A stretch of DNA of 64,000 nt, from positions 55,239-119,238 of the IMG/VR virus record IMGVR_UViG_3300025070_000012. One strand, given 5' to 3'. Source of the DNA: a virus. This document shows, piece after piece, positions 1 through 64,000 of the stretch. The number at the start of each line of letters is the position of its first letter. Within the stretch, counting starts at the first letter, position 1. The notes below the pieces were generated by a model, which worked only from the letters and a program-made list of their open reading frames with translations, was not told where the DNA came from and did not search any database. Made by a program: the position numbers and the translations under genes.

Positions 1-3000
1 ACTCAAGGATTGCAAGGCCCACAAGGCCCGCAAGGAACGCAGGGCGTTCAAGGTACACAAGGCCCACAGGGAACTCAAGGGTTCCAAGGTGTTCAGGGTA
101 CAGACGGTGCATTCGCAGGTCAGGGTGTGCAAGGGCCTCAAGGCCCTCAAGGTACTCAGGGACTTCAAGGTGTACAGGGTACACAAGGCCCACAGGCATT
201 CCAAGGTGTACAAGGTACGCAAGGTTGGCAAGGTGAGGCGATTCAAGGTATCCAAGGTCAACAAGGCCCGCAGGGAGTACAAGGTACTCAAGGTCTGCAA
301 GGTGATCAGGGTACTCAAGGCGTACAAGGCCCACAAGGCACAAAAGGTTTTCAAGGAAATCAAGGCGTTCAAGGTACACAAGGTGGAACTGGTGACACTG
401 GTTTGCAGGGTCTTCAAGGGCCTCAAGGAACACAGGGTGTACAAGGCCTTGAAGGTTATTACGGTGGTCTAACATTCGAGTGGATCAACAACTCAACATC
501 TGGGGATATATTCCCTGGCGTTGGGTATTTTGCGTTGGTCTCTGGAAGTACAAACTCTTCTACAGATGTTTACGCTGTTGACAAAATCTGGTTCGACGAT
601 AAACCATCTGATAGTAATAGACGTATTGACGATCTATTCAATTACATAGATTCAAATCCAGGCGTTCCAAAAGGTCAGATGATGATCAGAACGCCTCGTG
701 ATACAACTAACAATGACTTTGAATTCCTACTCTATCAAATCGATGATTGGACATGGGCAGGTAGTGGTGGTCAAGAAGACAACGGTTGGTTTGATGTTAC
801 ATTTATTGAAAAATCTCTTTTAGGTTCTGGTGGTGCAAACACAGTTTCTTGGGATGATGCAACTGCCCGTTATGGTGACACTGCAATCATTTCATTCATG
901 CCTTCTGGCCCAGTTGGCCCAACAGGTATTCAAGGTGTTCAAGGTGATCTTGGTTTCCAAGGTACACAAGGATCTCAAGGATTCCAAGGATCTCAAGGCG
1001 CTCAGGGTATTCAGGGGTTCCAAGGATTCCAAGGTATTCAAGGGGAAGCCATTCAAGGTGTTCAAGGCCCACAGGGTACACTTGGTATTCAAGGTTTCCA
1101 AGGCATTCAAGGTATCCAAGGTCAAGAGGGATCTCGTGTATTTGAAGTAACCAATAACGGTAACATTGCATACACGATTGATGGACAAGACAACCCAACA
1201 CTACAGTTGTTGAGAGGTTTCACATATACATTTGATGTGAATGCGTCTGGACATCCATTCTTTCTTAAGACTTCACGTACACTTGGTACAGGTAACCAGT
1301 ATACGCAAGGTGTCACGAATAACGGTGCTGCAGTTGGTCTAGTAACAATTAGGGTTGCGTATAACGCACCAGATCAGATCTTCTACCAGTGTTCTCTCCA
1401 TTCTGGTATGGGTGGAACAATTAATATTTCTGATCTTGGCCCTCAAGGTGTTCAAGGCCCACAAGGTGTACAGGGTGATCTTGGTTTCCAAGGTGATTCG
1501 GGTTCCTTCGGTGGTGCAACATTTGACTACACATTCGATGGCGCAGGTACGACTGAGATTAACACTGCAGTCGGTGATATTCGTTTCAATAGTTCAACAT
1601 TCTCTAATGTTACAGAAATTTATATCGACGAACGTGATGATAACTTCGTAAATTTAGACACTTACTATGCATCACTTGATACGGTAACTGGACTTGTCAA
1701 AGGTTCTTTGGTTGTTAAATCAAAGGCAGATCCTACTAACTTCTTTGTCTTCGATTATGAAGACATTACAGATGGTGGTGGATACTGGAAGTTCGAAGTT
1801 AATTATCTGACTGGTGCAGGTGCAAACTTTGCAGACAACGCAGACATCGTTGTCACATTTGCTCGTGCAGGTTCTACAGGTGCAGGCGTACAGGGTGCGC
1901 AAGGTACTGGTGGATTCCAAGGAACTGCAGGTAATCAGGGTATCCAAGGTGTTCAAGGTATCGGAAACCAAGGTACGCAGGGTATTCAAGGTATACAAGG
2001 TGACTTAGGTACACAGGGTTCAACAGGAACTGGAGCACAGGGTATTCAAGGCCCACAGGGTGCTGACGGTTTCCAAGGTGGATCAGGTTTCCAAGGTGCA
2101 TCTGGTGCAGGTTCTCAGGGTGTACAAGGTATCCAAGGCGTTCAAGGTAATCAGGGTATTGCTGGTGAAGGCGCACAAGGTATTCAAGGTGGATTTGGTA
2201 CACAAGGTGTCCAAGGTATGCAGGGTGCTCAAGGCCCAACTGCGCAAGGTTCAGGTGGTTTGCCTGGCCCGCCCGGCGCACAGGGTTTCCAAGGTATCCA
2301 AGGTTCTCAGGGTATTCAAGGTGGAACTGGATTTGGTAACGTTGGTAACCAAGGTGTACAAGGCCCTCAAGGCCCTCAAGGATTCCAAGGTACTGCTGGA
2401 TTTATCGGTGGTTCTGGTGTACAGGGTGTACAGGGTGTTCAAGGCCCACAGGGTGCTGATGGTTCGGATAGTACTGCACAAGGTGCACAAGGCCCACAAG
2501 GTATGCAAGGCCCGCCAGGCATTGGTGAAGAAGGTCTTCAAGGTAATCAGGGTGTCCAAGGTTTCCGTGGATTCCAAGGTGAAGCGATTACTGGTGGAGG
2601 CGGTGTCCAAGGCCCTAGAGGTTTCCAAGGCCCACAAGGTGAAGGTGGTGTTCAAGGTGTGCCAGGATCTGGTGCAGATGGTGTGCAAGGTTTCAGAGGA
2701 TTCCAAGGTGAGGCTGGTGAACCAGTTCAAGGCCCTGCAGGTGCAGGGGCGCAAGGTGCACAGGGTTATCAAGGTGTCCAAGGTGGGCCTGGCGTTCAAG
2801 GTGGAATCGGTGTAGGTGATGATGGTGCTCAGGGTGTCCAAGGTATTCAAGGCCCACAAGGTGATCTTGGTATACAGGGTATCCAAGGTGATTTCATACA
2901 GGGTGAACAGGGGATCCAAGGTGAACAAGGTCTCCTCGGTCTTCAAGGTTCAGACGGTCTGCAAGGCCCTGCTGGGCCAGGCAACTCTGCTGCAACTATT

Positions 3001-3285
3001 GATGTTCAGAACATCTATGGTAGTGGACTGGAAGCGTCTAACATGTTTGTCACGTTTGTGGCGGGTGGTTCTGGACAGAGAGATCTGTATGGTACACTTG
3101 GCCCGAACTCTGGTGGACAACAGAACTTCTTCTATAATACTAATGCCGATCAGATGTATATCGAAAATATCTCTGCAGATGGTAATGTATATGCAGCGGG
3201 TGCACTCATTGGTTCCCATCAGGATCCATCAAACAGAACATTGATTATCAGAGATGCCGCAGGGACTGTTGTGTGGGGTACTTAA
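1..3285 (+). CDS. Collagen-like tail fibre protein with cupredoxin-like insert (5' end outside window)
   Basis: The frame is open to base 1, so the N-terminus is missing. Most of the protein is Gly-X-Gln triplets (QGPQGVQGTQG type), a collagen-like fibrous stalk common in marine T4-type phage fibres. Three globular segments interrupt it. Two are related beta-rich domains (about nt 460-905 and 1510-1880). Between them is a cupredoxin-like domain (nt 1135-1432) with H418, C464, H467 and M470, numbered from base 1, in a type-1 copper pattern (YQCSLHSGMGG). The C-terminal ~100 residues are non-repetitive and end in WGT. It precedes other fibre genes, so it is probably a late virion adhesin or fibre. 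Which fibre it is cannot be told from sequence. Confidence 0.85.
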   Translation, partial: TQGLQGPQGPQGTQGVQGTQGPQGTQGFQGVQGTDGAFAGQGVQGPQGPQGTQGLQGVQGTQGPQAFQGVQGTQGWQGEAIQGIQGQQGPQGVQGTQGLQGDQGTQGVQGPQGTKGFQGNQGVQGTQGGTGDTGLQGLQGPQGTQGVQGLEGYYGGLTFEWINNSTSGDIFPGVGYFALVSGSTNSSTDVYAVDKIWFDDKPSDSNRRIDDLFNYIDSNPGVPKGQMMIRTPRDTTNNDFEFLLYQIDDWTWAGSGGQEDNGWFDVTFIEKSLLGSGGANTVSWDDATARYGDTAIISFMPSGPVGPTGIQGVQGDLGFQGTQGSQGFQGSQGAQGIQGFQGFQGIQGEAIQGVQGPQGTLGIQGFQGIQGIQGQEGSRVFEVTNNGNIAYTIDGQDNPTLQLLRGFTYTFDVNASGHPFFLKTSRTLGTGNQYTQGVTNNGAAVGLVTIRVAYNAPDQIFYQCSLHSGMGGTINISDLGPQGVQGPQGVQGDLGFQGDSGSFGGATFDYTFDGAGTTEINTAVGDIRFNSSTFSNVTEIYIDERDDNFVNLDTYYASLDTVTGLVKGSLVVKSKADPTNFFVFDYEDITDGGGYWKFEVNYLTGAGANFADNADIVVTFARAGSTGAGVQGAQGTGGFQGTAGNQGIQGVQGIGNQGTQGIQGIQGDLGTQGSTGTGAQGIQGPQGADGFQGGSGFQGASGAGSQGVQGIQGVQGNQGIAGEGAQGIQGGFGTQGVQGMQGAQGPTAQGSGGLPGPPGAQGFQGIQGSQGIQGGTGFGNVGNQGVQGPQGPQGFQGTAGFIGGSGVQGVQGVQGPQGADGSDSTAQGAQGPQGMQGPPGIGEEGLQGNQGVQGFRGFQGEAITGGGGVQGPRGFQGPQGEGGVQGVPGSGADGVQGFRGFQGEAGEPVQGPAGAGAQGAQGYQGVQGGPGVQGGIGVGDDGAQGVQGIQGPQGDLGIQGIQGDFIQGEQGIQGEQGLLGLQGSDGLQGPAGPGNSAATIDVQNIYGSGLEASNMFVTFVAGGSGQRDLYGTLGPNSGGQQNFFYNTNADQMYIENISADGNVYAAGALIGSHQDPSNRTLIIRDAAGTVVWGT

Positions 3286-3301
3286 TGTTTTGAGTGCGTT
3301 A

Positions 3302-3309
3302 TATAAATA
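3302..3309 (+). promoter_or_regulatory. T4-type late promoter TATAAATA
   Basis: An exact TATAAATA box lies between two fibre genes, 21 bp before the next ATG. T4-like phages use this -10 element with gp55/gp33 and the sliding clamp for late transcription. An A/G-rich leader follows. Confidence 0.7.
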
Positions 3310-3330
3310 AAAGAAAAAAAGAGAACGTAG

Positions 3331-3666
3331 ATGGCCACTCAAGCAAACATTTATATAGACCAAGGTACAGATTTTCGTGTCGACTTAAACTTGTTTGACG
3401 GCGACGACGATCCGTTAGCGATATCTGTACTCGATTTCTTCGCTGACATTAAAAAAATATACACGACAGGCAGCCCGCTTACTAGTTTTACTATCGAAAA
3501 GGATCTGGCGACAGCAACAATAACGCTCGTCCTTACTGATGTTCAAACGCAATCTTTGAAGCCAGGGAAATACCAATATGATGTACTAATGCGAAAACAA
3601 TCTGGAGAAATGTCGAAGATACTTGAGGGACTTGCCTTTATCGTAGATACAATTACAGAGGTCTAA
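3331..3666 (+). CDS. Small structural protein of the fibre/baseplate cluster
   Basis: 111 residues, predicted beta-rich (IYIDQGTDFRVDLNLFD near the start). It resembles the small immunoglobulin-like proteins that precede fibre genes in marine T4-type phages, but I do not recognise a named family. It is directly downstream of a late promoter and ends 1 bp before the next large fibre gene. It is probably co-expressed with that fibre, perhaps as an adaptor or attachment domain. That role is inferred from position only. Confidence 0.7.
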   Translation: MATQANIYIDQGTDFRVDLNLFDGDDDPLAISVLDFFADIKKIYTTGSPLTSFTIEKDLATATITLVLTDVQTQSLKPGKYQYDVLMRKQSGEMSKILEGLAFIVDTITEV

Positions 3667-3667
3667 G

Positions 3668-6600
3668 ATGGCAATTAAAGTCGTAGTCGGTTCATCACCA
3701 CAAAGATCTGTTACGACAGTTCTAGAAGGCGAAAAGAAACCCCTCATAACTCCAGATTCAGTTACGCTCGGTGTTGATACCGTTGGCGAATACGTTGCCA
3801 CGCTCGGTATATCAGGAAATGGTCTTATTATTACGCCTGAGGATGCGAATACTCGCAACCTTGAAACTTCTAATATCATTCTTGCTCACGCAAACACATC
3901 TTCAGAACTTAGTACAAATAACGATATACTAGGGTTCGTTCAGAACGTTGGTATTGATGAGTTTGGTCACGTAGATCTATTAAGTAGTCTATCATTCGAT
4001 CCTCAGAACTTTACAAATTCTAATGGAGTAATTACCGCCAATCCAATTCAGATTGGTGATCTTATTCTTCAGAACAGTGATAACACTGCCGTCCTTAGTG
4101 GATTGACAGAGATTGGTGTTGGTGATCTTACGATTGCAAACACAACAATTGCATCCCCATCAAATCTACTTCTTGATGTTGCATCGAATGGTTTCATTAC
4201 CTTCGGAGGCAATGAAGTTGTTGATCTTCCAACTCCGACATCTAACTCTGCGCCAACGACAAAAGAATATGTAGACTTGGAAATCCTTGCATTGGAAACA
4301 GGTCTTCTCTTTGTTGGAGATCCAATCGATCCAAATGATGGAGCTAACAAACGGTACGTTGATGCGGTTGCAGAGATTGTATCTCGTTCGAAGTCTGTCA
4401 AGGCTGCAACAACTGCAGATCTTGGTGGGACGTTTGATTCGGGTAACACCACCTATGGTGCGACAATCACACTGGATCCTGCCACACAACTCAATATCGA
4501 TGATGTTGTAATCTGGTCTAAAGGAGATAGTCTACTTGTAAAAGATCAGACTAATCCATTAGAAAATGGTACATATGATATTCTAACAGTTGGTAATCAA
4601 TTTGTCAACTGGGTAATTCAAAGAAATATTTTTGAAGACGATAGTAATGAGTTGCCAGGCTCGTTTGAATTTGTTACAGATGGTACAACAAACAGAGATA
4701 AAGGTTTCGTTGCAACTGTTGTTGATGCAGAAACTTTTGTTATTGACCAAGACGATGTTGTATATCAACAGTTCTTTGGTGGCGGTAACCTCTCTGCAGG
4801 TAAAGATCTCACACTGATTGATGATAGAGAATTTGCTTTAAATTCAAATGTCACATTAGAGTCTATCACTTCTTTAGATCTTGAAGATCTTGTCATTACA
4901 TCTAACACTGTTACGATTGACTCCACTGGTGGATTTGTCATCCCTGCTGGTACAACAGATCAAAGAACCACTCCACAACAAGGTATGATTCGTTACAATA
5001 TTACGGACTCAAGATTTGAGGCGTATAATGGTAATGTGTGGACTGGACTTGGTGGAACAGTTGATGCTGATCAGGATACATTTGTTCGTGCAGAATCTTC
5101 TTCTGGTGCAGACAATGATGAACTAGAATTCGTTACTGCTGGTACACTAAGGTTAAACCTCGCCAATACTGGTAACCTTACCTTTGGTCACGCTCAGAAT
5201 AAATTTACTGTTGACTATGATAACGGTAACACTATAATTGGTGGTTCCTTAACTATCAACACTGATACTATTCTTGGTGCAGGGGAAGTTTCTTACTTCA
5301 ATCAACTTGGTGCGATAAAACTACCAAACGGTGCGACTTATCAGAGACCATCTCCACCTGCGCCTGGCATGATCAGGTTCAATACAACTGATTCACGTTT
5401 CGAAGGTTATGATGGTAGTATCTGGTCAGGACTAGCAGGTTCTGTTATTGACGTTGACCAAGATACAAAGATTATTGCGGAATCATCTCCAAACGCAGAT
5501 AACGATCAGATCCAGTTCTTCACTCAGAATGCGAACAGACTGACTATCGAAGCGAATGGTATGATCACAACGCCTGGCGCTGATACTGATTTAGAGATAG
5601 TACCTAGTGGTAATCTTTTAGTGGGTAACACTATTATATCGCAAGTTGCTGACCCTGTCAACCCCCAAGATGCAGTTACTTTAAATTATTTGGAGAATGG
5701 TGGTTTTGCATCCACACTAACAATCATCGATGGTGCAAACTCATCTAACTTTGCAATCCTTGAAGATCCTCAGATTACTCTTGGACAAGGTCTTGAACTT
5801 AAAGGCGTTGATGAAATTGGAAATGAGATGGAACTGGCAGTTGCAAACACTGGTGTCCAAGCAGGTATGTACGGTAACGATGGGTTCTCACCTCGTATTC
5901 GTGTCACACCAGATGGACGTGTTGACTTTGCGACAGAGATTCCAGTAGAACTACAAGCGAACGCTATTCCAGACTTTACAGAGACCTCTCGTGACATCAT
6001 CGGTTTGATGTTCACAGATGGTTTCAATGCAGGTCTTCACAACGGTGTTGTAATTACTCACAACGATGGTGGCGACTTGTTCGAAGTCGATCTTGTTGCG
6101 AATACAGTTTCACGTGTAATTGCAGGTAACGATGGTGTCCTTGTTGACAATGGTCAGACAGGTAATAACGCACCAACTCCTTTGGCGACTGCAAGAATTT
6201 ATCACAACGATACATCTACTGTTGCGAACACTGCGAACTTTGGTGGCAACTTTATTCAGAACATGTCCTTCGATCAATACGGACACGTTGCAGATCTTGC
6301 GACTGCGAACACAGATAACCTTTACTATAGGTTAGATGGTGCAGTTGAGGGTACAGGAGTTCTGGTTGCGGCATCATTTGCAGACTCTGCGAACACAGAT
6401 TATTATCTTAACCCATTCGAAACTTCTCGTATCAAAAACCTTATTCTTGGTTATGGTGCACCCAACTCATTCCTTGAGATGTCAGATGGGCCTCTGGAAA
6501 CAGATAAGTCTTTCATCTATGCGTCTGGTGGTGAAATCGGATTTGTTGACAATTCCTTAAATTACTTTGCGAAGGCAAACCGTTCAACTGGTGACTTCAC

Positions 6601-9600
6601 AATCACTGGTGCGTTGATTGCTGGTGGTTTTGCAGATACGCAAGACACATCATTCGTAATCAACCCTGCTGCAAACTCAAACGTTTACAACTTCTTTGTT
6701 GAAAATGCAATGTATCTCAAAGACAATGTCAATGAGATGGTATGGGATAGTACATCAGTTTCTTCAAATAATGGTATTCTTGAATTTAACGGAACTATTC
6801 TACGTAACATTGGTGCGGCAGAACTCGACAACGATGCGGTTACACTTGGTTATCTGAATGCCCAGTTGTTGGGTGGTGAAGGTATTAGTCTTTCTAATAC
6901 ATTTACTGTTGATGCCAACGTTGACGATAGTACACTTACTATTATTAATGACGTAATCCAAGTCAAAGATCAGGGTATCACAAACCAACAAATCTTTGAA
7001 CCATTTATCAAACTGACTGGTGAAACAAATCCAGTCATTCCAGAAAGTTTTGTCACTGCAAACTTGACTTTGTTTGATGGTTCAAACTGGTTGGTGAATG
7101 GTTCTCTACGTGATGAAACTTATTCTGCACAATCAGAACCAGAACTAACAATATACATTGGTGACACAGTCAACTTCTCTGTTTCTGGTGCAAACACTAT
7201 TGCGTTATACATCAAAACCTCAGAAACTGCAGGTAGTGGAGATCAGGCATCTGGTGTAACAAACCAAGGTGCGACTGGTGGAGAAACACTTACATTCGTT
7301 CCAGACACTGTCGGTACATTCTATTACATTGATGGTGCAGACACAAACCGTTCTGGTGTAATTAATGTTCTACAACAATACACACCAGACGAAAACGTTT
7401 ATCTTGGTGAGACAATTAACTTTGTCGCTGGTGAGGGTATTAACACAGTAGTATCCAATAACACCATTACGATATCTGCAGAACTCGCTACAGAATTTGC
7501 ATCAAATGATAACAGGGGTGTCGCCGCATTTGTCGATACTGACTTCGTTGTTTCGAATGGTGTTGTTGAACTGGCGAATACTGGTGTGACTGCAGGGACT
7601 TATGGTTCTGCCTCTCAAATTCCAGTTCTAGAAATAGATGAACATGGTCTCATTCGTGTTGCAAACACATCTGCAGTTGCAGGCGTGGACAACATGCAGT
7701 GGAATACTGCGAACAACACACTTACCACTGAAACTGGTGACGGCTCATCATTCCACACATTCATTAATACCTTCGGTGCAAATACATTCTTCTCAGACAA
7801 TGTTGGGATTACAGGTAGTCTATTTATAGGTGGATTGGTCGACGGACGTGACATTGCACTGGATGGTGCAAAACTAGATCTTCTTGAAGATGGTCTTGAA
7901 CTAACACTTGACGGTAAGGTAACAGGAACTGCCACTTCTAACACAGGAGTGATGACACTTACAACTGAACTTGCCAACACTGGTGTGGTTGCAGACACTT
8001 ATGGTTCATCTACTGAGATTCCAATTATTACAATTGACGAAGACGGTAGAATTACTCTTGCAAACACTGCTGCTGTTGCAGGGGTTGACTCGTTCTCATA
8101 CGAACCTGCAAACAATACAATCACTCTGGTTACTGGTGATGGATCTGAATTCCATCTTCAAACACAGACAACTGTAACACTTGGTGGTGATGTAACTGGT
8201 ACTGCAACGTCTTCGAATGGTAGTGTAGAAATTACTACAGACATATCGACTACTGGTGTTGTTGCAGGGGTTTACGGTACTGCATCTCAGATTCCTGTGG
8301 TTACAGTCGCTGCGGATGGTCGTATCACATCTATGTCCAACACTGCAGTGGCGGGTGTTGAAGACTTCTTCTATTCATCTGGAAACAATACTCTACACTT
8401 GGAGACAGGTGATGGTTCTGAGTTCCTCGCAAGAATTGATCTGTTCGGTGAAACAATCGACGGTGATGTATCATTCAATGGTGACATGTCTGTTAATGGC
8501 GACATTACTGCTACAGGAAATGTTTCGGTTGGAGAGACACTCACAGTTAATGGAACTGAAGTACTCGTAACAAATACAGAAATCCTAGAGGGTATTAAAA
8601 CAGTTGATGGTGCAGGTTCATCACTTGATGCAGACTTACTTGACGGACTTCATGCATCAGACATCTTGGCACAGGCTGCAAACACTGCAACTGGAAGTAT
8701 CGGTAACGGTACAATTGATATTGATACTGGTGATGGTCTGGATGGTAGTGGTACATTTAACCTAAATGATTTCACAAATACATCCATTACATTTGCACAT
8801 AGTAATACTTCTGGTGTGGTTGATGTTTCTCTAAACCAAGGGCGTGTTCTTACTGGTTTAACGTTTGACCAGTTCGGTCATGTACAAACACATACAAATG
8901 CAAATCTTGACGATAGATATTATACAGAAACTGAACTTGACAATGGTGCACTAGACTCTTTGTACTTCAATGTAACAGGTGACACTGTAACTGGCAACAG
9001 CGTATTTGAAGAAAATGTTGACATAGATGGTAACCTTGTTGTAGATGGTACAATAAATCGTGATCCTCGCATTACCCTCAATGGTTTTGTTAATGGTTTC
9101 ACAGATCTGGTAAACCTCGCAAACGGTTCGATGACTACATCTACTGACACAGAGATCCTCGTTGGTGATGGTCTAACAGGTGGTGGGTCTATCAATGCGA
9201 ACGTTACTATTTCTCATGCAGATACTTCCTCAGTAGCGAACGTTGCAGGTGTCGCAGAGAAAGAAGTTCTTAACGAGATCTCATTCGACGAGTTCGGACA
9301 CGTAGTCGCTGCAAATACAAAAACACTTGAATTCATTTCTCAGACAGAGGCGGATGCAAGATACGTAAATGAAGATGGGGATGTAATGACAGGGAACCTA
9401 GAGGTTCAGGCTGTCATCTCTCAAGAACATTCTGCATTCTTTAACGCAACACTCACGACAACTGCAACCAGTTCACAAATATTGTTTTCATTTGATGAAA
9501 CAGCATATTGTGGCGGTGAAGTTGTTATCACTGCAACTCGTGGTATAAATAGACATATCACAAAGATGATGATTGCGCACAATGGTACAACTCTGAATGC

Positions 9601-9745
9601 AACTGAGTTTGCAACAGTAACTACCAGTGTAGAATTCGCTGATTACGATGTATTACTTCAAAGTGGTGAAGGTAGAATTTACTGTACCCCAGATGCGACA
9701 ACGTCAACTGAATTTAAAGTATTTGCTACACTGATAAAAGCATAG
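3668..9745 (+). CDS. Large repeat-containing tail fibre protein (2025 aa)
   Basis: A long beta-rich fibre, low in Cys and rich in Asn/Thr. Repeated modules include ANTGV-AGTYGSASQIPV-IDE-GRI-ANT-AVAGVD (nt ~7570-8450, at least three full copies and degenerate ones earlier). A second repeated unit reads RFEAYNGNVWTGLGG / RFEGYDGSIWSGLAG. A segment near residues 1150-1235 is cupredoxin-like in layout but lacks the Cys/His/Met copper ligands seen in the upstream fibre. The C-terminus (VFATLIKA) has no S74 domain. It sits between a small structural gene and the giant S74 fibre, so it is probably part of the same adsorption apparatus. Confidence 0.85.
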   Translation: MAIKVVVGSSPQRSVTTVLEGEKKPLITPDSVTLGVDTVGEYVATLGISGNGLIITPEDANTRNLETSNIILAHANTSSELSTNNDILGFVQNVGIDEFGHVDLLSSLSFDPQNFTNSNGVITANPIQIGDLILQNSDNTAVLSGLTEIGVGDLTIANTTIASPSNLLLDVASNGFITFGGNEVVDLPTPTSNSAPTTKEYVDLEILALETGLLFVGDPIDPNDGANKRYVDAVAEIVSRSKSVKAATTADLGGTFDSGNTTYGATITLDPATQLNIDDVVIWSKGDSLLVKDQTNPLENGTYDILTVGNQFVNWVIQRNIFEDDSNELPGSFEFVTDGTTNRDKGFVATVVDAETFVIDQDDVVYQQFFGGGNLSAGKDLTLIDDREFALNSNVTLESITSLDLEDLVITSNTVTIDSTGGFVIPAGTTDQRTTPQQGMIRYNITDSRFEAYNGNVWTGLGGTVDADQDTFVRAESSSGADNDELEFVTAGTLRLNLANTGNLTFGHAQNKFTVDYDNGNTIIGGSLTINTDTILGAGEVSYFNQLGAIKLPNGATYQRPSPPAPGMIRFNTTDSRFEGYDGSIWSGLAGSVIDVDQDTKIIAESSPNADNDQIQFFTQNANRLTIEANGMITTPGADTDLEIVPSGNLLVGNTIISQVADPVNPQDAVTLNYLENGGFASTLTIIDGANSSNFAILEDPQITLGQGLELKGVDEIGNEMELAVANTGVQAGMYGNDGFSPRIRVTPDGRVDFATEIPVELQANAIPDFTETSRDIIGLMFTDGFNAGLHNGVVITHNDGGDLFEVDLVANTVSRVIAGNDGVLVDNGQTGNNAPTPLATARIYHNDTSTVANTANFGGNFIQNMSFDQYGHVADLATANTDNLYYRLDGAVEGTGVLVAASFADSANTDYYLNPFETSRIKNLILGYGAPNSFLEMSDGPLETDKSFIYASGGEIGFVDNSLNYFAKANRSTGDFTITGALIAGGFADTQDTSFVINPAANSNVYNFFVENAMYLKDNVNEMVWDSTSVSSNNGILEFNGTILRNIGAAELDNDAVTLGYLNAQLLGGEGISLSNTFTVDANVDDSTLTIINDVIQVKDQGITNQQIFEPFIKLTGETNPVIPESFVTANLTLFDGSNWLVNGSLRDETYSAQSEPELTIYIGDTVNFSVSGANTIALYIKTSETAGSGDQASGVTNQGATGGETLTFVPDTVGTFYYIDGADTNRSGVINVLQQYTPDENVYLGETINFVAGEGINTVVSNNTITISAELATEFASNDNRGVAAFVDTDFVVSNGVVELANTGVTAGTYGSASQIPVLEIDEHGLIRVANTSAVAGVDNMQWNTANNTLTTETGDGSSFHTFINTFGANTFFSDNVGITGSLFIGGLVDGRDIALDGAKLDLLEDGLELTLDGKVTGTATSNTGVMTLTTELANTGVVADTYGSSTEIPIITIDEDGRITLANTAAVAGVDSFSYEPANNTITLVTGDGSEFHLQTQTTVTLGGDVTGTATSSNGSVEITTDISTTGVVAGVYGTASQIPVVTVAADGRITSMSNTAVAGVEDFFYSSGNNTLHLETGDGSEFLARIDLFGETIDGDVSFNGDMSVNGDITATGNVSVGETLTVNGTEVLVTNTEILEGIKTVDGAGSSLDADLLDGLHASDILAQAANTATGSIGNGTIDIDTGDGLDGSGTFNLNDFTNTSITFAHSNTSGVVDVSLNQGRVLTGLTFDQFGHVQTHTNANLDDRYYTETELDNGALDSLYFNVTGDTVTGNSVFEENVDIDGNLVVDGTINRDPRITLNGFVNGFTDLVNLANGSMTTSTDTEILVGDGLTGGGSINANVTISHADTSSVANVAGVAEKEVLNEISFDEFGHVVAANTKTLEFISQTEADARYVNEDGDVMTGNLEVQAVISQEHSAFFNATLTTTATSSQILFSFDETAYCGGEVVITATRGINRHITKMMIAHNGTTLNATEFATVTTSVEFADYDVLLQSGEGRIYCTPDATTSTEFKVFATLIKA

Positions 9746-9784
9746 TAAAGAAAATAATGCCTAATTCTGGGGAGAGTGAACCGA

Positions 9785-12700
9785 ATGGCAAACGATAAGA
9801 AATTTATAGTCAAAAACGGCCTTGAGACTGAAGGCGATGTACTCATTGGTGGTGTAACTGATGATGGTATCAGTAAACTTCAGACTGAAGGTGCGGTAAA
9901 ATTTACTGCTACTTTCCCATCCTATCCAACACTTCATGTTATTAATAACACTGGAACTGCAGATTCTCCAATCGTAGAATTTGAAGGCCCTTCTGGTGCA
10001 CTCTCCATTCGTAACATTGACACAAATGATTTTGGGATCTTCAACGGAACGCAGGCAGCTGGTAGTGGTATAGAGTTCCACCAAGGTGGCGCAGGGAATG
10101 GTGAACTCATTCTCAAACGTGCAGGCAGTGAAGTACTATCTTTCTCAAATGGTAACACATCTTTCACTGGTTTGTCAACCACTAATATCGAAGGTCGTCG
10201 TATTATTACCACAGACGATCAGGCAAGTCAAGGGGGTTCTTTCGACGCCGCAACACTCGACGGTTTAGATTCAACTCAATTCGTACGTTCTGATGAAAAT
10301 GATACGATGGATGGTTCTTATATCATCACAGGTAACTTGACTGTACAAGGCGTAACTACATCAATTAATTCAGAAGTCGTAACGATTGCAGATAATATTC
10401 TACAGTTGAATAGTAATGTTACAGGCGCACCTACAGAAAATTCTGGTATTGAGATTGTACGTGGCACATCCGATAATGTTTCTTTAATTTGGAATGAAAC
10501 ATCTGATTGGTGGTCAGTAGGAACCTATTCCTTTGAGTCAGACGAAATAAGATCCACAGACGGAAGTGATCTATCTCTTCGTGCTGCATCCTCTTCATCG
10601 GCGAATGTTAATATCACTGCAGGGTTTGGTAGTAACTATATTGGTTTGAAATCAGTATTTACTGGTTCTGAAGGATATGGTGAGGTTCTTTACGGAAACG
10701 ATGCAAAACTTCAGGCGGTTACAGACGGTATATTAATTGGTGAAAACCTAGACGTTAATGGTGACATTACAGTAGGTGATAACTCCAACGCTGCACAAAT
10801 TAACTTTGACGGTGTGGGAATTAATAGAACAATATATTCCAACAACGGCGAAATCGGTTTCCTTAAAGGTAACCTAAACTACGGTGCATATTTAAATACA
10901 AATGAAGACTGGATCGTTGCTGGTAATAACGAAGTACAGGGAAATATAGTTTCAGAAGGCGACATCACTGCGAAAGATGATATCTTTGCGGATGGTGACA
11001 TCACTTCAAACAATAATATTACTGCGACTAACGGAAACATTACTGCATCAGCAGGTGCGGTAACTGCACAAACAAGTGTAACTGCAATCACAGGAAACGT
11101 TACTGCTGCGGCAGGAAACGTTACTGCAGGTAACGATGTCACAGCGGCAAATGATGTGACTGCACTCGCAGGTGATGTGACTGCAGGTCAAGACGTTATT
11201 GCAACAAGAGATATCACTGCAGGTAGAAATGCGGCGATTACAGGTGATTTAACCGCAAATAATGCGTACATTACCAATGATTTGACTGCTGACGATATTA
11301 TATCTCAGACTATCAACGCCAACAGTGCAATCATTGGTGACATCACTGCGAATAATATTACTGCAGATCAGGATATCCGTTCTGGTCGTTTCGTTGATAA
11401 CGATGATGACACTTACTACTTCGATGGTGATAAGACAACTGTTGCAAATACTATTGGTATTGATACTGAGTTGTTCCACAATGGAGATACAGATACAAAA
11501 CTTAGATTCGAAACGGATCAAGTAGATTTTTACGCTGGATCAAACACACCAAAACTAAGAGTTGAAAATACTAAAGTAACATCTGTTGAAATTCACGCAC
11601 CACTCTATTATGATAGTGATGATACCAACTACTATTTGAATCCAGCTGCAAGTTCCGTATTGTCGAATATTTACATCGATGATTATATCTTGCACAATGG
11701 TGACGCTGACACTTACTTTGGATTTAGTGCAGATGATCAGTTTAGAGTTACAACAGGCAACAACCTTGGATTCTTAGTTACAAATTCGGTTGTTCGTGCA
11801 TATAACGAAATGCGTGCTCCATCCTTTAAAGGAGAATTGGGCGGTACTACAAACTTCTTAGATTTTGAAAGTAACACATCAGGAGCCGCATCTCTTGCAG
11901 TATCTGGTGTTATTCAAGTAGGTAACACATCCGATTACGATAGAATGGATGACACTACTGGGACTGGTGGTGTTACTATCAACCCAGCTGGCGGTATACA
12001 AGTTGCTCAGTCAGGTGTTACAGGTACTGAGGCTAACAAACCATCTCTTGGTTTAAATAGAATTAGTATGGGGTTCAACCCATTTGCTGCAAGTAACAGA
12101 TTTATAACATTTGCGGCAACTGCAACCAATGGTCAACATGTAGCGGGTGATAGTGCAGGTAATCTAAACTTCATTCCAGACCAAGACACAACTGCAATCA
12201 AATTCTGGAACTCTAGTGCAGATAACGTATTCACAATTAATCATGGTGGAGATGTTGTTGTTGGTGGTGAAACTGCGTCATACGCTTCGTCTGATGCAAC
12301 TGCATCTGTTGGTGCTATCAATGCAAATAAACTTCACGTACAAGGTTCTATTCAGTTAAACCGTGATGATGATGCAATTGTCCTTGGACGTAGTACTTCA
12401 GGTTTCTTAAAGAATAACGAACTTAAGTTTGGTCTTGGTGGTGGTTTCTATCAGGCTGCGGCGGCAACTATCACAGTTCATGGTGGGAAAGATCTTGCAA
12501 CCACTGGAGACATGTATGCAGGTCGTTTCTATGATGATGACGATAATAACTATTACATTGACGCTGCAGGTGATTCGCAACTCAATACAATAGATATTGA
12601 TGACTCTATCAGACATCGTGGAGACTTAACAACTCTTATTGGTTTCCCTAATGCGGATCAGTTTGAAGTTAAAACAAATAATGTTCAACGTTTGTTGGTA

Positions 12701-15700
12701 GAGAATAGTAAAGCGACATTCTCAATTCCAGTATATGCACCACGTTATTACGATTCACAAAACAATTCATATTACGTAGATCCAGCTTCTACGTCTATCA
12801 TGAACCGTATTGACCTTGATGACTTTATTCGTCACAATGGTGATACAAATACTTACTTTGGATTCAGCGCTGCAGATACTTTCCGTATCTTCACAGGTGG
12901 TTCTCAAAGAGTTAACGTAGACAATAACTCAGTAGACTTCTCAGTTAATGATACTGGTACAAACGCATATCGTAATATCTACTATGACAATAACGACACT
13001 GCATTCTACATTGATGGTAACTCTGAGTCAAGATTGAATACTCTTCGTCTGAGAAAGACAGGAGATCCAGCTAATGACTTTAATGCGCTTTGGATTGATA
13101 ACGGTACTGGTGCAACTGGTGACATTGATACACCTGAGTCTTGGGTTAACTTCCAGTTTGAAGACAGTAATGCAAACTTTAAACCACAAGTTCGTATCGG
13201 TGCGACAACTGGTTACAACGATGGTACTTCTTCAGACACGCAAGACAAAGAAGGTTCTGGTAACTTCATCGTTCAGACTGCAGAAGGTACTGGTGGCGCA
13301 GGCGCAGGTGCACTCGCAACAACATTCTATGTAAACTATCGTGGTGACGCATACGCAAAACGATCTATGAGATCACCGATCTTCTATGATCAAGACAACG
13401 ACAGTTTCTTTGGTAACTTCGCTAGTGAATCTAGAATGGCAACCATCAAACTTGATGATGGTGTGGTTCTAAGATCACCAAATGGTACTTACGGTTCGTT
13501 TGCAATTGATGGACAGGCACGTGGTGGTTGGGAAGGTTTCTCAATCGGTGATCGTTCTGTATTCATGCATGACAATGCAAATAGAACTGGTCTTTTCAAC
13601 GATGTGGATGATCAATGGTTCTTGTACGCTGACAGACAGAACTCATTGCGTTTCATGTACAACGGTGTAGAACAAGCACGTACAGAAAACGGTTACTTCC
13701 TTGCGAATAACCAAATGCATTCACCAATCTATTATGACTCAAATAATACTTCATTCTACTTAGATCCAGCTTCTACATCTATTACAAATACGATGAGGGC
13801 AAATAGATACCAAGTAGAAGGTTCGACATATTACATTGATGTTGCATCAGGAGATTATGGTTCGATTAGAGTTGAAGGTGCGAAGAATGGTTGGGCGGGT
13901 TATGCAATCCGTGACGACTGGGTCTTCATGGCGAATGGGCCATCTGAAGCAGGTATCTACAACGACACCAACAACGAATGGGCAATCAAGTTCTTCCAGA
14001 ACAATCGTGCAGAAATTATGTACAATGGTGGGATTCAGGCACGAACACAGTCAAATCACTTTGACATGATCAATCAGGCACGTGCGCCAATTTACTACGA
14101 TAGAAATAATACTGGTTATTACGGAGACTTTGCATCTCATTCACGTATGAACAGTGTGTCGTTTGGTAACCAAGGTGCGATTGCAAACAGCACTTATGCA
14201 ATGTCTGCATATCACAACAACAGATACTTGTTGGGATTACGTTATAGTGGTGCAAATAGTGACTATCCTTGGATTGTACATGATAACTGGAATGGTTATG
14301 ATGGCACAAATAGATCATCATTCATCATTCACTTTAATGGTGTTGCAGATAGATTCCATTTCGATAGTCAAGGTAACTTCAAAGCAGCTAAATCTGTAAC
14401 TGCACCAGAGATCAACCTCAACGGTGGTAATGGTAACCTCAACCTTTCACCTGCATATGGTTCTGGTGTGGCAGATAGTGTTCTCTTTGATGCTACAGAA
14501 TATTTTGACAAACGAGTTATTAATCCACTTGCACCAAACGAAAATAGTTTAACAACGACTACATCAGAATTTGTTCGTGCAACGACTGGCCCATTTGCAG
14601 GTTCTTACGTTCTACAAACTTCTGCAAATCGTGACTTTTACACTGCATACATGCCTGTTGAACCAGGCGAAGAACTTTACGGTGAAATGTCTGTTCGTCG
14701 TATCTCTGGTTCTGGTGGTGTTGTTTACTATGGTATTGAACGTTATGATCAAAACTTATCACCGATTGCAAGTAACTCAGGTACAACTTACTTCGTAGTA
14801 AGTGGTGCAAACCAAACAAGTACCTCTTGGCAAACATATAGAGGATACACAACAATCCCATCGAACTGTTATTACGTTCGTATTCGTGTATTGATGAACT
14901 ACTCCAGTGGTGGTGCGTTGCGTCAATATGCAGGGATCATGTTGAAACGTTCAAACTATCATGGACGTTTACGTGGTGATGATATCATCGTATCAGGTGA
15001 CGTAACTGCAGATCGTTACTATGACAATAACAACACAGCTTTCTATCTTGATCCGGCATCAACATCTATTCTAAATGATGTTCGTGGTTCGATCTTCTAT
15101 GATCGTGATAACACAAGCTATTATGTGAATCCAGCTTCGACATCACGTATTGCGAACATTGACATTGCACCTACTTTGTCAAATGGTCAAGCACGTATTC
15201 GTTCCATTATGTCAGGAGGTTATCCTGCACTTGAATTTAGTGACAGTGCGCCAGGCAACTCTTCTGGTGATCAACACTTTGTTTGGGGTGCAAATGATGT
15301 AAACGTTGGTCGTATGGAACTTCGATTTAGAGGTGGTACTGCGTTTGGTAGTGCATGGTACAATGAAGGTACAGTTCTTGCCAGCTTTATTGGTGACAAC
15401 AACGCAGTTGAATTCCCACAATCTGCAGGTGTTAGAACACCAATCTTATACGACTACAATAACACATCTTACTATGTAGATCCAGCGTCGACTTCACGTA
15501 TGGTTCATATGCGATTGAGTTCTGGTGATTCGTATTTGAAAATTGGTTCAAACGCTGCAACGCAGACAACACGTGATACTAACAGACCACAGATTGAAAT
15601 TGGTGCAAACAATGCATACCCACACTTCACTCTAAGTTCTTGGGGCACAAACACGACTCACGGTGGTGTTATGTCGTTCCGTTCAAGACTAAACTCTTCG

Positions 15701-18700
15701 AACAACGTTCGTCGTTGGAACATTGGTACTGCAAACTATCAGGCGAACTCTATTCAGATTGGTTACTTCGATAACCAAGAAAACCCACACTACGGTGTTG
15801 GTGTCAACGGATGGACTTATGACAGTTACTCACGTTTTGTAATCTACACAGGTTACTCTGAAGCACGTGGATCTATGCGGGCTCCTATCTTCTATGATGT
15901 GAACAACACTGGATACTACGGTGACTTTGCATCCACTTCACGTATGAATGCTATTAACTATAATAACATCTATGCGATTAGTGGTGGTGTTGCACATTTC
16001 TATACAAGTTCAGGTAGTTTGCGTGGTTACATTCAGGCGACTGAATCAAATGATGCACACCTTAAAATTGCTACATCGGGCGGTGAGGATATTCAATTCC
16101 TTGACGGCGGTCTAGGTGGTCAGTGGAATATGATCATTCGTGGTGATGGTGATGTTCTTACAAATAGAAACCATTATGCACAAATTTTCTATGACAGAAA
16201 TAACTCAGGTTATTACCTTAACCCGAATGGTACGTCTCGTCTGGGTACAGTTCGTGTTGATAGAATCGACATGGCTGATCGTGGTGACTTCATCACATTC
16301 TATGGAGACGATTCAACATATCACAGTATTTCATCTAGAGATAATGGTGGTGGTGTAACTGATGATTTGAGATTCAACTCTTATCACGATATCTTCTTTA
16401 ACCTAGACTCGAACAATAATAACAGTTCTGGTACAACAGGTTTCTATGTTGGTCAACACGGTGCTGCCACTGGTAGTATCGCAGGTTGGTACTTCCAAGC
16501 AATGGCAGATGGTAACTCTTACGCATCAAGTTCATTCAGAGCACCGATCTTCTATGACAGAAATAACACAGGTTACTATGCAGACCCTGCGTCAACCTCA
16601 CGCTTTAACACACTACGTACCAACAGACTGTATACAGGTTATGATAGTAGTACTGACGATTACCTAGATTACCCAACAAGCGATTATGGTTCGGTACAGG
16701 TTAACGGTGGCGGTAAGAATGGTTGGGAAGGTTACAACATTGCTGGCCGTTACAACTTCATGTCTGCAGATAATAACCAAGTTGGTATCTACAACGATAT
16801 TGACAATGAGTGGATGTGGTATGGTGAACGTAATGGTCGCACATACTTCTACTACAATGGTCGTTGGGAAGCACGTACAGATTCTGGATACTTCCGTGCA
16901 GAACGTCAAATGCGAGCACCAATTTATTATGACTTGAATAACACAGGTTATTACGGTGATTTTGCTGGCACATCTGTATTCAACACTGTTAACTTTAACG
17001 GTAAGGCCTTCTTTAAAGCACGTCAAAACGACTCTGCAGGGTCTCACTCTTCATATGACGTTACAGGTACTGACTATCTAAACAACGTTGCCGCAGAATT
17101 CTGGTCAGGTAACGATGCACCTGTAACAATCTACTTCCGTTCTGGTGTCAACGCACCATCTGATCACGGTTACATCACGTTTGACCCAGACTTCAACAAC
17201 ACTGGTGAAAACGCTGCAATGGTCATCGGTGTTGACAACGATGGTACAGGATCTTCTGACTACATCCGACTACAAGGTCGTGTAGAACTTCACTCAAACC
17301 TTTCTTCTTCTGATAACTCAGAGATGCAGGGTTGGTGGTATCAGACTACAAAGTATGCTCGTCTAAACACAGACTACTTTGACCACATTTCTGATATTCG
17401 TTCGCCTATCTTCTACGATAGGAACAATACTGGGTATTATGCAGACCCTGCATCGACTTCACGTTTCAATACTCTGCGTACAAACCGTTTGTATTTTGCG
17501 TATGACAATGACACAGACGTATATTTTGACTATCCAACAGGTAACTATGGTTCAGTACAGGTTAACGGTAGTGGACGAGGTGATTGGGAAGGTTATTCGA
17601 TCAGAGGTGAATACGTCTTCATGTCTGCAGATAGTGGTCAGGTTGGTATTTACAATGATGTCGATAATGAGTGGATGTTGTATGCAAATAGAAACTCACA
17701 CCTCTATCAGTACTATAATGGACGTTGGGAAACACGTACAGAAAATGGTTGGTTCAGAGTTGAACGTTCTTCACGTTCTCCAATCTTCTATGATCTAAAC
17801 AACACTGGTTATTACTTTAACGGTGCCTCAACTTCACGTTCTAACTATCATAGACTTAACAACGCCTATGACTCTCAGGAACGTCGATTCTTTGCACCAG
17901 ATGGTGGTACATATACTACTTCATCTTCAAGTGTCAATGGTGCATGTACTATTTACTTGCCAACTAACAGACGTGGTGGTAACACCATGTTGCACTTCAC
18001 TGTTAATATCTACGAATACAATACTGGTCGTATGACTCAGTTTAGAATTGGTGGTTATGCATATTCAAGTGGTCGTTGGACAAACGTTTCTGCAACACAA
18101 ATCAGTGATTCAGATGACGCACCATATATTGTAAGGTTCTGTGATGACGGTTCTCGTCATATGGTTTGTATTGGTTCAACAGGTGACAACTGGACATATC
18201 CACAGGTTCAAGTTGTTGATGTTCACACTGGTTATAGTAGTTTCTCTACAAACTGGGGTTCTGGTTGGTCAGTTGGTTTCCGTACAACTAACTATGGTAC
18301 TCAGCGTACAACTCGTACTGCATCTTATATGTTGGGTACAAACAATAGAACTAATTGGAACACAGATCTTCGTGCGACAATCTTCTATGATAGAAACAAC
18401 ACTGCTTACTATGTAGATCCAGCGTCGACTTCTCGTCTCGCAAACATCACTGCGAACTTCATTCAGTGGGACAATGGATTTGACATCTATGATGATGATG
18501 CTGACACTATCAGTCTTCGTTCCAACAACTCTGACCACGGTGAACTTATCTTTAGAGATAGTAACTCTACCGCTTGTGGACGTATCTACTGGGATGACGA
18601 TGGACAACACTTTGGTTTGAAACATGCGAACAATGAATGGGCAGTTTACATGTATGAGAACTCTTATACCTACCTATACTATAATGGTAGATGGGAGGCT

Positions 18701-19627
18701 CGTGCAGACTCAGGTTACTGGCGTGCAGAGAGATCATCACGTGCACCTCTGTTCTATGATCTGAACAGTACTGCATACTATGTGAACCCTGCGTCTGATA
18801 CATCAATGAGACTCAACGGTGGTATTCACTTTGGTGCAACTAACGCAGAATCACGTGGTGGTTTCATTGGTCGTCACGGTTCTAACTCTGGTGGTCTAAA
18901 CACAGATAGATATCCATCGCCTGGTTACTCTATTGGTTACAACTATCGCCCATCTGGTACAGGTTTGTCAAACCACTATGGTTATGGTTACGCACATACT
19001 AACTCACCATTCTTTAGTTTGTCTGGTCAGTCTGGTTGGGGTTTCTATGTTTCTGCAGACGGTGACGCTCGTGTTCAGTTGTCTGGTTCAAACGGTGCAG
19101 TCTCTGCGACTGGTAACATTGTTGCATATGCATCTGATGGCCGTTTGAAAGAAAACGTAACACCTATCACTGCAGCACTCGAAAAACTACATAAGATTCG
19201 TGGTGTTGAGTACGACTGGGTAGAAAACATTAAAGAGGAGTATGACTTCCACCCGACTAAGATGCACGAAGTTGGTGTTATCGCACAAGAGGTTGAAGAA
19301 GTACTTCCAGAAGTAGTCAACGAAGCACCTTTCAATGCCAATTACAATATGCAGAAAGCACGTATTGCATATAAAGAGTTCCTTGAGGAACGTGATGATA
19401 AAGAATGGGATAAGAAAGAGGCTAAAGAAGAGTTCGAAAAACTTACGTTTGATGAACAAAGAGAACTGGCTGCGGTACATGATCAACAGTACCTCACAGT
19501 CGATTATGAACGAATCACTTCACTACTGATCGAAGCGGTCAAAGAAGTTGATAATAAATATAAGGAAGAAGTCTCTTCTTTGCGTAATGAGATCGCAGAA
19601 CTCAAAAAGTTGATTTTGAATAAATAA
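9785..19627 (+). CDS. Giant tail fibre with C-terminal S74 intramolecular chaperone domain (3280 aa)
   Basis: ATG at 9785 is preferred over an in-frame GTG at 9776 because GGGGAGAG lies about 8 bases before it. Residues ~460-560 are a dense V-T-A-x-x-D/N repeat. About 18 copies of a module like APIFYDRNNTGYYADPASTS follow, spaced through residues ~600-3010. A second ~70-residue module (YGS-V-NG..GWEGY...GIYNDVDNEW...YYNGRWEART) recurs about five times from ~13480 on. The last ~170 residues carry a Peptidase_S74/endosialidase chaperone domain: SDGRLKEN near residue 3116 with the Ser-Lys pair used for self-cleavage, then VGVIAQEVEEVLPEVV and a C-terminal coiled coil. In this family the domain trimerises the fibre and is then released. 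Confidence 0.92.
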   Translation: MANDKKFIVKNGLETEGDVLIGGVTDDGISKLQTEGAVKFTATFPSYPTLHVINNTGTADSPIVEFEGPSGALSIRNIDTNDFGIFNGTQAAGSGIEFHQGGAGNGELILKRAGSEVLSFSNGNTSFTGLSTTNIEGRRIITTDDQASQGGSFDAATLDGLDSTQFVRSDENDTMDGSYIITGNLTVQGVTTSINSEVVTIADNILQLNSNVTGAPTENSGIEIVRGTSDNVSLIWNETSDWWSVGTYSFESDEIRSTDGSDLSLRAASSSSANVNITAGFGSNYIGLKSVFTGSEGYGEVLYGNDAKLQAVTDGILIGENLDVNGDITVGDNSNAAQINFDGVGINRTIYSNNGEIGFLKGNLNYGAYLNTNEDWIVAGNNEVQGNIVSEGDITAKDDIFADGDITSNNNITATNGNITASAGAVTAQTSVTAITGNVTAAAGNVTAGNDVTAANDVTALAGDVTAGQDVIATRDITAGRNAAITGDLTANNAYITNDLTADDIISQTINANSAIIGDITANNITADQDIRSGRFVDNDDDTYYFDGDKTTVANTIGIDTELFHNGDTDTKLRFETDQVDFYAGSNTPKLRVENTKVTSVEIHAPLYYDSDDTNYYLNPAASSVLSNIYIDDYILHNGDADTYFGFSADDQFRVTTGNNLGFLVTNSVVRAYNEMRAPSFKGELGGTTNFLDFESNTSGAASLAVSGVIQVGNTSDYDRMDDTTGTGGVTINPAGGIQVAQSGVTGTEANKPSLGLNRISMGFNPFAASNRFITFAATATNGQHVAGDSAGNLNFIPDQDTTAIKFWNSSADNVFTINHGGDVVVGGETASYASSDATASVGAINANKLHVQGSIQLNRDDDAIVLGRSTSGFLKNNELKFGLGGGFYQAAAATITVHGGKDLATTGDMYAGRFYDDDDNNYYIDAAGDSQLNTIDIDDSIRHRGDLTTLIGFPNADQFEVKTNNVQRLLVENSKATFSIPVYAPRYYDSQNNSYYVDPASTSIMNRIDLDDFIRHNGDTNTYFGFSAADTFRIFTGGSQRVNVDNNSVDFSVNDTGTNAYRNIYYDNNDTAFYIDGNSESRLNTLRLRKTGDPANDFNALWIDNGTGATGDIDTPESWVNFQFEDSNANFKPQVRIGATTGYNDGTSSDTQDKEGSGNFIVQTAEGTGGAGAGALATTFYVNYRGDAYAKRSMRSPIFYDQDNDSFFGNFASESRMATIKLDDGVVLRSPNGTYGSFAIDGQARGGWEGFSIGDRSVFMHDNANRTGLFNDVDDQWFLYADRQNSLRFMYNGVEQARTENGYFLANNQMHSPIYYDSNNTSFYLDPASTSITNTMRANRYQVEGSTYYIDVASGDYGSIRVEGAKNGWAGYAIRDDWVFMANGPSEAGIYNDTNNEWAIKFFQNNRAEIMYNGGIQARTQSNHFDMINQARAPIYYDRNNTGYYGDFASHSRMNSVSFGNQGAIANSTYAMSAYHNNRYLLGLRYSGANSDYPWIVHDNWNGYDGTNRSSFIIHFNGVADRFHFDSQGNFKAAKSVTAPEINLNGGNGNLNLSPAYGSGVADSVLFDATEYFDKRVINPLAPNENSLTTTTSEFVRATTGPFAGSYVLQTSANRDFYTAYMPVEPGEELYGEMSVRRISGSGGVVYYGIERYDQNLSPIASNSGTTYFVVSGANQTSTSWQTYRGYTTIPSNCYYVRIRVLMNYSSGGALRQYAGIMLKRSNYHGRLRGDDIIVSGDVTADRYYDNNNTAFYLDPASTSILNDVRGSIFYDRDNTSYYVNPASTSRIANIDIAPTLSNGQARIRSIMSGGYPALEFSDSAPGNSSGDQHFVWGANDVNVGRMELRFRGGTAFGSAWYNEGTVLASFIGDNNAVEFPQSAGVRTPILYDYNNTSYYVDPASTSRMVHMRLSSGDSYLKIGSNAATQTTRDTNRPQIEIGANNAYPHFTLSSWGTNTTHGGVMSFRSRLNSSNNVRRWNIGTANYQANSIQIGYFDNQENPHYGVGVNGWTYDSYSRFVIYTGYSEARGSMRAPIFYDVNNTGYYGDFASTSRMNAINYNNIYAISGGVAHFYTSSGSLRGYIQATESNDAHLKIATSGGEDIQFLDGGLGGQWNMIIRGDGDVLTNRNHYAQIFYDRNNSGYYLNPNGTSRLGTVRVDRIDMADRGDFITFYGDDSTYHSISSRDNGGGVTDDLRFNSYHDIFFNLDSNNNNSSGTTGFYVGQHGAATGSIAGWYFQAMADGNSYASSSFRAPIFYDRNNTGYYADPASTSRFNTLRTNRLYTGYDSSTDDYLDYPTSDYGSVQVNGGGKNGWEGYNIAGRYNFMSADNNQVGIYNDIDNEWMWYGERNGRTYFYYNGRWEARTDSGYFRAERQMRAPIYYDLNNTGYYGDFAGTSVFNTVNFNGKAFFKARQNDSAGSHSSYDVTGTDYLNNVAAEFWSGNDAPVTIYFRSGVNAPSDHGYITFDPDFNNTGENAAMVIGVDNDGTGSSDYIRLQGRVELHSNLSSSDNSEMQGWWYQTTKYARLNTDYFDHISDIRSPIFYDRNNTGYYADPASTSRFNTLRTNRLYFAYDNDTDVYFDYPTGNYGSVQVNGSGRGDWEGYSIRGEYVFMSADSGQVGIYNDVDNEWMLYANRNSHLYQYYNGRWETRTENGWFRVERSSRSPIFYDLNNTGYYFNGASTSRSNYHRLNNAYDSQERRFFAPDGGTYTTSSSSVNGACTIYLPTNRRGGNTMLHFTVNIYEYNTGRMTQFRIGGYAYSSGRWTNVSATQISDSDDAPYIVRFCDDGSRHMVCIGSTGDNWTYPQVQVVDVHTGYSSFSTNWGSGWSVGFRTTNYGTQRTTRTASYMLGTNNRTNWNTDLRATIFYDRNNTAYYVDPASTSRLANITANFIQWDNGFDIYDDDADTISLRSNNSDHGELIFRDSNSTACGRIYWDDDGQHFGLKHANNEWAVYMYENSYTYLYYNGRWEARADSGYWRAERSSRAPLFYDLNSTAYYVNPASDTSMRLNGGIHFGATNAESRGGFIGRHGSNSGGLNTDRYPSPGYSIGYNYRPSGTGLSNHYGYGYAHTNSPFFSLSGQSGWGFYVSADGDARVQLSGSNGAVSATGNIVAYASDGRLKENVTPITAALEKLHKIRGVEYDWVENIKEEYDFHPTKMHEVGVIAQEVEEVLPEVVNEAPFNANYNMQKARIAYKEFLEERDDKEWDKKEAKEEFEKLTFDEQRELAAVHDQQYLTVDYERITSLLIEAVKEVDNKYKEEVSSLRNEIAELKKLILNK

Positions 19628-19662
19628 AACAAGATATTTTAATTTAAATCGGAGAAAAAATT

Positions 19663-20088
19663 ATGTCACTTACATATGCATGGACAATCAACAGTCTTAA
19701 ACTTAAAGACGAAACTAACCACGAGGGTGCAACACTCAATCGTGCCGTATACCAAACACATTGGACTATCACAGGTACTAACTCTGCAGGTCAGAGTGGA
19801 TCTTGGGCTGGTGCAACACCTCTTTCTGCAGCAAACGTACCTGCAGGGTCTTTCGTCGCATTCGACGACTTGACTGAGGATACAGTCATCGGGTGGATCA
19901 GAAACATTGTAGAAAATGATGAAGCTTACATGGAGCACATCACTGAACGTCTCACACTCGACATCGAAGAAAAGTTCGGTACTACAGAAGAGATTGAAGA
20001 GAAAGCACTACCTTGGGCAGCTCCAGCGGATGCAGAAGCAGAAGCAGAAGCACCTGCAGACGATTCTGCTGACGATGGCGAAGAATAA
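19663..20088 (+). CDS. Small virion-associated protein, paralogue 1
   Basis: 141 residues. The conserved N-terminal part (YAWTINSLKLKDETNHEGATLNRAV) and the sequence DLTEDTVIGWI are shared with the next gene, so this is one of a tandem pair. The tail is Ala/Glu/Asp-rich and acidic. Similar small proteins follow the fibres in marine T4-type phages; I know no experimentally defined function. The start has a GGAG ribosome-binding site (tcggagaaaaattATG). Confidence 0.75.
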   Translation: MSLTYAWTINSLKLKDETNHEGATLNRAVYQTHWTITGTNSAGQSGSWAGATPLSAANVPAGSFVAFDDLTEDTVIGWIRNIVENDEAYMEHITERLTLDIEEKFGTTEEIEEKALPWAAPADAEAEAEAPADDSADDGEE

Positions 20089-20099
20089 GGTAGAATGTC

Positions 20100-20432
20100 A
20101 TGAACTTTACTTGGGAAATTGTGAGTATGGAAACGAAGGATCAAACCAACAGTGATGGTGCGACTCTTCAGAATGCCGTTGTTCGTGCCGTTTGGAAACG
20201 AATTGGTACTGATACGGATGGCGTAACTCACAATTTCTTGGGTAACACATGGTTTACTGCAGAGGAAGTTGAAGAAGGAGATTTTGTTAACTTCTTTGAT
20301 CTTACACAGGAAACTGTTGTGGGATGGTTGGAAAACAAACTAACTGCAGGCGAGATCGCTAAGATCGATGATATAATTATAAGAAGAGTTGATAAGAAAA
20401 ACTCTATTGTAAGAACGCCACCTTGGTCTTGA
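20100..20432 (+). CDS. Small virion-associated protein, paralogue 2
   Basis: 110 residues. It shares with the preceding gene the pattern FTWEIVSMETKDQTNSDGAT...AVV-A-W...DLTQETVVGW, indicating tandem duplication, but lacks the acidic tail. It lies 11 bp after its paralogue. Its last codons overlap the -35 box of a sigma70-type promoter for the next cassette. Function unknown. Confidence 0.72.
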   Translation: MNFTWEIVSMETKDQTNSDGATLQNAVVRAVWKRIGTDTDGVTHNFLGNTWFTAEEVEEGDFVNFFDLTQETVVGWLENKLTAGEIAKIDDIIIRRVDKKNSIVRTPPWS

Positions 20433-20457
20433 CAAACCTATTTTAATCTGTTATAAT
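20429..20457 (+). promoter_or_regulatory. Sigma70-type promoter TTGACA-17-TATAAT
   Basis: Consensus -35 TTGACA (20429-20434), an exact 17-bp spacer and consensus -10 TATAAT (20452-20457). It lies just before the three-gene glycan cassette. It is the only perfect host-type promoter I see on the plus strand, inside an otherwise late-promoter region. That suggests the cassette can be expressed early or separately from virion genes. Confidence 0.85.
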
Positions 20458-20490
20458 TCAATTTGATGAAACTTTAATAATGGAGGTGTC

Positions 20491-21528
20491 ATGCACGACA
20501 TGCATCTGTATGGGCTTGCAACTTTTGCCTTGAAAAGAGGTGGGAAGTTACACCCAATTACACTCCCCAAAGAACTGACGGGCGAAACAGGGATTATGAA
20601 TCCCTCTCTCTATCTACACGATGGAAGATTGTTGATGAACATTCGTCACGTCAACTATACCCTGTATCATAGTGAAGGAAAGAAGTTCCCTCACCAGTTT
20701 GGGCCTCTCGCTTATATCCATCCAGAAACTGATGTCACGCTTACCACATATAATGTTATGTGTGAACTGGACAATGACTGTAATGTTATTTCTGCAGGTA
20801 GAATTGATACCTCAGAATTGGACACAGATCCTACTTGGAACTTTATCGGACTTGAAGATGGTAGACTATTCTCATGGGATAATAGAATCTTCTTGTGTGG
20901 AGTAAGACGTGATTGTTATGATTCAAACGGCAAAGGTCGTATGGAGATGCAAGAGATAGTACAGGATGAATGGGGTAACTGGAAAGAGATTGCACGACAC
21001 CCAATTCCCGCTCCCCCACCTAATGAAACTTATTGTGAAAAGAACTGGGTTCCTGTTCTTGACATGCCTTATCACTTTGTTAAATGGACAAACCCTACAG
21101 AAGTAATCAAGTTTAATATTGATGAGGGTACTACTGAAACTGCAGTTTTAGATGAGAACAGTAAGATCCCAATGCCTAGAGATGTTCGAGGTGGGACGCA
21201 AGTCCTTCGATTGTCTGAAGATAGACGTATTACAATATCACATGAAGTAGATCTTGGCAAGGATGTTTTTGGAAGAAAAGATGGACACTATGTACATCGG
21301 GCGATTGTTTGGGATAACGATTGGAATATTGTTCACCACACACAAGAATTTCATTTCATGGGCACTCAGACAGATCCAGTGACAGGAAATAGTTTTCATA
21401 TTGAATTCGCCACTGGAATGGTTTTTCATAATAATAAAGTATACATATCTTATGGGTTGCAAGACAACGCATGTTTTGTTCTTGAATTACCTGCAGAGGT
21501 CTTTCATGAGTTTTTGATGAGAGGGTGA
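20491..21528 (+). CDS. GH130-like five-bladed beta-propeller protein (mannoside phosphorylase/glycosidase-like)
   Basis: 345 residues. The motifs resemble glycoside hydrolase family 130: MNPSLYLHDGRLLMNIR near residue 36, GLEDGRLF at 120-127 (family G-EDPR; the Asp is the usual acid), EKNWVPV at 183-189, and blade-like repeats ending FATGMVFHNNKVYISYG. Family members cleave or phosphorolyse beta-mannosides; many distant relatives are uncharacterised. AGGAGGT-type ribosome-binding site (atggaggtgtcATG). It is the first gene of a cassette with a methyltransferase and a nucleotidyltransferase, suggesting surface glycan remodelling. The Pro to Gly change in EDPR and lack of a close known homologue leave the substrate open. 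Confidence 0.6.
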   Translation: MHDMHLYGLATFALKRGGKLHPITLPKELTGETGIMNPSLYLHDGRLLMNIRHVNYTLYHSEGKKFPHQFGPLAYIHPETDVTLTTYNVMCELDNDCNVISAGRIDTSELDTDPTWNFIGLEDGRLFSWDNRIFLCGVRRDCYDSNGKGRMEMQEIVQDEWGNWKEIARHPIPAPPPNETYCEKNWVPVLDMPYHFVKWTNPTEVIKFNIDEGTTETAVLDENSKIPMPRDVRGGTQVLRLSEDRRITISHEVDLGKDVFGRKDGHYVHRAIVWDNDWNIVHHTQEFHFMGTQTDPVTGNSFHIEFATGMVFHNNKVYISYGLQDNACFVLELPAEVFHEFLMRG

Positions 21529-21530
21529 TA

Positions 21531-22760
21531 ATGGATCTACAACAACTATTAAATGAACACGTATTTGATCCAAAGAATACGCAGAAGATGTATGAACTCG
21601 CATGTGAGTATGATAGACTAGAACAGGGCGCTGCCGCTGTGTCATTCTACATTCGTGCGGCAGATCTTGAAGAAAAAGATAAACTACTCCAGTACAGGTG
21701 TATGATTGGTGCAGCTCTATGTTATCAAAGACAGGGTGGACGTAATCACACAGTAACTGGTCTTTTACAACATGCTATTGCACTTCAACCTGCCAGACCA
21801 GAAGGACATTTCTTTCTCGCCAAACATGGAGAGAATATGAGTGACTGGAGAGTTGTTCTTGTACACGCAAACTTAGCGTTACAGTTTAGAAACGCACCAG
21901 ACGTTGGTATTGACTGGCCAGGCGACAGAGAGTTGTGGTATCTTCAGGCACATGCAACTTGGCAGATTTCTGGTGTGGAGAGTGGTCGTCGATTGTTCTT
22001 CGACTTGATATATAGAAAAAGATATAAGAAAGATGATACTTACGACGAGTTTAAAGAATACATTCTTCAAGTCCTAGAAAAGATTGGTTGGCCAGATGCA
22101 GTCCCATATCAACTAGGAGATCAAAAGAGATTTGCAGCTCCGTTTAATGGAATCGAATCTATTGAAGAGAACTACTCTAAACACATGCAAGACATGTTTG
22201 TTCTCGCTTGTTTAGATGGTAAACGTAATGGTACATATCTTGAAATTGGATCTGGTAATCCTTTTACTCACAATAACACTGCACTACTTGAAACTAAGTT
22301 CGACTGGAAAGGCATATCTATAGAATGGTCTGCACATCTTGCATATGATTTTGCACAACGCAGAAACAACACTATTATCAATGCAAACGCTTTGGAAATT
22401 GACTTTGAGGATCTACTCGTAAAACATTGTATGGAAAGTACCATTGACTTTCTTCAGATAGATACTGATGAAACTTCTATACAAGTTCTAAGGAACATGC
22501 CGTTTGGAAGATTTAAATTTAATGTCGTTCAGTTCGAACATGATGCTTACAGACTTGATCCCGCCATTCGTGCAGAAGCAAGACAGATAATGCATGATAA
22601 TGGTTATGAGATTGTTTGTCAAAACCTTTGTTTCAGGCCAGGCGTTCCTTACGAGGATTGGTTTGTTCATAAGTCTATTGCAAACAAAATTCCACAGAGA
22701 CTTTTCTCTGCATCAGAAAGTAACTTCTTTTGGGAATATCTCGTCAACAGAGAGGAGTAA
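21531..22760 (+). CDS. TPR-like N-domain fused to FkbM-type methyltransferase
   Basis: ATG at 21531 follows GAGAGGGTG. Residues ~1-180 are helical with a TPR-like pattern (YELACEYDRLEQGAAAVSFY, AIALQPARPEGHFFLAKHG). From ~residue 195 comes a FkbM/Methyltransf_21 SAM domain: GTYLEIGSGNP (SAM loop), GISIEWS, ANALEIDF, IDFLQIDTDE and VVQFEHD. FkbM enzymes O-methylate sugars or polyketides; the acceptor here is unknown. It starts 2 bp after the GH130-like gene and its stop overlaps the next start (TAATG), so the three genes are translationally linked. A role in glycan modification is inferred from neighbours. Confidence 0.75.
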   Translation: MDLQQLLNEHVFDPKNTQKMYELACEYDRLEQGAAAVSFYIRAADLEEKDKLLQYRCMIGAALCYQRQGGRNHTVTGLLQHAIALQPARPEGHFFLAKHGENMSDWRVVLVHANLALQFRNAPDVGIDWPGDRELWYLQAHATWQISGVESGRRLFFDLIYRKRYKKDDTYDEFKEYILQVLEKIGWPDAVPYQLGDQKRFAAPFNGIESIEENYSKHMQDMFVLACLDGKRNGTYLEIGSGNPFTHNNTALLETKFDWKGISIEWSAHLAYDFAQRRNNTIINANALEIDFEDLLVKHCMESTIDFLQIDTDETSIQVLRNMPFGRFKFNVVQFEHDAYRLDPAIRAEARQIMHDNGYEIVCQNLCFRPGVPYEDWFVHKSIANKIPQRLFSASESNFFWEYLVNREE

Positions 22761-23536
22761 TGAATTTGAAAGTTGTTTTGGTATCGGGTGGATTTGATCC
22801 CCTACACTCTGGACATATTGAATACTTTAAAAAAGCACGTGCACTTGGTGATCATCTAATTGTAGGTATCAACAGTGATGCATGGTTGGAGAGAAAGAAG
22901 GGGCGTTCCTTCATGCCTGTCCAAGAACGTGCATCCATTGTTAAAGAATTATCATGTGTAGATAATATCTGTATCTTTACGGATGAGTATGATGCAGACG
23001 GTAGTTGTAAAAAGTTCGTGGAGGACATGTGTGAGGAATATAAGACAGATGATGTCATATTTGCGAATGGTGGAGATAGAACTTCGGGTAACATACCTGA
23101 GATGGAAGTTGAAGCTTCTAATCTATCTTTCCAATTCGGAGTTGGTGGCGAAGATAAAAAGAACTCTTCGTCTTGGATCTTAAAAGAATGGAAGAACCCA
23201 AGAGTAAATCGTAAGTGGGGAACTTATACTGTTCTTGATACAAACGGTTACTGGAGAGTTAAAGAACTTTCAATTGATGTAGGTAAGTCTCTATCAGATC
23301 AACGTCACTTCATTCGTTCAGAACACTGGCACATTGTTAGTGGTGAACTTAAAATGCAATTGGAGTTTGCGAACGAATACAAAACCTCAAAGATATATAA
23401 AAGAGGTGATAGTATTGACATTCCTGTTAGAACGTGGCATAAAGCAACCAATGTTGGTTTAGTTCCTGTCAAAGTTATCGAAGTATGGCAAGGAAATGAA
23501 TTAAGTGAAGAGGACATAGAACGCCGTCTATTATAA
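22760..23536 (+). CDS. Cytidylyltransferase-like domain fused to phosphomannose-isomerase-type cupin
   Basis: The start is the ATG of TAATG overlapping the upstream stop (258 aa). Residues 1-130 are a nucleotidyltransferase of the glycerol-3-phosphate cytidylyltransferase/HldE superfamily: LVSGGFDPLHSGHIEYF with the HxGH signature (H16, H19), then VGINSDAW. Residues ~147-255 match the cupin of type II phosphomannose isomerase: KWGTYTVLDTNGYWRVKEL, RSEHWHIVSGEL and IPVRTWHKATN. In bacteria this cupin is usually fused to a mannose-1-phosphate guanylyltransferase of a different fold, so this pairing is unusual. It probably makes or modifies a nucleotide-activated sugar or polyol. Substrate unknown. 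Confidence 0.75.
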   Translation: MNLKVVLVSGGFDPLHSGHIEYFKKARALGDHLIVGINSDAWLERKKGRSFMPVQERASIVKELSCVDNICIFTDEYDADGSCKKFVEDMCEEYKTDDVIFANGGDRTSGNIPEMEVEASNLSFQFGVGGEDKKNSSSWILKEWKNPRVNRKWGTYTVLDTNGYWRVKELSIDVGKSLSDQRHFIRSEHWHIVSGELKMQLEFANEYKTSKIYKRGDSIDIPVRTWHKATNVGLVPVKVIEVWQGNELSEEDIERRLL

Positions 23537-23539
23537 ATA
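23532..23539 (+). promoter_or_regulatory. T4-type late promoter TATAAATA
   Basis: Exact TATAAATA overlapping the end of the glycan cassette and 36 bp before the gp13 start. It opens the neck-packaging-tail transcription block. Confidence 0.7.
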
Positions 23540-23575
23540 TCTAGAAAGCAAATAAAAGTTCATAGGGAACGTATC

Positions 23576-24319
23576 ATGGCACAGCCAACCACAAGGCAAG
23601 AATTTGTAGAACACATCCTTCGTAAAATCGGCGCACCAGTTATCGAAGTCAATGTTTCTGAGGAACAAGTAGAAGACCGTATAGACGAAGCAGTCTCATT
23701 CTGGCGTGACTATCATTATAATGGTAGTCAACTTGTTTATCTCAAACACCAAATTACACAGGACGATATCGACAATGGGTATTTCCCATTGCCTCAGGAT
23801 ATTCTGGGTATCTCTCGTGTGTTCGATTTAAAGTCTGCAATCTCTTCAGGCACTGGTATCTTTAACGTTTCCTATCAATACGTACTCAACAACCTTGAAG
23901 ATATTACAGGTTATAATATCACAAACTATTACATGAGTATGCAACACCTAGACATGTTGCAAGAAGTGTTAGTTGGAAAACCACTCATTCGTTATAATAG
24001 ACACGTTAATAGACTTCACATAGATATTGAGAAAGATCTCTTTGTTGTGGGTGATTACATTGTTGTTGAAGCATATGATGTAATTGATGCTGGCACATAT
24101 CCAGATGTCTGGAGTGACAGATGGTTGCAGAACTATGCATCAGTACTTGTTCGTGAACAATGGGGAATGAACCTTACTAAGTTCACAAACATGCAACTTG
24201 TGGGTGGGGTTCAGTTTAACGGCGAACAGATCCTACAGGAGGCACGTGCAGAACGAGAGAAGATGGAAGAAGAAGCAATCTCCAATCTTCAACCCCTCAC
24301 ATATAACTTTATTGGTTAA
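23576..24319 (+). CDS. 13: Neck protein gp13-like
   Basis: 247 residues (T4 gp13 is about 309). The sequence has the head-completion layout seen in marine T4-types: TTRQEFVEHILRKIGAPV at the start, then VEDRIDEAVSFWRDYHYNG and FPLPQDILGISRVF. It is first in the order 13-14-15-16-17-18-19-20. In T4, gp13 forms the neck with gp14, closing the filled head and joining it to the tail. Confidence 0.85.
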   Translation: MAQPTTRQEFVEHILRKIGAPVIEVNVSEEQVEDRIDEAVSFWRDYHYNGSQLVYLKHQITQDDIDNGYFPLPQDILGISRVFDLKSAISSGTGIFNVSYQYVLNNLEDITGYNITNYYMSMQHLDMLQEVLVGKPLIRYNRHVNRLHIDIEKDLFVVGDYIVVEAYDVIDAGTYPDVWSDRWLQNYASVLVREQWGMNLTKFTNMQLVGGVQFNGEQILQEARAEREKMEEEAISNLQPLTYNFIG

Positions 24320-24322
24320 GAC

Positions 24323-25030
24323 ATGGCAACGAACGCATTCTTCCGTAACTACGGACATTTCAATGAACAGAATCTCATTGACGATCTGGTGATCGAATCT
24401 ATCCGTATGTACGGTGTGGATGTTGAATTCTTGCCTCGTACTGCAGGTTCTGTCGATAATATTTTAAATGAGGATGACACACCTCTTTACAACCGTCTGT
24501 TCAAGATGGAAATGTATGTCAAAAATGTCGAAGGTTTTGAAGGTGAAGGTGACTTCCTATCGAAGTTTGGTTTGCAGATCAGAGACCAAGTTACCTTTTC
24601 TGTGGCGGTTCGTACATTCGAACGTTATGTCACTAAAGATGAACCACAACAGAAACGCCCATTGGAAGGGGATCTAATCTACTTCCCACTTAATGGAAAA
24701 CTGTTTAAGGTCATGCATGTAGAACATGAGTCTGTATTCTACCAGATGGGATCTCTACAGACATATGATTTGAAATGCGAGTTGATGGAATACAGTAACG
24801 AACGTATCGAAACTGGTTATCAACACATCGACAATATAATGAAGGATATCGTTACTACAACTGGTGGTACTGCAAATGTTGCAACTCTTGAAGCACTTGC
24901 GAACACAGATCCAATTGCAGATAACTTCTTCTTCGAAAAAGATGCAGATGGTATTATCGACTTCTCAGAGATCGATCCGTTCAGTGAATTGATTTCGATA
25001 CCAGATGATAATCCAGTATCTAACACATAG
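24323..25030 (+). CDS. 14: Neck protein gp14-like
   Basis: 235 residues (T4 gp14 is 256). Begins ATNAFFRNYGHFNEQNLIDDL, typical of gp14 homologues, with GDLIYFPLNGKLFKVMHVEHES in the middle. It lies 3 bp after gp13 and forms the neck with it. The C-terminal ~60 residues are acidic and less conserved in appearance. Confidence 0.87.
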   Translation: MATNAFFRNYGHFNEQNLIDDLVIESIRMYGVDVEFLPRTAGSVDNILNEDDTPLYNRLFKMEMYVKNVEGFEGEGDFLSKFGLQIRDQVTFSVAVRTFERYVTKDEPQQKRPLEGDLIYFPLNGKLFKVMHVEHESVFYQMGSLQTYDLKCELMEYSNERIETGYQHIDNIMKDIVTTTGGTANVATLEALANTDPIADNFFFEKDADGIIDFSEIDPFSELISIPDDNPVSNT

Positions 25031-25038
25031 GTGACCAG

Positions 25039-25863
25039 ATGGCAATAGCAAATTATTTCTATAATCAAACTACAAGAAAATATGTAGCCCTCTTTGGTAC
25101 TTATTTTAATCAGTTAAAAATTCAGAGAACGAATAGTGCAGGTGCGCAGATCCAAGAGATGATCGTACCAATTTCTTATGCGCCGTTCCAGAAAATTCTT
25201 GCGAGATCTACGCAAGATCCAGAATTGAATCAACCCTCAGCAATTACGTTGCCAAGAATGTCGTTCGAACTGAACAGTATGCAATACGATGGCGAACGTA
25301 AAATCAACCCAACGATGAAGATCAGAAAACAAACCATTGAAAGTGGTGCAACTGGTCGAGGCTTTGTTTACGCAGGTACTCCATACAACCTTGAATTCTC
25401 CCTATATATTATGACCAAGTATTCAGAAGATGCTGCGAAACTAATGGAACAGATTGTTCCGTTTTTCAATCCAGACTTTACGTCTACTGTAAAGATTATT
25501 GATGATATCGAACCAGTCGATATTCCTTTGATTCTAAACAGTGTGACCACAGAAGAGATTTATGAAGGCGACTTTACAGAGAGACAGTCAGTCCTTTATA
25601 CACTAGGATTTACTATGAAGGCATGGTACTTCGGGCCAGACAGAGAGAAACCAGTGATTAAGTTTGTAGATGTTAAGGTTACTCAAAACACTAGTCCAAC
25701 TGCCTCTATCGACGACACTTATCAAGAAAGGTACACAACACAGCCAGGTCTAACAGCAAACGGAACTCCAACAACAGACGTTACGAATACAATCCCATAT
25801 ACGCAGATCGAATTCGATGACGACTGGGGAGTTATTAATGTGATAGAGGTGAACACGCCATGA
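25039..25863 (+). CDS. 15: Tail sheath stabiliser/completion protein gp15-like
   Basis: 274 residues, close to T4 gp15 (272). Starts MAIANYFYNQTTRKYVALFG with internal VPISYAPFQKILAR and LPRMSFEL, characteristic of gp15. In T4 a gp15 ring caps the tail and joins the neck. The C-terminus overlaps the next start by 4 bp (ATGA). Confidence 0.88.
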   Translation: MAIANYFYNQTTRKYVALFGTYFNQLKIQRTNSAGAQIQEMIVPISYAPFQKILARSTQDPELNQPSAITLPRMSFELNSMQYDGERKINPTMKIRKQTIESGATGRGFVYAGTPYNLEFSLYIMTKYSEDAAKLMEQIVPFFNPDFTSTVKIIDDIEPVDIPLILNSVTTEEIYEGDFTERQSVLYTLGFTMKAWYFGPDREKPVIKFVDVKVTQNTSPTASIDDTYQERYTTQPGLTANGTPTTDVTNTIPYTQIEFDDDWGVINVIEVNTP

Positions 25864-26522
25864 TTGACGATACAATTTCATCAACATTGGGAGTACGAAC
25901 ACTTGCAGAAGCTCAAGCAGAGGACACTATACAACCAGATACGGATAATCGATCTACTGGAGGATTCGGATCTAATAGAAAACAGAGTCAAACTGACGAG
26001 GATAGACAAGAGGGTTCCACAGTACATGAGGAATCTGAATTGGCGTCGAATAAGGAAACAAAAGGATCGACGCAGACGCAAGACGGTATTGAGGTTACTA
26101 AAGGAGAGGTACGCTTAGAAGACCACCCACATTGTGGAACTGAAAATTGTTGTGGTGAGTGTGAAACTGCCGTAACAGTAACAGGAGACACCAATGTGGT
26201 TCTACCTGCAGAGTCAGACGAGAATCTCAAAGATATTGAACTCGCTAAACAGAATGTTCAAAACATCATTGAGATGGGAGACGATGCAGTACAAGAAATG
26301 GTTTCAATTGCAAAACAGTCGGAATCGCCTCGTGCATTCGAGGTGGTTTCGACTCTCATGAAGACACTACTAGATGCAAACAAGGAATTTGTAGATCTTT
26401 CTTCTAAAAAGAAATTTGCAGAGGAAGAGAAGGTACATGGCCCGAAAGAGACTAATATCACAAACAATAACTTAATTGTATCTACTGCAGATCTCTTGAA
26501 AATGATCAAGGATGGTGGATAG
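25860..26522 (+). CDS. 16: Small terminase subunit gp16-like
   Basis: 220 residues (T4 gp16 is 164). The first ~110 residues are low-complexity, acidic and Gln/Thr-rich. The C-terminal part is helical (LAKQNVQNIIEMGDDAVQEM, FEVVSTLMKTLLDANKEF, ADLLKMIKDGG) and matches the oligomerising core of gp16 homologues. It starts within the gp15 stop (ATGA) and lies just before the large terminase. It recognises DNA and regulates the packaging motor. Confidence 0.82.
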   Translation: MIDDTISSTLGVRTLAEAQAEDTIQPDTDNRSTGGFGSNRKQSQTDEDRQEGSTVHEESELASNKETKGSTQTQDGIEVTKGEVRLEDHPHCGTENCCGECETAVTVTGDTNVVLPAESDENLKDIELAKQNVQNIIEMGDDAVQEMVSIAKQSESPRAFEVVSTLMKTLLDANKEFVDLSSKKKFAEEEKVHGPKETNITNNNLIVSTADLLKMIKDGG

Positions 26523-26527
26523 AAACC

Positions 26528-28138
26528 ATGCAAGGTTATCTTGGTAATGTAAACTTAAAACGAATTGGCGAACAAATAGAATGGACACCTGATATGCTCA
26601 AAGAGTATATGAAGTGTGCAGACGATCCTATTTACTTTGCAAAAACATATATTAAAATTGTACACGTTGACAAAGGATTGGTTCCTTTTGATATGTACGA
26701 TTACCAAGAAGACATCACAAACAAAATTACTAATGGTCGCCGTGTTGCAGTTCTAACTGCACGACAGTCTGGTAAGACAACAACAGCGACTGCAGTTATT
26801 CTTCATTACATTTTATTCAACGAGTTCAAGACAGTCGCAATCCTTGCGAACAAAGGTGACGCTGCCAAAGAAGTTATGGCACGTGTCAAACTCGCATACG
26901 AAGCATTACCAAAGTGGATGCAACAAGGTGTTGAAGAATGGAACAAAGGAAATATCGCATTAGAGAATGGATGTCAAGTCCTCGCAGGGACAACATCTTC
27001 TAGTGCAATTCGTGGTAAATCTGTGAACTTCCTCTATCTTGATGAGGTTGCATTCATTGAAGGATACGATGAGTTCTTCGCATCTGTTTACCCAACTATC
27101 TCATCTGGTGAGTCAACAAAACTTTTGATGACATCAACACCAAATGGGTTGAATCACTTCTATAAAACCTGTAAGGGTGCAAAAGAAGGTACGAATGGTT
27201 ATGATTATGTTGAAGTCAACTGGTCAGATGTGCCAGGACGTGACGAGGCTTGGAGACAAGAAACTCTTGAAGCGTTAGATCATGATGAACAGAAATTCAG
27301 ACAAGAATATTGTTGCGAGTTTCTGGGCAGTTCTGGTACGTTGATCAATGGTGCAAAGTTAAAAACCTTGACATACAATCAACCAATAGCAGAACAAGAA
27401 GGTCTCGTCCAGTACGAAAAACCTTTACAAGACCACACTTATGTTATTACCGTGGACGTATCTAGAGGCAAAGGATTGGATTACTCTACATTCTGTGTTA
27501 TTGATATATCGGAAATGCCTTATAAACAAATATGCGTTTTTCGTGATAACTTCATCACGCCGGTGGACTATGCGTCTATTATATATAGAGTAGGAATGTT
27601 ATATCACGAGGCCGCTGTTCTTGTCGAGATCAATGATATCGGAGAACAGGTTGCAGATGTTTTATTGATGGACTACGGATATGAAAATATTCTTTATACA
27701 GAAAACGCTGGGCGAATGGGAAAGAGGATATCAAGTGGATTCGGACGTGGCGTAGACAATGGCATAAGAACAACAAAAAGTGTAAAATCGGTGGGATGTT
27801 CTATCTTAAAAATGTTGATAGAGCAAGAACAATTGATCTTACAAGACTTTAATACAATTCAGGAATTATCACGTTTCTCGAAAAAGGGTGTATCTTACGA
27901 AGCAGAATCTGGCGCACATGATGATTTGGTAATGAATTTGGTAATATTCTCGTGGTTAACTGATCAACTTTACTTTAAAGATTTGACAGATATCAACACG
28001 ATGATGAAGTTGAGAGAAAAGACAGATGAACAAATAGAAGAAGATTTACTTCCATTTGGATTTATAGACGTAGGTGAAGACTTGCCACAGGCTGGATTCC
28101 AACCTGTGAAGAGACAGGATGAGGACTGGTTATTTTAA
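26528..28138 (+). CDS. 17: Terminase large subunit gp17-like (packaging ATPase/nuclease)
   Basis: 536 residues, a usual size for marine T4-types (T4 gp17 is 610). The ATPase has Walker A ARQSGKTT at 78-85 and Walker B FLYLDEVAF with D172/E173, followed by the coupling motif TSTP near 202. The RNase H-fold nuclease follows: VITVDVSRGKGLDYS with D310 and D318, and an acidic pair near AHDD late in the protein. It packages DNA through the portal and cuts the concatemer (headful packaging). Confidence 0.96.
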   Translation: MQGYLGNVNLKRIGEQIEWTPDMLKEYMKCADDPIYFAKTYIKIVHVDKGLVPFDMYDYQEDITNKITNGRRVAVLTARQSGKTTTATAVILHYILFNEFKTVAILANKGDAAKEVMARVKLAYEALPKWMQQGVEEWNKGNIALENGCQVLAGTTSSSAIRGKSVNFLYLDEVAFIEGYDEFFASVYPTISSGESTKLLMTSTPNGLNHFYKTCKGAKEGTNGYDYVEVNWSDVPGRDEAWRQETLEALDHDEQKFRQEYCCEFLGSSGTLINGAKLKTLTYNQPIAEQEGLVQYEKPLQDHTYVITVDVSRGKGLDYSTFCVIDISEMPYKQICVFRDNFITPVDYASIIYRVGMLYHEAAVLVEINDIGEQVADVLLMDYGYENILYTENAGRMGKRISSGFGRGVDNGIRTTKSVKSVGCSILKMLIEQEQLILQDFNTIQELSRFSKKGVSYEAESGAHDDLVMNLVIFSWLTDQLYFKDLTDINTMMKLREKTDEQIEEDLLPFGFIDVGEDLPQAGFQPVKRQDEDWLF

Positions 28139-28150
28139 ACCTTTTGTTTT

Positions 28151-28158
28151 TATAAATA
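28151..28158 (+). promoter_or_regulatory. T4-type late promoter TATAAATA
   Basis: Exact TATAAATA preceded by a T-run in the 73-bp gap between gp17 and gp18, about 54 bp before the sheath start. Confidence 0.75.
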
Positions 28159-28211
28159 AAAACAGTGATATGAACTGATAAAAAAACTAAATTTATTCAA
28201 AGGAGAAAAAT

Positions 28212-30173
28212 ATGGCTTTTTCCGTAAGTCCTTCCGTCATAGTTCGAGAAGTAGATGCGAGCCAAGTCGTCCCAGCCATTGCAACGCCCCCAGCTGCAAT
28301 TGCGGGCGTATTTCGCTGGGGCCCTACTAACGAACCAATTCTTATTACTTCAGAGACTCAACTCGTAGATCGTTTTGGTAAGCCAGGCGATGACAACTAC
28401 GAAACATTCTTTACAGCAGCTGACTATCTTGCATATTCCAACGCATTGTTCGTTGCACGTGCAGAAACCTCTGGCTCCGCTAAGGCAGATGCATACGACT
28501 ATGTATTCTTCCCAGCAAACACAATTATCGCAAACACAGACGTGTCTGGAACTTTAGATACTGCAAACTCAACGTTTGCTGCATTCGAAGCGAAACATAT
28601 CGGTGATTTGGGTAACGCAATTGATGTTGCATACGTAAAGGGCGCAGAGTTTGAAGAATCGGTAATAGATGTAGGCGATATTCCAAATCAACAGATCTTA
28701 TATACAGGAACTGTTGCACAACAGACTATCGGATTTGCTGGAACAACAATGACGTTCCAAGTTGCAAATACCTCACAACTGACATCAATTAATAGCGGTG
28801 ATACAATTGTTATTGGTAACGACTCAGTCGGTTATCAACAGTTGAACATTACTACACTAGTAGAAACAGCGTATGACGCAACATACACACCAACTGCAAA
28901 CTCTGCAGCGATTGCGATATACGAATACGATTTCACATTCGACAGAAAGTATACTCTTGCAGAAACTGCATTGAATAAACTGAAAATCGATAGAGAGTGG
29001 AAATACGCAAACCTATTTGGTAAAGCGGCAGACGCAAACAACTACCACATTGCAGTCATCGACAGAACTGGTGATATCGGTGGAGTAAGAGGTTCAGTAC
29101 TAGAAAAGTTCGAAAACCTTTCAACTACTCCAGGCGCTACAACCTCAGATGGACGCACAAACTACTACAATGATGTGATTACAAATCTCTCAGCGTGGGT
29201 AAATGTGGCAAACAACGCACACTTCGAAGCAGCAACAACTGCATACGAAGTTCTTTCTGGTGGATCTGATGGTACTGCAGAAGGTTCTGCATCATTCGGT
29301 GCAACTGCTCTTGCAATTGATTCATTCCAGAGTGCAAACGAAATCGACATCTCTTTCATCCTACAGGGTAAAGGTGATGACAATGGTCAGATCGCAAACT
29401 ACATCATTTCAAATATCGCAGACACTAGACGTGACTGTGTTGCATTTGTTTCACCTTCGAAAGAAGCAGTGGTAGATACACTGAAAACAAACGCTAAAAT
29501 GACGAAGGTAATTGAATATCGAAATAAACTTACTGCATCATCTTATATGATGATGGATAGTGGGTATAAATATCGGTATGACAAATACAATGATCAATAT
29601 CGTTGGACTCCATTGAACGGTGACATGGCAGGTCTGTGTTCACGAGTTCAAGTCTTTGAATCTCCGGCAGGTTATCGTAAGGGTGTAATCAAGAATGTTA
29701 TCAAACTTGCATTCAACCCGAACAAATCACAAAGAGATCAACTGTACAGTTCAGATGTGAACCCAGTTATTTCACAGGTAGGACAAGGTATTTTGTTGTT
29801 TGGTGACAAGACTGGACAAGGTTTTGCAAGTGCATTTGATAGGATTAACGTACGTAGATTGTTTATCGCAGTCGAAAAATCAATTGCAACTGCAGCGCAA
29901 TCGTTCTTGTTTGAACTTAATGACGAGTTTACGCAAACTCAGTTCCGCAACATTGTAGAACCGTTCTTGCGTGAGATACAAGGTAGACGAGGAATCATCG
30001 ATTTCAGAGTCGTATCAGATGCAACTGTGAACACACCACAGGTCATTGATGCAAACATGTTTAAAGCGAGTATCTTCATTAAACCTGCCCGTTCAATTAA
30101 CGTAATCGAACTTACATTTGTCGCAACAAGATCTGGAGTCGAATTCGACGAGATCGTTGGACAGTTGACTTAA
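28212..30173 (+). CDS. 18: Contractile tail sheath protein gp18-like
   Basis: 653 residues (T4 gp18 is 659). N-terminal SPSVIVREVDASQVVPAIAT and the GVFRWGPTNEP motif are hallmarks of phage sheath proteins. The conserved C-terminal domain has RINVRRLFIAVEKSI, FLFELNDEFTQTQFRN and FVATRSGVEF. Strong ribosome-binding site AAAGGAGAAA. It polymerises around the gp19 tube and contracts on infection. Confidence 0.96.
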   Translation: MAFSVSPSVIVREVDASQVVPAIATPPAAIAGVFRWGPTNEPILITSETQLVDRFGKPGDDNYETFFTAADYLAYSNALFVARAETSGSAKADAYDYVFFPANTIIANTDVSGTLDTANSTFAAFEAKHIGDLGNAIDVAYVKGAEFEESVIDVGDIPNQQILYTGTVAQQTIGFAGTTMTFQVANTSQLTSINSGDTIVIGNDSVGYQQLNITTLVETAYDATYTPTANSAAIAIYEYDFTFDRKYTLAETALNKLKIDREWKYANLFGKAADANNYHIAVIDRTGDIGGVRGSVLEKFENLSTTPGATTSDGRTNYYNDVITNLSAWVNVANNAHFEAATTAYEVLSGGSDGTAEGSASFGATALAIDSFQSANEIDISFILQGKGDDNGQIANYIISNIADTRRDCVAFVSPSKEAVVDTLKTNAKMTKVIEYRNKLTASSYMMMDSGYKYRYDKYNDQYRWTPLNGDMAGLCSRVQVFESPAGYRKGVIKNVIKLAFNPNKSQRDQLYSSDVNPVISQVGQGILLFGDKTGQGFASAFDRINVRRLFIAVEKSIATAAQSFLFELNDEFTQTQFRNIVEPFLREIQGRRGIIDFRVVSDATVNTPQVIDANMFKASIFIKPARSINVIELTFVATRSGVEFDEIVGQLT

Positions 30174-30186
30174 GGAGAGGTAAGAT

Positions 30187-30720
30187 ATGGCTTTTAACAT
30201 AAACGAGTTTAAATCGGAACTGACAGGTGGAGGCGCACGCCCCACCCTGTTCCAATGTCAGATCACAAACCCGATTGTTCCAGCCGCAGACTTTAAATTC
30301 CCTTTCATGGCAAAGGCAGCAGGGATCCCAGAATCAACTCTGGGAACCTACACTGTTCCTTACTTTGGACGAGAAGTTAAATATGCAGGTGACAGAACAT
30401 TCGGTGATTGGACAGTGACGATTATCAACGATGAAGACTTCTTGATTCGTAACGCAATGGAAACATGGTCTAACAGTATCGCAGCACATGATGCGAACAC
30501 TAGAACACTTCCACAAGATTACAAATCAAATGGTTTGATAACACAGTATTCAAAAGATGGATCTCCATTACGTACATACATTTTTGAAGGTATGTTCCCA
30601 TTGTCAATCTCAGAGATTGCGATGGACTGGAGTTCTACAGACCAGATCGAAGAATTTACCGTCACGTTCCAGTACGACTTTTGGCGAGTAGAGGGTGCGA
30701 CTGGTATTTCTACTTCTTAA
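30187..30720 (+). CDS. 19: Tail tube protein gp19-like
   Basis: 177 residues (T4 gp19 is 163). Signature features are GGARPTLFQCQI near the N-terminus, AAGIPESTLGTYTVPYFGRE, and FTVTFQYDFWRV near the end. AAGGAGAGG ribosome-binding site 13 bp after gp18. It stacks in hexameric rings to form the inner tube. Confidence 0.94.
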   Translation: MAFNINEFKSELTGGGARPTLFQCQITNPIVPAADFKFPFMAKAAGIPESTLGTYTVPYFGREVKYAGDRTFGDWTVTIINDEDFLIRNAMETWSNSIAAHDANTRTLPQDYKSNGLITQYSKDGSPLRTYIFEGMFPLSISEIAMDWSSTDQIEEFTVTFQYDFWRVEGATGISTS

Positions 30721-30739
30721 TATTTTATAGGATGATATA

Positions 30740-32263
30740 ATGCGAATTTTTGGTTTTGAAATCAAGAGGCAATTAGACGGAGAGGAACAGGCGCAACCTG
30801 TTTCTTTCGTCGAGCCTCAAAATGATGACGGTGCGATTACAGTCGGTAACGCACTTGGTGGATTTTATGGTACTATGTTGGACATGGAAGGTTCTGCTAA
30901 AACAGAATCTGAACTTGTCACAAAGTATCGACATATGGCAATGCAGCCTGAGATTGCACAGGCGATTGACGAAGTTATCAACGAAGCAATTTCGGTAGAT
31001 AGTTACGATCAAGTTGTCGAAATCATCTTGGATGAAATCGATTTGCCAGACAAAATCAAAGAAGCTGTACAAGAAGAATTTGAAAACGTGTTGAGTCTTA
31101 TGGACTTTACTAATACCGCATATGATTTATTCAGTAGGTTCTACGTAGATGGAAGACTTAATTTTCACATTATCATTGATGAAGAAGATCTTAAAAGAGG
31201 AGTTGTGGAACTCCGATACGTTGACCCAAGAAAAATCAAACTCATTCGTGAGATTGACAAGAAGGCAAGAGATGGCGCCTCAGGCATCCCTACCAAGAAA
31301 GTAAAGAACGAATACTACATTTATTCGGACACAGGTTTTGGAAACAGTTCAACCAATATGGGTGGACGTGATAACACACACAGAATATCAAAAGACTCAG
31401 TAGCTCGTGTGACATCTGGTTTGATGAATGAAAGTAACTCTTTGGTTCTTGGTCAATTACACCCAGCAATCAAACCTCTCAACCAGTTAAGAATGTTGGA
31501 AGACGCAACTGTCATCTATACGTTGACTCGTGCACCAGAGAGACGAATCTTTTATATCGACGTTGGTAACCTTCCAAAGGCGAAGGCAGAACAATACCTA
31601 CGTGATATGATGGTACGTCATAAGAACAAACTGCAGTATAACTCTGCAACTGGTGAAATCACTGATGCCCGTAAGATGATGACAATGACAGAAGACTTCT
31701 GGTTCCCTCGTCGTGGTGGTGAGAGATCTACAGAGGTTGATACTCTTGCAGGCGGTGGTGCACAGGCACTTTCAACTGACGAGAACCTACAGTATTTCCA
31801 ACGTAAATTATACAAATCACTTAAGGTTCCAATTTCGAGACTTGAACCAGAAACTATGGCTACATTTGGTCGTGTATCTGAGATCACTCGTGATGAACTT
31901 AAGTTTGGTAAATTTATTCGTCGTGTTCGTGCTCGTTTCTCTGGAATATTCAATATCATCCTAGAGAAACAATTGATTCTTAAGGGTGTAATGGGCCCAG
32001 AAGAATTTGAAGAAATCAAAAACCAAATTCGTTATGATTTCATAAAGGACAACTACTTCGAAGAACTCAAACAGTCTGAGATTATTCGTGAACGTATGAC
32101 AACTCTAAGAGATGTTGAAGAACATGTTGGTGTTTACTATTCACGTAGTTGGGTAGTCAAGAATATCTTGATGATGTCTGAAGAAGAATTCAAAGACGAA
32201 CGTGAACAGATTGAAACTGAAAAAGAAGAATTCGGTTCAGCCGAAGATGAATTTGACGTTTAA
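30740..32263 (+). CDS. 20: Portal vertex protein gp20-like
   Basis: 507 residues (T4 gp20 is 524). Recognisable segments are KYRHMAMQPEIAQAIDEVIN, LRYVDPRKIKLIREI, VIYTLTRAPERRIFYIDVGN, FWFPRRGGERSTEVDTL and RVRARFSGIFNIILEKQLI. The dodecameric portal nucleates prohead assembly and is the DNA channel and terminase docking site. The C-terminus is acidic (EKEEFGSAEDEFDV). Confidence 0.95.
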   Translation: MRIFGFEIKRQLDGEEQAQPVSFVEPQNDDGAITVGNALGGFYGTMLDMEGSAKTESELVTKYRHMAMQPEIAQAIDEVINEAISVDSYDQVVEIILDEIDLPDKIKEAVQEEFENVLSLMDFTNTAYDLFSRFYVDGRLNFHIIIDEEDLKRGVVELRYVDPRKIKLIREIDKKARDGASGIPTKKVKNEYYIYSDTGFGNSSTNMGGRDNTHRISKDSVARVTSGLMNESNSLVLGQLHPAIKPLNQLRMLEDATVIYTLTRAPERRIFYIDVGNLPKAKAEQYLRDMMVRHKNKLQYNSATGEITDARKMMTMTEDFWFPRRGGERSTEVDTLAGGGAQALSTDENLQYFQRKLYKSLKVPISRLEPETMATFGRVSEITRDELKFGKFIRRVRARFSGIFNIILEKQLILKGVMGPEEFEEIKNQIRYDFIKDNYFEELKQSEIIRERMTTLRDVEEHVGVYYSRSWVVKNILMMSEEEFKDEREQIETEKEEFGSAEDEFDV

Positions 32264-32303
32264 TAAATAAAACTAATAGATTAAGAGATATAGGAACAGA
32301 ACA

Positions 32304-33221
32304 ATGAAATCCTTTAAAGACATATTCACGGTTAAAGAGGTTGCACAACCTAACAACCCAGAGGAACAAAAGTTCAAAGATCAACACAAGATTCAAGTCT
32401 TTGATCATCCTGTGGCCGAACCTAGTCAGTTCACTGGAGAGATTCAGGGCAAAGGTCGTGCATTGAAACGTCTTTCTGATTATGTTGCAGGCGAAGATGA
32501 AAAGGTCTATGACCAAGCATACGAAGAAAGTGCGGATGCAGAAGACGACGATGAGGAGTCTGAGAGTCTACAGGAAAAAGCTGTATCTAAGTCACAACAG
32601 AAGTTGATGGCGATGGCTCTTGCCTTTAAACGTGGTGAGATGGAAGACGACGAAGCATCTGATGAGGTCAAAGAACTTGCGAAGTCTATGTCTGAAAAAG
32701 ACTTAGAGGATTTTGCAAAGACCAAACATAAAGGGATGCCAGATAAAGTCGCAGAGGCAATTGATGCGTTGGTTATGGAAAATCCACAACAGGAAATTCC
32801 AATGATGCGCCAACAGTTGGCATTCATCGTATACGCTGCGAGAGAAATCGATGACTATCTAATGGAAGTATCGGATCCAGAAGAATGGTATCAAAACAAA
32901 CTTGCATATGCTTTTGCACAGATGAAAAGTCTACATGCATATGCAGAAGGTGAAATGTCTATGATGGATCGTCCATCAGACGAAGACCAGTACAATGCAT
33001 CTTATGGTGGTTACTACGAGTCAATCCAAGAAGCATTTAAACAGGGTAAGATGAAACTGAAAGACGGTAAGACTGTTAATCTATCTAAAGACGATGCAGC
33101 TGCATTGGAAAGTATGATGAAATCAGTCGGTGCTAAAAACCGTAAACAGATGGAAGCGGATCTGATGAAGAACGCAAAGACGTTCGCAGAGATGTTGAAG
33201 TTTGCGAAGGAAGCATCCTAA
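32304..33221 (+). CDS. Prohead core-type protein in the gp67/gp68 position, with DUF3008-like motif
   Basis: 305 residues, strongly charged, between portal and prohead protease where T4 has core proteins 67 and 68. The middle contains SKSQQKLMAMALAFKRGEM...KSMSEKDLEDFAKTKHKGMP, which resembles the short DUF3008 family found in marine phages. A region with YAFAQMKSLHAYAEGEMSMM follows, then a basic helical C-terminus. A weak late-promoter-like AATAAATA (32262-32269) precedes it. It is probably an internal core or scaffold protein; the exact equivalence is inferred from synteny. Confidence 0.65.
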   Translation: MKSFKDIFTVKEVAQPNNPEEQKFKDQHKIQVFDHPVAEPSQFTGEIQGKGRALKRLSDYVAGEDEKVYDQAYEESADAEDDDEESESLQEKAVSKSQQKLMAMALAFKRGEMEDDEASDEVKELAKSMSEKDLEDFAKTKHKGMPDKVAEAIDALVMENPQQEIPMMRQQLAFIVYAAREIDDYLMEVSDPEEWYQNKLAYAFAQMKSLHAYAEGEMSMMDRPSDEDQYNASYGGYYESIQEAFKQGKMKLKDGKTVNLSKDDAAALESMMKSVGAKNRKQMEADLMKNAKTFAEMLKFAKEAS

Positions 33222-33455
33222 ATGGCATACGTTGTAGTCCCAGGCAGTAACAATATTTGGGAATACGACAACGCTGCACTTGCGAGTGACAGTGACACAT
33301 ATGACGATATGAACGGAACAGTGTCGGGTGGAGTTAGATCTTTCACCCCACCAAATGGTGGTAATACACAAGAAACCTACATTAGATGTAGGAAGGTGGG
33401 TGAGACAACCGTTCGTGGAGAATTGAATAAGAATTACTACGATGCACGTGTTTAG
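33222..33455 (+). CDS. Small protein between core and protease genes
   Basis: 77 residues, starting immediately after the upstream stop (TAA directly followed by ATG), so probably translationally coupled. Polar with Gly/Asn/Thr and beta-rich; no membrane segment. Small genes of this type occur in this position in marine T4-like phages. No function recognised. Confidence 0.65.
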   Translation: MAYVVVPGSNNIWEYDNAALASDSDTYDDMNGTVSGGVRSFTPPNGGNTQETYIRCRKVGETTVRGELNKNYYDARV

Positions 33456-33476
33456 TGGCATATAAGTCGTAAAATT

Positions 33477-33484
33477 TATAAATA
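33477..33484 (+). promoter_or_regulatory. T4-type late promoter TATAAATA
   Basis: Exact TATAAATA in the 61-bp gap before the prohead protease, about 33 bp from its ATG. Confidence 0.75.
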
Positions 33485-33516
33485 AAAGAAATTAATTCGT
33501 TGAGAGGAATAGAGAC

Positions 33517-34203
33517 ATGAAGCTCATTTCAGAAGTTACAGAGGACATGAATGTTCTCACAGAACTAGATGAAGCGACTAATAAAAAGAACTTCTTTATT
33601 GAGGGTATCTTCATGCAAGGTAACCTCAAGAATCGTAATGGTCGTATCTATCCTAGTGAGGTTCTAGAATCAGAAATGAACCGTTATCAAAAAGACTTCA
33701 TTGACACGAAGCGTGCCCTTGGTGAGTTAGGTCACCCAGACGGCCCTCAAATCAATGGAGATAGAGTTTCTCACCTGATCACACAGATGAATAGGGAAGG
33801 AAATGATTTCTACGGAAAGGCCAAGATTCTTGGTACTCCTATGGGAGAAATCGTAAAGACGTTTATCGACGAAGGTGTTCGTTGTGGAGTATCCACACGT
33901 GGACTAGGATCTGTTAAACAGAAGAATGGCGTAATGGAAGTCCAACCAGACTTTCATCTTGCAACAGTAGATATCGTTACAGACCCATCAGCGCCTAATG
34001 CGTTTGTAAATGGTATTATGGAAAATACAGAATTCTACTATGATGTTGCGTCTAGCAACTGGATTGCAACCCAACCAGTTGAGGAAGTAATTGAAGAAAT
34101 TCAAGAAACTGTTGAAAAGACATACAGGACGGTAACGAAGCGTATCGACGAGTCAACAGCGGCAAGGATGTTTGAAACATTTATTCGTTCGTTAAGAAAC
34201 TGA
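33517..34203 (+). CDS. 21: Prohead core protease gp21-like
   Basis: 228 residues (T4 gp21 is 212). Herpesvirus-assemblin-like serine protease: IFMQGNLKNRNGRIYP, ALGELGHPDGPQING (the His of GHP) and GVRCGVSTRGLGSV (Ser of STRG), the usual catalytic positions. In T4 it degrades the scaffold and trims gp23 at (L/I)-x-E sites. It is followed by gp22 and gp23, each with its own late promoter. Confidence 0.93.
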   Translation: MKLISEVTEDMNVLTELDEATNKKNFFIEGIFMQGNLKNRNGRIYPSEVLESEMNRYQKDFIDTKRALGELGHPDGPQINGDRVSHLITQMNREGNDFYGKAKILGTPMGEIVKTFIDEGVRCGVSTRGLGSVKQKNGVMEVQPDFHLATVDIVTDPSAPNAFVNGIMENTEFYYDVASSNWIATQPVEEVIEEIQETVEKTYRTVTKRIDESTAARMFETFIRSLRN

Positions 34204-34208
34204 ATTTT

Positions 34209-34216
34209 TATAAATA
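34209..34216 (+). promoter_or_regulatory. T4-type late promoter TATAAATA
   Basis: Exact TATAAATA in the gap between protease and scaffold genes, 45 bp before the gp22 start. A second AATAAATA follows at about 34225-34232. Confidence 0.72.
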
Positions 34217-34260
34217 CTTTTTGTAATAAATAAATCAAATCAGATTTAAGGAGAAAAACA

Positions 34261-35235
34261 ATGGCAGATGAAAAGAAAATTGTCTCTGACGATGGTGTTT
34301 CAACAGCTGCAGGCGCAGTTACACCTGAAGGCGGTTCAGACAAAAAAAGAAAAGCTGATTCTGCAAAAGGCGATAAAGCACCTAAAACTTTGAAAGCAGG
34401 ATACAAAGAAGACGCTGATGTATCTGAAAATGAAGAAGTAGTTGCTGAGTCACCAGAGTCAGAAGAAGTAATCGAAGAGATCGTTGTAGAAGAGTCAATT
34501 GCTGACATCTTCGAAGGCATGGATCTCTCAGAAGAATTCAGAAACAAGGTAACAGTTGTTTTTGAGGCTGCAGTTAACGAAAGTGTTTCGCAGAAAGTTC
34601 AGAAGATTGAAGAAGAACTTAACGAGAGACTAGAGTCAGAGTTGGCTGAAGCAGTGGAATCTAAAGTTGGCGACATGGTCGAAAACTTGGATGCATATCT
34701 TGACTATGTGGTTTCAGAATGGATGGAGGAAAATGAAGTTGCTATCGAAGCTGGAATTAAAGTAGAGATGGCAGAGTCTTTGATGGACGGTTTGAAAGAT
34801 TTGTTCTCAGAACACAACATCAAAGTAGACGAAGAAACATATGATATCGTTTCAGAACTCGAAGAAGAAATGAAAGATCTTGAAGAGAAGTCAAACAAAG
34901 TTGTAGACGAAAATATCCGTCTTACAAAAGAAGTTTCTGATCTTCATGCTGGAGTTGTTTTCGAGGAAATGACGAGTGAGCTCAATATGTCTCAGCGTGA
35001 AAGACTGAAAGTTCTTTCTGAGAATTTAGATGCAAGTGATCTAGATGCTTATAAAGAGAATCTTTCTACTATTAAAGAGTCATTCTTCAAGGAAACGAAT
35101 GTTTCTCCGAAAGACGATGTTGTTGACGAAGAAGACGAAGTAATGATTGAAGAGACAGAGATTAAAAAACCAATCTCTGAAGATCGCACAATCAATGCTC
35201 TCGTTGAGGCTCTCAACTCAAGAAAATCTAAATAA
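34261..35235 (+). CDS. 22: Prohead scaffold protein gp22-like
   Basis: 324 residues (T4 gp22 is 269). Very acidic, almost entirely helical and coiled-coil-forming, rich in Glu/Lys/Val (VQKIEEELNERLESELAEAV, VSELEEEMKDLEEKSNKV). The position between gp21 and gp23 and the composition identify the scaffold. The N-terminal ~80 residues are disordered and Ala/Gly/Lys-rich. Expected to be degraded by gp21 during head maturation. Confidence 0.88.
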   Translation: MADEKKIVSDDGVSTAAGAVTPEGGSDKKRKADSAKGDKAPKTLKAGYKEDADVSENEEVVAESPESEEVIEEIVVEESIADIFEGMDLSEEFRNKVTVVFEAAVNESVSQKVQKIEEELNERLESELAEAVESKVGDMVENLDAYLDYVVSEWMEENEVAIEAGIKVEMAESLMDGLKDLFSEHNIKVDEETYDIVSELEEEMKDLEEKSNKVVDENIRLTKEVSDLHAGVVFEEMTSELNMSQRERLKVLSENLDASDLDAYKENLSTIKESFFKETNVSPKDDVVDEEDEVMIEETEIKKPISEDRTINALVEALNSRKSK

Positions 35236-35258
35236 TTTAAAACTGAAAAAATAAATTT

Positions 35259-35266
35259 TATAAATA
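35259..35266 (+). promoter_or_regulatory. T4-type late promoter TATAAATA
   Basis: Exact TATAAATA preceded by a T-run in the 67-bp gap before the major capsid gene, 36 bp from its ATG. Confidence 0.78.
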
Positions 35267-35302
35267 AATTCAGTAAATAATCTACTAAGGAGATAGAAAC
35301 AA

Positions 35303-36631
35303 ATGACACAGTCAAACTATCAAAAACTTGTGGAAAAGTGGGGCCCAATCCTTGAGCACGAATCTTTTTCACCAATTGCAGATCAACACCGTAAAAGTGT
35401 AACTGCAACCATCCTTGAAAACACAGAGTCAGCTCTGCGCCAAGAGGGTGACGCTTCAGCAAACATGACTGCACTTCTTTCAGAAGCGCCTGCAAACGAT
35501 GTAGGTACTGATGGCGGATTTACAGGTGCGGCAACAGACGCAGGGCCAGGAGCAGGTTACGATCCAGTACTTGTATCTTTGATCAGACGTTCTATGCCAA
35601 ACTTGATTGCATATGACATTGCTGGTGTACAGCCAATGACAGGCCCAACTGGTCTGATCTTCGCAATGCGTTCACGTGAGACATCTCAGTCAGGTACTGA
35701 GGTATTCCACGGTGAAGCAGACACTACCTTCGCAGGTGCAGGTGCAGAAGCCGGTTCAACTGGTGGTGCAGTTCCTAACACTTCAATCTTCGACACTGGT
35801 ACTGGTATGACCACTGCCGCTGGTGAAGCATTGGGTGACGGCAACGGAACCAACTTTGCAGAGATGGCGTTCTCAATTGAGAAAGTAACAGTCGCTGCGA
35901 AAACACGTGCGTTGAAAGCGGAATACACCACTGAACTCGCACAGGATCTTAAAGCAGTTCACGGTCTCGACGCAGAGACAGAACTTGCGAACATCTTGCA
36001 GTCAGAAATTCTGACTGAAATCAACCGTGAAGTTGTACGTACAATCTACGGTACTGCTGTTGCAGGTGCTGCGGCAACTGCTGCTGCTGGTATCTTCGAT
36101 CTTGACGTTGACGCAAACGGACGTTGGTCAGTCGAGAAGTTCAAAGGTCTGATGTTCCAAATCGAACAGGAAGCAAACGCAATTGCAACTGCTACACGCA
36201 GAGGTAAAGGTAACATTGTGATCTGTTCTTCAGACGTTGCATCTGCTCTGCAGATGGCAGGTGTACTTGATTACACTCCTGCTCTTAACAGCAACTCACT
36301 GGAAGTTGACACAACTGGTAACACATTCGCTGGTGTTCTTAACGGACGTTACAGAGTGTACATTGATCCATATGCTGGTTCAAACTACATGGTTGTTGGA
36401 TACAAAGGTTCATCTGCATTCGATGCAGGTCTGTTCTACTGCCCATACGTACCACTACAGATGGTTCGTGCCGTGGGTGAGAACTCATTCCAGCCAAAAA
36501 TCGGGTTCAAAACTCGTTACGGTATGGTATCGAACCCATTCGCAGACGGTACTTCTGCTGCAACACAGGGTGCTCTTACACAGAACACCAACCAGTACTA
36601 CAGAAGAGTTCGCATCAGCAACTTGTTCTGA
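35303..36631 (+). CDS. 23: Major capsid protein gp23-like
   Basis: 442 residues (T4 gp23 is 521; marine homologues are shorter). Characteristic segments are VSLIRRSMPNLIAYDIAGVQ, PMTGPTGLIFAMRSRE, AKTRALKAEYTTELAQDLKA and a C-terminal VRISNLF. A likely gp21 cleavage site is LLSE|APAN at E61, matching the L-x-E rule and close to T4 Glu65. Ribosome-binding site AAGGAGA. It is the last gene of the structural run and is followed by a strong terminator. Confidence 0.97.
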   Translation: MTQSNYQKLVEKWGPILEHESFSPIADQHRKSVTATILENTESALRQEGDASANMTALLSEAPANDVGTDGGFTGAATDAGPGAGYDPVLVSLIRRSMPNLIAYDIAGVQPMTGPTGLIFAMRSRETSQSGTEVFHGEADTTFAGAGAEAGSTGGAVPNTSIFDTGTGMTTAAGEALGDGNGTNFAEMAFSIEKVTVAAKTRALKAEYTTELAQDLKAVHGLDAETELANILQSEILTEINREVVRTIYGTAVAGAAATAAAGIFDLDVDANGRWSVEKFKGLMFQIEQEANAIATATRRGKGNIVICSSDVASALQMAGVLDYTPALNSNSLEVDTTGNTFAGVLNGRYRVYIDPYAGSNYMVVGYKGSSAFDAGLFYCPYVPLQMVRAVGENSFQPKIGFKTRYGMVSNPFADGTSAATQGALTQNTNQYYRRVRISNLF

Positions 36632-36646
36632 TCCAAATAAAAAGAA

Positions 36647-36710
36647 GGGCGGATATAACCGCCCCACTTTACTACCAGAATTGGGGAGATCTTCGGATCT
36701 CCCTTTTTTT
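36647..36710 (+). terminator. Double-hairpin Rho-independent terminator after gp23
   Basis: The first hairpin is GGGCGG-ATATAA-CCGCCC (36647-36664). The second is GGGAGATC-TTCG-GATCTCCC (36684-36703), a perfect 8-bp stem with a UUCG tetraloop, followed by seven T (36704-36710). It ends plus-strand late transcription facing the convergent minus-strand block, whose last gene stops at 36709. Confidence 0.93.
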
Positions 36711-36888
36711 ATCGACTAACTAATGGCATGTTGTTTTGACTATCGTGGTAATCACCTGATTCATAATAGTCTCGACACGCAGATTCCTTTACCATCATAC
36801 CGTTCTTCATACGATATGTGACAATCTCTCTACGAACAACACCGTCTGTGTCTGCATCGAATGCGGCTTTAAATGGGCCGTCTGTCAT
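36709..36888 (-). CDS. Small conserved-type phage protein, 59 aa
   Basis: 59 residues starting MTDGPFKAAFDADTDGVVRR and containing MVKESACRDYY. Its ATG overlaps the upstream gene's TGA (ATGA), supporting translation. It is the last gene of the minus operon and ends inside the T-run of the gp23 terminator. Similar short proteins occur in marine T4-like phages. Function unknown. Confidence 0.7.
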   Translation of the reverse strand: MTDGPFKAAFDADTDGVVRREIVTYRMKNGMMVKESACRDYYESGDYHDSQNNMPLVSR

Positions 36889-37121
36889 CTTTCACTTCTC
36901 CTTACTGTAACGAAACTTCCTTCTGGAGAATGAATTGCGTTTATCAACTCTTCCCACATCTGAGGATTGATTTCTAATATATTCGGTATATCACTTTCAT
37001 CATCTTCTTGGCAAATATAGACGAGGTCATCATATGCGAGAATTTTTAAATCACCATGATTACCTGTGTCGTCTAATATTGTAATTGCCACTTCATCCAT
37101 ATCAAACTCGACGGTGTACAT
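36885..37121 (-). CDS. Hypothetical acidic protein
   Basis: 78 residues, acidic (VEFDMDEVAITILDDTG, CQEDDESDIPNILEINPQMW). No membrane segment. Coupled on both sides: its ATG overlaps the previous stop (TAATG) and its TGA overlaps the next ATG. Function unknown. Confidence 0.75.
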   Translation of the reverse strand: MYTVEFDMDEVAITILDDTGNHGDLKILAYDDLVYICQEDDESDIPNILEINPQMWEELINAIHSPEGSFVTVRRSER

Positions 37122-37270
37122 TACATCTTCCTTCTATATTCACAATATCCCTGCACCCATCCCTCATATATTCCATATGCAAGAATAGGGCCGATAAATG
37201 GGACGAAAAAGAAATTCATCATAAACCACGAACAAATTATTGCCGCAACAATGTCATACCATTGTATCAA
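37121..37270 (-). CDS. Small membrane protein with TTG start, 49 aa
   Basis: An open frame of 49 residues between pseudoazurin and the 78-aa gene. No ATG is in frame at the front; TTG at 37268-37270 lies after AAGAGG at a proper distance. The protein is hydrophobic (WYDIVAAIICSWFMMNFFFV, IGPILAYGIYEGW) with a basic end (YRRKM), giving one or two membrane segments. The stop overlaps the next ATG (TAATG). It is probably a small inner-membrane protein; its position beside pseudoazurin and the oxidase-IV-like gene is suggestive. Confidence 0.55.
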   Translation of the reverse strand: MIQWYDIVAAIICSWFMMNFFFVPFIGPILAYGIYEGWVQGYCEYRRKM

Positions 37271-37283
37271 GTTCTATTACCTC

Positions 37284-37700
37284 TTATAGATCAGCCAATA
37301 ATGCCTTTAGTTTCTTTTTTGATTTACCCTTTACTTTAGCTTTTGAGATATCGTTATCTCCATCACCCACAACTACAATGGCAATCATACCCATTGACTT
37401 GTGTGGTGAACACTGATACAAGTAAACGCCTGGCGTGTCAAATGTAATTGCCACTTCTTTATTAAGTTTTGATTTCTTTGGTGCATCCCATCCATCTGGG
37501 CCAGCAATGAATTCTACATTGTGTCCTTTTGAAGTTGGAACCCACGTGATTGTATCACCTACATCAATACGTGCGATATCTTCACTGTATACCATCTTTG
37601 CACCATCGTCACGTTTATTCAACATTTCAATAGTCATATCTTCAGCGTATGCTGATGTTGCGAAAAGTGCCATAAGACTAGCAGTAATTAGATTTTTCAT
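37284..37700 (-). CDS. Pseudoazurin (periplasmic type-1 blue copper protein)
   Basis: 138 residues. Signal peptide 1-19 (MKNLITASLMALFATSAYA|ED). The mature part has the pseudoazurin fold signature: VGDTITWVPTSKGHNVEF with H60, then YLYQCSPHKSMGM with C97, H100 and M105. After signal removal these become 41, 78, 81 and 86, almost the classical pseudoazurin numbering (40, 78, 81, 86). The Lys-rich C-terminal helices (AKVKGKSKKKLKALLADL) also fit the family. Pseudoazurins carry electrons from the bc1 complex to periplasmic reductases and oxidases. AGGAAA ribosome-binding site. It is next to an oxidase-IV-like gene and small membrane proteins in an early-type operon, so probably a host-metabolism gene. 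Confidence 0.92.
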   Translation of the reverse strand: MKNLITASLMALFATSAYAEDMTIEMLNKRDDGAKMVYSEDIARIDVGDTITWVPTSKGHNVEFIAGPDGWDAPKKSKLNKEVAITFDTPGVYLYQCSPHKSMGMIAIVVVGDGDNDISKAKVKGKSKKKLKALLADL

Positions 37701-37714
37701 TTTGTTTCCTATCT

Positions 37715-37921
37715 TTATTTCTTTACATTAAGATTGGACGGATTATATTGTTCGCCATTATAGGCAGGATAGGTGTCGTCCTCTACCCCAAAGTTACACG
37801 ATGCCACAATCAATAAGAATGCGATTGAGGCATAGGTAGTTCTTTTAGACCATAATATAAAACCTTCAAATGTTTTCTCCGCTTCTTTCTGAGCGGCTGC
37901 ACGTACTTCATCATCGGTCAT
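37715..37921 (-). CDS. Small membrane protein resembling aa3-type cytochrome c oxidase subunit IV
   Basis: 68 residues. Residues 11-22 (QKEAEKTFEGFI) followed by a Trp and one membrane helix (~29-45) match the short bacterial aa3 oxidase subunit IV family of alphaproteobacteria (Pfam COX4_pro_2; typical QEKTF-GFI then a helix). The C-terminal periplasmic tail of ~25 residues (VEDDTYPAYNGEQYNPS) is extra compared with the ~45-residue host proteins. Its ATG overlaps the upstream TGA and it lies 14 bp before pseudoazurin. The match rests on a short motif, so it could be another single-pass protein, but context supports it. Confidence 0.5.
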   Translation of the reverse strand: MTDDEVRAAAQKEAEKTFEGFILWSKRTTYASIAFLLIVASCNFGVEDDTYPAYNGEQYNPSNLNVKK

Positions 37922-38097
37922 AGTGATCTCGTTCCATAATAAGATCGATAGACTTCTGCGAGTTCTTGTTGGTCAGTAGACTCTTGAACTACGTAGTCGG
38001 TTTTATCAATTCTTGTTCCATCTGCAATTGCAATAGCATCTTCATATCGTGATGCGATTGCAATAATTTCACCAGATTTTTTTCTAACGATATGCAT
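37918..38097 (-). CDS. Hypothetical 59-aa protein
   Basis: The ATG in TAATG overlapping the upstream stop is chosen over an in-frame TTG 18 bp earlier. Begins MHIVRKKSGEIIAIASRYED; contains IADGTRIDKTDYVV. Soluble, with an alternating beta-alpha pattern. Function unknown. Coupled to both neighbours. Confidence 0.65.
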   Translation of the reverse strand: MHIVRKKSGEIIAIASRYEDAIAIADGTRIDKTDYVVQESTDQQELAEVYRSYYGTRSL

Positions 38098-38267
38098 TAG
38101 TTCAGACCAAAGCAAGGTAAGATGTTGACATTGCAGTAACGTCCATATTCTTCAAGTCCTACCATTGCCATTAACATTAATACTGGTACAACAGCAATCA
38201 TTAAAACAACAACTAAGAATGCCCAACCCAAACCTTTGGTTGTGCAATAGTTTGTTTGTTCACTCAT
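38097..38267 (-). CDS. Small single-pass membrane protein, 56 aa
   Basis: The ATG at 38267 lies inside the end of the upstream gene, after GGTGGCGAG. An upstream in-frame start at 38291 is also possible. Residues 1-12 are polar (MSEQTNYCTTKG), followed by a long hydrophobic helix (WAFLVVVLMIAVVPVLMLMA) and a short tail with two Cys. Part of the cluster of small membrane proteins next to pseudoazurin. Function unknown. Confidence 0.65.
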   Translation of the reverse strand: MSEQTNYCTTKGLGWAFLVVVLMIAVVPVLMLMAMVGLEEYGRYCNVNILPCFGLN

Positions 38268-38631
38268 GCTCGCCACCGTTTGCTCGTCCATTATATTTAC
38301 GGCCTGATTTCAAAATGTTGTTGAGTGATTCTGGATTGTTTTCTGCTTGACGGAATGTTATAACAGTAATTGTAATACCACTGATAAGCAGTAAGTGAAA
38401 GGCCGCACTGATACCAAACGCAAGATAACTTCCTACCATCAGGGCAAAGATACCACTCCAGATAAAGAATAGACACTGAAAGATCATGTGTCCTACCATA
38501 GGGTCTAGATTACGTAGTGGTGACTTTTCTATTGTCATGACGCTGTCCCACATATCACGTGGAATACTTGCAATTTCAGTTAGTGTGGTTGCCCATCCAA
38601 TGGGTCTCTGTGTGTTCTGTTTTTTTGACAT
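38260..38631 (-). CDS. Two-pass membrane protein
   Basis: 123 residues. Basic N-terminus (MSKKQNTQRPIG), then two hydrophobic helices (~48-70, MIFQCLFFIWSGIFALMVG; ~72-92, ISAAFHLLLISGITITVI) and a polar basic tail. No recognised family. It lies between GapR and the single-pass protein, in the same operon as pseudoazurin. Confidence 0.72.
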   Translation of the reverse strand: MSKKQNTQRPIGWATTLTEIASIPRDMWDSVMTIEKSPLRNLDPMVGHMIFQCLFFIWSGIFALMVGSYLAFGISAAFHLLLISGITITVITFRQAENNPESLNNILKSGRKYNGRANGGEHE

Positions 38632-38633
38632 GA

Positions 38634-38882
38634 TTACATTCCTATTGCTTTCATATATGTTTCCAACAACGCCTCTTCATTAGCGATGTCATCTGCATCA
38701 CGTTTCCTTAGTGATACAATTTTTTTGAGGATCTTAGGTTCGTATCCTCGTGCCTTTGCTTCTTCGCATACAGATTTTACATCTCCACGAAGATCAAGTA
38801 ACTGTTCATCTAAACGTTCGAGACGTTCGATGAAAGACATGACTTCTGCCTCAGCACTATCGAAGTCTTGTTCATCACTCAT
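38634..38882 (-). CDS. gapR: GapR/DUF2312 family nucleoid-associated protein
   Basis: 82 residues from the ATG at 38882 (an in-frame GTG lies 9 bp upstream). The pattern FIERLERLDEQLLDLRGDVK, then EEAKARGYEPKILKKIVSLR, KRDADD and EEALLETYMKAIGM, matches the alphaproteobacterial DUF2312/GapR family along its whole length. Cellular GapR clamps overtwisted DNA ahead of forks and RNA polymerase and stimulates type II topoisomerases. A phage copy may help replication or transcription or reshape the host nucleoid. Its start overlaps the upstream stop. Confidence 0.85.
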   Translation of the reverse strand: MSDEQDFDSAEAEVMSFIERLERLDEQLLDLRGDVKSVCEEAKARGYEPKILKKIVSLRKRDADDIANEEALLETYMKAIGM

Positions 38883-39135
38883 CGTCTTCACGCTCTTCCA
38901 TTTCCCACATTTCAGATTCGTGAGAGTTGATTAGATTACTGAATCCAATTTGGAATGGTGAGTATTCATTCAGTTCATGATCACGGAAGTTTTCAATTTC
39001 ACGGATCTGTTCTTCGGTAATTTCAGTGATCTCTGAAACACCATAATGTTCAAACACATATTCATAAACCGTATCAGTAACTTCCGATTCAATGCGTTCT
39101 TCCCATTTATAAATTCGAGGCCATTCAAACGACAT
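38875..39135 (-). CDS. Hypothetical acidic protein
   Basis: 86 residues, rich in Glu and aromatic residues (SFEWPRIYKWEERIE, HESEMWEMEEREDDE). No membrane segment. It overlaps the sulfotransferase end by 11 bp and the GapR start by 8 bp. Function unknown. Confidence 0.7.
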   Translation of the reverse strand: MSFEWPRIYKWEERIESEVTDTVYEYVFEHYGVSEITEITEEQIREIENFRDHELNEYSPFQIGFSNLINSHESEMWEMEEREDDE

Positions 39136-39736
39136 TTTTGTCTCCTTTTACATAAAAATTAGGGTTAAATTGTTTTGAAAATGGAACAGTATGTTTATCA
39201 ACGTTTTCCCATTTTGCAGTTGATGGTTTCCATCCAGTGATGTTCTGAATATCTCTCAGATATATATTCCAGTTTTCGAACCAGTCTTGGTAATCCCTGT
39301 AATAGAAATTAGGTTTACTCATTGAGTCCTGTCTCCAACTTTCCCAAGAATTCCAGACGCAGTTTAAAGATGCTTCCATTAAATGTTTTGCAGCTCCTTT
39401 GTCTGGGTGGTTGTGAGTTTGAATAAAATCAACTTTCCGTCTACGGATTGAAGACTTCCAAACATCTAACGTTTTGTGTGTTCCAATAAACAGAATTGAT
39501 TGATTTTCAAGTTCTAGGTTCTGAAGATCAAATGCGCCTGGAAAATATCCAAACGCTTTCTGTTCTTTACCATGCCTGTTTTCAACCCAATCTGGATTGA
39601 TACCCAATGGTGTGAGATGTTTCCAATGAGCCTGATTTGAGTAACATGGAATATCTGGAAAGTTGTGTTCCATCAATCTGTGTATCCAATTCGTACCAGA
39701 TCGTTGTAACCCAACTACGTGGTAATTGGTGAACAT
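39125..39736 (-). CDS. Sulfotransferase-family protein
   Basis: The start is the ATG of TAATG overlapping the upstream small gene (203 aa). The 5' PAPS-binding loop is VVGLQRSGTNWIHRLM at residues 7-22, typical of sulfotransferase-family P-loops. A His-rich segment (THNHPDKGAAKHL) and a Trp-rich C-terminal region follow. Sulfotransferases move sulfate from PAPS to sugars, lipids or proteins; the acceptor here is unknown. Phage copies may modify host or virion glycans. Confidence 0.7.
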   Translation of the reverse strand: MFTNYHVVGLQRSGTNWIHRLMEHNFPDIPCYSNQAHWKHLTPLGINPDWVENRHGKEQKAFGYFPGAFDLQNLELENQSILFIGTHKTLDVWKSSIRRRKVDFIQTHNHPDKGAAKHLMEASLNCVWNSWESWRQDSMSKPNFYYRDYQDWFENWNIYLRDIQNITGWKPSTAKWENVDKHTVPFSKQFNPNFYVKGDKNVV

Positions 39737-39864
39737 TAACGAAGCATCCTCATACAAGTAAATATTGAATGATCATTAAGACAGTCTCTCCACATATGCA
39801 TTAGTAGTGCAACTACCAAACCTATTGTTATCACCCCAGCGACGATATAAATCAAATCCTTCAT
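39736..39864 (-). CDS. Small single-pass membrane protein, 42 aa
   Basis: An open frame of 42 residues with one helix (MKDLIYIVAGVITIGLVVAL). Translation is supported by overlaps on both sides: ATGA with the upstream gene and TAATG with the sulfotransferase. Function unknown. Confidence 0.65.
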   Translation of the reverse strand: MKDLIYIVAGVITIGLVVALLMHMWRDCLNDHSIFTCMRMLR

Positions 39865-40370
39865 AACACAAAAGTCCTTCCTTCAGACAGATGCAAAGGC
39901 AATTCTCTTACCTTGTCTGACACGTTTTTCTTTTTGAATTTTTTAGTGATCGTCGGGTACTGTAGTATAACTTCTTTTTCTACAACTAGACATTTCGTAC
40001 GAGAGTAATTCAAGAAAACCATGAAGAACGGACGATCCTCGAGCAAGTATTTATTCTTTCGGCCGAGGAAGTGAATGTGACGATAGTACGCAGGCCACTC
40101 TTTATCCCATGCAGACCATCTTTCAAATTCAAAGTCTACCACTGGATTGTTGTTTTCGTCGACTAAAGATAAATCAACACCATACTGCCCATAGAAGTGA
40201 GGCCTGAAATACATTGGTTCACGTCCAACCGCATCACCAATGTGATCCAACAAACTGGAGTTCTTCTTTACGCCTCTGATGAATGCATCAATTTCTTTTT
40301 CATCATCAAAAGAGTCTTTCCTATCACCATAGGAACCCCATTTGGTTCTATCTGTATTCGATACTAACAT
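39861..40370 (-). CDS. Hypothetical protein, possibly nuclease-like
   Basis: 169 residues. Middle segments VDLSLVDENNNPVVDFEFER and RHIHFLGRKNKYLL give an Asp...Glu...Lys spacing faintly like a PD-(D/E)XK core, but this is weak. The rest (VFLNYSRTKCLVVEKEVI) is not recognised. In the same operon as the AbrB-like and sulfotransferase genes. Function unknown. Confidence 0.7.
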   Translation of the reverse strand: MLVSNTDRTKWGSYGDRKDSFDDEKEIDAFIRGVKKNSSLLDHIGDAVGREPMYFRPHFYGQYGVDLSLVDENNNPVVDFEFERWSAWDKEWPAYYRHIHFLGRKNKYLLEDRPFFMVFLNYSRTKCLVVEKEVILQYPTITKKFKKKNVSDKVRELPLHLSEGRTFVL

Positions 40371-40547
40371 TTAAGAATAGGCGAATTGTTCTGGATCTGG
40401 TTCGTATGAGAACTCACCATTCATTTCTTTTTGAACCTGTTCCCAAACATCTTGTTGGGTAACACCATGTTTACGAACGAAGACAGGTTTAGACATCCAT
40501 GCAGCGTCTTCTTGCATCTCCATTACCCATTGTCCAACTTTACTCAT
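40371..40547 (-). CDS. Conserved-type small phage protein, 58 aa
   Basis: ATG at 40547 after GAGGAG with 7 bp spacing (upstream TTG rejected). Sequence MSKVGQWVMEMQEDAAWM then FVRKHGVTQQDVWEQV; small helical proteins of this type are frequent in marine T4-like phages. Function unknown. Confidence 0.7.
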   Translation of the reverse strand: MSKVGQWVMEMQEDAAWMSKPVFVRKHGVTQQDVWEQVQKEMNGEFSYEPDPEQFAYS

Positions 40548-40558
40548 TATATATCTCC

Positions 40559-40816
40559 TCAATCAAATTCTGGTGGGACGTTCTTATCTATTAGATTTCC
40601 CCGAGCAGTTTCATATTCTTTAGTGGGATGTTCTTCTTTCTTTCGAATTACCAAACCATTTGTGCCATATTCTACCACAAGAGTATCACCAATGTCAAGC
40701 CCTAAAGATTCCATTATTATAGGTGGAAGTTTCATAATGACATTGTCGGGATCACCTTCGATTTCTTCGAAGAGATCCTCTGCCTTTATAGTACCCACTT
40801 CAGCTGGTTTGACCAT
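40559..40816 (-). CDS. AbrB/SpoVT/MazE-like DNA-binding protein
   Basis: 85 residues. The core NVIMKLPPIIMESLGLDIGD followed by TLVVEYGTNGLVIRKK is the swapped-hairpin AbrB pattern (beta-P-x-x-L-x-L-x-x-G-D-beta) of MazE-type antitoxins and transition regulators. No toxin partner lies next to it, so it is more likely a phage transcription regulator than half of a toxin-antitoxin pair. Its start overlaps the upstream gene by 17 bp. Confidence 0.7.
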   Translation of the reverse strand: MVKPAEVGTIKAEDLFEEIEGDPDNVIMKLPPIIMESLGLDIGDTLVVEYGTNGLVIRKKEEHPTKEYETARGNLIDKNVPPEFD

Positions 40817-40973
40817 TTTCTACATCCTCATCGTTCATGTATGCACTGACAAGTGCGTCCAACTTTTCCTTCGCCTGGCCTGTAAGTTCGAGAACAGAAT
40901 CGGGTAGACCCTCAATCTCTTCTCGTTCTTGCATTTTACGAAGATTTTCTACCAACTCCGAAAAGTCACTCAT
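40800..40973 (-). CDS. Small helical protein, 57 aa
   Basis: 57-residue frame starting MSDFSELVENLRKMQEREEI; acidic and helical (LELTGQAKEKLDALVSAYMN). Its ATG overlaps the upstream TGA (ATGA). Its end overlaps the AbrB-like start, with GAGGATGT inside it serving as that gene's ribosome-binding site. Function unknown. Confidence 0.65.
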   Translation of the reverse strand: MSDFSELVENLRKMQEREEIEGLPDSVLELTGQAKEKLDALVSAYMNDEDVENGQTS

Positions 40974-41185
40974 AGACCAAGAATCCTTCCAGCGTCACTA
41001 GTGATTTTTTTACCCGAACGTAACCATTCTTCACACTGTTCAAAATAGAATGCAGTGTCTTCATGACCTTCACGTTCAAGAACTTCTTTTGCGGATTTGA
41101 AGAATGTGACAAGAGTCATATCATTGATCTGACCCCCATCATTCATCGATGCTGGTTTCCACTTACCACTACGTTGATTACTCAT
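40970..41185 (-). CDS. Hypothetical 71-aa protein
   Basis: Start at 41185 chosen because GGAGG lies just upstream and the previous stop is 1 bp away. Sequence MSNQRSGKWKPASMNDGG, then helical LVTFFKSAKEVLEREGHEDT and YFEQCEEWL. Function unknown. Confidence 0.68.
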   Translation of the reverse strand: MSNQRSGKWKPASMNDGGQINDMTLVTFFKSAKEVLEREGHEDTAFYFEQCEEWLRSGKKITSDAGRILGL

Positions 41186-41186
41186 A

Positions 41187-41726
41187 TTAAGCTGCCTCCT
41201 TCGCAGGTTCCATAGTTGACATAATAGAATTGAACTCATCCTCATACGAGTAAGGAAGGTTCATATCGTAACAGGCATAACTGCCTCCATACATGAGGTC
41301 ATACTCAGTGAAACACTGAGCCTCAAGTAACCAACGGATCGCTGTCTCACGATCAACAGAGTTAGATGTCATAAGTTCGGTAACAGTACCTTCGAACTTT
41401 GCAACATTCTCCTCTTCAATTCTTTTGTCTTCATCGAACTGACGAGAGGCGGCATCACCATATTCATCTGCCATCTCTTCAAGTTGTGAAGTGGTGTAAG
41501 TGTCCCAATCAAGATTGATCTTGGAACCGTATGCAGCTTTACTGCATTCACGAATAGTACAGACCAACTGATCACGTACGTAATCGTCGACTGTGAAAAT
41601 ACCACCTTCATTCCAGAAGGCTTCATCAGTGGTAATCATACCACCCCAACGGTTGTCTGGATCTTCGTCCATCCAAGCCTGAGTTTTGGCGTTCTGCGCC
41701 TCGATATAATTGATAAGTTCTGACAT
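41187..41726 (-). CDS. Hypothetical acidic protein
   Basis: 179 residues, acidic, rich in Trp/Tyr (MITTDEAFWNEGGIFTVDDY, QCFTEYDLMYGGSYACYDMN). No membrane segment or known motif. Its ATG overlaps the upstream stop (TAATG). Probably an early phage protein. Confidence 0.75.
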   Translation of the reverse strand: MSELINYIEAQNAKTQAWMDEDPDNRWGGMITTDEAFWNEGGIFTVDDYVRDQLVCTIRECSKAAYGSKINLDWDTYTTSQLEEMADEYGDAASRQFDEDKRIEEENVAKFEGTVTELMTSNSVDRETAIRWLLEAQCFTEYDLMYGGSYACYDMNLPYSYEDEFNSIMSTMEPAKEAA

Positions 41727-42031
41727 TATGCAAGCTCCTCAAATCCAACCATTGCAACTTTGTATTTGGTGTTTCCCAACAACATATGGTCACCCATAGA
41801 TGTCGAACGCAAACCAAACTTTCTACCTTCGTGTTCTGGAAGTTCACCGACAACAGTAACGTCATCGTTACCATCGGCTTCCATCTTCAAAGACCAAGAG
41901 TCCATGATGTTCTGTGTCCAACGATACGCATATTCCAAAGCGGAAGTACCGTCACGATCACCGACTTCTACCAACGCAACAGTACGTGGTGTTTCTTCGA
42001 AGGCGGCGTGGATAACTGCAACTTGTGTCAT
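41726..42031 (-). CDS. Hypothetical protein, first gene of the 36.7-42.0 kb operon
   Basis: 101 residues (TQVAVIHAAFEETPRTVALV, YRWTQNIMDSWSLKME). Directly behind a strong sigma70-type promoter, with AAAAGGAA as ribosome-binding site. Function unknown, but it leads the operon carrying GapR and pseudoazurin. Confidence 0.75.
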   Translation of the reverse strand: MTQVAVIHAAFEETPRTVALVEVGDRDGTSALEYAYRWTQNIMDSWSLKMEADGNDDVTVVGELPEHEGRKFGLRSTSMGDHMLLGNTKYKVAMVGFEELA

Positions 42032-42061
42032 GATGTGTTCCTTTTCTCAACTTACAAACAT

Positions 42062-42090
42062 ATTCTACGACATTTTAGAGGCAATGTCAA
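42062..42090 (-). promoter_or_regulatory. Sigma70-type (early) promoter TTGACA-17-TAGAAT
   Basis: On the minus strand TTGACA (42090-42085), 17-bp spacer, TAGAAT (42067-42062). Upstream is an A/T-rich tract with AATTAATTT repeats like an UP element. Predicted start of transcription of the operon down to 36709. Confidence 0.85.
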
Positions 42091-42114
42091 GCCTTTATTT
42101 GAATTAATTTCAAA

Positions 42115-42423
42115 TTAATTCGCAGGTTCATAGTCATCAACCCCAATGATTATTTTGGGAAAGGCACTATTGCTTTCTGGGAAAACCAGACCGAAATCTT
42201 CGATCATGATGTCACGTACCTTTTCACGGTCAAGTGAGTCACCAGCAAAAGAGAAACTGTCCTCTGGATTTGTACCGACTTGATCGATGTATTTTTGAGT
42301 GGCTTCAATGATGTGCGCAGGTGTCGCACCCATGTCATAAACCCCACCTGCACCGTAGAAGTCTTCTACATAGGCACAGAAGTCGATAATACCGTCGACG
42401 ATGTTTTCTACTGAATTAGTCAT
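42115..42423 (-). CDS. Hypothetical acidic protein
   Basis: 102 residues (SVENIVDGIIDFCAYVEDFY, FSFAGDSLDREKVRDIMIED). Acidic with mixed alpha/beta pattern. Its start overlaps the upstream stop (TAATG), third gene behind promoter 42722-42749. Function unknown. Confidence 0.72.
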   Translation of the reverse strand: MTNSVENIVDGIIDFCAYVEDFYGAGGVYDMGATPAHIIEATQKYIDQVGTNPEDSFSFAGDSLDREKVRDIMIEDFGLVFPESNSAFPKIIIGVDDYEPAN

Positions 42424-42596
42424 TATTCATACTCCATAGCTGATTCAAGTTGTTGTAACATTATTTCGAATTCGTTTTTCATTGACTCTGCAGCCGCAAT
42501 CGCAGCGTGATCAACATCTTCCATACTTCTATAAGAGGCGATGTTGTTGTCACAGGCAGAGATATAATTTTGAAGTTCTTGTTGCATAGCGTCCAT
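42423..42596 (-). CDS. Small helical protein, 57 aa
   Basis: 57 residues, helical and acidic (MDAMQQELQNYISACDNN, AIAAAESMKNEFEIMLQQLE). AAGGAATAT before the ATG; the stop overlaps the next ATG. Function unknown. Confidence 0.65.
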   Translation of the reverse strand: MDAMQQELQNYISACDNNIASYRSMEDVDHAAIAAAESMKNEFEIMLQQLESAMEYE

Positions 42597-42606
42597 GATA
42601 TATTCC

Positions 42607-42690
42607 TTAAGACATGAAGTAGATTACGAGACCAGCGATACACGCAATGGTCATTAGATCAGAGGCAAAATTGATAACTAGGTTTTTCAT
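42607..42690 (-). CDS. Tiny membrane peptide, 27 aa
   Basis: 27-residue frame beginning MKNLVINFASDLMTIACIAG and continuing hydrophobic; one membrane helix. First frame behind promoter 42722-42749. The only support is the promoter, reading frame and AGAAAGCGAA leader. Confidence 0.45.
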   Translation of the reverse strand: MKNLVINFASDLMTIACIAGLVIYFMS

Positions 42691-42721
42691 TGGTGATTCG
42701 CTTTCTCTTGATTACAGTACT

Positions 42722-42749
42722 AATATACACGTTTTTCTGGGAATGTCAA
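42722..42749 (-). promoter_or_regulatory. Sigma70-type (early) promoter TTGACA-16-TATATT
   Basis: On the minus strand GGGCTTGACATT with 16-bp spacer and TATATT. Upstream A/T tract as in the other minus-strand promoters. Drives 42690-42115. Confidence 0.8.
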
Positions 42750-42768
42750 GCCCTTTTTTGAAATTATT

Positions 42769-42999
42769 TTAAATTAATTCCATAGCGTCATCCCAGATCT
42801 TTTTCGCATCATCGTGATGATCAAAACCTTCTTCGTCTGCAAAGTCCATGCTACTCTGGAAGTAGACATCGTAGTCATTAACTTTGTGAGTCGCAAGGAT
42901 CCATGCAAGACCCTTTGCAGTCTTTGCACCACCAACAACATTGTTAACGCCTTTGTAGACTTTGACAAAACCGTGTTCTGCACTGATAAACATTTTCAT
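42769..42999 (-). CDS. Hypothetical protein with its own promoter
   Basis: 76 residues (MKMFISAEHGFVKVYKGVNN, DVYFQSSMDFADEEGFDHHD). A short soluble protein with several His/Asp near the end. Monocistronic: promoters lie on both sides. AAAGAGAG leader nearly identical to that of the gene at 49642. Function unknown. Confidence 0.72.
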   Translation of the reverse strand: MKMFISAEHGFVKVYKGVNNVVGGAKTAKGLAWILATHKVNDYDVYFQSSMDFADEEGFDHHDDAKKIWDDAMELI

Positions 43000-43034
43000 A
43001 TGAGACTCTCTTTCTTTTTTTAACTTACACTCTT

Positions 43035-43062
43035 AATATAATCATTTTTTCAAGAATGTCAA
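43035..43062 (-). promoter_or_regulatory. Sigma70-type (early) promoter TTGACA-16-TATATT
   Basis: On the minus strand GGGCTTGACATT, 16-bp spacer, TATATT, then a leader GTGTAAGTT...GAAAGAGAG shared with promoter 49678-49706. Confidence 0.82.
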
Positions 43063-43090
43063 GCCCTTTTTTAACTTTTTTTGAAAATAA

Positions 43091-43110
43091 TTTGACACTC
43101 TCTTGTCAAA
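43091..43110. repeat. Perfect inverted repeat TTTGACA-6-TGTCAAA
   Basis: A 7-bp perfect inverted repeat with 6-bp spacer in the divergent region between the minus early promoter and the plus late promoter. More TTGACA/TGTCAA half-sites follow at 43142-43157. It could be an operator or overlapping promoter elements; no well-spaced -10 box accompanies these on the plus strand. Confidence 0.5.
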
Positions 43111-43183
43111 AAATTGAATGGTCTATATTTGTCACTACGTCTGTCAAACTATTGACAATATTGATAGGTGGGGTATTCAATGG

Positions 43184-43191
43184 TATAAATA
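43184..43191 (+). promoter_or_regulatory. T4-type late promoter TATAAATA
   Basis: Exact TATAAATA (ggTATAAATAg) 59 bp before the chosen start of the secreted-protein operon. This is the only late box seen upstream of the 43.2-48.0 kb plus-strand genes. Confidence 0.7.
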
Positions 43192-43249
43192 GTTCGACAA
43201 GTGCGTTGATTTGCAAAATTATACATGGTCAGATAGAATGGAGAAAATT

Positions 43250-43816
43250 ATGTTCAGACTTTTGCTAGGTGTGTTGGTTTTATACCTTGGTTTATCAGTT
43301 CCTGTTCAAGCGGAAGATGTGACGTGTCCAGAGGGATACGTATGTACAAGATCCGATACGGACAGTACTGTTACTACACAAGGTAACATGACGACGAGAA
43401 TCGAACAACCACCCCCATCAGCAATCTCACCACAATTTAGTGCAGGTAACAATAGTGACCTCTGTACTATTGGTGTCGCTGGTGCAGTGCAGACTCAGAT
43501 CTTAGGTATCTCTGCAGGGGGAACGTTCACTGAAGAAAACTGTAAGCGACTAAAAAATGCAAAGACACTTTATGATATGGGCATGAAAGTGGCGGCGGTA
43601 AGCACCATGTGTCAAGATCCTTTAGTGTTTGATGCGATGATGAATGCAGGGACGCCCTGCCCATATCAAGGATTGATAGGCGAGGCGGCGAAACTAGGAT
43701 GGGAAACTCACGTTGAAGAAACTAAAAAAGAACTTAAGGAAATGGGCCCGATAGATGCTGAGAAAGCTGCTCCTCTCATTGGTGGTGGTCTTTTGGCCCT
43801 CTTACTCTTACTCTGA
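43250..43816 (+). CDS. Secreted/periplasmic protein with signal peptide
   Basis: Start ATG 43250 chosen because GGAG precedes it by 6-7 bp; longer starts at 43238 and 43211 would put charge ahead of the signal. 188 residues: signal peptide MFRLLLGVLVLYLGLSVPVQA, then a Cys-containing domain (TCPEGYVC; DLCTIGVAGAV; ENCKRLKNAKTLYDMGMKVA; MCQDPLVF). C-terminal hydrophobic helix APLIGGGLLALLLLL. Late-expressed and exported; lysis or envelope role is possible. Family not recognised. Confidence 0.72.
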   Translation: MFRLLLGVLVLYLGLSVPVQAEDVTCPEGYVCTRSDTDSTVTTQGNMTTRIEQPPPSAISPQFSAGNNSDLCTIGVAGAVQTQILGISAGGTFTEENCKRLKNAKTLYDMGMKVAAVSTMCQDPLVFDAMMNAGTPCPYQGLIGEAAKLGWETHVEETKKELKEMGPIDAEKAAPLIGGGLLALLLLL

Positions 43817-44663
43817 GAGTATTGCACCTTATTATGGGTATACAGGAAATGCCATTGTTGACAATCATCTGAATTGGGTGATGAACAATGTGTTACCTGA
43901 TCCAGAAGGTGTTTTTGTTGATAACGTAATATACAGTTATCAGATGCAAAAAGAGACTGGAGAATGGGTGACTGTTACTGTTGCAAATAAAACTGCAGAC
44001 GGAACAGGGTTCATCTTTCGTGAAGTAGACGAGTGGAAGCCAGGAAGTGTTACTGGACAGACGATTAATAAAGTCGTTCCTTTGGGACGAATACACAGAG
44101 ATTTAATAGGTGACGGTTCTATCACTGTTGAAGGCGAAGGCACAGTTGTTGATGCAAGAGTGATATACACATATAGAGTTGAACCATGTTACAACCCACA
44201 GTTTGATCCAAACTGTCCTAACTATGAAGTTCCTTATGTGGAACCGCCAGAAGTAGATTATGAGATTTATGATGCGCTGAATAATGGTGATGCAGATAGA
44301 CGAGATTACGAGGGTGATGATAAAAGATATGAAGATGATGAGTCACTAACTGAAGAAGAAAAAGCCGAGTTGAAAGAAAAAGAAGACGAGGAAAGAAACG
44401 ATAGATTAGAAAAAGCACTCGCTGCTGCAGGGACATCAGAAATGTTTGCTCTAGCGGTTGCGAAGTCACAGATAATTGATGCGATGAATTTAGCTGTCAG
44501 TATGAATCAATATTATGGCCAATCCATCCCAGGCGGGAATTATAATGATACGGTTGTTCTACTGGATAAACAACTACCAGAGAATAAACGTGGATTGAGG
44601 AATGGACTAGCGCAACAACTGCTGCATGAACAGATGATTGACATGCAGTATAATAATAGATGA
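43755..44663 (+). CDS. Secreted protein with signal peptide, overlapping upstream gene
   Basis: 302 residues. Signal peptide MLRKLLLSLVVVFWPSYSYS is encoded in another frame inside the last 62 bp of the previous gene. The mature part has a beta-rich N-terminal region (VDNHLNWVMNNVLPDPEGVF, WVTVTVANKTADGTGFIF), then a highly charged Asp/Glu/Arg/Lys coiled-coil segment (DRRDYEGDDKRYEDDESL) and a helical end. No known family. Upstream AAGGAAATGGG could serve as a distant ribosome-binding site. Confidence 0.72.
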   Translation: MLRKLLLSLVVVFWPSYSYSESIAPYYGYTGNAIVDNHLNWVMNNVLPDPEGVFVDNVIYSYQMQKETGEWVTVTVANKTADGTGFIFREVDEWKPGSVTGQTINKVVPLGRIHRDLIGDGSITVEGEGTVVDARVIYTYRVEPCYNPQFDPNCPNYEVPYVEPPEVDYEIYDALNNGDADRRDYEGDDKRYEDDESLTEEEKAELKEKEDEERNDRLEKALAAAGTSEMFALAVAKSQIIDAMNLAVSMNQYYGQSIPGGNYNDTVVLLDKQLPENKRGLRNGLAQQLLHEQMIDMQYNNR

Positions 44664-44699
44664 TGGTTATGCCATCAGAAAAAGGAACAGGAGAATTCC

Positions 44700-45215
44700 A
44701 TGTTTAAAAAACTAAGACTACCTTTATTTTTAACTGCAATAGCAGTTTCTGGTGTTTCTTATGCGGCGGCTGAAGACACACCAATCAACGGAACAGTACA
44801 GTCTCGTTGTATAATCCAGACAGATACGGCGGGTACTTACGCTAACCCTAATGCCTACACATTGACAACTTCGTCAAATGATGGTGGTGAAGATGCACGT
44901 ATTCGTGTGGACGTATCACTCGCTGATGCATATTACGTAGAAATTACGCCACCAACTGAATTCAGTTCATCCCCAAATCTACCAGACGTAGTAACTTGGA
45001 CTGGTGATACTGAAGTAGATGCAATGTCTGATGCCACAGGTATGGGATCGTACGAAACAAACAAGGTAGAACTTGGAATGACAGATCGTTATGATCTGAC
45101 TGCAACTGGATCTACATGGTTTGAGACTTCATCTGTTGCGACTATGGGTGGATCTAAAGCATTTCCAGGCGGTAACTATACTGCGCTTGTAACTGCTGAG
45201 TGCATTGCCCAATGA
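44700..45215 (+). CDS. Secreted pilin/coat-like protein
   Basis: 171 residues. Signal peptide about 1-22 (MFKKLRLPLFLTAIAVSGVSYA). The mature domain is beta-rich with two Cys near its ends (SRCIIQTDTAGTY; ALVTAECIAQ), a layout like fimbrial or spore-coat-U domains, but the sequence match is weak. AGGAGAATT ribosome-binding site. Followed by another secreted protein. Confidence 0.7.
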   Translation: MFKKLRLPLFLTAIAVSGVSYAAAEDTPINGTVQSRCIIQTDTAGTYANPNAYTLTTSSNDGGEDARIRVDVSLADAYYVEITPPTEFSSSPNLPDVVTWTGDTEVDAMSDATGMGSYETNKVELGMTDRYDLTATGSTWFETSSVATMGGSKAFPGGNYTALVTAECIAQ

Positions 45216-45304
45216 AAGGGAGGATCTAGCGGAACCCCTTCTTCCCCTTCTCCAACATGTAGAAGATTAGGTGGATGTCCGTGATGATACTTAAGAAAGA
45301 GATT

Positions 45305-45697
45305 ATGAAAAAAACATTATACATTTTATTGGCACTGGTTTTTACAACCAGTGTCAATGCACACGAAATGGTGCCAACATATCCTAAGTTTAAACCATCT
45401 TTCATGGACGGGCTTTATGCTACCACCATGACGATGTTTAATAAACGTAGTGATGTGGAATATTATGAGGTGGGTGTTTTTGATGGAGATTGGCAACCAA
45501 TCCCATTTGTATCTAAATATAAGGTATATAAGATACCATATTTAACAAGTGCGACAATAGAAATTTATATACAACGAGGGGATGTAAAAAGAGTTGTGTA
45601 CATTTGTTCGAAGTCTAAACTGAGGAAAGAAAATCTGAAACGAACTGCAATTAAGTCTAGGATTTGTTCCAAGGTCAAAGAGAGAAGGCTATATTAA
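45305..45697 (+). CDS. Secreted protein, possibly chaperone-like
   Basis: ATG 45305 gives signal peptide MKKTLYILLALVFTTSVNA (130 aa total). The following domain (KPSFMDGLYATTMTMFNKRS, VGVFDGDWQPIPF) is beta-rich with a basic C-terminus (KENLKRTAIKSRICSKVKER). The look of an N-terminal Ig-like periplasmic chaperone domain is weak evidence only. The 89 bp before it hold no other gene I can support. Confidence 0.62.
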   Translation: MKKTLYILLALVFTTSVNAHEMVPTYPKFKPSFMDGLYATTMTMFNKRSDVEYYEVGVFDGDWQPIPFVSKYKVYKIPYLTSATIEIYIQRGDVKRVVYICSKSKLRKENLKRTAIKSRICSKVKERRLY

Positions 45698-46138
45698 ATG
45701 AAACGGTTTATTATGAGTGCATTAATGATTATGTTTATTTCATCAACTGCACAATCAGAAACAAGTGGCATCAACCTTGCGATTCCCAACTCAGGGGGTT
45801 CCTATGGACAAGACAGTATCAGAACTCCTGATGGTTTGGATTGTAAGAACTCAATAGGCGGTTCTACTAATTTAGAATTTGGCGTGACTGGTATTATAGA
45901 TAACTATGAAAGTCCATTTGGCAGCAACGGTGCGGATGGGTTTAAGAGTTCGAGAGACGTGGGTGTGTATGCAAGGATAACAATACCTCTCGACAAACCA
46001 AAACAGAGAATCAACTGCAATTCATTATATGAATTAGAGTTGAGGAAAAAAAGATTAGAAGTTTTAAAGTTACAAGCAGAATTAGATGCACTACGCAAAT
46101 TAAACAATGGCGGAGGCATAGAGTTCGAAACGGACTAG
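45698..46138 (+). CDS. Secreted protein with C-terminal coiled coil
   Basis: 146 residues starting at the base after the previous stop. Signal peptide MKRFIMSALMIMFISSTAQS. The central part is Gly/Ser/Asn-rich with VGVYARITIPL, and the C-terminal helix is LRKKRLEVLKLQAELDALRK. Two Cys (DGLDCKN; RINCNSLY). Exported, function unknown; position in the lipase operon suggests an envelope target. Confidence 0.7.
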   Translation: MKRFIMSALMIMFISSTAQSETSGINLAIPNSGGSYGQDSIRTPDGLDCKNSIGGSTNLEFGVTGIIDNYESPFGSNGADGFKSSRDVGVYARITIPLDKPKQRINCNSLYELELRKKRLEVLKLQAELDALRKLNNGGGIEFETD

Positions 46139-46146
46139 GAGAGTAA

Positions 46147-46878
46147 ATGTCAGAAGTTTGTCACAAAATGGCCAAGTTGGCCGCTTTAGCGTACCTTGAC
46201 GGTAAAGAAGCAAAACCACGTATGAAAGAACTTGGATATACTGGACACAAGTTTTTCGAAAAGGGTGGTGCACAATGCCACGCAATTTGGAATAAAAACG
46301 AATATGTACTCGCATTTAGAGGAACAGAACCCTCAGAACTTTCAGATGTTCTTGCAGATCTTAATGCGATTCCACGTGGCGCAATGACTCACGGTTTAGT
46401 CCACTCAGGTTTTAGAGGAGAGACTGATAAACTCTGGAATCCAATCATGAAACATTGGGGCGGAGATAACGGTAAGACTAAAGGACACCAAGGTAAAAAG
46501 ATCTATATTACTGGTCACTCACTTGGTGCAGCAATGGCAACGATTGCGACTTCTCGTTTAGAGGAAGCAGTAAAGGTAGAACAGTTAACAACTTTCGGTT
46601 CACCCAGAGTTGGTACACGTAAATTCGTTAAACACATCTCAACTCCACACATGAGATATGTAAACAATAACGACATTGTAACAAAAGTTCCATTGTTTAT
46701 TATGGGATACAAACACCACGGTAAGTTACAGTATATAAACTTTTATGGTAATATCCGTAAGTTAACTACGTGGCAGATGATCAAAGATAAGTGGAGAGGA
46801 TGGAAATCAGGAATACTCGACGGTGCAAAAGATCACGGCATGGATAACTATGTCGCCGCAACGAAGGGTTTAGTGTAA
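46147..46878 (+). CDS. Class 3 lipase-like alpha/beta hydrolase
   Basis: 243 residues. Lipase_3 features: YVLAFRGTEPSELSDVLADL, the nucleophile elbow GHSLGA (S125), FGSPRVG, the Asp in NNNDIVTKVP (D176) and a His-rich segment (YKHHGKL, H190/H191) as likely triad member. No signal peptide, so it acts inside the cell or needs the phage lysis system to reach the membrane. Ribosome-binding site AGGAGAG. It sits between secreted proteins and membrane/coiled-coil proteins, suggesting membrane damage at lysis. Substrate not known. Confidence 0.85.
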   Translation: MSEVCHKMAKLAALAYLDGKEAKPRMKELGYTGHKFFEKGGAQCHAIWNKNEYVLAFRGTEPSELSDVLADLNAIPRGAMTHGLVHSGFRGETDKLWNPIMKHWGGDNGKTKGHQGKKIYITGHSLGAAMATIATSRLEEAVKVEQLTTFGSPRVGTRKFVKHISTPHMRYVNNNDIVTKVPLFIMGYKHHGKLQYINFYGNIRKLTTWQMIKDKWRGWKSGILDGAKDHGMDNYVAATKGLV

Positions 46879-47180
46879 TGTGGGATATGATTACACAGAT
46901 GACAGGGGATCGACTATGGATCTATACTGCAATAGCAGGATCAATTATTGGTCTTGCATTTTCAACTTGGTTCTCAACGACACGTATGGCGTTGTGGTTG
47001 TATGCGAAGTTTGATAATGCAATGGACTTCTTAGTAGAACGTTGGGGTTGGACTTGGTTAGAACAACCAGAAGACGCTTGGAGAAAGAAGTATCCAAAGA
47101 TCACTAAGAAGATCGATGATATTGAAAAACGTTTAGATGCGGTTGAGTCTAAAAAAAGAAAGACTACAAAGGGAAAATAA
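46878..47180 (+). CDS. Membrane-anchored protein with C-terminal coiled coil
   Basis: 100 residues starting on the last base of the lipase stop (TAATG). One N-terminal membrane helix (IYTAIAGSIIGLAFSTWF), then FDNAMDFLVERWGWTWLEQP and a basic coiled tail. Similar proteins are common in marine T4-like phages; none has a function known to me. Holin or spanin roles would be guesses. Confidence 0.7.
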   Translation: MWDMITQMTGDRLWIYTAIAGSIIGLAFSTWFSTTRMALWLYAKFDNAMDFLVERWGWTWLEQPEDAWRKKYPKITKKIDDIEKRLDAVESKKRKTTKGK

Positions 47181-47789
47181 ATGGCTGAAAAAGACTTAGG
47201 TGACGGTCTTGAAGCATTTGAGAATGAGGTTGAAGAATTAAAGAATAAGAAGATGAAAATCTTCGGTATTACAATGACCCCTACTACTATCGGGGCATTG
47301 TTCGCACTACTTGGTGCGATAGGTGGTTCGTTATACGGTGCATTTGAAGTATATAAAGATTATACTGACATGAAAGAGATCGTACAGAACATAGATGTAG
47401 ACGCAATTGCGGCTGAGAACGAAAAGGTCATCCTTAAGATGGATGAGAACCTAGTTCGTATCGAAGAAGCAATTTCATACACACGTGACATTAAACAAGG
47501 GTTGCGTGATGATATTCTGGGCATTGAAAAAACTGTCGACAGAATTGAGGACAAACTCAGAGAACAAGAAAACGAAGTAAGAGAAATCATTCAGAACGCA
47601 GAAGAACGTTTTGAAAACAAAAGGGATGCTCTTCAGAACGATTATGATGAAAAGGCCAATGCGCTTCGTTCATCTAACGATCAGCGTATGACTGACTTAG
47701 AGAACAAAGTAGAACGTGATCTGTCGACATTAGAAACTGACATTACTAACAAGTTACAGAGGGCACTAGACAACCCATTGGCTAACTAG
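47181..47789 (+). CDS. Membrane protein with long coiled coil
   Basis: 202 residues. Short charged N-terminus, one membrane helix (~33-52, IGALFALLGAIGGSLYGAF), then ~140 residues of coiled coil (GIEKTVDRIEDKLREQENEV, NKVERDLSTLETDITNKLQR). It starts immediately after the upstream stop. The shape resembles i-spanin-like or membrane-tethered scaffolds. It may work with the 100-aa protein and lipase in the envelope; this is inferred. Confidence 0.72.
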   Translation: MAEKDLGDGLEAFENEVEELKNKKMKIFGITMTPTTIGALFALLGAIGGSLYGAFEVYKDYTDMKEIVQNIDVDAIAAENEKVILKMDENLVRIEEAISYTRDIKQGLRDDILGIEKTVDRIEDKLREQENEVREIIQNAEERFENKRDALQNDYDEKANALRSSNDQRMTDLENKVERDLSTLETDITNKLQRALDNPLAN

Positions 47790-47799
47790 TGATATTAGA

Positions 47800-47958
47800 A
47801 TGAAAAAGATAGAAATATGCAACTTTGAGACAACACCAGAACAATTAGAAAAAGAGGGCAGAATATTCATCCCACATAAGGGATATACATTCAAGCCCCC
47901 TTTAACTAAGAAAGAGAAGTTGTGGATAGAGTTTAGAAGTGGTCAGAGAGTAACTTGA
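47800..47958 (+). CDS. Small basic protein, 52 aa, last gene of the plus operon
   Basis: 52-residue frame beginning MKKIEICNFETTPEQLEKEG and containing FIPHKGYTFKPPLTKKEK. It overlaps the convergent minus gene's 3' end by 16 bp. No hairpin terminator is visible here. Support is frame length, composition and position only. Confidence 0.45.
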   Translation: MKKIEICNFETTPEQLEKEGRIFIPHKGYTFKPPLTKKEKLWIEFRSGQRVT

Positions 47959-48572
47959 GCGTTACTTCTACCGACATCTCCCCTTACCCATACGTTAAAT
48001 GCAATACAAAAACGCATATCTTTTGATCTAGATGGTGTCACCATATGATACGTCTTGGATGGGAAGATAATAATATCTCCTTCGCCTGGCGTTGTCGCAA
48101 TTGAGTCTTGGTTTAGTGGAGAGTCTTCTTCATAATCAAATGAAAATATATTATTGTTCCAGTTTTGTTGATTAACAAAAATCAAGTCTCCAGATTGCGG
48201 ATCGCATTGTAGATAGAGAATACCAGAGAAGAGACTGTTAGAATGCCAGTGCATTCCAGCCAAGTCACCCTCTTTGTGTTTCATCACCCAACTGTTGGTT
48301 ATCTCAAAGGTTTGAGACTTTTTAAATTTCATATGGTTGTAACCGAAATTATCCATCTGTTGTTGGATGAGAGGTTTTACAGGTGCAAGATCTTCATCCA
48401 AAATATAATTACTTGGACTTGACCACCCATCATCACTGGGCAATCTACGGAACTCCATATCTCTTAAGATAGGATTGATAATAGTCTTATCAAGATTTAA
48501 AGTTTCTCTATACAGTGGTGTAGGGAACGCACGATAAATGTGTCCGCCTATTTTAGGTTGTTGTTGAGACAT
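47943..48572 (-). CDS. 2-oxoglutarate/Fe(II)-dependent oxygenase-like protein
   Basis: 209 residues. The double-stranded beta-helix signature is GMHWHSNSLFSGILYLQ (H108, H110), GDIIIFPSKTYHMVTPS (H176) and MRFCIAFN (R187 for 2-oxoglutarate). This matches the putative 2OG-Fe(II) oxygenase family (TIGR02466 type) found in many marine T4-like phages. The substrate is not known. It ends convergently with the plus operon. Confidence 0.82.
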   Translation of the reverse strand: MSQQQPKIGGHIYRAFPTPLYRETLNLDKTIINPILRDMEFRRLPSDDGWSSPSNYILDEDLAPVKPLIQQQMDNFGYNHMKFKKSQTFEITNSWVMKHKEGDLAGMHWHSNSLFSGILYLQCDPQSGDLIFVNQQNWNNNIFSFDYEEDSPLNQDSIATTPGEGDIIIFPSKTYHMVTPSRSKDMRFCIAFNVWVRGDVGRSNAQVTL

Positions 48573-48833
48573 CTACTTCCTTTCTACAGGTGTCCATCCA
48601 TGAGAGTTAAGGGATCCAACCATTGCATGGTTGTTGTATTCATTGACTGCGTATATCATGCACGCCCGTACACGCCCGTCTTGCGCTAGAGTGTTCTCTG
48701 CAGTCTCATATGCAATATCAAAAGAAGGTAACTCAGGCCTCGCCTGAGACCCTCTCTGAGGAGTAAAGGCAACTACTGAATAAGATACTGCATTATCAAT
48801 GATAGATTGTTCCCATTCATCAACGTCATGCAT
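48573..48833 (-). CDS. Hypothetical 86-aa protein
   Basis: ATG 48833 preferred to a TTG one codon earlier. Sequence includes SIIDNAVSYSVVAFTPQRGS and VRACMIYAVNEYNNHAMVGS; mixed alpha/beta. It overlaps the upstream gene by 8 bp and abuts the oxygenase. Function unknown. Confidence 0.7.
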   Translation of the reverse strand: MHDVDEWEQSIIDNAVSYSVVAFTPQRGSQARPELPSFDIAYETAENTLAQDGRVRACMIYAVNEYNNHAMVGSLNSHGWTPVERK

Positions 48834-49017
48834 CAACTAACTCCACGTAATCGCCAAAGTGTTCTTCGAAGACTTCACAAAGATGACCATAGTCACCTGA
48901 TTGCATATCTTCTATAATCGGTTCTGCATCAATCCCAAGATTGTCTGAGAGTGTCTGAGCGTAACCCATGAGATAGAATGCATTGCCCTGTGGGCCTTTT
49001 AGATCTACAGTAATCAT
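48826..49017 (-). CDS. Small conserved-type phage protein, 63 aa
   Basis: MITVDLKGPQGNAFYLMGYA then LSDNLGIDAEPIIEDMQSGD and EVFEEHFGDYVELV; an acidic helical protein of a type frequent in T4-like marine phages. Its ATG overlaps the upstream stop. Function unknown. Confidence 0.72.
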   Translation of the reverse strand: MITVDLKGPQGNAFYLMGYAQTLSDNLGIDAEPIIEDMQSGDYGHLCEVFEEHFGDYVELVDA

Positions 49018-49292
49018 TAGTCGTATACCACCTGTGTCATATAATCAATTTTATCAAACGCTGCTTCAAGTGCTGCAATGCGTTCACGACATTTCATCTT
49101 TGCGAAACCATTGCCTGGCGTCCAGTTGCCAGGCGAGTTCTTTTTCTTACGTTCCAGTGTCTTTAACATGTTACTGAAAAACTCATACTCTTTTTGCATT
49201 TGCGCAATTTCATCCGTAGGTTCTTTGGCTACTACACCGTTTCCAATGTAGATGCCTGTATTCCAATCGGGTTTTACTTGAGGTATTTTCAT
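49017..49292 (-). CDS. Hypothetical helical protein
   Basis: 91 residues, with KEYEFFSNMLKTLERKKKNS and CRERIAALEAAFDKIDYM suggesting two helices around a Gly/Pro-rich loop (GNWTPGNGFAKMK). GGAGAAC ribosome-binding site. Function unknown. Confidence 0.72.
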   Translation of the reverse strand: MKIPQVKPDWNTGIYIGNGVVAKEPTDEIAQMQKEYEFFSNMLKTLERKKKNSPGNWTPGNGFAKMKCRERIAALEAAFDKIDYMTQVVYD

Positions 49293-49303
49293 TTCAGTTC
49301 TCC

Positions 49304-49642
49304 TTAAACTAAGTAATCAGGGCCAGTCCAGTTTACATGATACTCATCATTGAAGATGTTACCACGTGCAGCGTTACGAGTGGGTGTCGCCCAACCTGCT
49401 GCTTTCAGAATATCACCGAACTGAAACTTCTTATCGTTTTCAGTGTTCACGATGAAACCCCAAACTGAACGGTTTGAAATAATCTTTGTGTACTTACGAC
49501 CTTGTTTGATCTCAAGACCATTGTTGAATTCTTCGATCATTTTAAGGGCGTGAGGAGACATTTCTTCGCCTCTACGTGTATGCCACGCAAGGTAGTCTTC
49601 TTTGATTTTTTCGATCAGGACGTTCATTGCATTGTTTTTCAT
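49304..49642 (-). CDS. Hypothetical protein with its own early promoter
   Basis: 112 residues from ATG 49642, chosen for the GAAAGAGAG leader also seen at 42999. Sequence features: IEKIKEDYLAWHTRRGEEMS, ISNRSVWGFIVNTENDKKFQ, ILKAAGWATPTRNAARGNIF. Basic C-terminal half; may bind nucleic acid, but no family is recognised. Confidence 0.75.
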   Translation of the reverse strand: MKNNAMNVLIEKIKEDYLAWHTRRGEEMSPHALKMIEEFNNGLEIKQGRKYTKIISNRSVWGFIVNTENDKKFQFGDILKAAGWATPTRNAARGNIFNDEYHVNWTGPDYLV

Positions 49643-49677
49643 ATCAAACTCTCTTTCTTTTCTCAACTTACACTATT

Positions 49678-49706
49678 AATATAATGCTTATTGAAGCAAA
49701 AGGCAA
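49678..49706 (-). promoter_or_regulatory. Sigma70-type promoter TTGCCT-17-TATATT
   Basis: On the minus strand GGCTTGCCTT, 17-bp spacer, TATATT, then a leader almost identical to that of promoter 43035-43062. The -35 is weaker than TTGACA. A/T-rich upstream tract present. Confidence 0.7.
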
Positions 49707-49725
49707 GCCTTTTTTTGAAAAAAAA

Positions 49726-50046
49726 TCAACTTTTTTGATAATATTTCTTGTAGATGTCCACAATACGGCCAAGTTCTGGGTGTTTGTGAATCCATTGTCC
49801 TGTAGATGGATCGAACTCTTTCTTGAACCACGCATCCATCTTTTCGTTACCTGTCTCTATGGACGGATCAACCTTTAGACACATTGCATCAAATTCGTGA
49901 TCTGGTATCAGAGTTTCGTTCGCAATCTCGTAAGCGTACGCATACACGCACAGGCGTATGCGCAGGCGTATTTGTTCAGATATGATCTGTGGATCATCTT
50001 CTAAGAAGTCTTCAAGCAATAAACCACCTGTATATACCCATTGCAT
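49726..50046 (-). CDS. Hypothetical protein with ligase-Ia-like helix pattern
   Basis: 106 residues from ATG 50046 (TTG one codon earlier rejected). The segment YAYEIANETLIPDHEFDAMC resembles the helical Ia domain of NAD-dependent DNA ligases and small phage proteins related to it. No catalytic ligase domain is present. C-terminus is WIHKHPELGRIVDIYKKYY. It overlaps the upstream membrane gene by 35 bp. Confidence 0.65.
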   Translation of the reverse strand: MQWVYTGGLLLEDFLEDDPQIISEQIRLRIRLCVYAYAYEIANETLIPDHEFDAMCLKVDPSIETGNEKMDAWFKKEFDPSTGQWIHKHPELGRIVDIYKKYYQKS

Positions 50047-50233
50047 CAATCAGAATAAAACAAGTATTCTGTGTTGCGAGAGCTGCATCTTTTTGTCTAA
50101 ACCAGAAGTAATAACTCAGTACTATGTGACCAGTAAGGAAAACAAAGAAACCATAACGAGACCATTCGATGTTAGCTGACAACAGAATTGCGGCCGATAG
50201 AAAACATACCGTACCAAACCACTTGTATATCAT
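50012..50233 (-). CDS. Small three-helix membrane protein
   Basis: 73 residues with three hydrophobic segments (~4-21, ~27-46, ~54-72), including GFFVFLTGHIVLSYYFWF and CFILIDAMGIYRWF. The repeated GH/GIYRW look is faintly like half-size PQ-loop or PnuC-type transporters, but this is weak. Its ATG overlaps the upstream stop. Confidence 0.65.
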   Translation of the reverse strand: MIYKWFGTVCFLSAAILLSANIEWSRYGFFVFLTGHIVLSYYFWFRQKDAALATQNTCFILIDAMGIYRWFIA

Positions 50234-50424
50234 TCAGACAAGTACTCTACAACCTTCGACTGTCCTTTGTTCTGTTGCATCCAAACTGTCGCAGCCTGAT
50301 AAGCACTATCAAAATCTTCATACATTTGTGGCATAGAACTTTCCATACCTGCTGCGTTTACATAAACCCAATCTGAATCATTACCACTTGCGTAGTCATA
50401 ATTAACCATCAATGCGTACTTCAT
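50230..50424 (-). CDS. Hypothetical 64-aa protein
   Basis: ATG 50424 chosen for GGAGAG just upstream. Sequence MKYALMVNYDYASGNDSDWV then DFDSAYQAATVWMQQNKGQS: a beta-alpha pattern like short phage proteins. It overlaps the previous gene by 23 bp. Function unknown. Confidence 0.68.
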   Translation of the reverse strand: MKYALMVNYDYASGNDSDWVYVNAAGMESSMPQMYEDFDSAYQAATVWMQQNKGQSKVVEYLSE

Positions 50425-50827
50425 AAAACTCTCCGTTAGCAATTTTGTAATATTGAACTTCCCCTGCACAACGCAGGTAGTCACGACCACCGTCAATCAT
50501 GTTTCCATTATCAAACGACTTGTAGTCATGACGATTAGATGAATAGACTAAGTCGCCATCATCATTCTCTACCATACCAATCATATAGTCTTCAACCTGA
50601 TCTGCGTTGCAAATGTAAGTATTAGTCCCACGCTGATAAATCCCAAAGTAATGATTTCCAAAATCTGGGTGCGCTGGGTTTTGATAAAACACATCTGCAG
50701 TAAACTGCACGTTCGCACTAGGTTGATATAAATCTGTTGTCAAAACATAAGTTACAGTCGGCCCGTTTGGATCACTGTAGTGTTCAATTACACCAGCAGT
50801 ATTTGATGTGGGTTCGTGTATGATCAT
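50402..50827 (-). CDS. Hypothetical protein
   Basis: 141 residues, rich in Tyr/Asn/Asp (TADVFYQNPAHPDFGNHYFG, MIGMVENDDGDLVYSSNRHD). Soluble and beta-rich. Its ATG overlaps the upstream TGA. No motif recognised. Confidence 0.7.
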   Translation of the reverse strand: MIIHEPTSNTAGVIEHYSDPNGPTVTYVLTTDLYQPSANVQFTADVFYQNPAHPDFGNHYFGIYQRGTNTYICNADQVEDYMIGMVENDDGDLVYSSNRHDYKSFDNGNMIDGGRDYLRCAGEVQYYKIANGEFYEVRIDG

Positions 50828-51594
50828 TTCTTCTTACCCTTTGGTTTAAAAAACTCTCGTTGCGCTTTCATAAGATCTTTAACCAGATCATCTTTCTTCT
50901 TACGACTGTCGAGTTTTGTTTTGAATTGTTTGCTACCTATATGTATTAGTTGTGGTTTAGTGAGTGCTTGAAACTCTGCAGTCTTATACTTCTTGACAAC
51001 TTTCTTTTTTCTAGGTTTCCGTTTAGGTTTCTCCATGAATGCATCTAAGGTACTCTCTGCCGCCTTCGCTGCCTTTACTTCTGCCTTGGTACGTCTTTTA
51101 CGTGTCTTAACAGTTCTAACATCTTTCGGCGGTTCTTCTTCCATGATGCGTTTCATCGCCAGATCTCTTTGGATCTTTTCTTCTTCTGCGAGTTTCTTTC
51201 TTATCTCTTCTGCAGCTGCACGTTCAATCGCCATCTTTTTTTCCATACGCAATGAACGTGCTCTTTGATTCGCTTTTTCTTTCTTCCATTTCTTTTCCAG
51301 ATCGTCCCACATTTTCTTTGAGACTTTCTTTCGACGAGTAGAGAGTCCTGCTTTCTCTTGTCCACGTTTCCACAGATTAATATGACTTTCCCATATCTTC
51401 TCTGTGTCATTATATTTACAATCATATAGAACACTCCAGTTCCAAGACAGATTAGAATGAGTAAGGATGTTCCTTCCATTCTTCAATGGTACTGTAAGAG
51501 CATATAGCGCCCCACCTGAGTGTTCTAATACTTCGTCAATTAGATTGATATCAAACTTTTCTCTGACATCATTCTGGGCTGTTCTGTACGCCAT
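50824..51594 (-). CDS. Lys-rich protein with coiled coil
   Basis: 256 residues. N-terminal ~85 residues form a small domain (LIDEVLEHSGGALYALTVPL, GRNILTHSNLSWNW). A Lys/Arg/Glu coiled coil follows (~95-150) and then very basic segments (TVKTRKRRTKAEVKAAKAAE, KRKPRKKKVVKKY). The composition suggests nucleic acid or acidic partner binding. It overlaps the epimerase end by 26 bp. Function unknown. Confidence 0.72.
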   Translation of the reverse strand: MAYRTAQNDVREKFDINLIDEVLEHSGGALYALTVPLKNGRNILTHSNLSWNWSVLYDCKYNDTEKIWESHINLWKRGQEKAGLSTRRKKVSKKMWDDLEKKWKKEKANQRARSLRMEKKMAIERAAAEEIRKKLAEEEKIQRDLAMKRIMEEEPPKDVRTVKTRKRRTKAEVKAAKAAESTLDAFMEKPKRKPRKKKVVKKYKTAEFQALTKPQLIHIGSKQFKTKLDSRKKKDDLVKDLMKAQREFFKPKGKKK

Positions 51595-52300
51595 GTTTTA
51601 GTTTCCTCACATCATGAATGGGTGTCCATCCTAGATCTTGCAGATTGTGAATATCTGCACAAGTGTATTCTCTTTCATTTGGTGTGTTCAATTTTACTGG
51701 TAATGAACTGGGCGCTAGATCCGAAACCTTTACTGGATCTCCTGTACCTATATCTGTATATCCACCTATGGGATGTTCCATCAACAACTGGATTGCATCA
51801 CAGAGATCCTCTAAATGAATAAAGTCACGTCTGTGAGTAGTAACGTATTCTAACTCATCATCCAGCAACTTTTGTAAGAACATTCCCTTACGTGGTTTAT
51901 CTGAATATACAGTATGGAATCGCATTCCTAATGTGTTGGGGTGTCTTTGTGCCGACTCTTCCATAATATACTTACTCGCAGCATATGGATTCAAGTCTGG
52001 TTCGTATATACTAGAAGAACTCGCATATAGAATTCTGGTACGAGGATAACGTTCGAATAACCTTTTAGATACTTCAACATTATTACGCCAGTATCCCGCT
52101 GGATCTTTCATACTATCACGCACACCACTTAGGCCTGCGAGATGAATAATCTGATCAGGGGGATCTTTTGGTAGAGGACAGTCAAAGAGATCTTGACCAC
52201 TTTTAATATCGTAGCCTTCAACATCCATACCTTCATCTACCAATCGATCATATAGGTAACTACCTATAAAACCTCTGTGACCTGTTAACATAACACGCAT
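51569..52300 (-). CDS. NAD-dependent epimerase/dehydratase (extended SDR)
   Basis: 243 residues. Rossmann motif TGHRGFIG (6-13), IIHLAG (51-56), Ser cluster YASSSSIYE (92-100) and catalytic Y106-xxx-K110 (NPYAASKYI). Shorter than typical nucleotide-sugar epimerases (~310 aa), mainly in the substrate domain. These enzymes interconvert nucleotide sugars. It may act with the glycan cassette at 20.5-23.5 kb or on host sugars; the link is inferred. Confidence 0.85.
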   Translation of the reverse strand: MRVMLTGHRGFIGSYLYDRLVDEGMDVEGYDIKSGQDLFDCPLPKDPPDQIIHLAGLSGVRDSMKDPAGYWRNNVEVSKRLFERYPRTRILYASSSSIYEPDLNPYAASKYIMEESAQRHPNTLGMRFHTVYSDKPRKGMFLQKLLDDELEYVTTHRRDFIHLEDLCDAIQLLMEHPIGGYTDIGTGDPVKVSDLAPSSLPVKLNTPNEREYTCADIHNLQDLGWTPIHDVRKLKHGVQNSPE

Positions 52301-52316
52301 ATTTTATCCTTTCGAG

Positions 52317-52338
52317 GAAAAGGGGGGAAATCCCCCCA
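52317..52338 (-). terminator. Rho-independent terminator after DUF932 gene
   Basis: On the minus strand a GGGGGG(A)-TT-(T)CCCCCC hairpin followed by TTTTCC. It lies 4 bp after the DUF932 stop and before the SDR gene, so it separates these transcripts at least partly. Confidence 0.75.
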
Positions 52339-52341
52339 ACC

Positions 52342-53298
52342 TTATGCAGATTCTGCGTATTCTAATGCAGTGTTTAAGGCATCAACTTTACGTTTTGCGT
52401 TAACACCAAACCATGCAGAAGTCATACGAGTGTCTGCAGAACGACCAAGTTCGTGGTCAGTCATGTAAGTCACTGCATTGTATGCATTCCACCATGAGCC
52501 AGGCTTGAACTCATTTCCAGGCTGTGTCTCGACAATCTCAAGTGCACGTTCTGCAGTACGAGAAAGATCTTTACCTTCCTTTGCAGACGTACCGAATACA
52601 TCACCAAGGAACTTCTGAAGATCGAACTTGTTGTAGTTCTTTGAACCAAGAAACTCTGCAGCTTCTTTGAAACGTTCTACACGATTGTGTCCGATACCAA
52701 GAGTCTGTTTTACCATATCTGCATTGAACTGCGAACGGTGATTGATACGAACGCCAGGCATACCCTTTTCGTTCAGTGCCACAGTCAGTGTGTTATTGCA
52801 GACAACACGTTCCATTACGAACTTGATGTCGATTGCTTTACCGTACTGGTGTGGGTTTGAGAACAGAAGGTAACCTTTTACTTCGTCACCACCAAACAGT
52901 TCAAAACCATCACGTACATCTGCAAGTGCCCAGACGATCTGACCGCCTTTAAGTGAACCTGCAGTGTCCATGATCATGTCACCGTTAGATACAAACTCTG
53001 TGAAGAATTCGAACGCTTCTGCGTTCTGTACTGGATTCCATCCTTCACCTACTTGTGTGAGGATCTTACCATCTGTAGAACGAACAAGTGCTTGTTGTCC
53101 TGTTTTTACATTGTCACCTTTGTAACGAATAAAGGTATCAACTTTCTCAACGTCCCAGTCGAGACCAGCTGCTTCCATCATCATCTGTGGTGACATAAAA
53201 TCATGTACTGGTGTACCTAGTCCATGCCAAGGAAGACCCTTGCTCTCACGGTAGGCCATTTGTGCTTCACCACCAACGATTTCTAGTTCATGTGCCAT
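52342..53298 (-). CDS. DUF932 family phage/plasmid protein
   Basis: 318 residues from ATG 53298 (GGAG 8 bp upstream; a 22-residue upstream extension runs into the promoter leader). Typical DUF932 features: GLPWHGLGTPV near the start, LVRSTDGKILTQVGEGWNPV, GYLLFSNPHQYGKAIDIKF, RVVCNNTLTVAL. The family is widespread on phages and plasmids, with no defined biochemical role known to me. Monocistronic: own early promoter and own terminator, suggesting high early expression. Confidence 0.88.
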   Translation of the reverse strand: MAHELEIVGGEAQMAYRESKGLPWHGLGTPVHDFMSPQMMMEAAGLDWDVEKVDTFIRYKGDNVKTGQQALVRSTDGKILTQVGEGWNPVQNAEAFEFFTEFVSNGDMIMDTAGSLKGGQIVWALADVRDGFELFGGDEVKGYLLFSNPHQYGKAIDIKFVMERVVCNNTLTVALNEKGMPGVRINHRSQFNADMVKQTLGIGHNRVERFKEAAEFLGSKNYNKFDLQKFLGDVFGTSAKEGKDLSRTAERALEIVETQPGNEFKPGSWWNAYNAVTYMTDHELGRSADTRMTSAWFGVNAKRKVDALNTALEYAESA

Positions 53299-53342
53299 TT
53301 GTATTTCTCCTTTACGAGAGGTTAAACTCAATTTATACACAC

Positions 53343-53371
53343 AGTATAAACGTTTTAAAAACAAATGTCAA
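53343..53371 (-). promoter_or_regulatory. Sigma70-type (early) promoter TTGACA-17-TATACT
   Basis: On the minus strand TTGACA, 17-bp spacer, TATACT, preceded by an A-rich tract. Leader of about 40 bp to the DUF932 ATG. Confidence 0.85.
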
Positions 53372-53386
53372 GCACTTTTTTTGATT

Positions 53387-53857
53387 TTAATGCATTTTTT
53401 TTGAGGGACTTTCTAGTCCGTCCAACATATCGAATGTATGTTGTGAATATCCAGACTTGATAAGGTCAACAATATCTGGATAATAGGTTGTTGTCTCAAC
53501 TGGAAAGGCATCAAGTTTGAGGTTCTTGGCAGTCTTTCCGAAACTATCTTTGATGAACCGTTGTGCTTCTTCGACTGATGCGAAGGAACAGGCACGATGG
53601 ATTGAGAATGGATTGTCCTTTGCGAAGAGTGCAAAGGATTTGTCTAAATCTTCTTGAGCGATATACTCGCCTTCTTGAAGAAAGTTACTTTCAATTTCTT
53701 CCTCAAAGTCAGCCATTGTGTATGTTCCTAAGAACACACCATTACTGTCATCAATGATGATGTATCTCGTTTTAGTTTTGGGTAATTCGATCATTGAACC
53801 TCCGTCTAATTGTATCGGGGTAGAAGATGACCTTCTGACTGTATTTAGGTTACGCAT
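53387..53857 (-). CDS. Hypothetical protein
   Basis: 156 residues from ATG 53857 (GGGAG just upstream); an internal ATG at 53794 with GGAGG could give a 135-aa form. Segments TKTRYIIIDDSNGVFLGTYT, EIESNFLQEGEYIAQEDLDK, FASVEEAQRFIKDSFG. Looks like a small alpha/beta fold. It ends just upstream of the DUF932 promoter. Function unknown. Confidence 0.72.
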   Translation of the reverse strand: MRNLNTVRRSSSTPIQLDGGSMIELPKTKTRYIIIDDSNGVFLGTYTMADFEEEIESNFLQEGEYIAQEDLDKSFALFAKDNPFSIHRACSFASVEEAQRFIKDSFGKTAKNLKLDAFPVETTTYYPDIVDLIKSGYSQHTFDMLDGLESPSKKMH

Positions 53858-53957
53858 GTGTCTCCCAAACTACCTTTACATAATGAGCGTCCAAATGATC
53901 TCTGTAGTCAATTGCATCTAAAACGCAATTGAACCTTTTTCCATTAACTGTGTACAT
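53850..53957 (-). CDS. Short protein, 35 aa
   Basis: 35-residue frame (MYTVNGKRFNCVLDAIDYRD, then HYVKVVWETHA). Translation is supported by TAATG overlap with the upstream gene and overlap of its end with the next ATG. Function unknown. Confidence 0.6.
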   Translation of the reverse strand: MYTVNGKRFNCVLDAIDYRDHLDAHYVKVVWETHA

Positions 53958-54178
53958 TATCCCCAATCCTTAAAATCACCAGCGTCTTCGTTATCACGGT
54001 AACCTGCAGAGTAAGCAGCGATCTCTTCTGGTGTCATGTCTTCCAACTCAACAGCATCAGATCGATATGTATCACCTACAAAGTAGTGGGGTCTGTACCC
54101 TCTTCCATAGTAACTATCAGCACCGCCCCTATCATAAGGGCCACCATGTCTATCATCATAGAGTAACTTTGATTCCAT
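53957..54178 (-). CDS. Small Gly/Tyr-rich conserved-type phage protein
   Basis: 73 residues from ATG 54178 (AAGGAAA upstream). Core DDRHGGPYDRGGADSYYGRG then RPHYF, and DMTPEEIAAYSAGYRDNEDA. Proteins with this RHGGPYDRG-type segment recur in marine T4-like phages. Function unknown. Confidence 0.75.
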   Translation of the reverse strand: MESKLLYDDRHGGPYDRGGADSYYGRGYRPHYFVGDTYRSDAVELEDMTPEEIAAYSAGYRDNEDAGDFKDWG

Positions 54179-54189
54179 AATATATTTCC

Positions 54190-54264
54190 TTACATCTTTC
54201 CTAACCAGTGTGTACAATCGTCATGAGGATCATCTCGACGAGGATCATCATCCTTCTCCCTCAT
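54190..54264 (-). CDS. Possible peptide gene, 24 aa
   Basis: A 24-codon frame (MREKDDDPRRDDPHDDCTHW...) filling the gap between the nuclease and the Gly/Tyr-rich protein, overlapping the nuclease 3' end by 17 bp. No convincing ribosome-binding site. Listed as tentative. Confidence 0.3.
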   Translation of the reverse strand: MREKDDDPRRDDPHDDCTHWLGKM

Positions 54265-54922
54265 AGAGTTCAGCATATGCGCTCCTTACTGACCAAAAAT
54301 GTTCGAGGTAGTCGAATGTATCTACCTTGAACACCTGTGGTTCGTTATCGTCAACCGCAATGAGGATGACAGCTTGTTTGATAGGAACACCTGTTCTTTC
54401 CAAGAATGCAGCCGCATAAAAAGATGCCTGCATAAAGTAATTCTGAATGTGATCTTCCTTTTTGAGTTTTCTAGAAGTCTTGAAGTCGATTATCGACAAC
54501 TCACCATCCCACTCAGCAATGCAGTCTACTTGACCTGCCGTTTTGAGTTTATCACTATATAAGAATTCTTCTTGAAACCAAACATTATTAAGGTTCTCAT
54601 CAATCAGTCTTTTAATTGTATTGAACGTGAAGAGGTTTGCAGGCATATGTTTGTCCTGCCAATTTTGCACGTTATCTATATAGTCTTCCGCAAGTTTGTG
54701 TACTGCAGTCCCACGTCCTGCTGCCCTACGAGAGATTCTATTTGCTTCCTCTGCACCCACACGTCTTCGCCATTCTGCAATCGATTGTTTCGATAGAATG
54801 CCGAGGACTGTTGTGATTGAGGGGTATGCATTTCCTTCTGGAGTAAAGTATTTTCGACCAGACTCTTTCGTTTCCCTAGTTAATTTGGGCAACTCAATGC
54901 CGTGGTCTACATGATTAAACAT
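54248..54922 (-). CDS. RecB/Cas4-like PD-(D/E)XK exonuclease
   Basis: 224 residues. The nuclease core: GRGTAVHKLAEDY (His motif), TAGQVDCIAEWDGELSIIDF with the following KTS (D...D-x-K), and IQNYFMQASFYAAAF (the Q-x-x-x-Y motif). This is the RecB-like/AddB-like single-domain nuclease found in many T4-type marine phages. Likely acts on DNA ends in recombination or host DNA breakdown. It has its own sigma70-type promoter. Confidence 0.85.
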   Translation of the reverse strand: MFNHVDHGIELPKLTRETKESGRKYFTPEGNAYPSITTVLGILSKQSIAEWRRRVGAEEANRISRRAAGRGTAVHKLAEDYIDNVQNWQDKHMPANLFTFNTIKRLIDENLNNVWFQEEFLYSDKLKTAGQVDCIAEWDGELSIIDFKTSRKLKKEDHIQNYFMQASFYAAAFLERTGVPIKQAVILIAVDDNEPQVFKVDTFDYLEHFWSVRSAYAELYEGEG

Positions 54923-54944
54923 ACTATCTCCAATTTCTTTTCAT

Positions 54945-54973
54945 ATTATAACAAATAAATTTTAGGTTGTCAA
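54945..54973 (-). promoter_or_regulatory. Sigma70-type promoter TTGACA-17-TATAAT
   Basis: A perfect consensus on the minus strand, lying over the stop codon of the upstream 83-aa gene and 23 bp before the nuclease ATG, with GGAGAT as ribosome-binding site. Confidence 0.88.
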
Positions 54974-55221
54974 GCTCTTTCTTCCGAAAGATGTGCGAGA
55001 TAAGCTGCTTTAACTTCATCAGTATGAACTGCATTACAAATGGCTTGAACATCTGCGCTTTCACCTGTGATGTCTGCATTTGGTGCAATGACATGTCGGT
55101 GAAAACTTGAAGAGAGTTCAACTCCATCTTCCAAGATTGCCGTTTTTGTGCGAACCTGCACCATTTTGTAATCGCCTACGATCTCAATTTTATCTTGTGT
55201 TGTTACTTTTTCTAAAGCCAT
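54970..55221 (-). CDS. Conserved-type small phage protein, 83 aa
   Basis: MALEKVTTQDKIEIVGDYKM then VQVRTKTAILEDGVELSSSF and HRHVIAPNADITGESADVQA. Small beta-rich proteins of this form are common near fibre genes in marine T4-like phages. It follows the large minus-strand fibre gene. Function unknown. Confidence 0.78.
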   Translation of the reverse strand: MALEKVTTQDKIEIVGDYKMVQVRTKTAILEDGVELSSSFHRHVIAPNADITGESADVQAICNAVHTDEVKAAYLAHLSEERA

Positions 55222-55256
55222 TTATTTTCTCCTGTCCGACCCAATCTCCGAAAGGG

Positions 55257-58200
55257 TTAAGTTGTAGTCATTGTTCCTGATCCATATACTGTCCAACCAT
55301 TAATTAAGTTAGTGCATAGGTAATTGGTAGTGTCTGGCCCACCTATTACCGTAACATATACTTTATTGTCATTAGTTCTAGTATACCCTGAGTAATATTG
55401 ACCTGATCCAAGAGAGTCTGCCTCTCTAACAAAGTTAAAGTTTACGGTGTGACCCTCATCTGTAACACCTGCGGCAGTGTTTGTAAATGGAAGTCCACCA
55501 ATATTGATATTTCCAGATCCACCAGATACCGAAGTTAATTTTATATAAAATCTATAATGAACCAAGTTTCCGATTTTAGTATATCTACCACCAGTGCCGG
55601 CGTTATATGTAATTGTTGGATCACTGATAGTACCTAAAATAGTAGGAGTCCATTCGCCCTCTTCATAGTCATTTAAGATGTTACTTGTTGCGCTACCAGT
55701 ACCACCGGCATCGCCAAAGACCACACCATCAGTTAAGTGGATTTCTTTAAATGCAGAACCAGTGGAACCTAAGTTTAGGTATCCAGAAGCACCTGATGTT
55801 GTTGCACCTGCAGGGAGTGTAGGCACAATTGCCGCCTGAGTCGATTCACCATCAAATCTTATTCTTGGATCTGAATTAGTACCTTCTGATCCCATGTATA
55901 GATATTTACCTTGGTTGAGTCCAATCAGTGCCTTATCAACTCCAGCATCTGCCAACCTAAGTCTATTTCTATTATCAATTGTAACATCGCCATCAACATC
56001 AATTCCATCAGGACTTACTTCGAGCATATCAGTAAGAGTTCCTGCCTTTTGTACGGCATGAACTATCTTTGCATCCTCTGTCCCACTAGTGACATCTACT
56101 GCTGATACAGTTACTCTTGCATATTCTTCATGATCGAAAGTAGTTGTGTTTTGACCTGTTCTATAACTCGTCTGCGAAATGATCGTGTTATCAGTTGCGT
56201 TATAGTTTTGGTTTGTAATAATTGTTGTAACAGGAGTATCATCATTTGAAATTGATGTGCCACCAAACATGTAAACAAGTCCACCAAGACCTGTGGCACT
56301 ACCGCCTGTATTATCTACACTTACTCTAAAATCTGGGCCGCCGAATGGATCCCATCTTGCTGAACCTAAAGAGTGTTGTCCACCGTCACGGAGAATACCC
56401 ATTCCATGTACAACTTCTTCTGCGTGACCTGCAGGGATATATCTGTTTGCCCCTGCAGTACCATTTAAGGCATCTGTCCAATTAAAGAAAGCAAGAGAAC
56501 CAATCTGTGCGCTACTTGGCACAAGATCAGCATTACCAGAAGAACCACCATTGAAACCACCGAAGTCACTTCTTTCAGTTATGTATTCAGTATTTGCATA
56601 ACTACCAAACTTGTGTAAGACATTTTCGTCTGTTAATTCATCTCTTACTTTTTGACCGCCGTCATAATCTGTCCAGACATCATACGAACTAATAGATCCA
56701 CCTGTTGCTTTATAGTTAATAGAAAGCATTGACGTTTGAGATGGAATCATAATCAATTCTGTATATTCGTCATCATTAACACGATCTGTAACACGATACC
56801 TAGCAATATTATTTTGATGAGACAATGAAACACGGTCTTTATAATTACCCAAACCATCTAATGCAGTTAATTTCAAACCTGAAATATTAGCATCACTGGT
56901 AATGTCTGCAGTATCATCAACTGTTTCATAAATTCTAAGTGAGTTTTCCATCCATACAGGAAGGTTTTCAAAGTGTGTAGCATATGTGGTTGAAGTCGGG
57001 TTGCCTCCAGCAGGTGTGTCACCTATTTTTAATGCTGGAGTTAGTGTTGTGTTAACCGTTACACCAAATACCATTTGTCCAACGTCTACACCACCAGTGT
57101 AATTATTCGAATGTTTGTTTGCACTGAGTCTTGCCATTTCACCAAGAGTACTGGTGATTGGATCTGTATCAGTATCGGCATACCATTGGATGTCACCTAT
57201 TGCCTGACCAAGAGTTGGCGTAGTATCTCTAGTTTCAAACTTCAGAGTACCTTCGCTGATATTACCATCAGTACCTCTGTAAAGTGTTAGAGGGTTGTTC
57301 GTCTCATCACCCGCTCCCATTACAGCATCTAATGTTGGTATCGTTGTGGCGCCAAGTTCTGTAAAATTACTACCATCGTTAGTGAATTCCCAACGATCAA
57401 ACCCTTCATGCCAACGAATACTTACGTTCGCCAAAGAACCACGTTCTACTTCTAAGTAAGACCAGTTGGTACTTGAAGAAGAAGGCGAACCTGTCTGACC
57501 GTAGTTGAGAGTAATCTTACCACCATCACTCGCACCACCCGCTACATCTAGATTACCATTTACGGTAATACCTGCCGTAGAGGTATTTCCTCTATTGGTT
57601 ACATCTGCCAGAGTGTCTGTATATGAAGTCAGATAACTACTTAAATCTGGTGGAGTGTAAGTAAACACACCAGTTGTATTGTCATAAGATAGATCTGCAG
57701 TACCTGCAGTTGCAGTTGATGCACTCAAGTCTGTTAATGCGATACCACCACCGCCGCCACCTGACTGTGCGATCCATGCATAATCTGCACCATCCCAAGA
57801 AAGAACATATCCAGTTGTTGGGTTTGATTGATTTAAATGCGTATCTATAAGAGAGTCTATCGTACCGTTTACGAACACAGATTGTCCCGAATCCCAAAGC
57901 AGGGTTTCGTTATCTGCAAGACCAGAAATTGATACATCTCCTAGATCATCAAGGTTTGCGACTGTAGAAGTACTGTAAGTGTTTGCATCATAGTACCACT
58001 CACCGCCATAGTTTCTCAAGAAACCATCTGTACTTGATCCGGCTGCCACAACGTTTGCAACTGCAGAAGCACCAAAGACTGGATCTGTCTCAGATCCACC
58101 GCCTCCGCTTAGTCCAGAAAGATCTGGTGGAGTGAATACAAATGTACCGTTAGAACTAGAGTAACTTAGTGAACCGTTTCCACTTGGTGTTGGATCGTCA

Positions 58201-60533
58201 ATCGCAGTAAGATCGTTTAATTCAATTCCAGTAGACACAAGGTTTGCAGAGAACACACCAGTTGTGTTATCATAGGTTACGTCACCAGTTGCACTTAGAT
58301 CTTCTAAGGTGATGAATGATGCACCGTTTGACAAAAGTGCATTGTTCGAACCTTCCAACATGACGTTAACACCGCCGACTGTCGCCGCACCAACTTCAAT
58401 TGAGTTAGTTGTGGAACTACCGTTCGTGGTAACATCGTCTAGAGTAAGTGAAGATGCAGGGATGTCATTCGCTGTAATGTAAGTATTTGCATCCCAATAC
58501 CAGTTGTTCGCACTGTCTTGTCTTAGGAAACCTTCACCATCTACAATGTCAGACGTTGTATGCGCATCGAAGATTGGATCTAGTTCAGCTGATAGGTAAG
58601 TAGCGTTATCATATGACCATGTTCCCCCACCATCGTTCTTCAACAATCCAAGACCATTAGCGATATTGTATGTGGTATGCGCAGTGAAAACAGGATCTGT
58701 TTCAGAACCTGCAGATGTTACATATGTGTTGGAGTCATAAAACCAGTTACCCGCTCCGTCTTGTTTTAGGAAACCAGAACCGTTGTTGATGCTTGATGTA
58801 GTATGCGCACTAAAGATTGGATCAGTCTCGTTGTCTGGAACATCTGAACCTTGAATGTATGTGTTTGAATCATAATACCAAGAGTTTGCAGTTCCCAAGT
58901 TTCCAAGTAGACCTGTGCCTTGAACAATGTCATATGTTGTATGCGCAGTAAAGACTGGATCTGTTTCTACAGCCGTACTTGTGATATAAGTGTTCGAATC
59001 GTAGAACCAGTTACCTGCACCATCTTGTGCAAGAAAACCACTGCCGTTGTTGATGTTTGCAGTAGTATGTGCACTAAAGACTGGATCAGTTTCAGTTAGA
59101 AGATATGCCTGTAAGTCAGTGATTTGACTTTCTGTAATACGAAGATCTGATTGGTGTTGTACGACACTTGTATTAGAAATGTATGCATCTGGTACAATGT
59201 CCCAAGTAACAATAGATGATAGATCATTTGATTCTGCACCAGCGTTAATAGTAATGTATGTAAGACCAGTTGCTTGTGCATTTACTGCGACAACTTGGTT
59301 CTGTGCACCACTATAGTTGTTTGGTGTATCAGATAGTCCTACGAATGTGGTTGTACCACCACCACCGCCTGATACGGTCTGAAAACTAAAGTTTCCGTTT
59401 CCATCTGTTTGAAGGTATTGTCCAGCTGAACCATCGTTGATATTGTTACTATTAGAATTTGTTAAATCAAGAAGACCTGCAACAATGCCTGCATCAGTAA
59501 GAGTTGTGGGTGTATTAGTGAGACTATTCCAGTCACCATCGAAAGTTGAATAATCTGTACCCGAAACTGCAGCAGATATATTACCACTACCATCCGCCTT
59601 AACAATACCAGTGATTGCACCTACGACTGGATCTGTCTCAGATCCACCACCACCGCCTGCCGCAATCCACTGGAAGTCGATACCTGTCCAAGAAAGAACT
59701 TGTCCAGTTGTCGCACTTAATGTGTTGAGGTGGGAAGAAACATCAGAGTCTCCATAAGATCCTGTAACTGTTAAGTCACCAGCGCCAAGAACAGAAACAC
59801 CATTGATTGTTTTGATTGAAGAACCAGATACGAGAGTTGTCTGACCATCTGTAATACCATAACCAGACAAGGTTGTAGGAGTGCCTGTCAAAGAAGACCA
59901 CGCACCATCGAATGCATCGATAATACCAAAACCCGATATTGTGTTTGGTTTGTTTGTGATGGACGACCAATCTGTAGAGGCAGTAAGTGAAATATCACCA
60001 GAACCCATAAGAGAGTTGCCGTTAACAGTCTTGATATTTGTACCAGACACAAGAAGTGGTTGTGCATCTGTAATACCGTAACCTGACACTGTAGTAGGTG
60101 TACCAGTCAAGGAACTATATGCAAAGTCTTGTGAGAATGACGCAGCGATAGTAAGAGTATCAGTCGATGCGTTTGTTGTCAGAGTGATGTTCGAACCTGC
60201 GGCGAAGTTGATAGTGTCAGTTGAACTATCCGCATCAATATTGGTTTGACCAGATACTGAGAAAGTACTGAATGCGTTTTGGTTTACTTCACCACCGCCT
60301 CCGCCTCCGCCAGCGAGTGCACCCCAAGAAGTGGTGTATCCTTCAAACTGGTTGAGTTGGTTATTGTACCTCAGATAACCTGCTGCTGGCGAACTGTCAC
60401 GTTCTGCAGTAGTCCCTGCAGGGATTTGAATAGATCCAGTAGAACTGGTGCGAGGGGCAATCTGCTCGAGGTTGTCATCCATCTCTTGATACGTGAGGGA
60501 TGAACCTTTTGTAATTCGTTTTGTAATCGCCAT
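55257..60533 (-). CDS. Large tail fibre/adhesin (1758 aa)
   Basis: N-terminus MAITKRITKGSSLTYQEMDDN then AGTTAERDSSPAAGYLRYNN, a short form often seen on marine phage structural proteins. The middle has repeats of ETDPVFSAHTTANINNGSGF...GNWFYDSNTY (about six copies, nt ~58480-59100), several Gly-runs and TLSGYGITDGQ-type turns. The C-terminal ~140 residues include NDYEEGEWTPTILG and a beta-rich tip, typical of receptor-binding ends. It has a different tip from the S74 fibre at 9785. It lies on the minus strand behind PAAR and other small genes; GGAG ribosome-binding site. Confidence 0.88.
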   Translation of the reverse strand: MAITKRITKGSSLTYQEMDDNLEQIAPRTSSTGSIQIPAGTTAERDSSPAAGYLRYNNQLNQFEGYTTSWGALAGGGGGGGEVNQNAFSTFSVSGQTNIDADSSTDTINFAAGSNITLTTNASTDTLTIAASFSQDFAYSSLTGTPTTVSGYGITDAQPLLVSGTNIKTVNGNSLMGSGDISLTASTDWSSITNKPNTISGFGIIDAFDGAWSSLTGTPTTLSGYGITDGQTTLVSGSSIKTINGVSVLGAGDLTVTGSYGDSDVSSHLNTLSATTGQVLSWTGIDFQWIAAGGGGGSETDPVVGAITGIVKADGSGNISAAVSGTDYSTFDGDWNSLTNTPTTLTDAGIVAGLLDLTNSNSNNINDGSAGQYLQTDGNGNFSFQTVSGGGGGTTTFVGLSDTPNNYSGAQNQVVAVNAQATGLTYITINAGAESNDLSSIVTWDIVPDAYISNTSVVQHQSDLRITESQITDLQAYLLTETDPVFSAHTTANINNGSGFLAQDGAGNWFYDSNTYITSTAVETDPVFTAHTTYDIVQGTGLLGNLGTANSWYYDSNTYIQGSDVPDNETDPIFSAHTTSSINNGSGFLKQDGAGNWFYDSNTYVTSAGSETDPVFTAHTTYNIANGLGLLKNDGGGTWSYDNATYLSAELDPIFDAHTTSDIVDGEGFLRQDSANNWYWDANTYITANDIPASSLTLDDVTTNGSSTTNSIEVGAATVGGVNVMLEGSNNALLSNGASFITLEDLSATGDVTYDNTTGVFSANLVSTGIELNDLTAIDDPTPSGNGSLSYSSSNGTFVFTPPDLSGLSGGGGSETDPVFGASAVANVVAAGSSTDGFLRNYGGEWYYDANTYSTSTVANLDDLGDVSISGLADNETLLWDSGQSVFVNGTIDSLIDTHLNQSNPTTGYVLSWDGADYAWIAQSGGGGGGIALTDLSASTATAGTADLSYDNTTGVFTYTPPDLSSYLTSYTDTLADVTNRGNTSTAGITVNGNLDVAGGASDGGKITLNYGQTGSPSSSSTNWSYLEVERGSLANVSIRWHEGFDRWEFTNDGSNFTELGATTIPTLDAVMGAGDETNNPLTLYRGTDGNISEGTLKFETRDTTPTLGQAIGDIQWYADTDTDPITSTLGEMARLSANKHSNNYTGGVDVGQMVFGVTVNTTLTPALKIGDTPAGGNPTSTTYATHFENLPVWMENSLRIYETVDDTADITSDANISGLKLTALDGLGNYKDRVSLSHQNNIARYRVTDRVNDDEYTELIMIPSQTSMLSINYKATGGSISSYDVWTDYDGGQKVRDELTDENVLHKFGSYANTEYITERSDFGGFNGGSSGNADLVPSSAQIGSLAFFNWTDALNGTAGANRYIPAGHAEEVVHGMGILRDGGQHSLGSARWDPFGGPDFRVSVDNTGGSATGLGGLVYMFGGTSISNDDTPVTTIITNQNYNATDNTIISQTSYRTGQNTTTFDHEEYARVTVSAVDVTSGTEDAKIVHAVQKAGTLTDMLEVSPDGIDVDGDVTIDNRNRLRLADAGVDKALIGLNQGKYLYMGSEGTNSDPRIRFDGESTQAAIVPTLPAGATTSGASGYLNLGSTGSAFKEIHLTDGVVFGDAGGTGSATSNILNDYEEGEWTPTILGTISDPTITYNAGTGGRYTKIGNLVHYRFYIKLTSVSGGSGNINIGGLPFTNTAAGVTDEGHTVNFNFVREADSLGSGQYYSGYTRTNDNKVYVTVIGGPDTTNYLCTNLINGWTVYGSGTMTTT

Positions 60534-60551
60534 TTAGTAGAGTCTCCGCCC

Positions 60552-60953
60552 TTAAAATTGTGATATATAATCGCTTGGATCATATGGCCCGCCAGTGTTC
60601 GCACCAGTGTCGTCGAAGTAGTTACCGACGAAGGCAGCGTATTCTGGTTCAGTACCAAATGCATCTTCAAAATAATTATTTGCTACATAATATATATCTA
60701 CATACGAGGTTGCGGCCGTGATAACATAATCAACATCGACATAGCCTGGCGTAAAGTAAAATGCACTCGTGTCTTGAAAGACGCCAGGGTTTGGATCAAT
60801 ATAACCAAACTGTGTATATTCAAATAGTTCAATTTCTTCATCAGTCAATTCCTCTTGAAAGGAATATGCTTGATCAATTAACGCTTGTCTTAGAACTGGA
60901 TCCGTTTCTGCAGCGATCTGTGCAAGTAACGCAGCATAGTCTGGATTTGCCAT
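60552..60953 (-). CDS. Hypothetical acidic protein of the fibre/PAAR cluster
   Basis: 133 residues, very acidic and aromatic (FQEELTDEEIELFEYTQFGY, YVDVDYVITAATSYVDIYYV). Few basic residues. Lies 18 bp before the fibre, 1 bp after the PAAR protein. Probably a virion component; function unknown. Confidence 0.7.
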   Translation of the reverse strand: MANPDYAALLAQIAAETDPVLRQALIDQAYSFQEELTDEEIELFEYTQFGYIDPNPGVFQDTSAFYFTPGYVDVDYVITAATSYVDIYYVANNYFEDAFGTEPEYAAFVGNYFDDTGANTGGPYDPSDYISQF

Positions 60954-60954
60954 A

Positions 60955-61248
60955 TCATTGTCCTACGTTAATCTTAAACAATCCGCCTCTTGAACTATTC
61001 CCACCCCAAGATCCATGACCACCTGTTGCATCACCATACCTATGGACAAAAGCCCCAACCGCACGAACTTTGGATGATCCACCAACAGCGGGATCTCCAC
61101 AACCAGTTTTGTCACCAATACGGATCACTTCTCTTCCACCACCCCACACCTTATCTTGCCCCGCTACGTACGGAGTTCTATGAAAGGGGTTTGGTGTAGG
61201 AGAAGCGTGTCCTACATGAAAGTGACCTTTAACTGTTAATCTCGGCAT
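60955..61248 (-). CDS. PAAR-like spike-tip protein
   Basis: 97 residues, Gly/His-rich. PAAR-like segments: VIRIGDKTGCGDPAVGGSSK, AVGAFVHRYGDATGGHGSWG, with repeated G-x-x-V and His/Cys for metal. In T4 the analogous gp5.4 sharpens the central spike. It sits 1 bp from the FmdB-like gene and before fibre genes, consistent with a baseplate tip. Confidence 0.8.
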   Translation of the reverse strand: MPRLTVKGHFHVGHASPTPNPFHRTPYVAGQDKVWGGGREVIRIGDKTGCGDPAVGGSSKVRAVGAFVHRYGDATGGHGSWGGNSSRGGLFKINVGQ

Positions 61249-61249
61249 C

Positions 61250-61501
61250 TTACCAATCGTTTATCTTGTTCTGGATATTTCTAGAGCCAGGGTGGTGTTG
61301 CTTCACATTTTTTAGTACATCACGAAAGCCTGCATCTGGTTTCCTCAATCCTAAACGAACCGAATCACCAATAGATGGTGGCTTCGATATGAATTGTTTC
61401 AACTCAGGATGCGCTTCCTTATATGCGTCAAGGTCACTAATTTTCATAGTGACCTCAAATTCTTCATTAGTATTTATGTTTTTAAAGTTGTATGTTGGCA
61501 T
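61250..61501 (-). CDS. FmdB-like protein lacking zinc ribbon
   Basis: 83 residues. MPTYNFKNINTNEEFEV starts like FmdB-family regulators, but the CxxC pairs of the zinc ribbon are absent. C-terminal FRDVLKNVKQHHPGSRNIQN. Zinc-less versions are known from marine T4-like phages near baseplate genes. Function unknown. Confidence 0.7.
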   Translation of the reverse strand: MPTYNFKNINTNEEFEVTMKISDLDAYKEAHPELKQFISKPPSIGDSVRLGLRKPDAGFRDVLKNVKQHHPGSRNIQNKINDW

Positions 61502-61504
61502 ACT

Positions 61505-62089
61505 CTATCCTGTGATAATATGGTAAATCTCCTTCCAGTCCCGAACCCGCTTGACAGGGCCATCGTAACTTACGTTGTGACTGTGGGCGACTAGTAAAGT
61601 ATCTAGGCCAAGATCGTGACCTAAGTCAGCGTTCTCAGGTTTGTCTTCAACCCAGTAACAACCAGTTCCCCGATAAGGTTCGAGTTCTTCGTCCTTATCA
61701 GCACCAGTGTCAAGGTAGACATACCGTTCGAAGGCAGTCTCACCAAAGAGTTCCCGAAGGTTCTTAGACCGTAGATGTTGAGCGTATTGATCGTTACTCA
61801 AACTAGTAATCGCATGGAATACATATCCATGTTCTTCGTGGAGTTTTTTCACGTATTTTATTGCGTCCCGAAGAGGAGGCAATTTCCGAATCCAAGCAGA
61901 CTCGTTGAACATCCGAACCAACCGTTTTGATTCTTTCCGTTCGATACCGTATTTGGTATCCATATCATAGCAACCATCTTGGACAACCCGATAACCATGC
62001 CGGTACATCCATTGACCGAAAGCGTACTCCCAGTCTAATAGAACTCCGTCACAATCGGTGAGGATGGTTTTTTCTTTAGTAGCAATCAT
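61505..62089 (-). CDS. HAD-family phosphatase, deoxyribonucleotidase-like
   Basis: 194 residues. The HAD motif I is TDCDGVLLDW (Asp nucleophile pair in DCDG). Motif II is near HAITSLSNDQ, and the acidic motif is CYWVEDKPENADLG. The size and layout fit 5'(3')-nucleotidase/5'-phosphatase relatives. Possible role in nucleotide salvage from degraded host DNA. It is the first gene behind promoter 62119-62147. Confidence 0.75.
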   Translation of the reverse strand: MIATKEKTILTDCDGVLLDWEYAFGQWMYRHGYRVVQDGCYDMDTKYGIERKESKRLVRMFNESAWIRKLPPLRDAIKYVKKLHEEHGYVFHAITSLSNDQYAQHLRSKNLRELFGETAFERYVYLDTGADKDEELEPYRGTGCYWVEDKPENADLGHDLGLDTLLVAHSHNVSYDGPVKRVRDWKEIYHIITG

Positions 62090-62118
62090 AATATATCTTT
62101 CTTTCTTAGTACACTATT

Positions 62119-62147
62119 AATATAGTCTATAATGCACCAAATGTCAA
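62119..62147 (-). promoter_or_regulatory. Sigma70-type (early) promoter TTGACA-17-TATATT
   Basis: On the minus strand GGGCTTGACATT, 17-bp spacer, TATATT; A/T-rich upstream tract with AATTAATTT like promoter 42062-42090. Drives HAD phosphatase and possibly the whole PAAR/fibre cluster. Confidence 0.85.
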
Positions 62148-62177
62148 GCCCTAATTTGAAATTAATTCAAATTTTTT

Positions 62178-62348
62178 TCAATTGTCTCTAAAGTCTTTAA
62201 ACGCTATGTGTTTTCGTTCACGTACTTCTTGCTTACGTTGCTTATTCTTTTTAGCACGTTCTTTTTCTCTGAGACGGTCTTCATTAACATCGCCCCATTC
62301 ATCATCGTAATGATCATTTTTGCGGAAGTTCTTGAATTTTTTTGCCAT
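62178..62348 (-). CDS. Small basic protein, 56 aa
   Basis: 56-residue frame MAKKFKNFRKNDHYDDEWGD then a long Arg/Lys/Glu helix (LREKERAKKNKQRKQEVRER). Lies 6 bp after the upstream gene, and its stop lies just before the A/T tract of the next promoter. Similar short charged proteins occur in T4-like phages. Function unknown. Confidence 0.65.
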   Translation of the reverse strand: MAKKFKNFRKNDHYDDEWGDVNEDRLREKERAKKNKQRKQEVRERKHIAFKDFRDN

Positions 62349-62354
62349 TGTCCT

Positions 62355-62789
62355 TTAACTCAGTTTGATTGGATCTATAAAAATACGTGGAAATGCTTCT
62401 TCCACTGTTGCTTTTGTAAGACCTTTGATCTTCTGTCGAGTGATCATCTTACAGAGCATATCTGCATCAGACTCACAAACGTCTTCTAGTAGTCCGATGA
62501 ACAGAGATTCTCTCTTTGTTTGGTTTAGGTTATCGTAACCACCACCTCTTACAAAGATGCGAAGTTTTCGAAACTCGTGATATAACATCATACCTTCATC
62601 AGGTGTCTGATTTTTGTTATAGGGTGGAGCTTCATCTGGTACAAGGAATTCTGCACCTTCGTCATACAACAATCTAAGACAGGTGCGCATAGGTACTGAG
62701 TCGTTAGCCTGTAGCCACTCTGTCTTTTCTTTCTTTGACCGCATTTTTGCGGCACGTTCCAATACGATAGATATCGCCAATCGTTTCAT
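62355..62789 (-). CDS. Conserved-type T4-like phage protein
   Basis: 144 residues, helical (LERAAKMRSKKEKTEWLQAN, SLFIGLLEDVCESDADMLCK, KGLTKATVEEAFP). It resembles a family found beside replication genes in T4-type marine phages, whose name I cannot give with certainty. It follows RNase H by 2 bp, so the pair is probably co-transcribed. Confidence 0.7.
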   Translation of the reverse strand: MKRLAISIVLERAAKMRSKKEKTEWLQANDSVPMRTCLRLLYDEGAEFLVPDEAPPYNKNQTPDEGMMLYHEFRKLRIFVRGGGYDNLNQTKRESLFIGLLEDVCESDADMLCKMITRQKIKGLTKATVEEAFPRIFIDPIKLS

Positions 62790-62791
62790 TT

Positions 62792-63658
62792 TTAAAAGTC
62801 CTGTATATCAGTGAGAAGGTTCTTTAGTTTATTTTTAACAAAGAAGTTGAAGAGGTGTTCTCTACCAACTGTTTTTTCTTCATCAAACTTCTCTACAATT
62901 TCGTCTTTATAGTTTTGAGGCACTTCATTCAGATCAATCATCATACGATTACGATGGAATGCAGAAAGAACTTCTTCAGACATTCCTTTTTCACCTTGAT
63001 CCAAAAGAGTGTATAGTCTCTTGGAAGTCATTGGTCTTTGACGTTCACCAATCGCTAAACAGTTATCTGGAGAGAGAACATTTGGTACTCCATCCCCTGC
63101 GTCACCCTTCAATAGATGCTCCTTGAAATATTTCTCAGGATTATCATTGCGGATCCACCGTTTACGTACTGGATCATACTGACCAACGTTTGCATAGTTA
63201 TGTAATTGAATATAATCCTTGTCACCAGACAAGATCAAATACTTTTCACTACCTGTATTTAGTTCAGTTCCTTCACGGTGAACGATTGTTCCAATAATAT
63301 CATCTGCCTCACATCGATCAATATTTATGACTTTGTAAGGAAAGAATTCGTCTAGTTCGTCACGAATCTTGTGAACAACTGTAAAAAGTTTGTTCCAGTC
63401 GATATCAGACTCATTACGAGCCTTCTTCCGATTTGCCTTGTAGTAAGGATATATATCTTTTCGCCATACATTCTTACTATCACAACAAATAATAATTTCG
63501 CCCCATTCTTCCGTAAACTTCTTACGGTTGAAACGAATTGAATTGAGAAACATGTGACGAATCATTGACTCGTCAATGTCACTTTCATTGGCGTGACCAC
63601 CAGTCGCTGCGAAGAACGAGGCGAGCATCACCTGATTAAAATCTACTAAGATTGCCAT
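62792..63658 (-). CDS. rnh: T4-type RNase H (5'-3' FEN-family exonuclease)
   Basis: 288 residues (T4 RNase H is 305). FEN metal-site motifs: ILVDFNQVM (first Asp), IICCDSKNVWRKDIYPYYKA, RCEADDIIGTI (Glu/Asp cluster), LILSGDKDYIQL (Asp pair), and KGDAGDGVPNVL (helix-hairpin region). In T4 it removes RNA primers with gp32 and the ligase. Own sigma70-type promoter 33 bp upstream; weak ribosome-binding site. Confidence 0.93.
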   Translation of the reverse strand: MAILVDFNQVMLASFFAATGGHANESDIDESMIRHMFLNSIRFNRKKFTEEWGEIIICCDSKNVWRKDIYPYYKANRKKARNESDIDWNKLFTVVHKIRDELDEFFPYKVINIDRCEADDIIGTIVHREGTELNTGSEKYLILSGDKDYIQLHNYANVGQYDPVRKRWIRNDNPEKYFKEHLLKGDAGDGVPNVLSPDNCLAIGERQRPMTSKRLYTLLDQGEKGMSEEVLSAFHRNRMMIDLNEVPQNYKDEIVEKFDEEKTVGREHLFNFFVKNKLKNLLTDIQDF

Positions 63659-63690
63659 ATTATAATTTCCAACAAATTTACATTACCATA

Positions 63691-63719
63691 ATTGTAGTAC
63701 ATTTTGGCAGTAATGTCAA
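63691..63719 (-). promoter_or_regulatory. Sigma70-type (early) promoter TTGACA-17-TACAAT
   Basis: On the minus strand GCTTGACATT, 17-bp spacer, TACAAT, 33 bp before the RNase H ATG. Lies just after the stop of the upstream gene. Confidence 0.82.
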
Positions 63720-63723
63720 GCTG

Positions 63724-64000
63724 TTATTTTTCGGACTCCTGTACTAGTAGCGAGAGAACCTGATTCCACACGTTTGTGAAGGAATCGATATTGTTTCTCG
63801 CAAGGTTGTATCGATCACTGAATGTGAAACGATTAAAATAGTTTGGGTTCTCCTGTTGAACTTTGAGGAGTTGTGCAGCAATGGAGAATGCATAGTTCGC
63901 ATGTGCACCCTTGTCTTCGTTATATTCGTAAACGATTGTCGCATTAGCCGCAGTCTCTGTCAATGCACCGTAGTTTGGATGAATGACAATACATTGGTTT
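63724..64000 (-). CDS. Hypothetical protein (5' end outside window)
   Basis: The frame is open to the window edge, so the start is missing. Visible C-terminal ~91 residues: CIVIHPNYGALTETAANATI, YNEDKGAHANYAFSIAAQLL, NVWNQVLSLLVQESE. Mixed alpha/beta, acidic. It is upstream of RNase H; function not recognised. Confidence 0.65.
   Translation of the reverse strand, partial: NQCIVIHPNYGALTETAANATIVYEYNEDKGAHANYAFSIAAQLLKVQQENPNYFNRFTFSDRYNLARNNIDSFTNVWNQVLSLLVQESEK

Follow-up and report, generated by a model that had tools for sequence, protein, structure and literature searches.

Genomic context of the pseudoazurin gene

The analyzed window, a stretch of 64,000 nucleotides, is part of an IMG/VR virus record of 119,238 bases (IMGVR_UViG_3300025070_000012); the GC content is ~41%. 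An earlier note on this DNA had assigned it to a T4-type phage, and this is borne out by the major capsid protein gp23 (1.5e-146), the tail sheath protein gp18, the portal protein gp20 and a TerL-like terminase, all of which are encoded within the window. Based on gp23 and the terminase, the phiM12-group phages of Sinorhizobium (65% and 58-59%) and the marine Methylophilales phage Melnitz come closest among isolated phages. No tRNA genes were found, so that no host could be assigned on this basis.

Close to gp23, the minus strand carries a pseudoazurin gene together with several small genes that recur beside pseudoazurin or beside each other in further viral contigs and are referred to as the cassette in the following (Table 1). 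The same region encodes a GapR-like DNA-binding protein (38634-38891, minus strand; PF10073, 2.8e-24); nucleoid proteins of this kind are typical of Alphaproteobacteria, and here one is phage-encoded. Elsewhere in the record (L333:12888-14448) are genes for an Hsp20-like protein and for two small proteins of the DUF1127 type, and such genes are seen again close to the cassette in further viral contigs. The window also includes three very long ORFs at 3668-9745 (2025 aa), 9776-19627 (3283 aa) and 55257-60533 (1758 aa).

Table 1. Coordinates of the pseudoazurin gene, its cassette and flanking features in the window.
Feature	Position	Strand	Basis or remark
T4-type major capsid protein gp23	35303..36631	+	profile match; late-promoter-like TATAAATA before it, 35259-35266
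Terminator-like hairpins	36646..36704	both	separate gp23 from where the minus-strand block ends
Pseudoazurin gene, 138 aa	37284..37700	-	Pfam, NCBIfam, PDB search, AlphaFold2 model
Predicted signal peptide, residues 1-19	37644..37700	-	cleavage after A-Y-A; read from sequence
Copper ligand M105 codon	37386..37388	-	invariant in both alignments of relatives
Copper ligand H100 codon	37401..37403	-	invariant in both alignments of relatives
Copper ligand C97 codon	37410..37412	-	invariant in both alignments of relatives
Copper ligand H60 codon	37521..37523	-	invariant in both alignments of relatives
68-aa single-TM protein, aa3 cytochrome c oxidase subunit IV homolog (PF07835)	37715..37921	-	Pfam, profile-profile comparison
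Small conserved cassette protein, 59-65 aa	37918..38115	-	in 96/215 viral loci
Small membrane protein with three invariant Cys, cassette member	38097..38291	-	likelier start 38267 (MSEQTNYC...)
Two-helix membrane protein, 123 aa, cassette member	38260..38631	-	recurrence across viral loci
Near-consensus sigma-70-type promoter, 11/12	40669..40698	-	upstream of the cassette block; consensus match only
Near-consensus sigma-70-type promoter, 11/12	42062..42090	-	consensus match only
Near-consensus sigma-70-type promoter, 11/12	42722..42749	-	consensus match only
Near-consensus sigma-70-type promoter, 11/12	43035..43062	-	consensus match only

Identity and copper site of the phage-encoded pseudoazurin

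The 138-aa ORF and the positions of H60, C97, H100 and M105 described in the earlier note were confirmed, and the type-1 copper ligands H, C, H and M are thus all present in the C-x2-H-x4-M spacing. In profile searches, the protein matched Pfam Copper-bind (3.2e-16) and the NCBIfam pseudoazurin model TIGR02375 (9.4e-31, 106 bits, missing the equivalog cut-off of 109.85 by ~4 bits), compared to 4.4e-12 for amicyanin and 7e-9 for plastocyanin; its 36 bits for the plastocyanin model TIGR02656 (cut-off 87.85) place it outside that family. A phmmer search against the PDB returned pseudoazurins first (to 4e-25), and every one of the top 22 sequences was a pseudoazurin or a blue copper protein of the pseudoazurin type. 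No non-copper family ranked on top in any of these searches.

An AlphaFold2 model, computed with viral and bacterial relatives as input, reached a mean pLDDT of 87 and values >90 across most of the mature domain. At the level of the fold, it agrees with the proposed copper protein: all 27 top Foldseek matches in the PDB were pseudoazurins, the best with an rmsd of 1.2 A. The N-terminus reads MKNLITASLMALFATSAYA, with ED following the predicted cleavage site, and looks like a canonical, cleavable form of the signal peptide that the earlier note had recognized; the translation continues as EDMTIEMLNKRDDGAKMVY...KGHNVEF...YQCSPHKSMGMIAIVVVG.... Low model confidence for residues 1-19 and relaxed selection in this part (dN/dS 0.43, see below) also fit a signal peptide. 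The Lys-rich C-terminal helices of the earlier note were recovered in part, since the model predicts one Lys-rich helix (126-137) rather than the pair typical of solved pseudoazurins. Some phage relatives have longer C-terminal tails; the one-helix C-terminus looks like variation within the family, in which the helix pair is not needed for copper binding.

With solved bacterial pseudoazurins (TIGR02375; PDB 1bqk, 3tu6, 1paz, 1adw), the protein shares its predicted fold, a predicted signal peptide, the H-C-H-M site and its spacing at ~36-45% identity. It differs from them in being phage-encoded, in its shortened C-terminal part with one predicted helix and in scoring just below the equivalog cut-off. 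Searches and model together make it near certain that the ORF encodes a pseudoazurin, and its product, with a complete ligand set and a predicted periplasmic location, is probably a genuine type-1 copper pseudoazurin.

Viral distribution, selection and bacterial origin

Scanning IMG/VR revealed at least 336 contigs encoding relatives of the window pseudoazurin, the best 80 of which show 72-100% identity to it. Both ligand motifs are intact in all 39 distinct viral relatives of the first set. In the mature domain, the median dN/dS was 0.10, compared to 0.43 in the signal peptide (2,058 pairs from 77 distinct genes), these values being approximate at a median dS of ~1.1. After masking the cassette, 67 long loci fell into 15 nucleotide-level backbone groups, and the pseudoazurin gene therefore spans more than one phage lineage. 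Using tblastn, no pseudoazurin was detected at 1e-5 in 50,697 GenBank phage records, and at E<=1 cyanophages gave the only matches, with plastocyanins among the matches listed. Likewise, a structure search among predicted viral proteins returned no close pseudoazurin. We found no report of a viral pseudoazurin or cupredoxin auxiliary metabolic gene in the literature, in which subscription journals were thinly covered, so that novelty in print is provisional. The gene is a viral auxiliary metabolic gene, i.e. a cell-derived metabolic gene that is carried by a viral genome and conserved under selection.

Among the best GTDB matches are genes on the chromosomes of marine Rhodobacteraceae, MED-G08 and Ascidiaceihabitans, with 68-72% identity to the window protein. 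Chromosomal pseudoazurins are up to 74% identical to other viral copies and are flanked by ordinary bacterial genes. Two further candidates (L084, L089) were rejected as bacterial copies because they have phage-like neighbours within MAGs; L084 is a phage-like pseudoazurin contig in the MAG Muricauda sp. TMED12 (Flavobacteriaceae, Bacteroidota), probably by binning error. Of the 249 genomes that were sampled from the family around the Ascidiaceihabitans genome, 72 had a match of any kind.

The alphaproteobacterial affinity suggested earlier was upheld by the phylogeny, in which viral and Rhodobacterales-type pseudoazurins form one clade of 50 rows (support 94/95). Rhodobiaceae/Rhizobiales types come next, Pelagibacter lies further out and OCS116 types also stand apart from the viral clade. 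The tree is compatible with one or with a few transfers into viruses. Taken jointly with the respiratory role discussed below, we consider it fairly probable that the gene was acquired from marine Rhodobacteraceae-like Alphaproteobacteria, and the phage host would presumably be an alphaproteobacterium as well.

An aa3 oxidase subunit-IV-like gene and a recurrent cassette

The immediate upstream neighbour of the pseudoazurin gene, on the same strand, and the recurrent cassette had not figured in the earlier note. The neighbour's product matches PF07835 with 25.9 bits (gathering cut-off 22); the match is weaker in diverged homologs, and 13 of 14 diverse homologs hit this model at E<=0.1 among 24,736 models. 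A profile built from the homologs retrieved four chains from the whole PDB, three of them cytochrome c oxidase (CcO) subunit IV, each insignificant alone (E 0.44-1.3). Profile-profile comparison with chromosomal alphaproteobacterial CcO subunit IV gave a probability of 96.5% (P=7.7e-10) and covered the pre-helix motif and the helix. By these comparisons, the neighbour is homologous to subunit IV of the alphaproteobacterial aa3 cytochrome c oxidase. It has the size class, the single TM helix and the TFxGF-type motif before the helix in common with the bacterial subunit (COX4_pro_2, PF07835; PDB 1qle_D, 7ate_D), to which it is related at profile level. The phage version differs by an extra conserved Cys, ~25 residues after the helix and its location beside pseudoazurin. 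This Cys42 is invariant and its surroundings resemble a lipobox (V-[ATV]-[SG]-C), so that the protein, which also has a conserved tail, could be a lipoprotein.

Of the 74 loci that could be evaluated, 58 have the subunit-IV-like gene within 1.5 kb of pseudoazurin, always co-directional with it. The loci were fetched with cassette genes as queries, which biases raw counts, and counts per group from pseudoazurin-seeded loci are fairer; the pair was found in 12 of the 15 otherwise dissimilar backbone groups. Pseudoazurin phages of the other three groups lack the subunit-IV-like gene, and the converse case was also seen. As each gene occurs without the other in some phages, the two are not obligate partners.

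Among the other members of the cassette, homology searches with the three-Cys membrane protein gave insignificant matches only. The two-helix membrane protein, which ends in a GGEHE-like sequence, has a His and a Trp that are invariant, and neither a profile nor a model search gave a meaningful PDB match. Its relatives occur in the marine T4-like phages Melnitz and C48C1 and in 6 of 150 Rhodobacteraceae genomes/chromosomes. We considered this protein as a dedicated partner of pseudoazurin and rejected the idea, as the copies in Melnitz and C48C1 adjoin no recognisable respiratory gene; by its distribution, it appears to be a broader marine T4-like phage protein. In most other pseudoazurin phages, a DoxX-family membrane protein gene (PF07681) is a further recurrent partner, and 113 of its 116 viral loci also hold pseudoazurin. 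Examples beside viral pseudoazurin are L072:9352-9765, L084:6420-6818 and L220:4585-4998. No DoxX gene was found in the 119 kb of the window phage, whose record may be a fragment.

Further genes were observed in other viral contigs. Four viral loci that show no pseudoazurin within the stretch examined have a ferredoxin gene (Fer4/DUF3470) close to the subunit-IV-like gene (e.g. L197:6774-7112), and a substrate-binding protein of a Bmp/PnrA-like ABC transporter (2.6e-42) is encoded in one cassette contig (L206:40-864).

Putative promoters and proposed timing of expression

The whole record contains 26 near-consensus sigma-70-type promoters, compared to ~7 expected, and four of them lie on the cassette strand between 40669 and 43062. 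Thirteen of the 15 late-promoter-like TATAAATA motifs in the record are located on the strand opposite to the cassette, and those within the window mostly stand directly before structural genes. Sigma-70-like promoters on the cassette strand and late motifs on the opposite one suggest that the cassette is transcribed early, by a host-type polymerase, and separated from gp23 by the hairpins. Over the whole record (window plus L333-L335), the late motif TATAAATA and the early-type promoter TTGACA-17-TATAAT are both enriched, largely on separate strands and blocks.

Potential electron acceptors and possible role in host respiration

The earlier note had named nitrite or N2O reductases among the possible targets of the carrier. 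Eight genomes, comprising the closest pseudoazurin carriers and comparison genomes, were searched for CtaD (aa3 subunit I), CcoN, NirK and NosZ. CtaD was present in 6/8, and no CcoN, NirK or NosZ scored above cut-off, absences that are provisional since the genomes are partial MAGs/SAGs. The aa3 subunit IV was found in 6 of 10 bacterial genomes tested. A role with nitrite or N2O reductase is thus not supported, and denitrification is less likely than the aa3 oxidase on present evidence.

The best reading, and a reasonably probable one, is that T4-like phages carry a small module for respiration, made up of pseudoazurin, the subunit-IV-like protein and small membrane proteins, which feeds the aa3 oxidase of the host. 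Observed are the protein identity, the intact ligands, purifying selection, the neighbour's relationship by homology with CcO subunit IV and the recurrent co-directional linkage. Host gene expression would fall early in infection, and the replacement of c-type cytochromes would require both heme and the Ccm maturation system. A carrier made by the phage would require just export and copper, and would be simpler to assemble than a c-type cytochrome. Pseudoazurin could then carry electrons from the bc1 complex, its presumed donor, to the host aa3 oxidase, its presumed acceptor. The subunit-IV-like protein, possibly in physical contact with the oxidase, may join or stabilise it or may dock pseudoazurin. 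Proton-motive force and ATP supply would thereby be sustained until lysis. This marine T4-like phage thus probably keeps or redirects host respiration during replication, and such a redirection, as the earlier note had envisaged, would fit this scheme. More tentatively, and as something we regard as possible rather than probable, T4-like phages of marine heterotrophic Alphaproteobacteria may share a widespread takeover module, comprising pseudoazurin, the phage version of subunit IV, the accessory DoxX and the small membrane proteins, that places phage parts in the terminal oxidase and makes its electron supply independent of cytochrome c.

Several other explanations have to be weighed against the module feeding the aa3 oxidase. 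Pseudoazurin may be a true electron carrier that serves NirK/NosZ or a cbb3 oxidase and aids replication at low oxygen: it is established that pseudoazurins known from experiments pass electrons on to NirK and NosZ (cited in PMC12816887), and the location of pseudoazurin within a nirK-cbb3 region in some SAR11 genomes (PMC12816887) also counts in favour of this. However, the bacterial genomes whose pseudoazurins come closest contained no NirK, NosZ or CcoN above cut-off, and the phage gene linked to pseudoazurin is similar to a subunit of aa3 and not of cbb3, which leaves this explanation rather unlikely. The protein could also be a periplasmic copper binder or redox buffer, acting in copper homeostasis or oxidative-stress protection, and not a respiratory link, as any cupredoxin binds copper and as genes for Hsp20-like proteins, in keeping with stress functions, are often close by. 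We regard this as quite improbable, given that the whole pseudoazurin fold and site are conserved, beyond copper binding alone, and that the recurrent partner is an oxidase-subunit homolog.

The remaining objections concern the neighbour and the origin of the DNA. The product of 37715-37921 may be a small phage lipoprotein or membrane protein with a superficial likeness to CcO subunit IV, the linkage reflecting a shared variable region; its invariant Cys in the lipobox-like context, a weak match of one homolog to Pfam Phage_lipoprotein (0.092) and the individually insignificant PDB matches are in line with this. That 13 of 14 homologs select PF07835 and that the profile-profile match is strong speak against it, and lipidation and subunit IV homology are compatible, so that we judge this reading unlikely. 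A functionless passenger, whether recently gained bacterial DNA or contig contamination, has bacterial ancestry alone in its favour and is already contradicted by the evidence: the gene sits in a block adjoining gp23 and has relatives in hundreds of viral contigs, and a dN/dS of 0.10 at a median dS of ~1.1 and the occurrence in 15 distinct backbone groups make the passenger reading hardly credible.

Comparison with other phage-encoded metabolic systems

To our knowledge, there is ample documentation of phages controlling the electron transport of their hosts in photosynthesis but hardly any for aerobic respiration in heterotrophs. A conserved module of pseudoazurin and an oxidase subunit, if true, would be the respiratory counterpart of this control and would render testable how lytic phages maintain energy supply in abundant marine Alphaproteobacteria. 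We know of no established function of the aa3 oxidase subunit IV, an enigmatic protein for which the module may reveal a role.

The analogy to cyanophage plastocyanin drawn in the earlier note gained ground from gene order, as in Synechococcus phage S-CAM1 the plastocyanin gene petE lies beside ptoX, which encodes a terminal oxidase, and here pseudoazurin adjoins the aa3 subunit-IV-like gene. Both phages are T4-like, and the predicted exported blue copper carrier of the window phage has, like plastocyanin in S-CAM1, an oxidase-related neighbour gene. Cyanophage PetE (phrog_515), however, belongs to a different cupredoxin family with ~30% identity to the window protein (E 0.02 or weaker) and acts in a photosynthetic host, and PTOX is a complete quinol oxidase whereas the neighbour in the window is a small CcO-subunit-like protein. 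By this analogy, the phage module may best be read as the heterotroph counterpart of cyanophage plastocyanin and PTOX.

Phage genes for tetrapyrrole and heme synthesis (e.g. viral alaS, PMC11480375) likewise represent aquatic phages supporting respiratory cofactors of their hosts; PMC11480375 concerns tetrapyrrole enzymes, not electron carriers, and its text contains neither 'azurin' nor 'plastocyanin'. This theme is shared by seven loci in which hemF, hemC and hemE lie beside the subunit-IV-like gene, with no pseudoazurin within the stretch examined, and this adjacency ties the subunit-IV-like gene independently to heme-based respiration. In these marine viral contigs (L210:6130-8811, L211-L216), hemF, hemC and hemE are contiguous and follow the subunit-IV-like and DUF1127-type genes.
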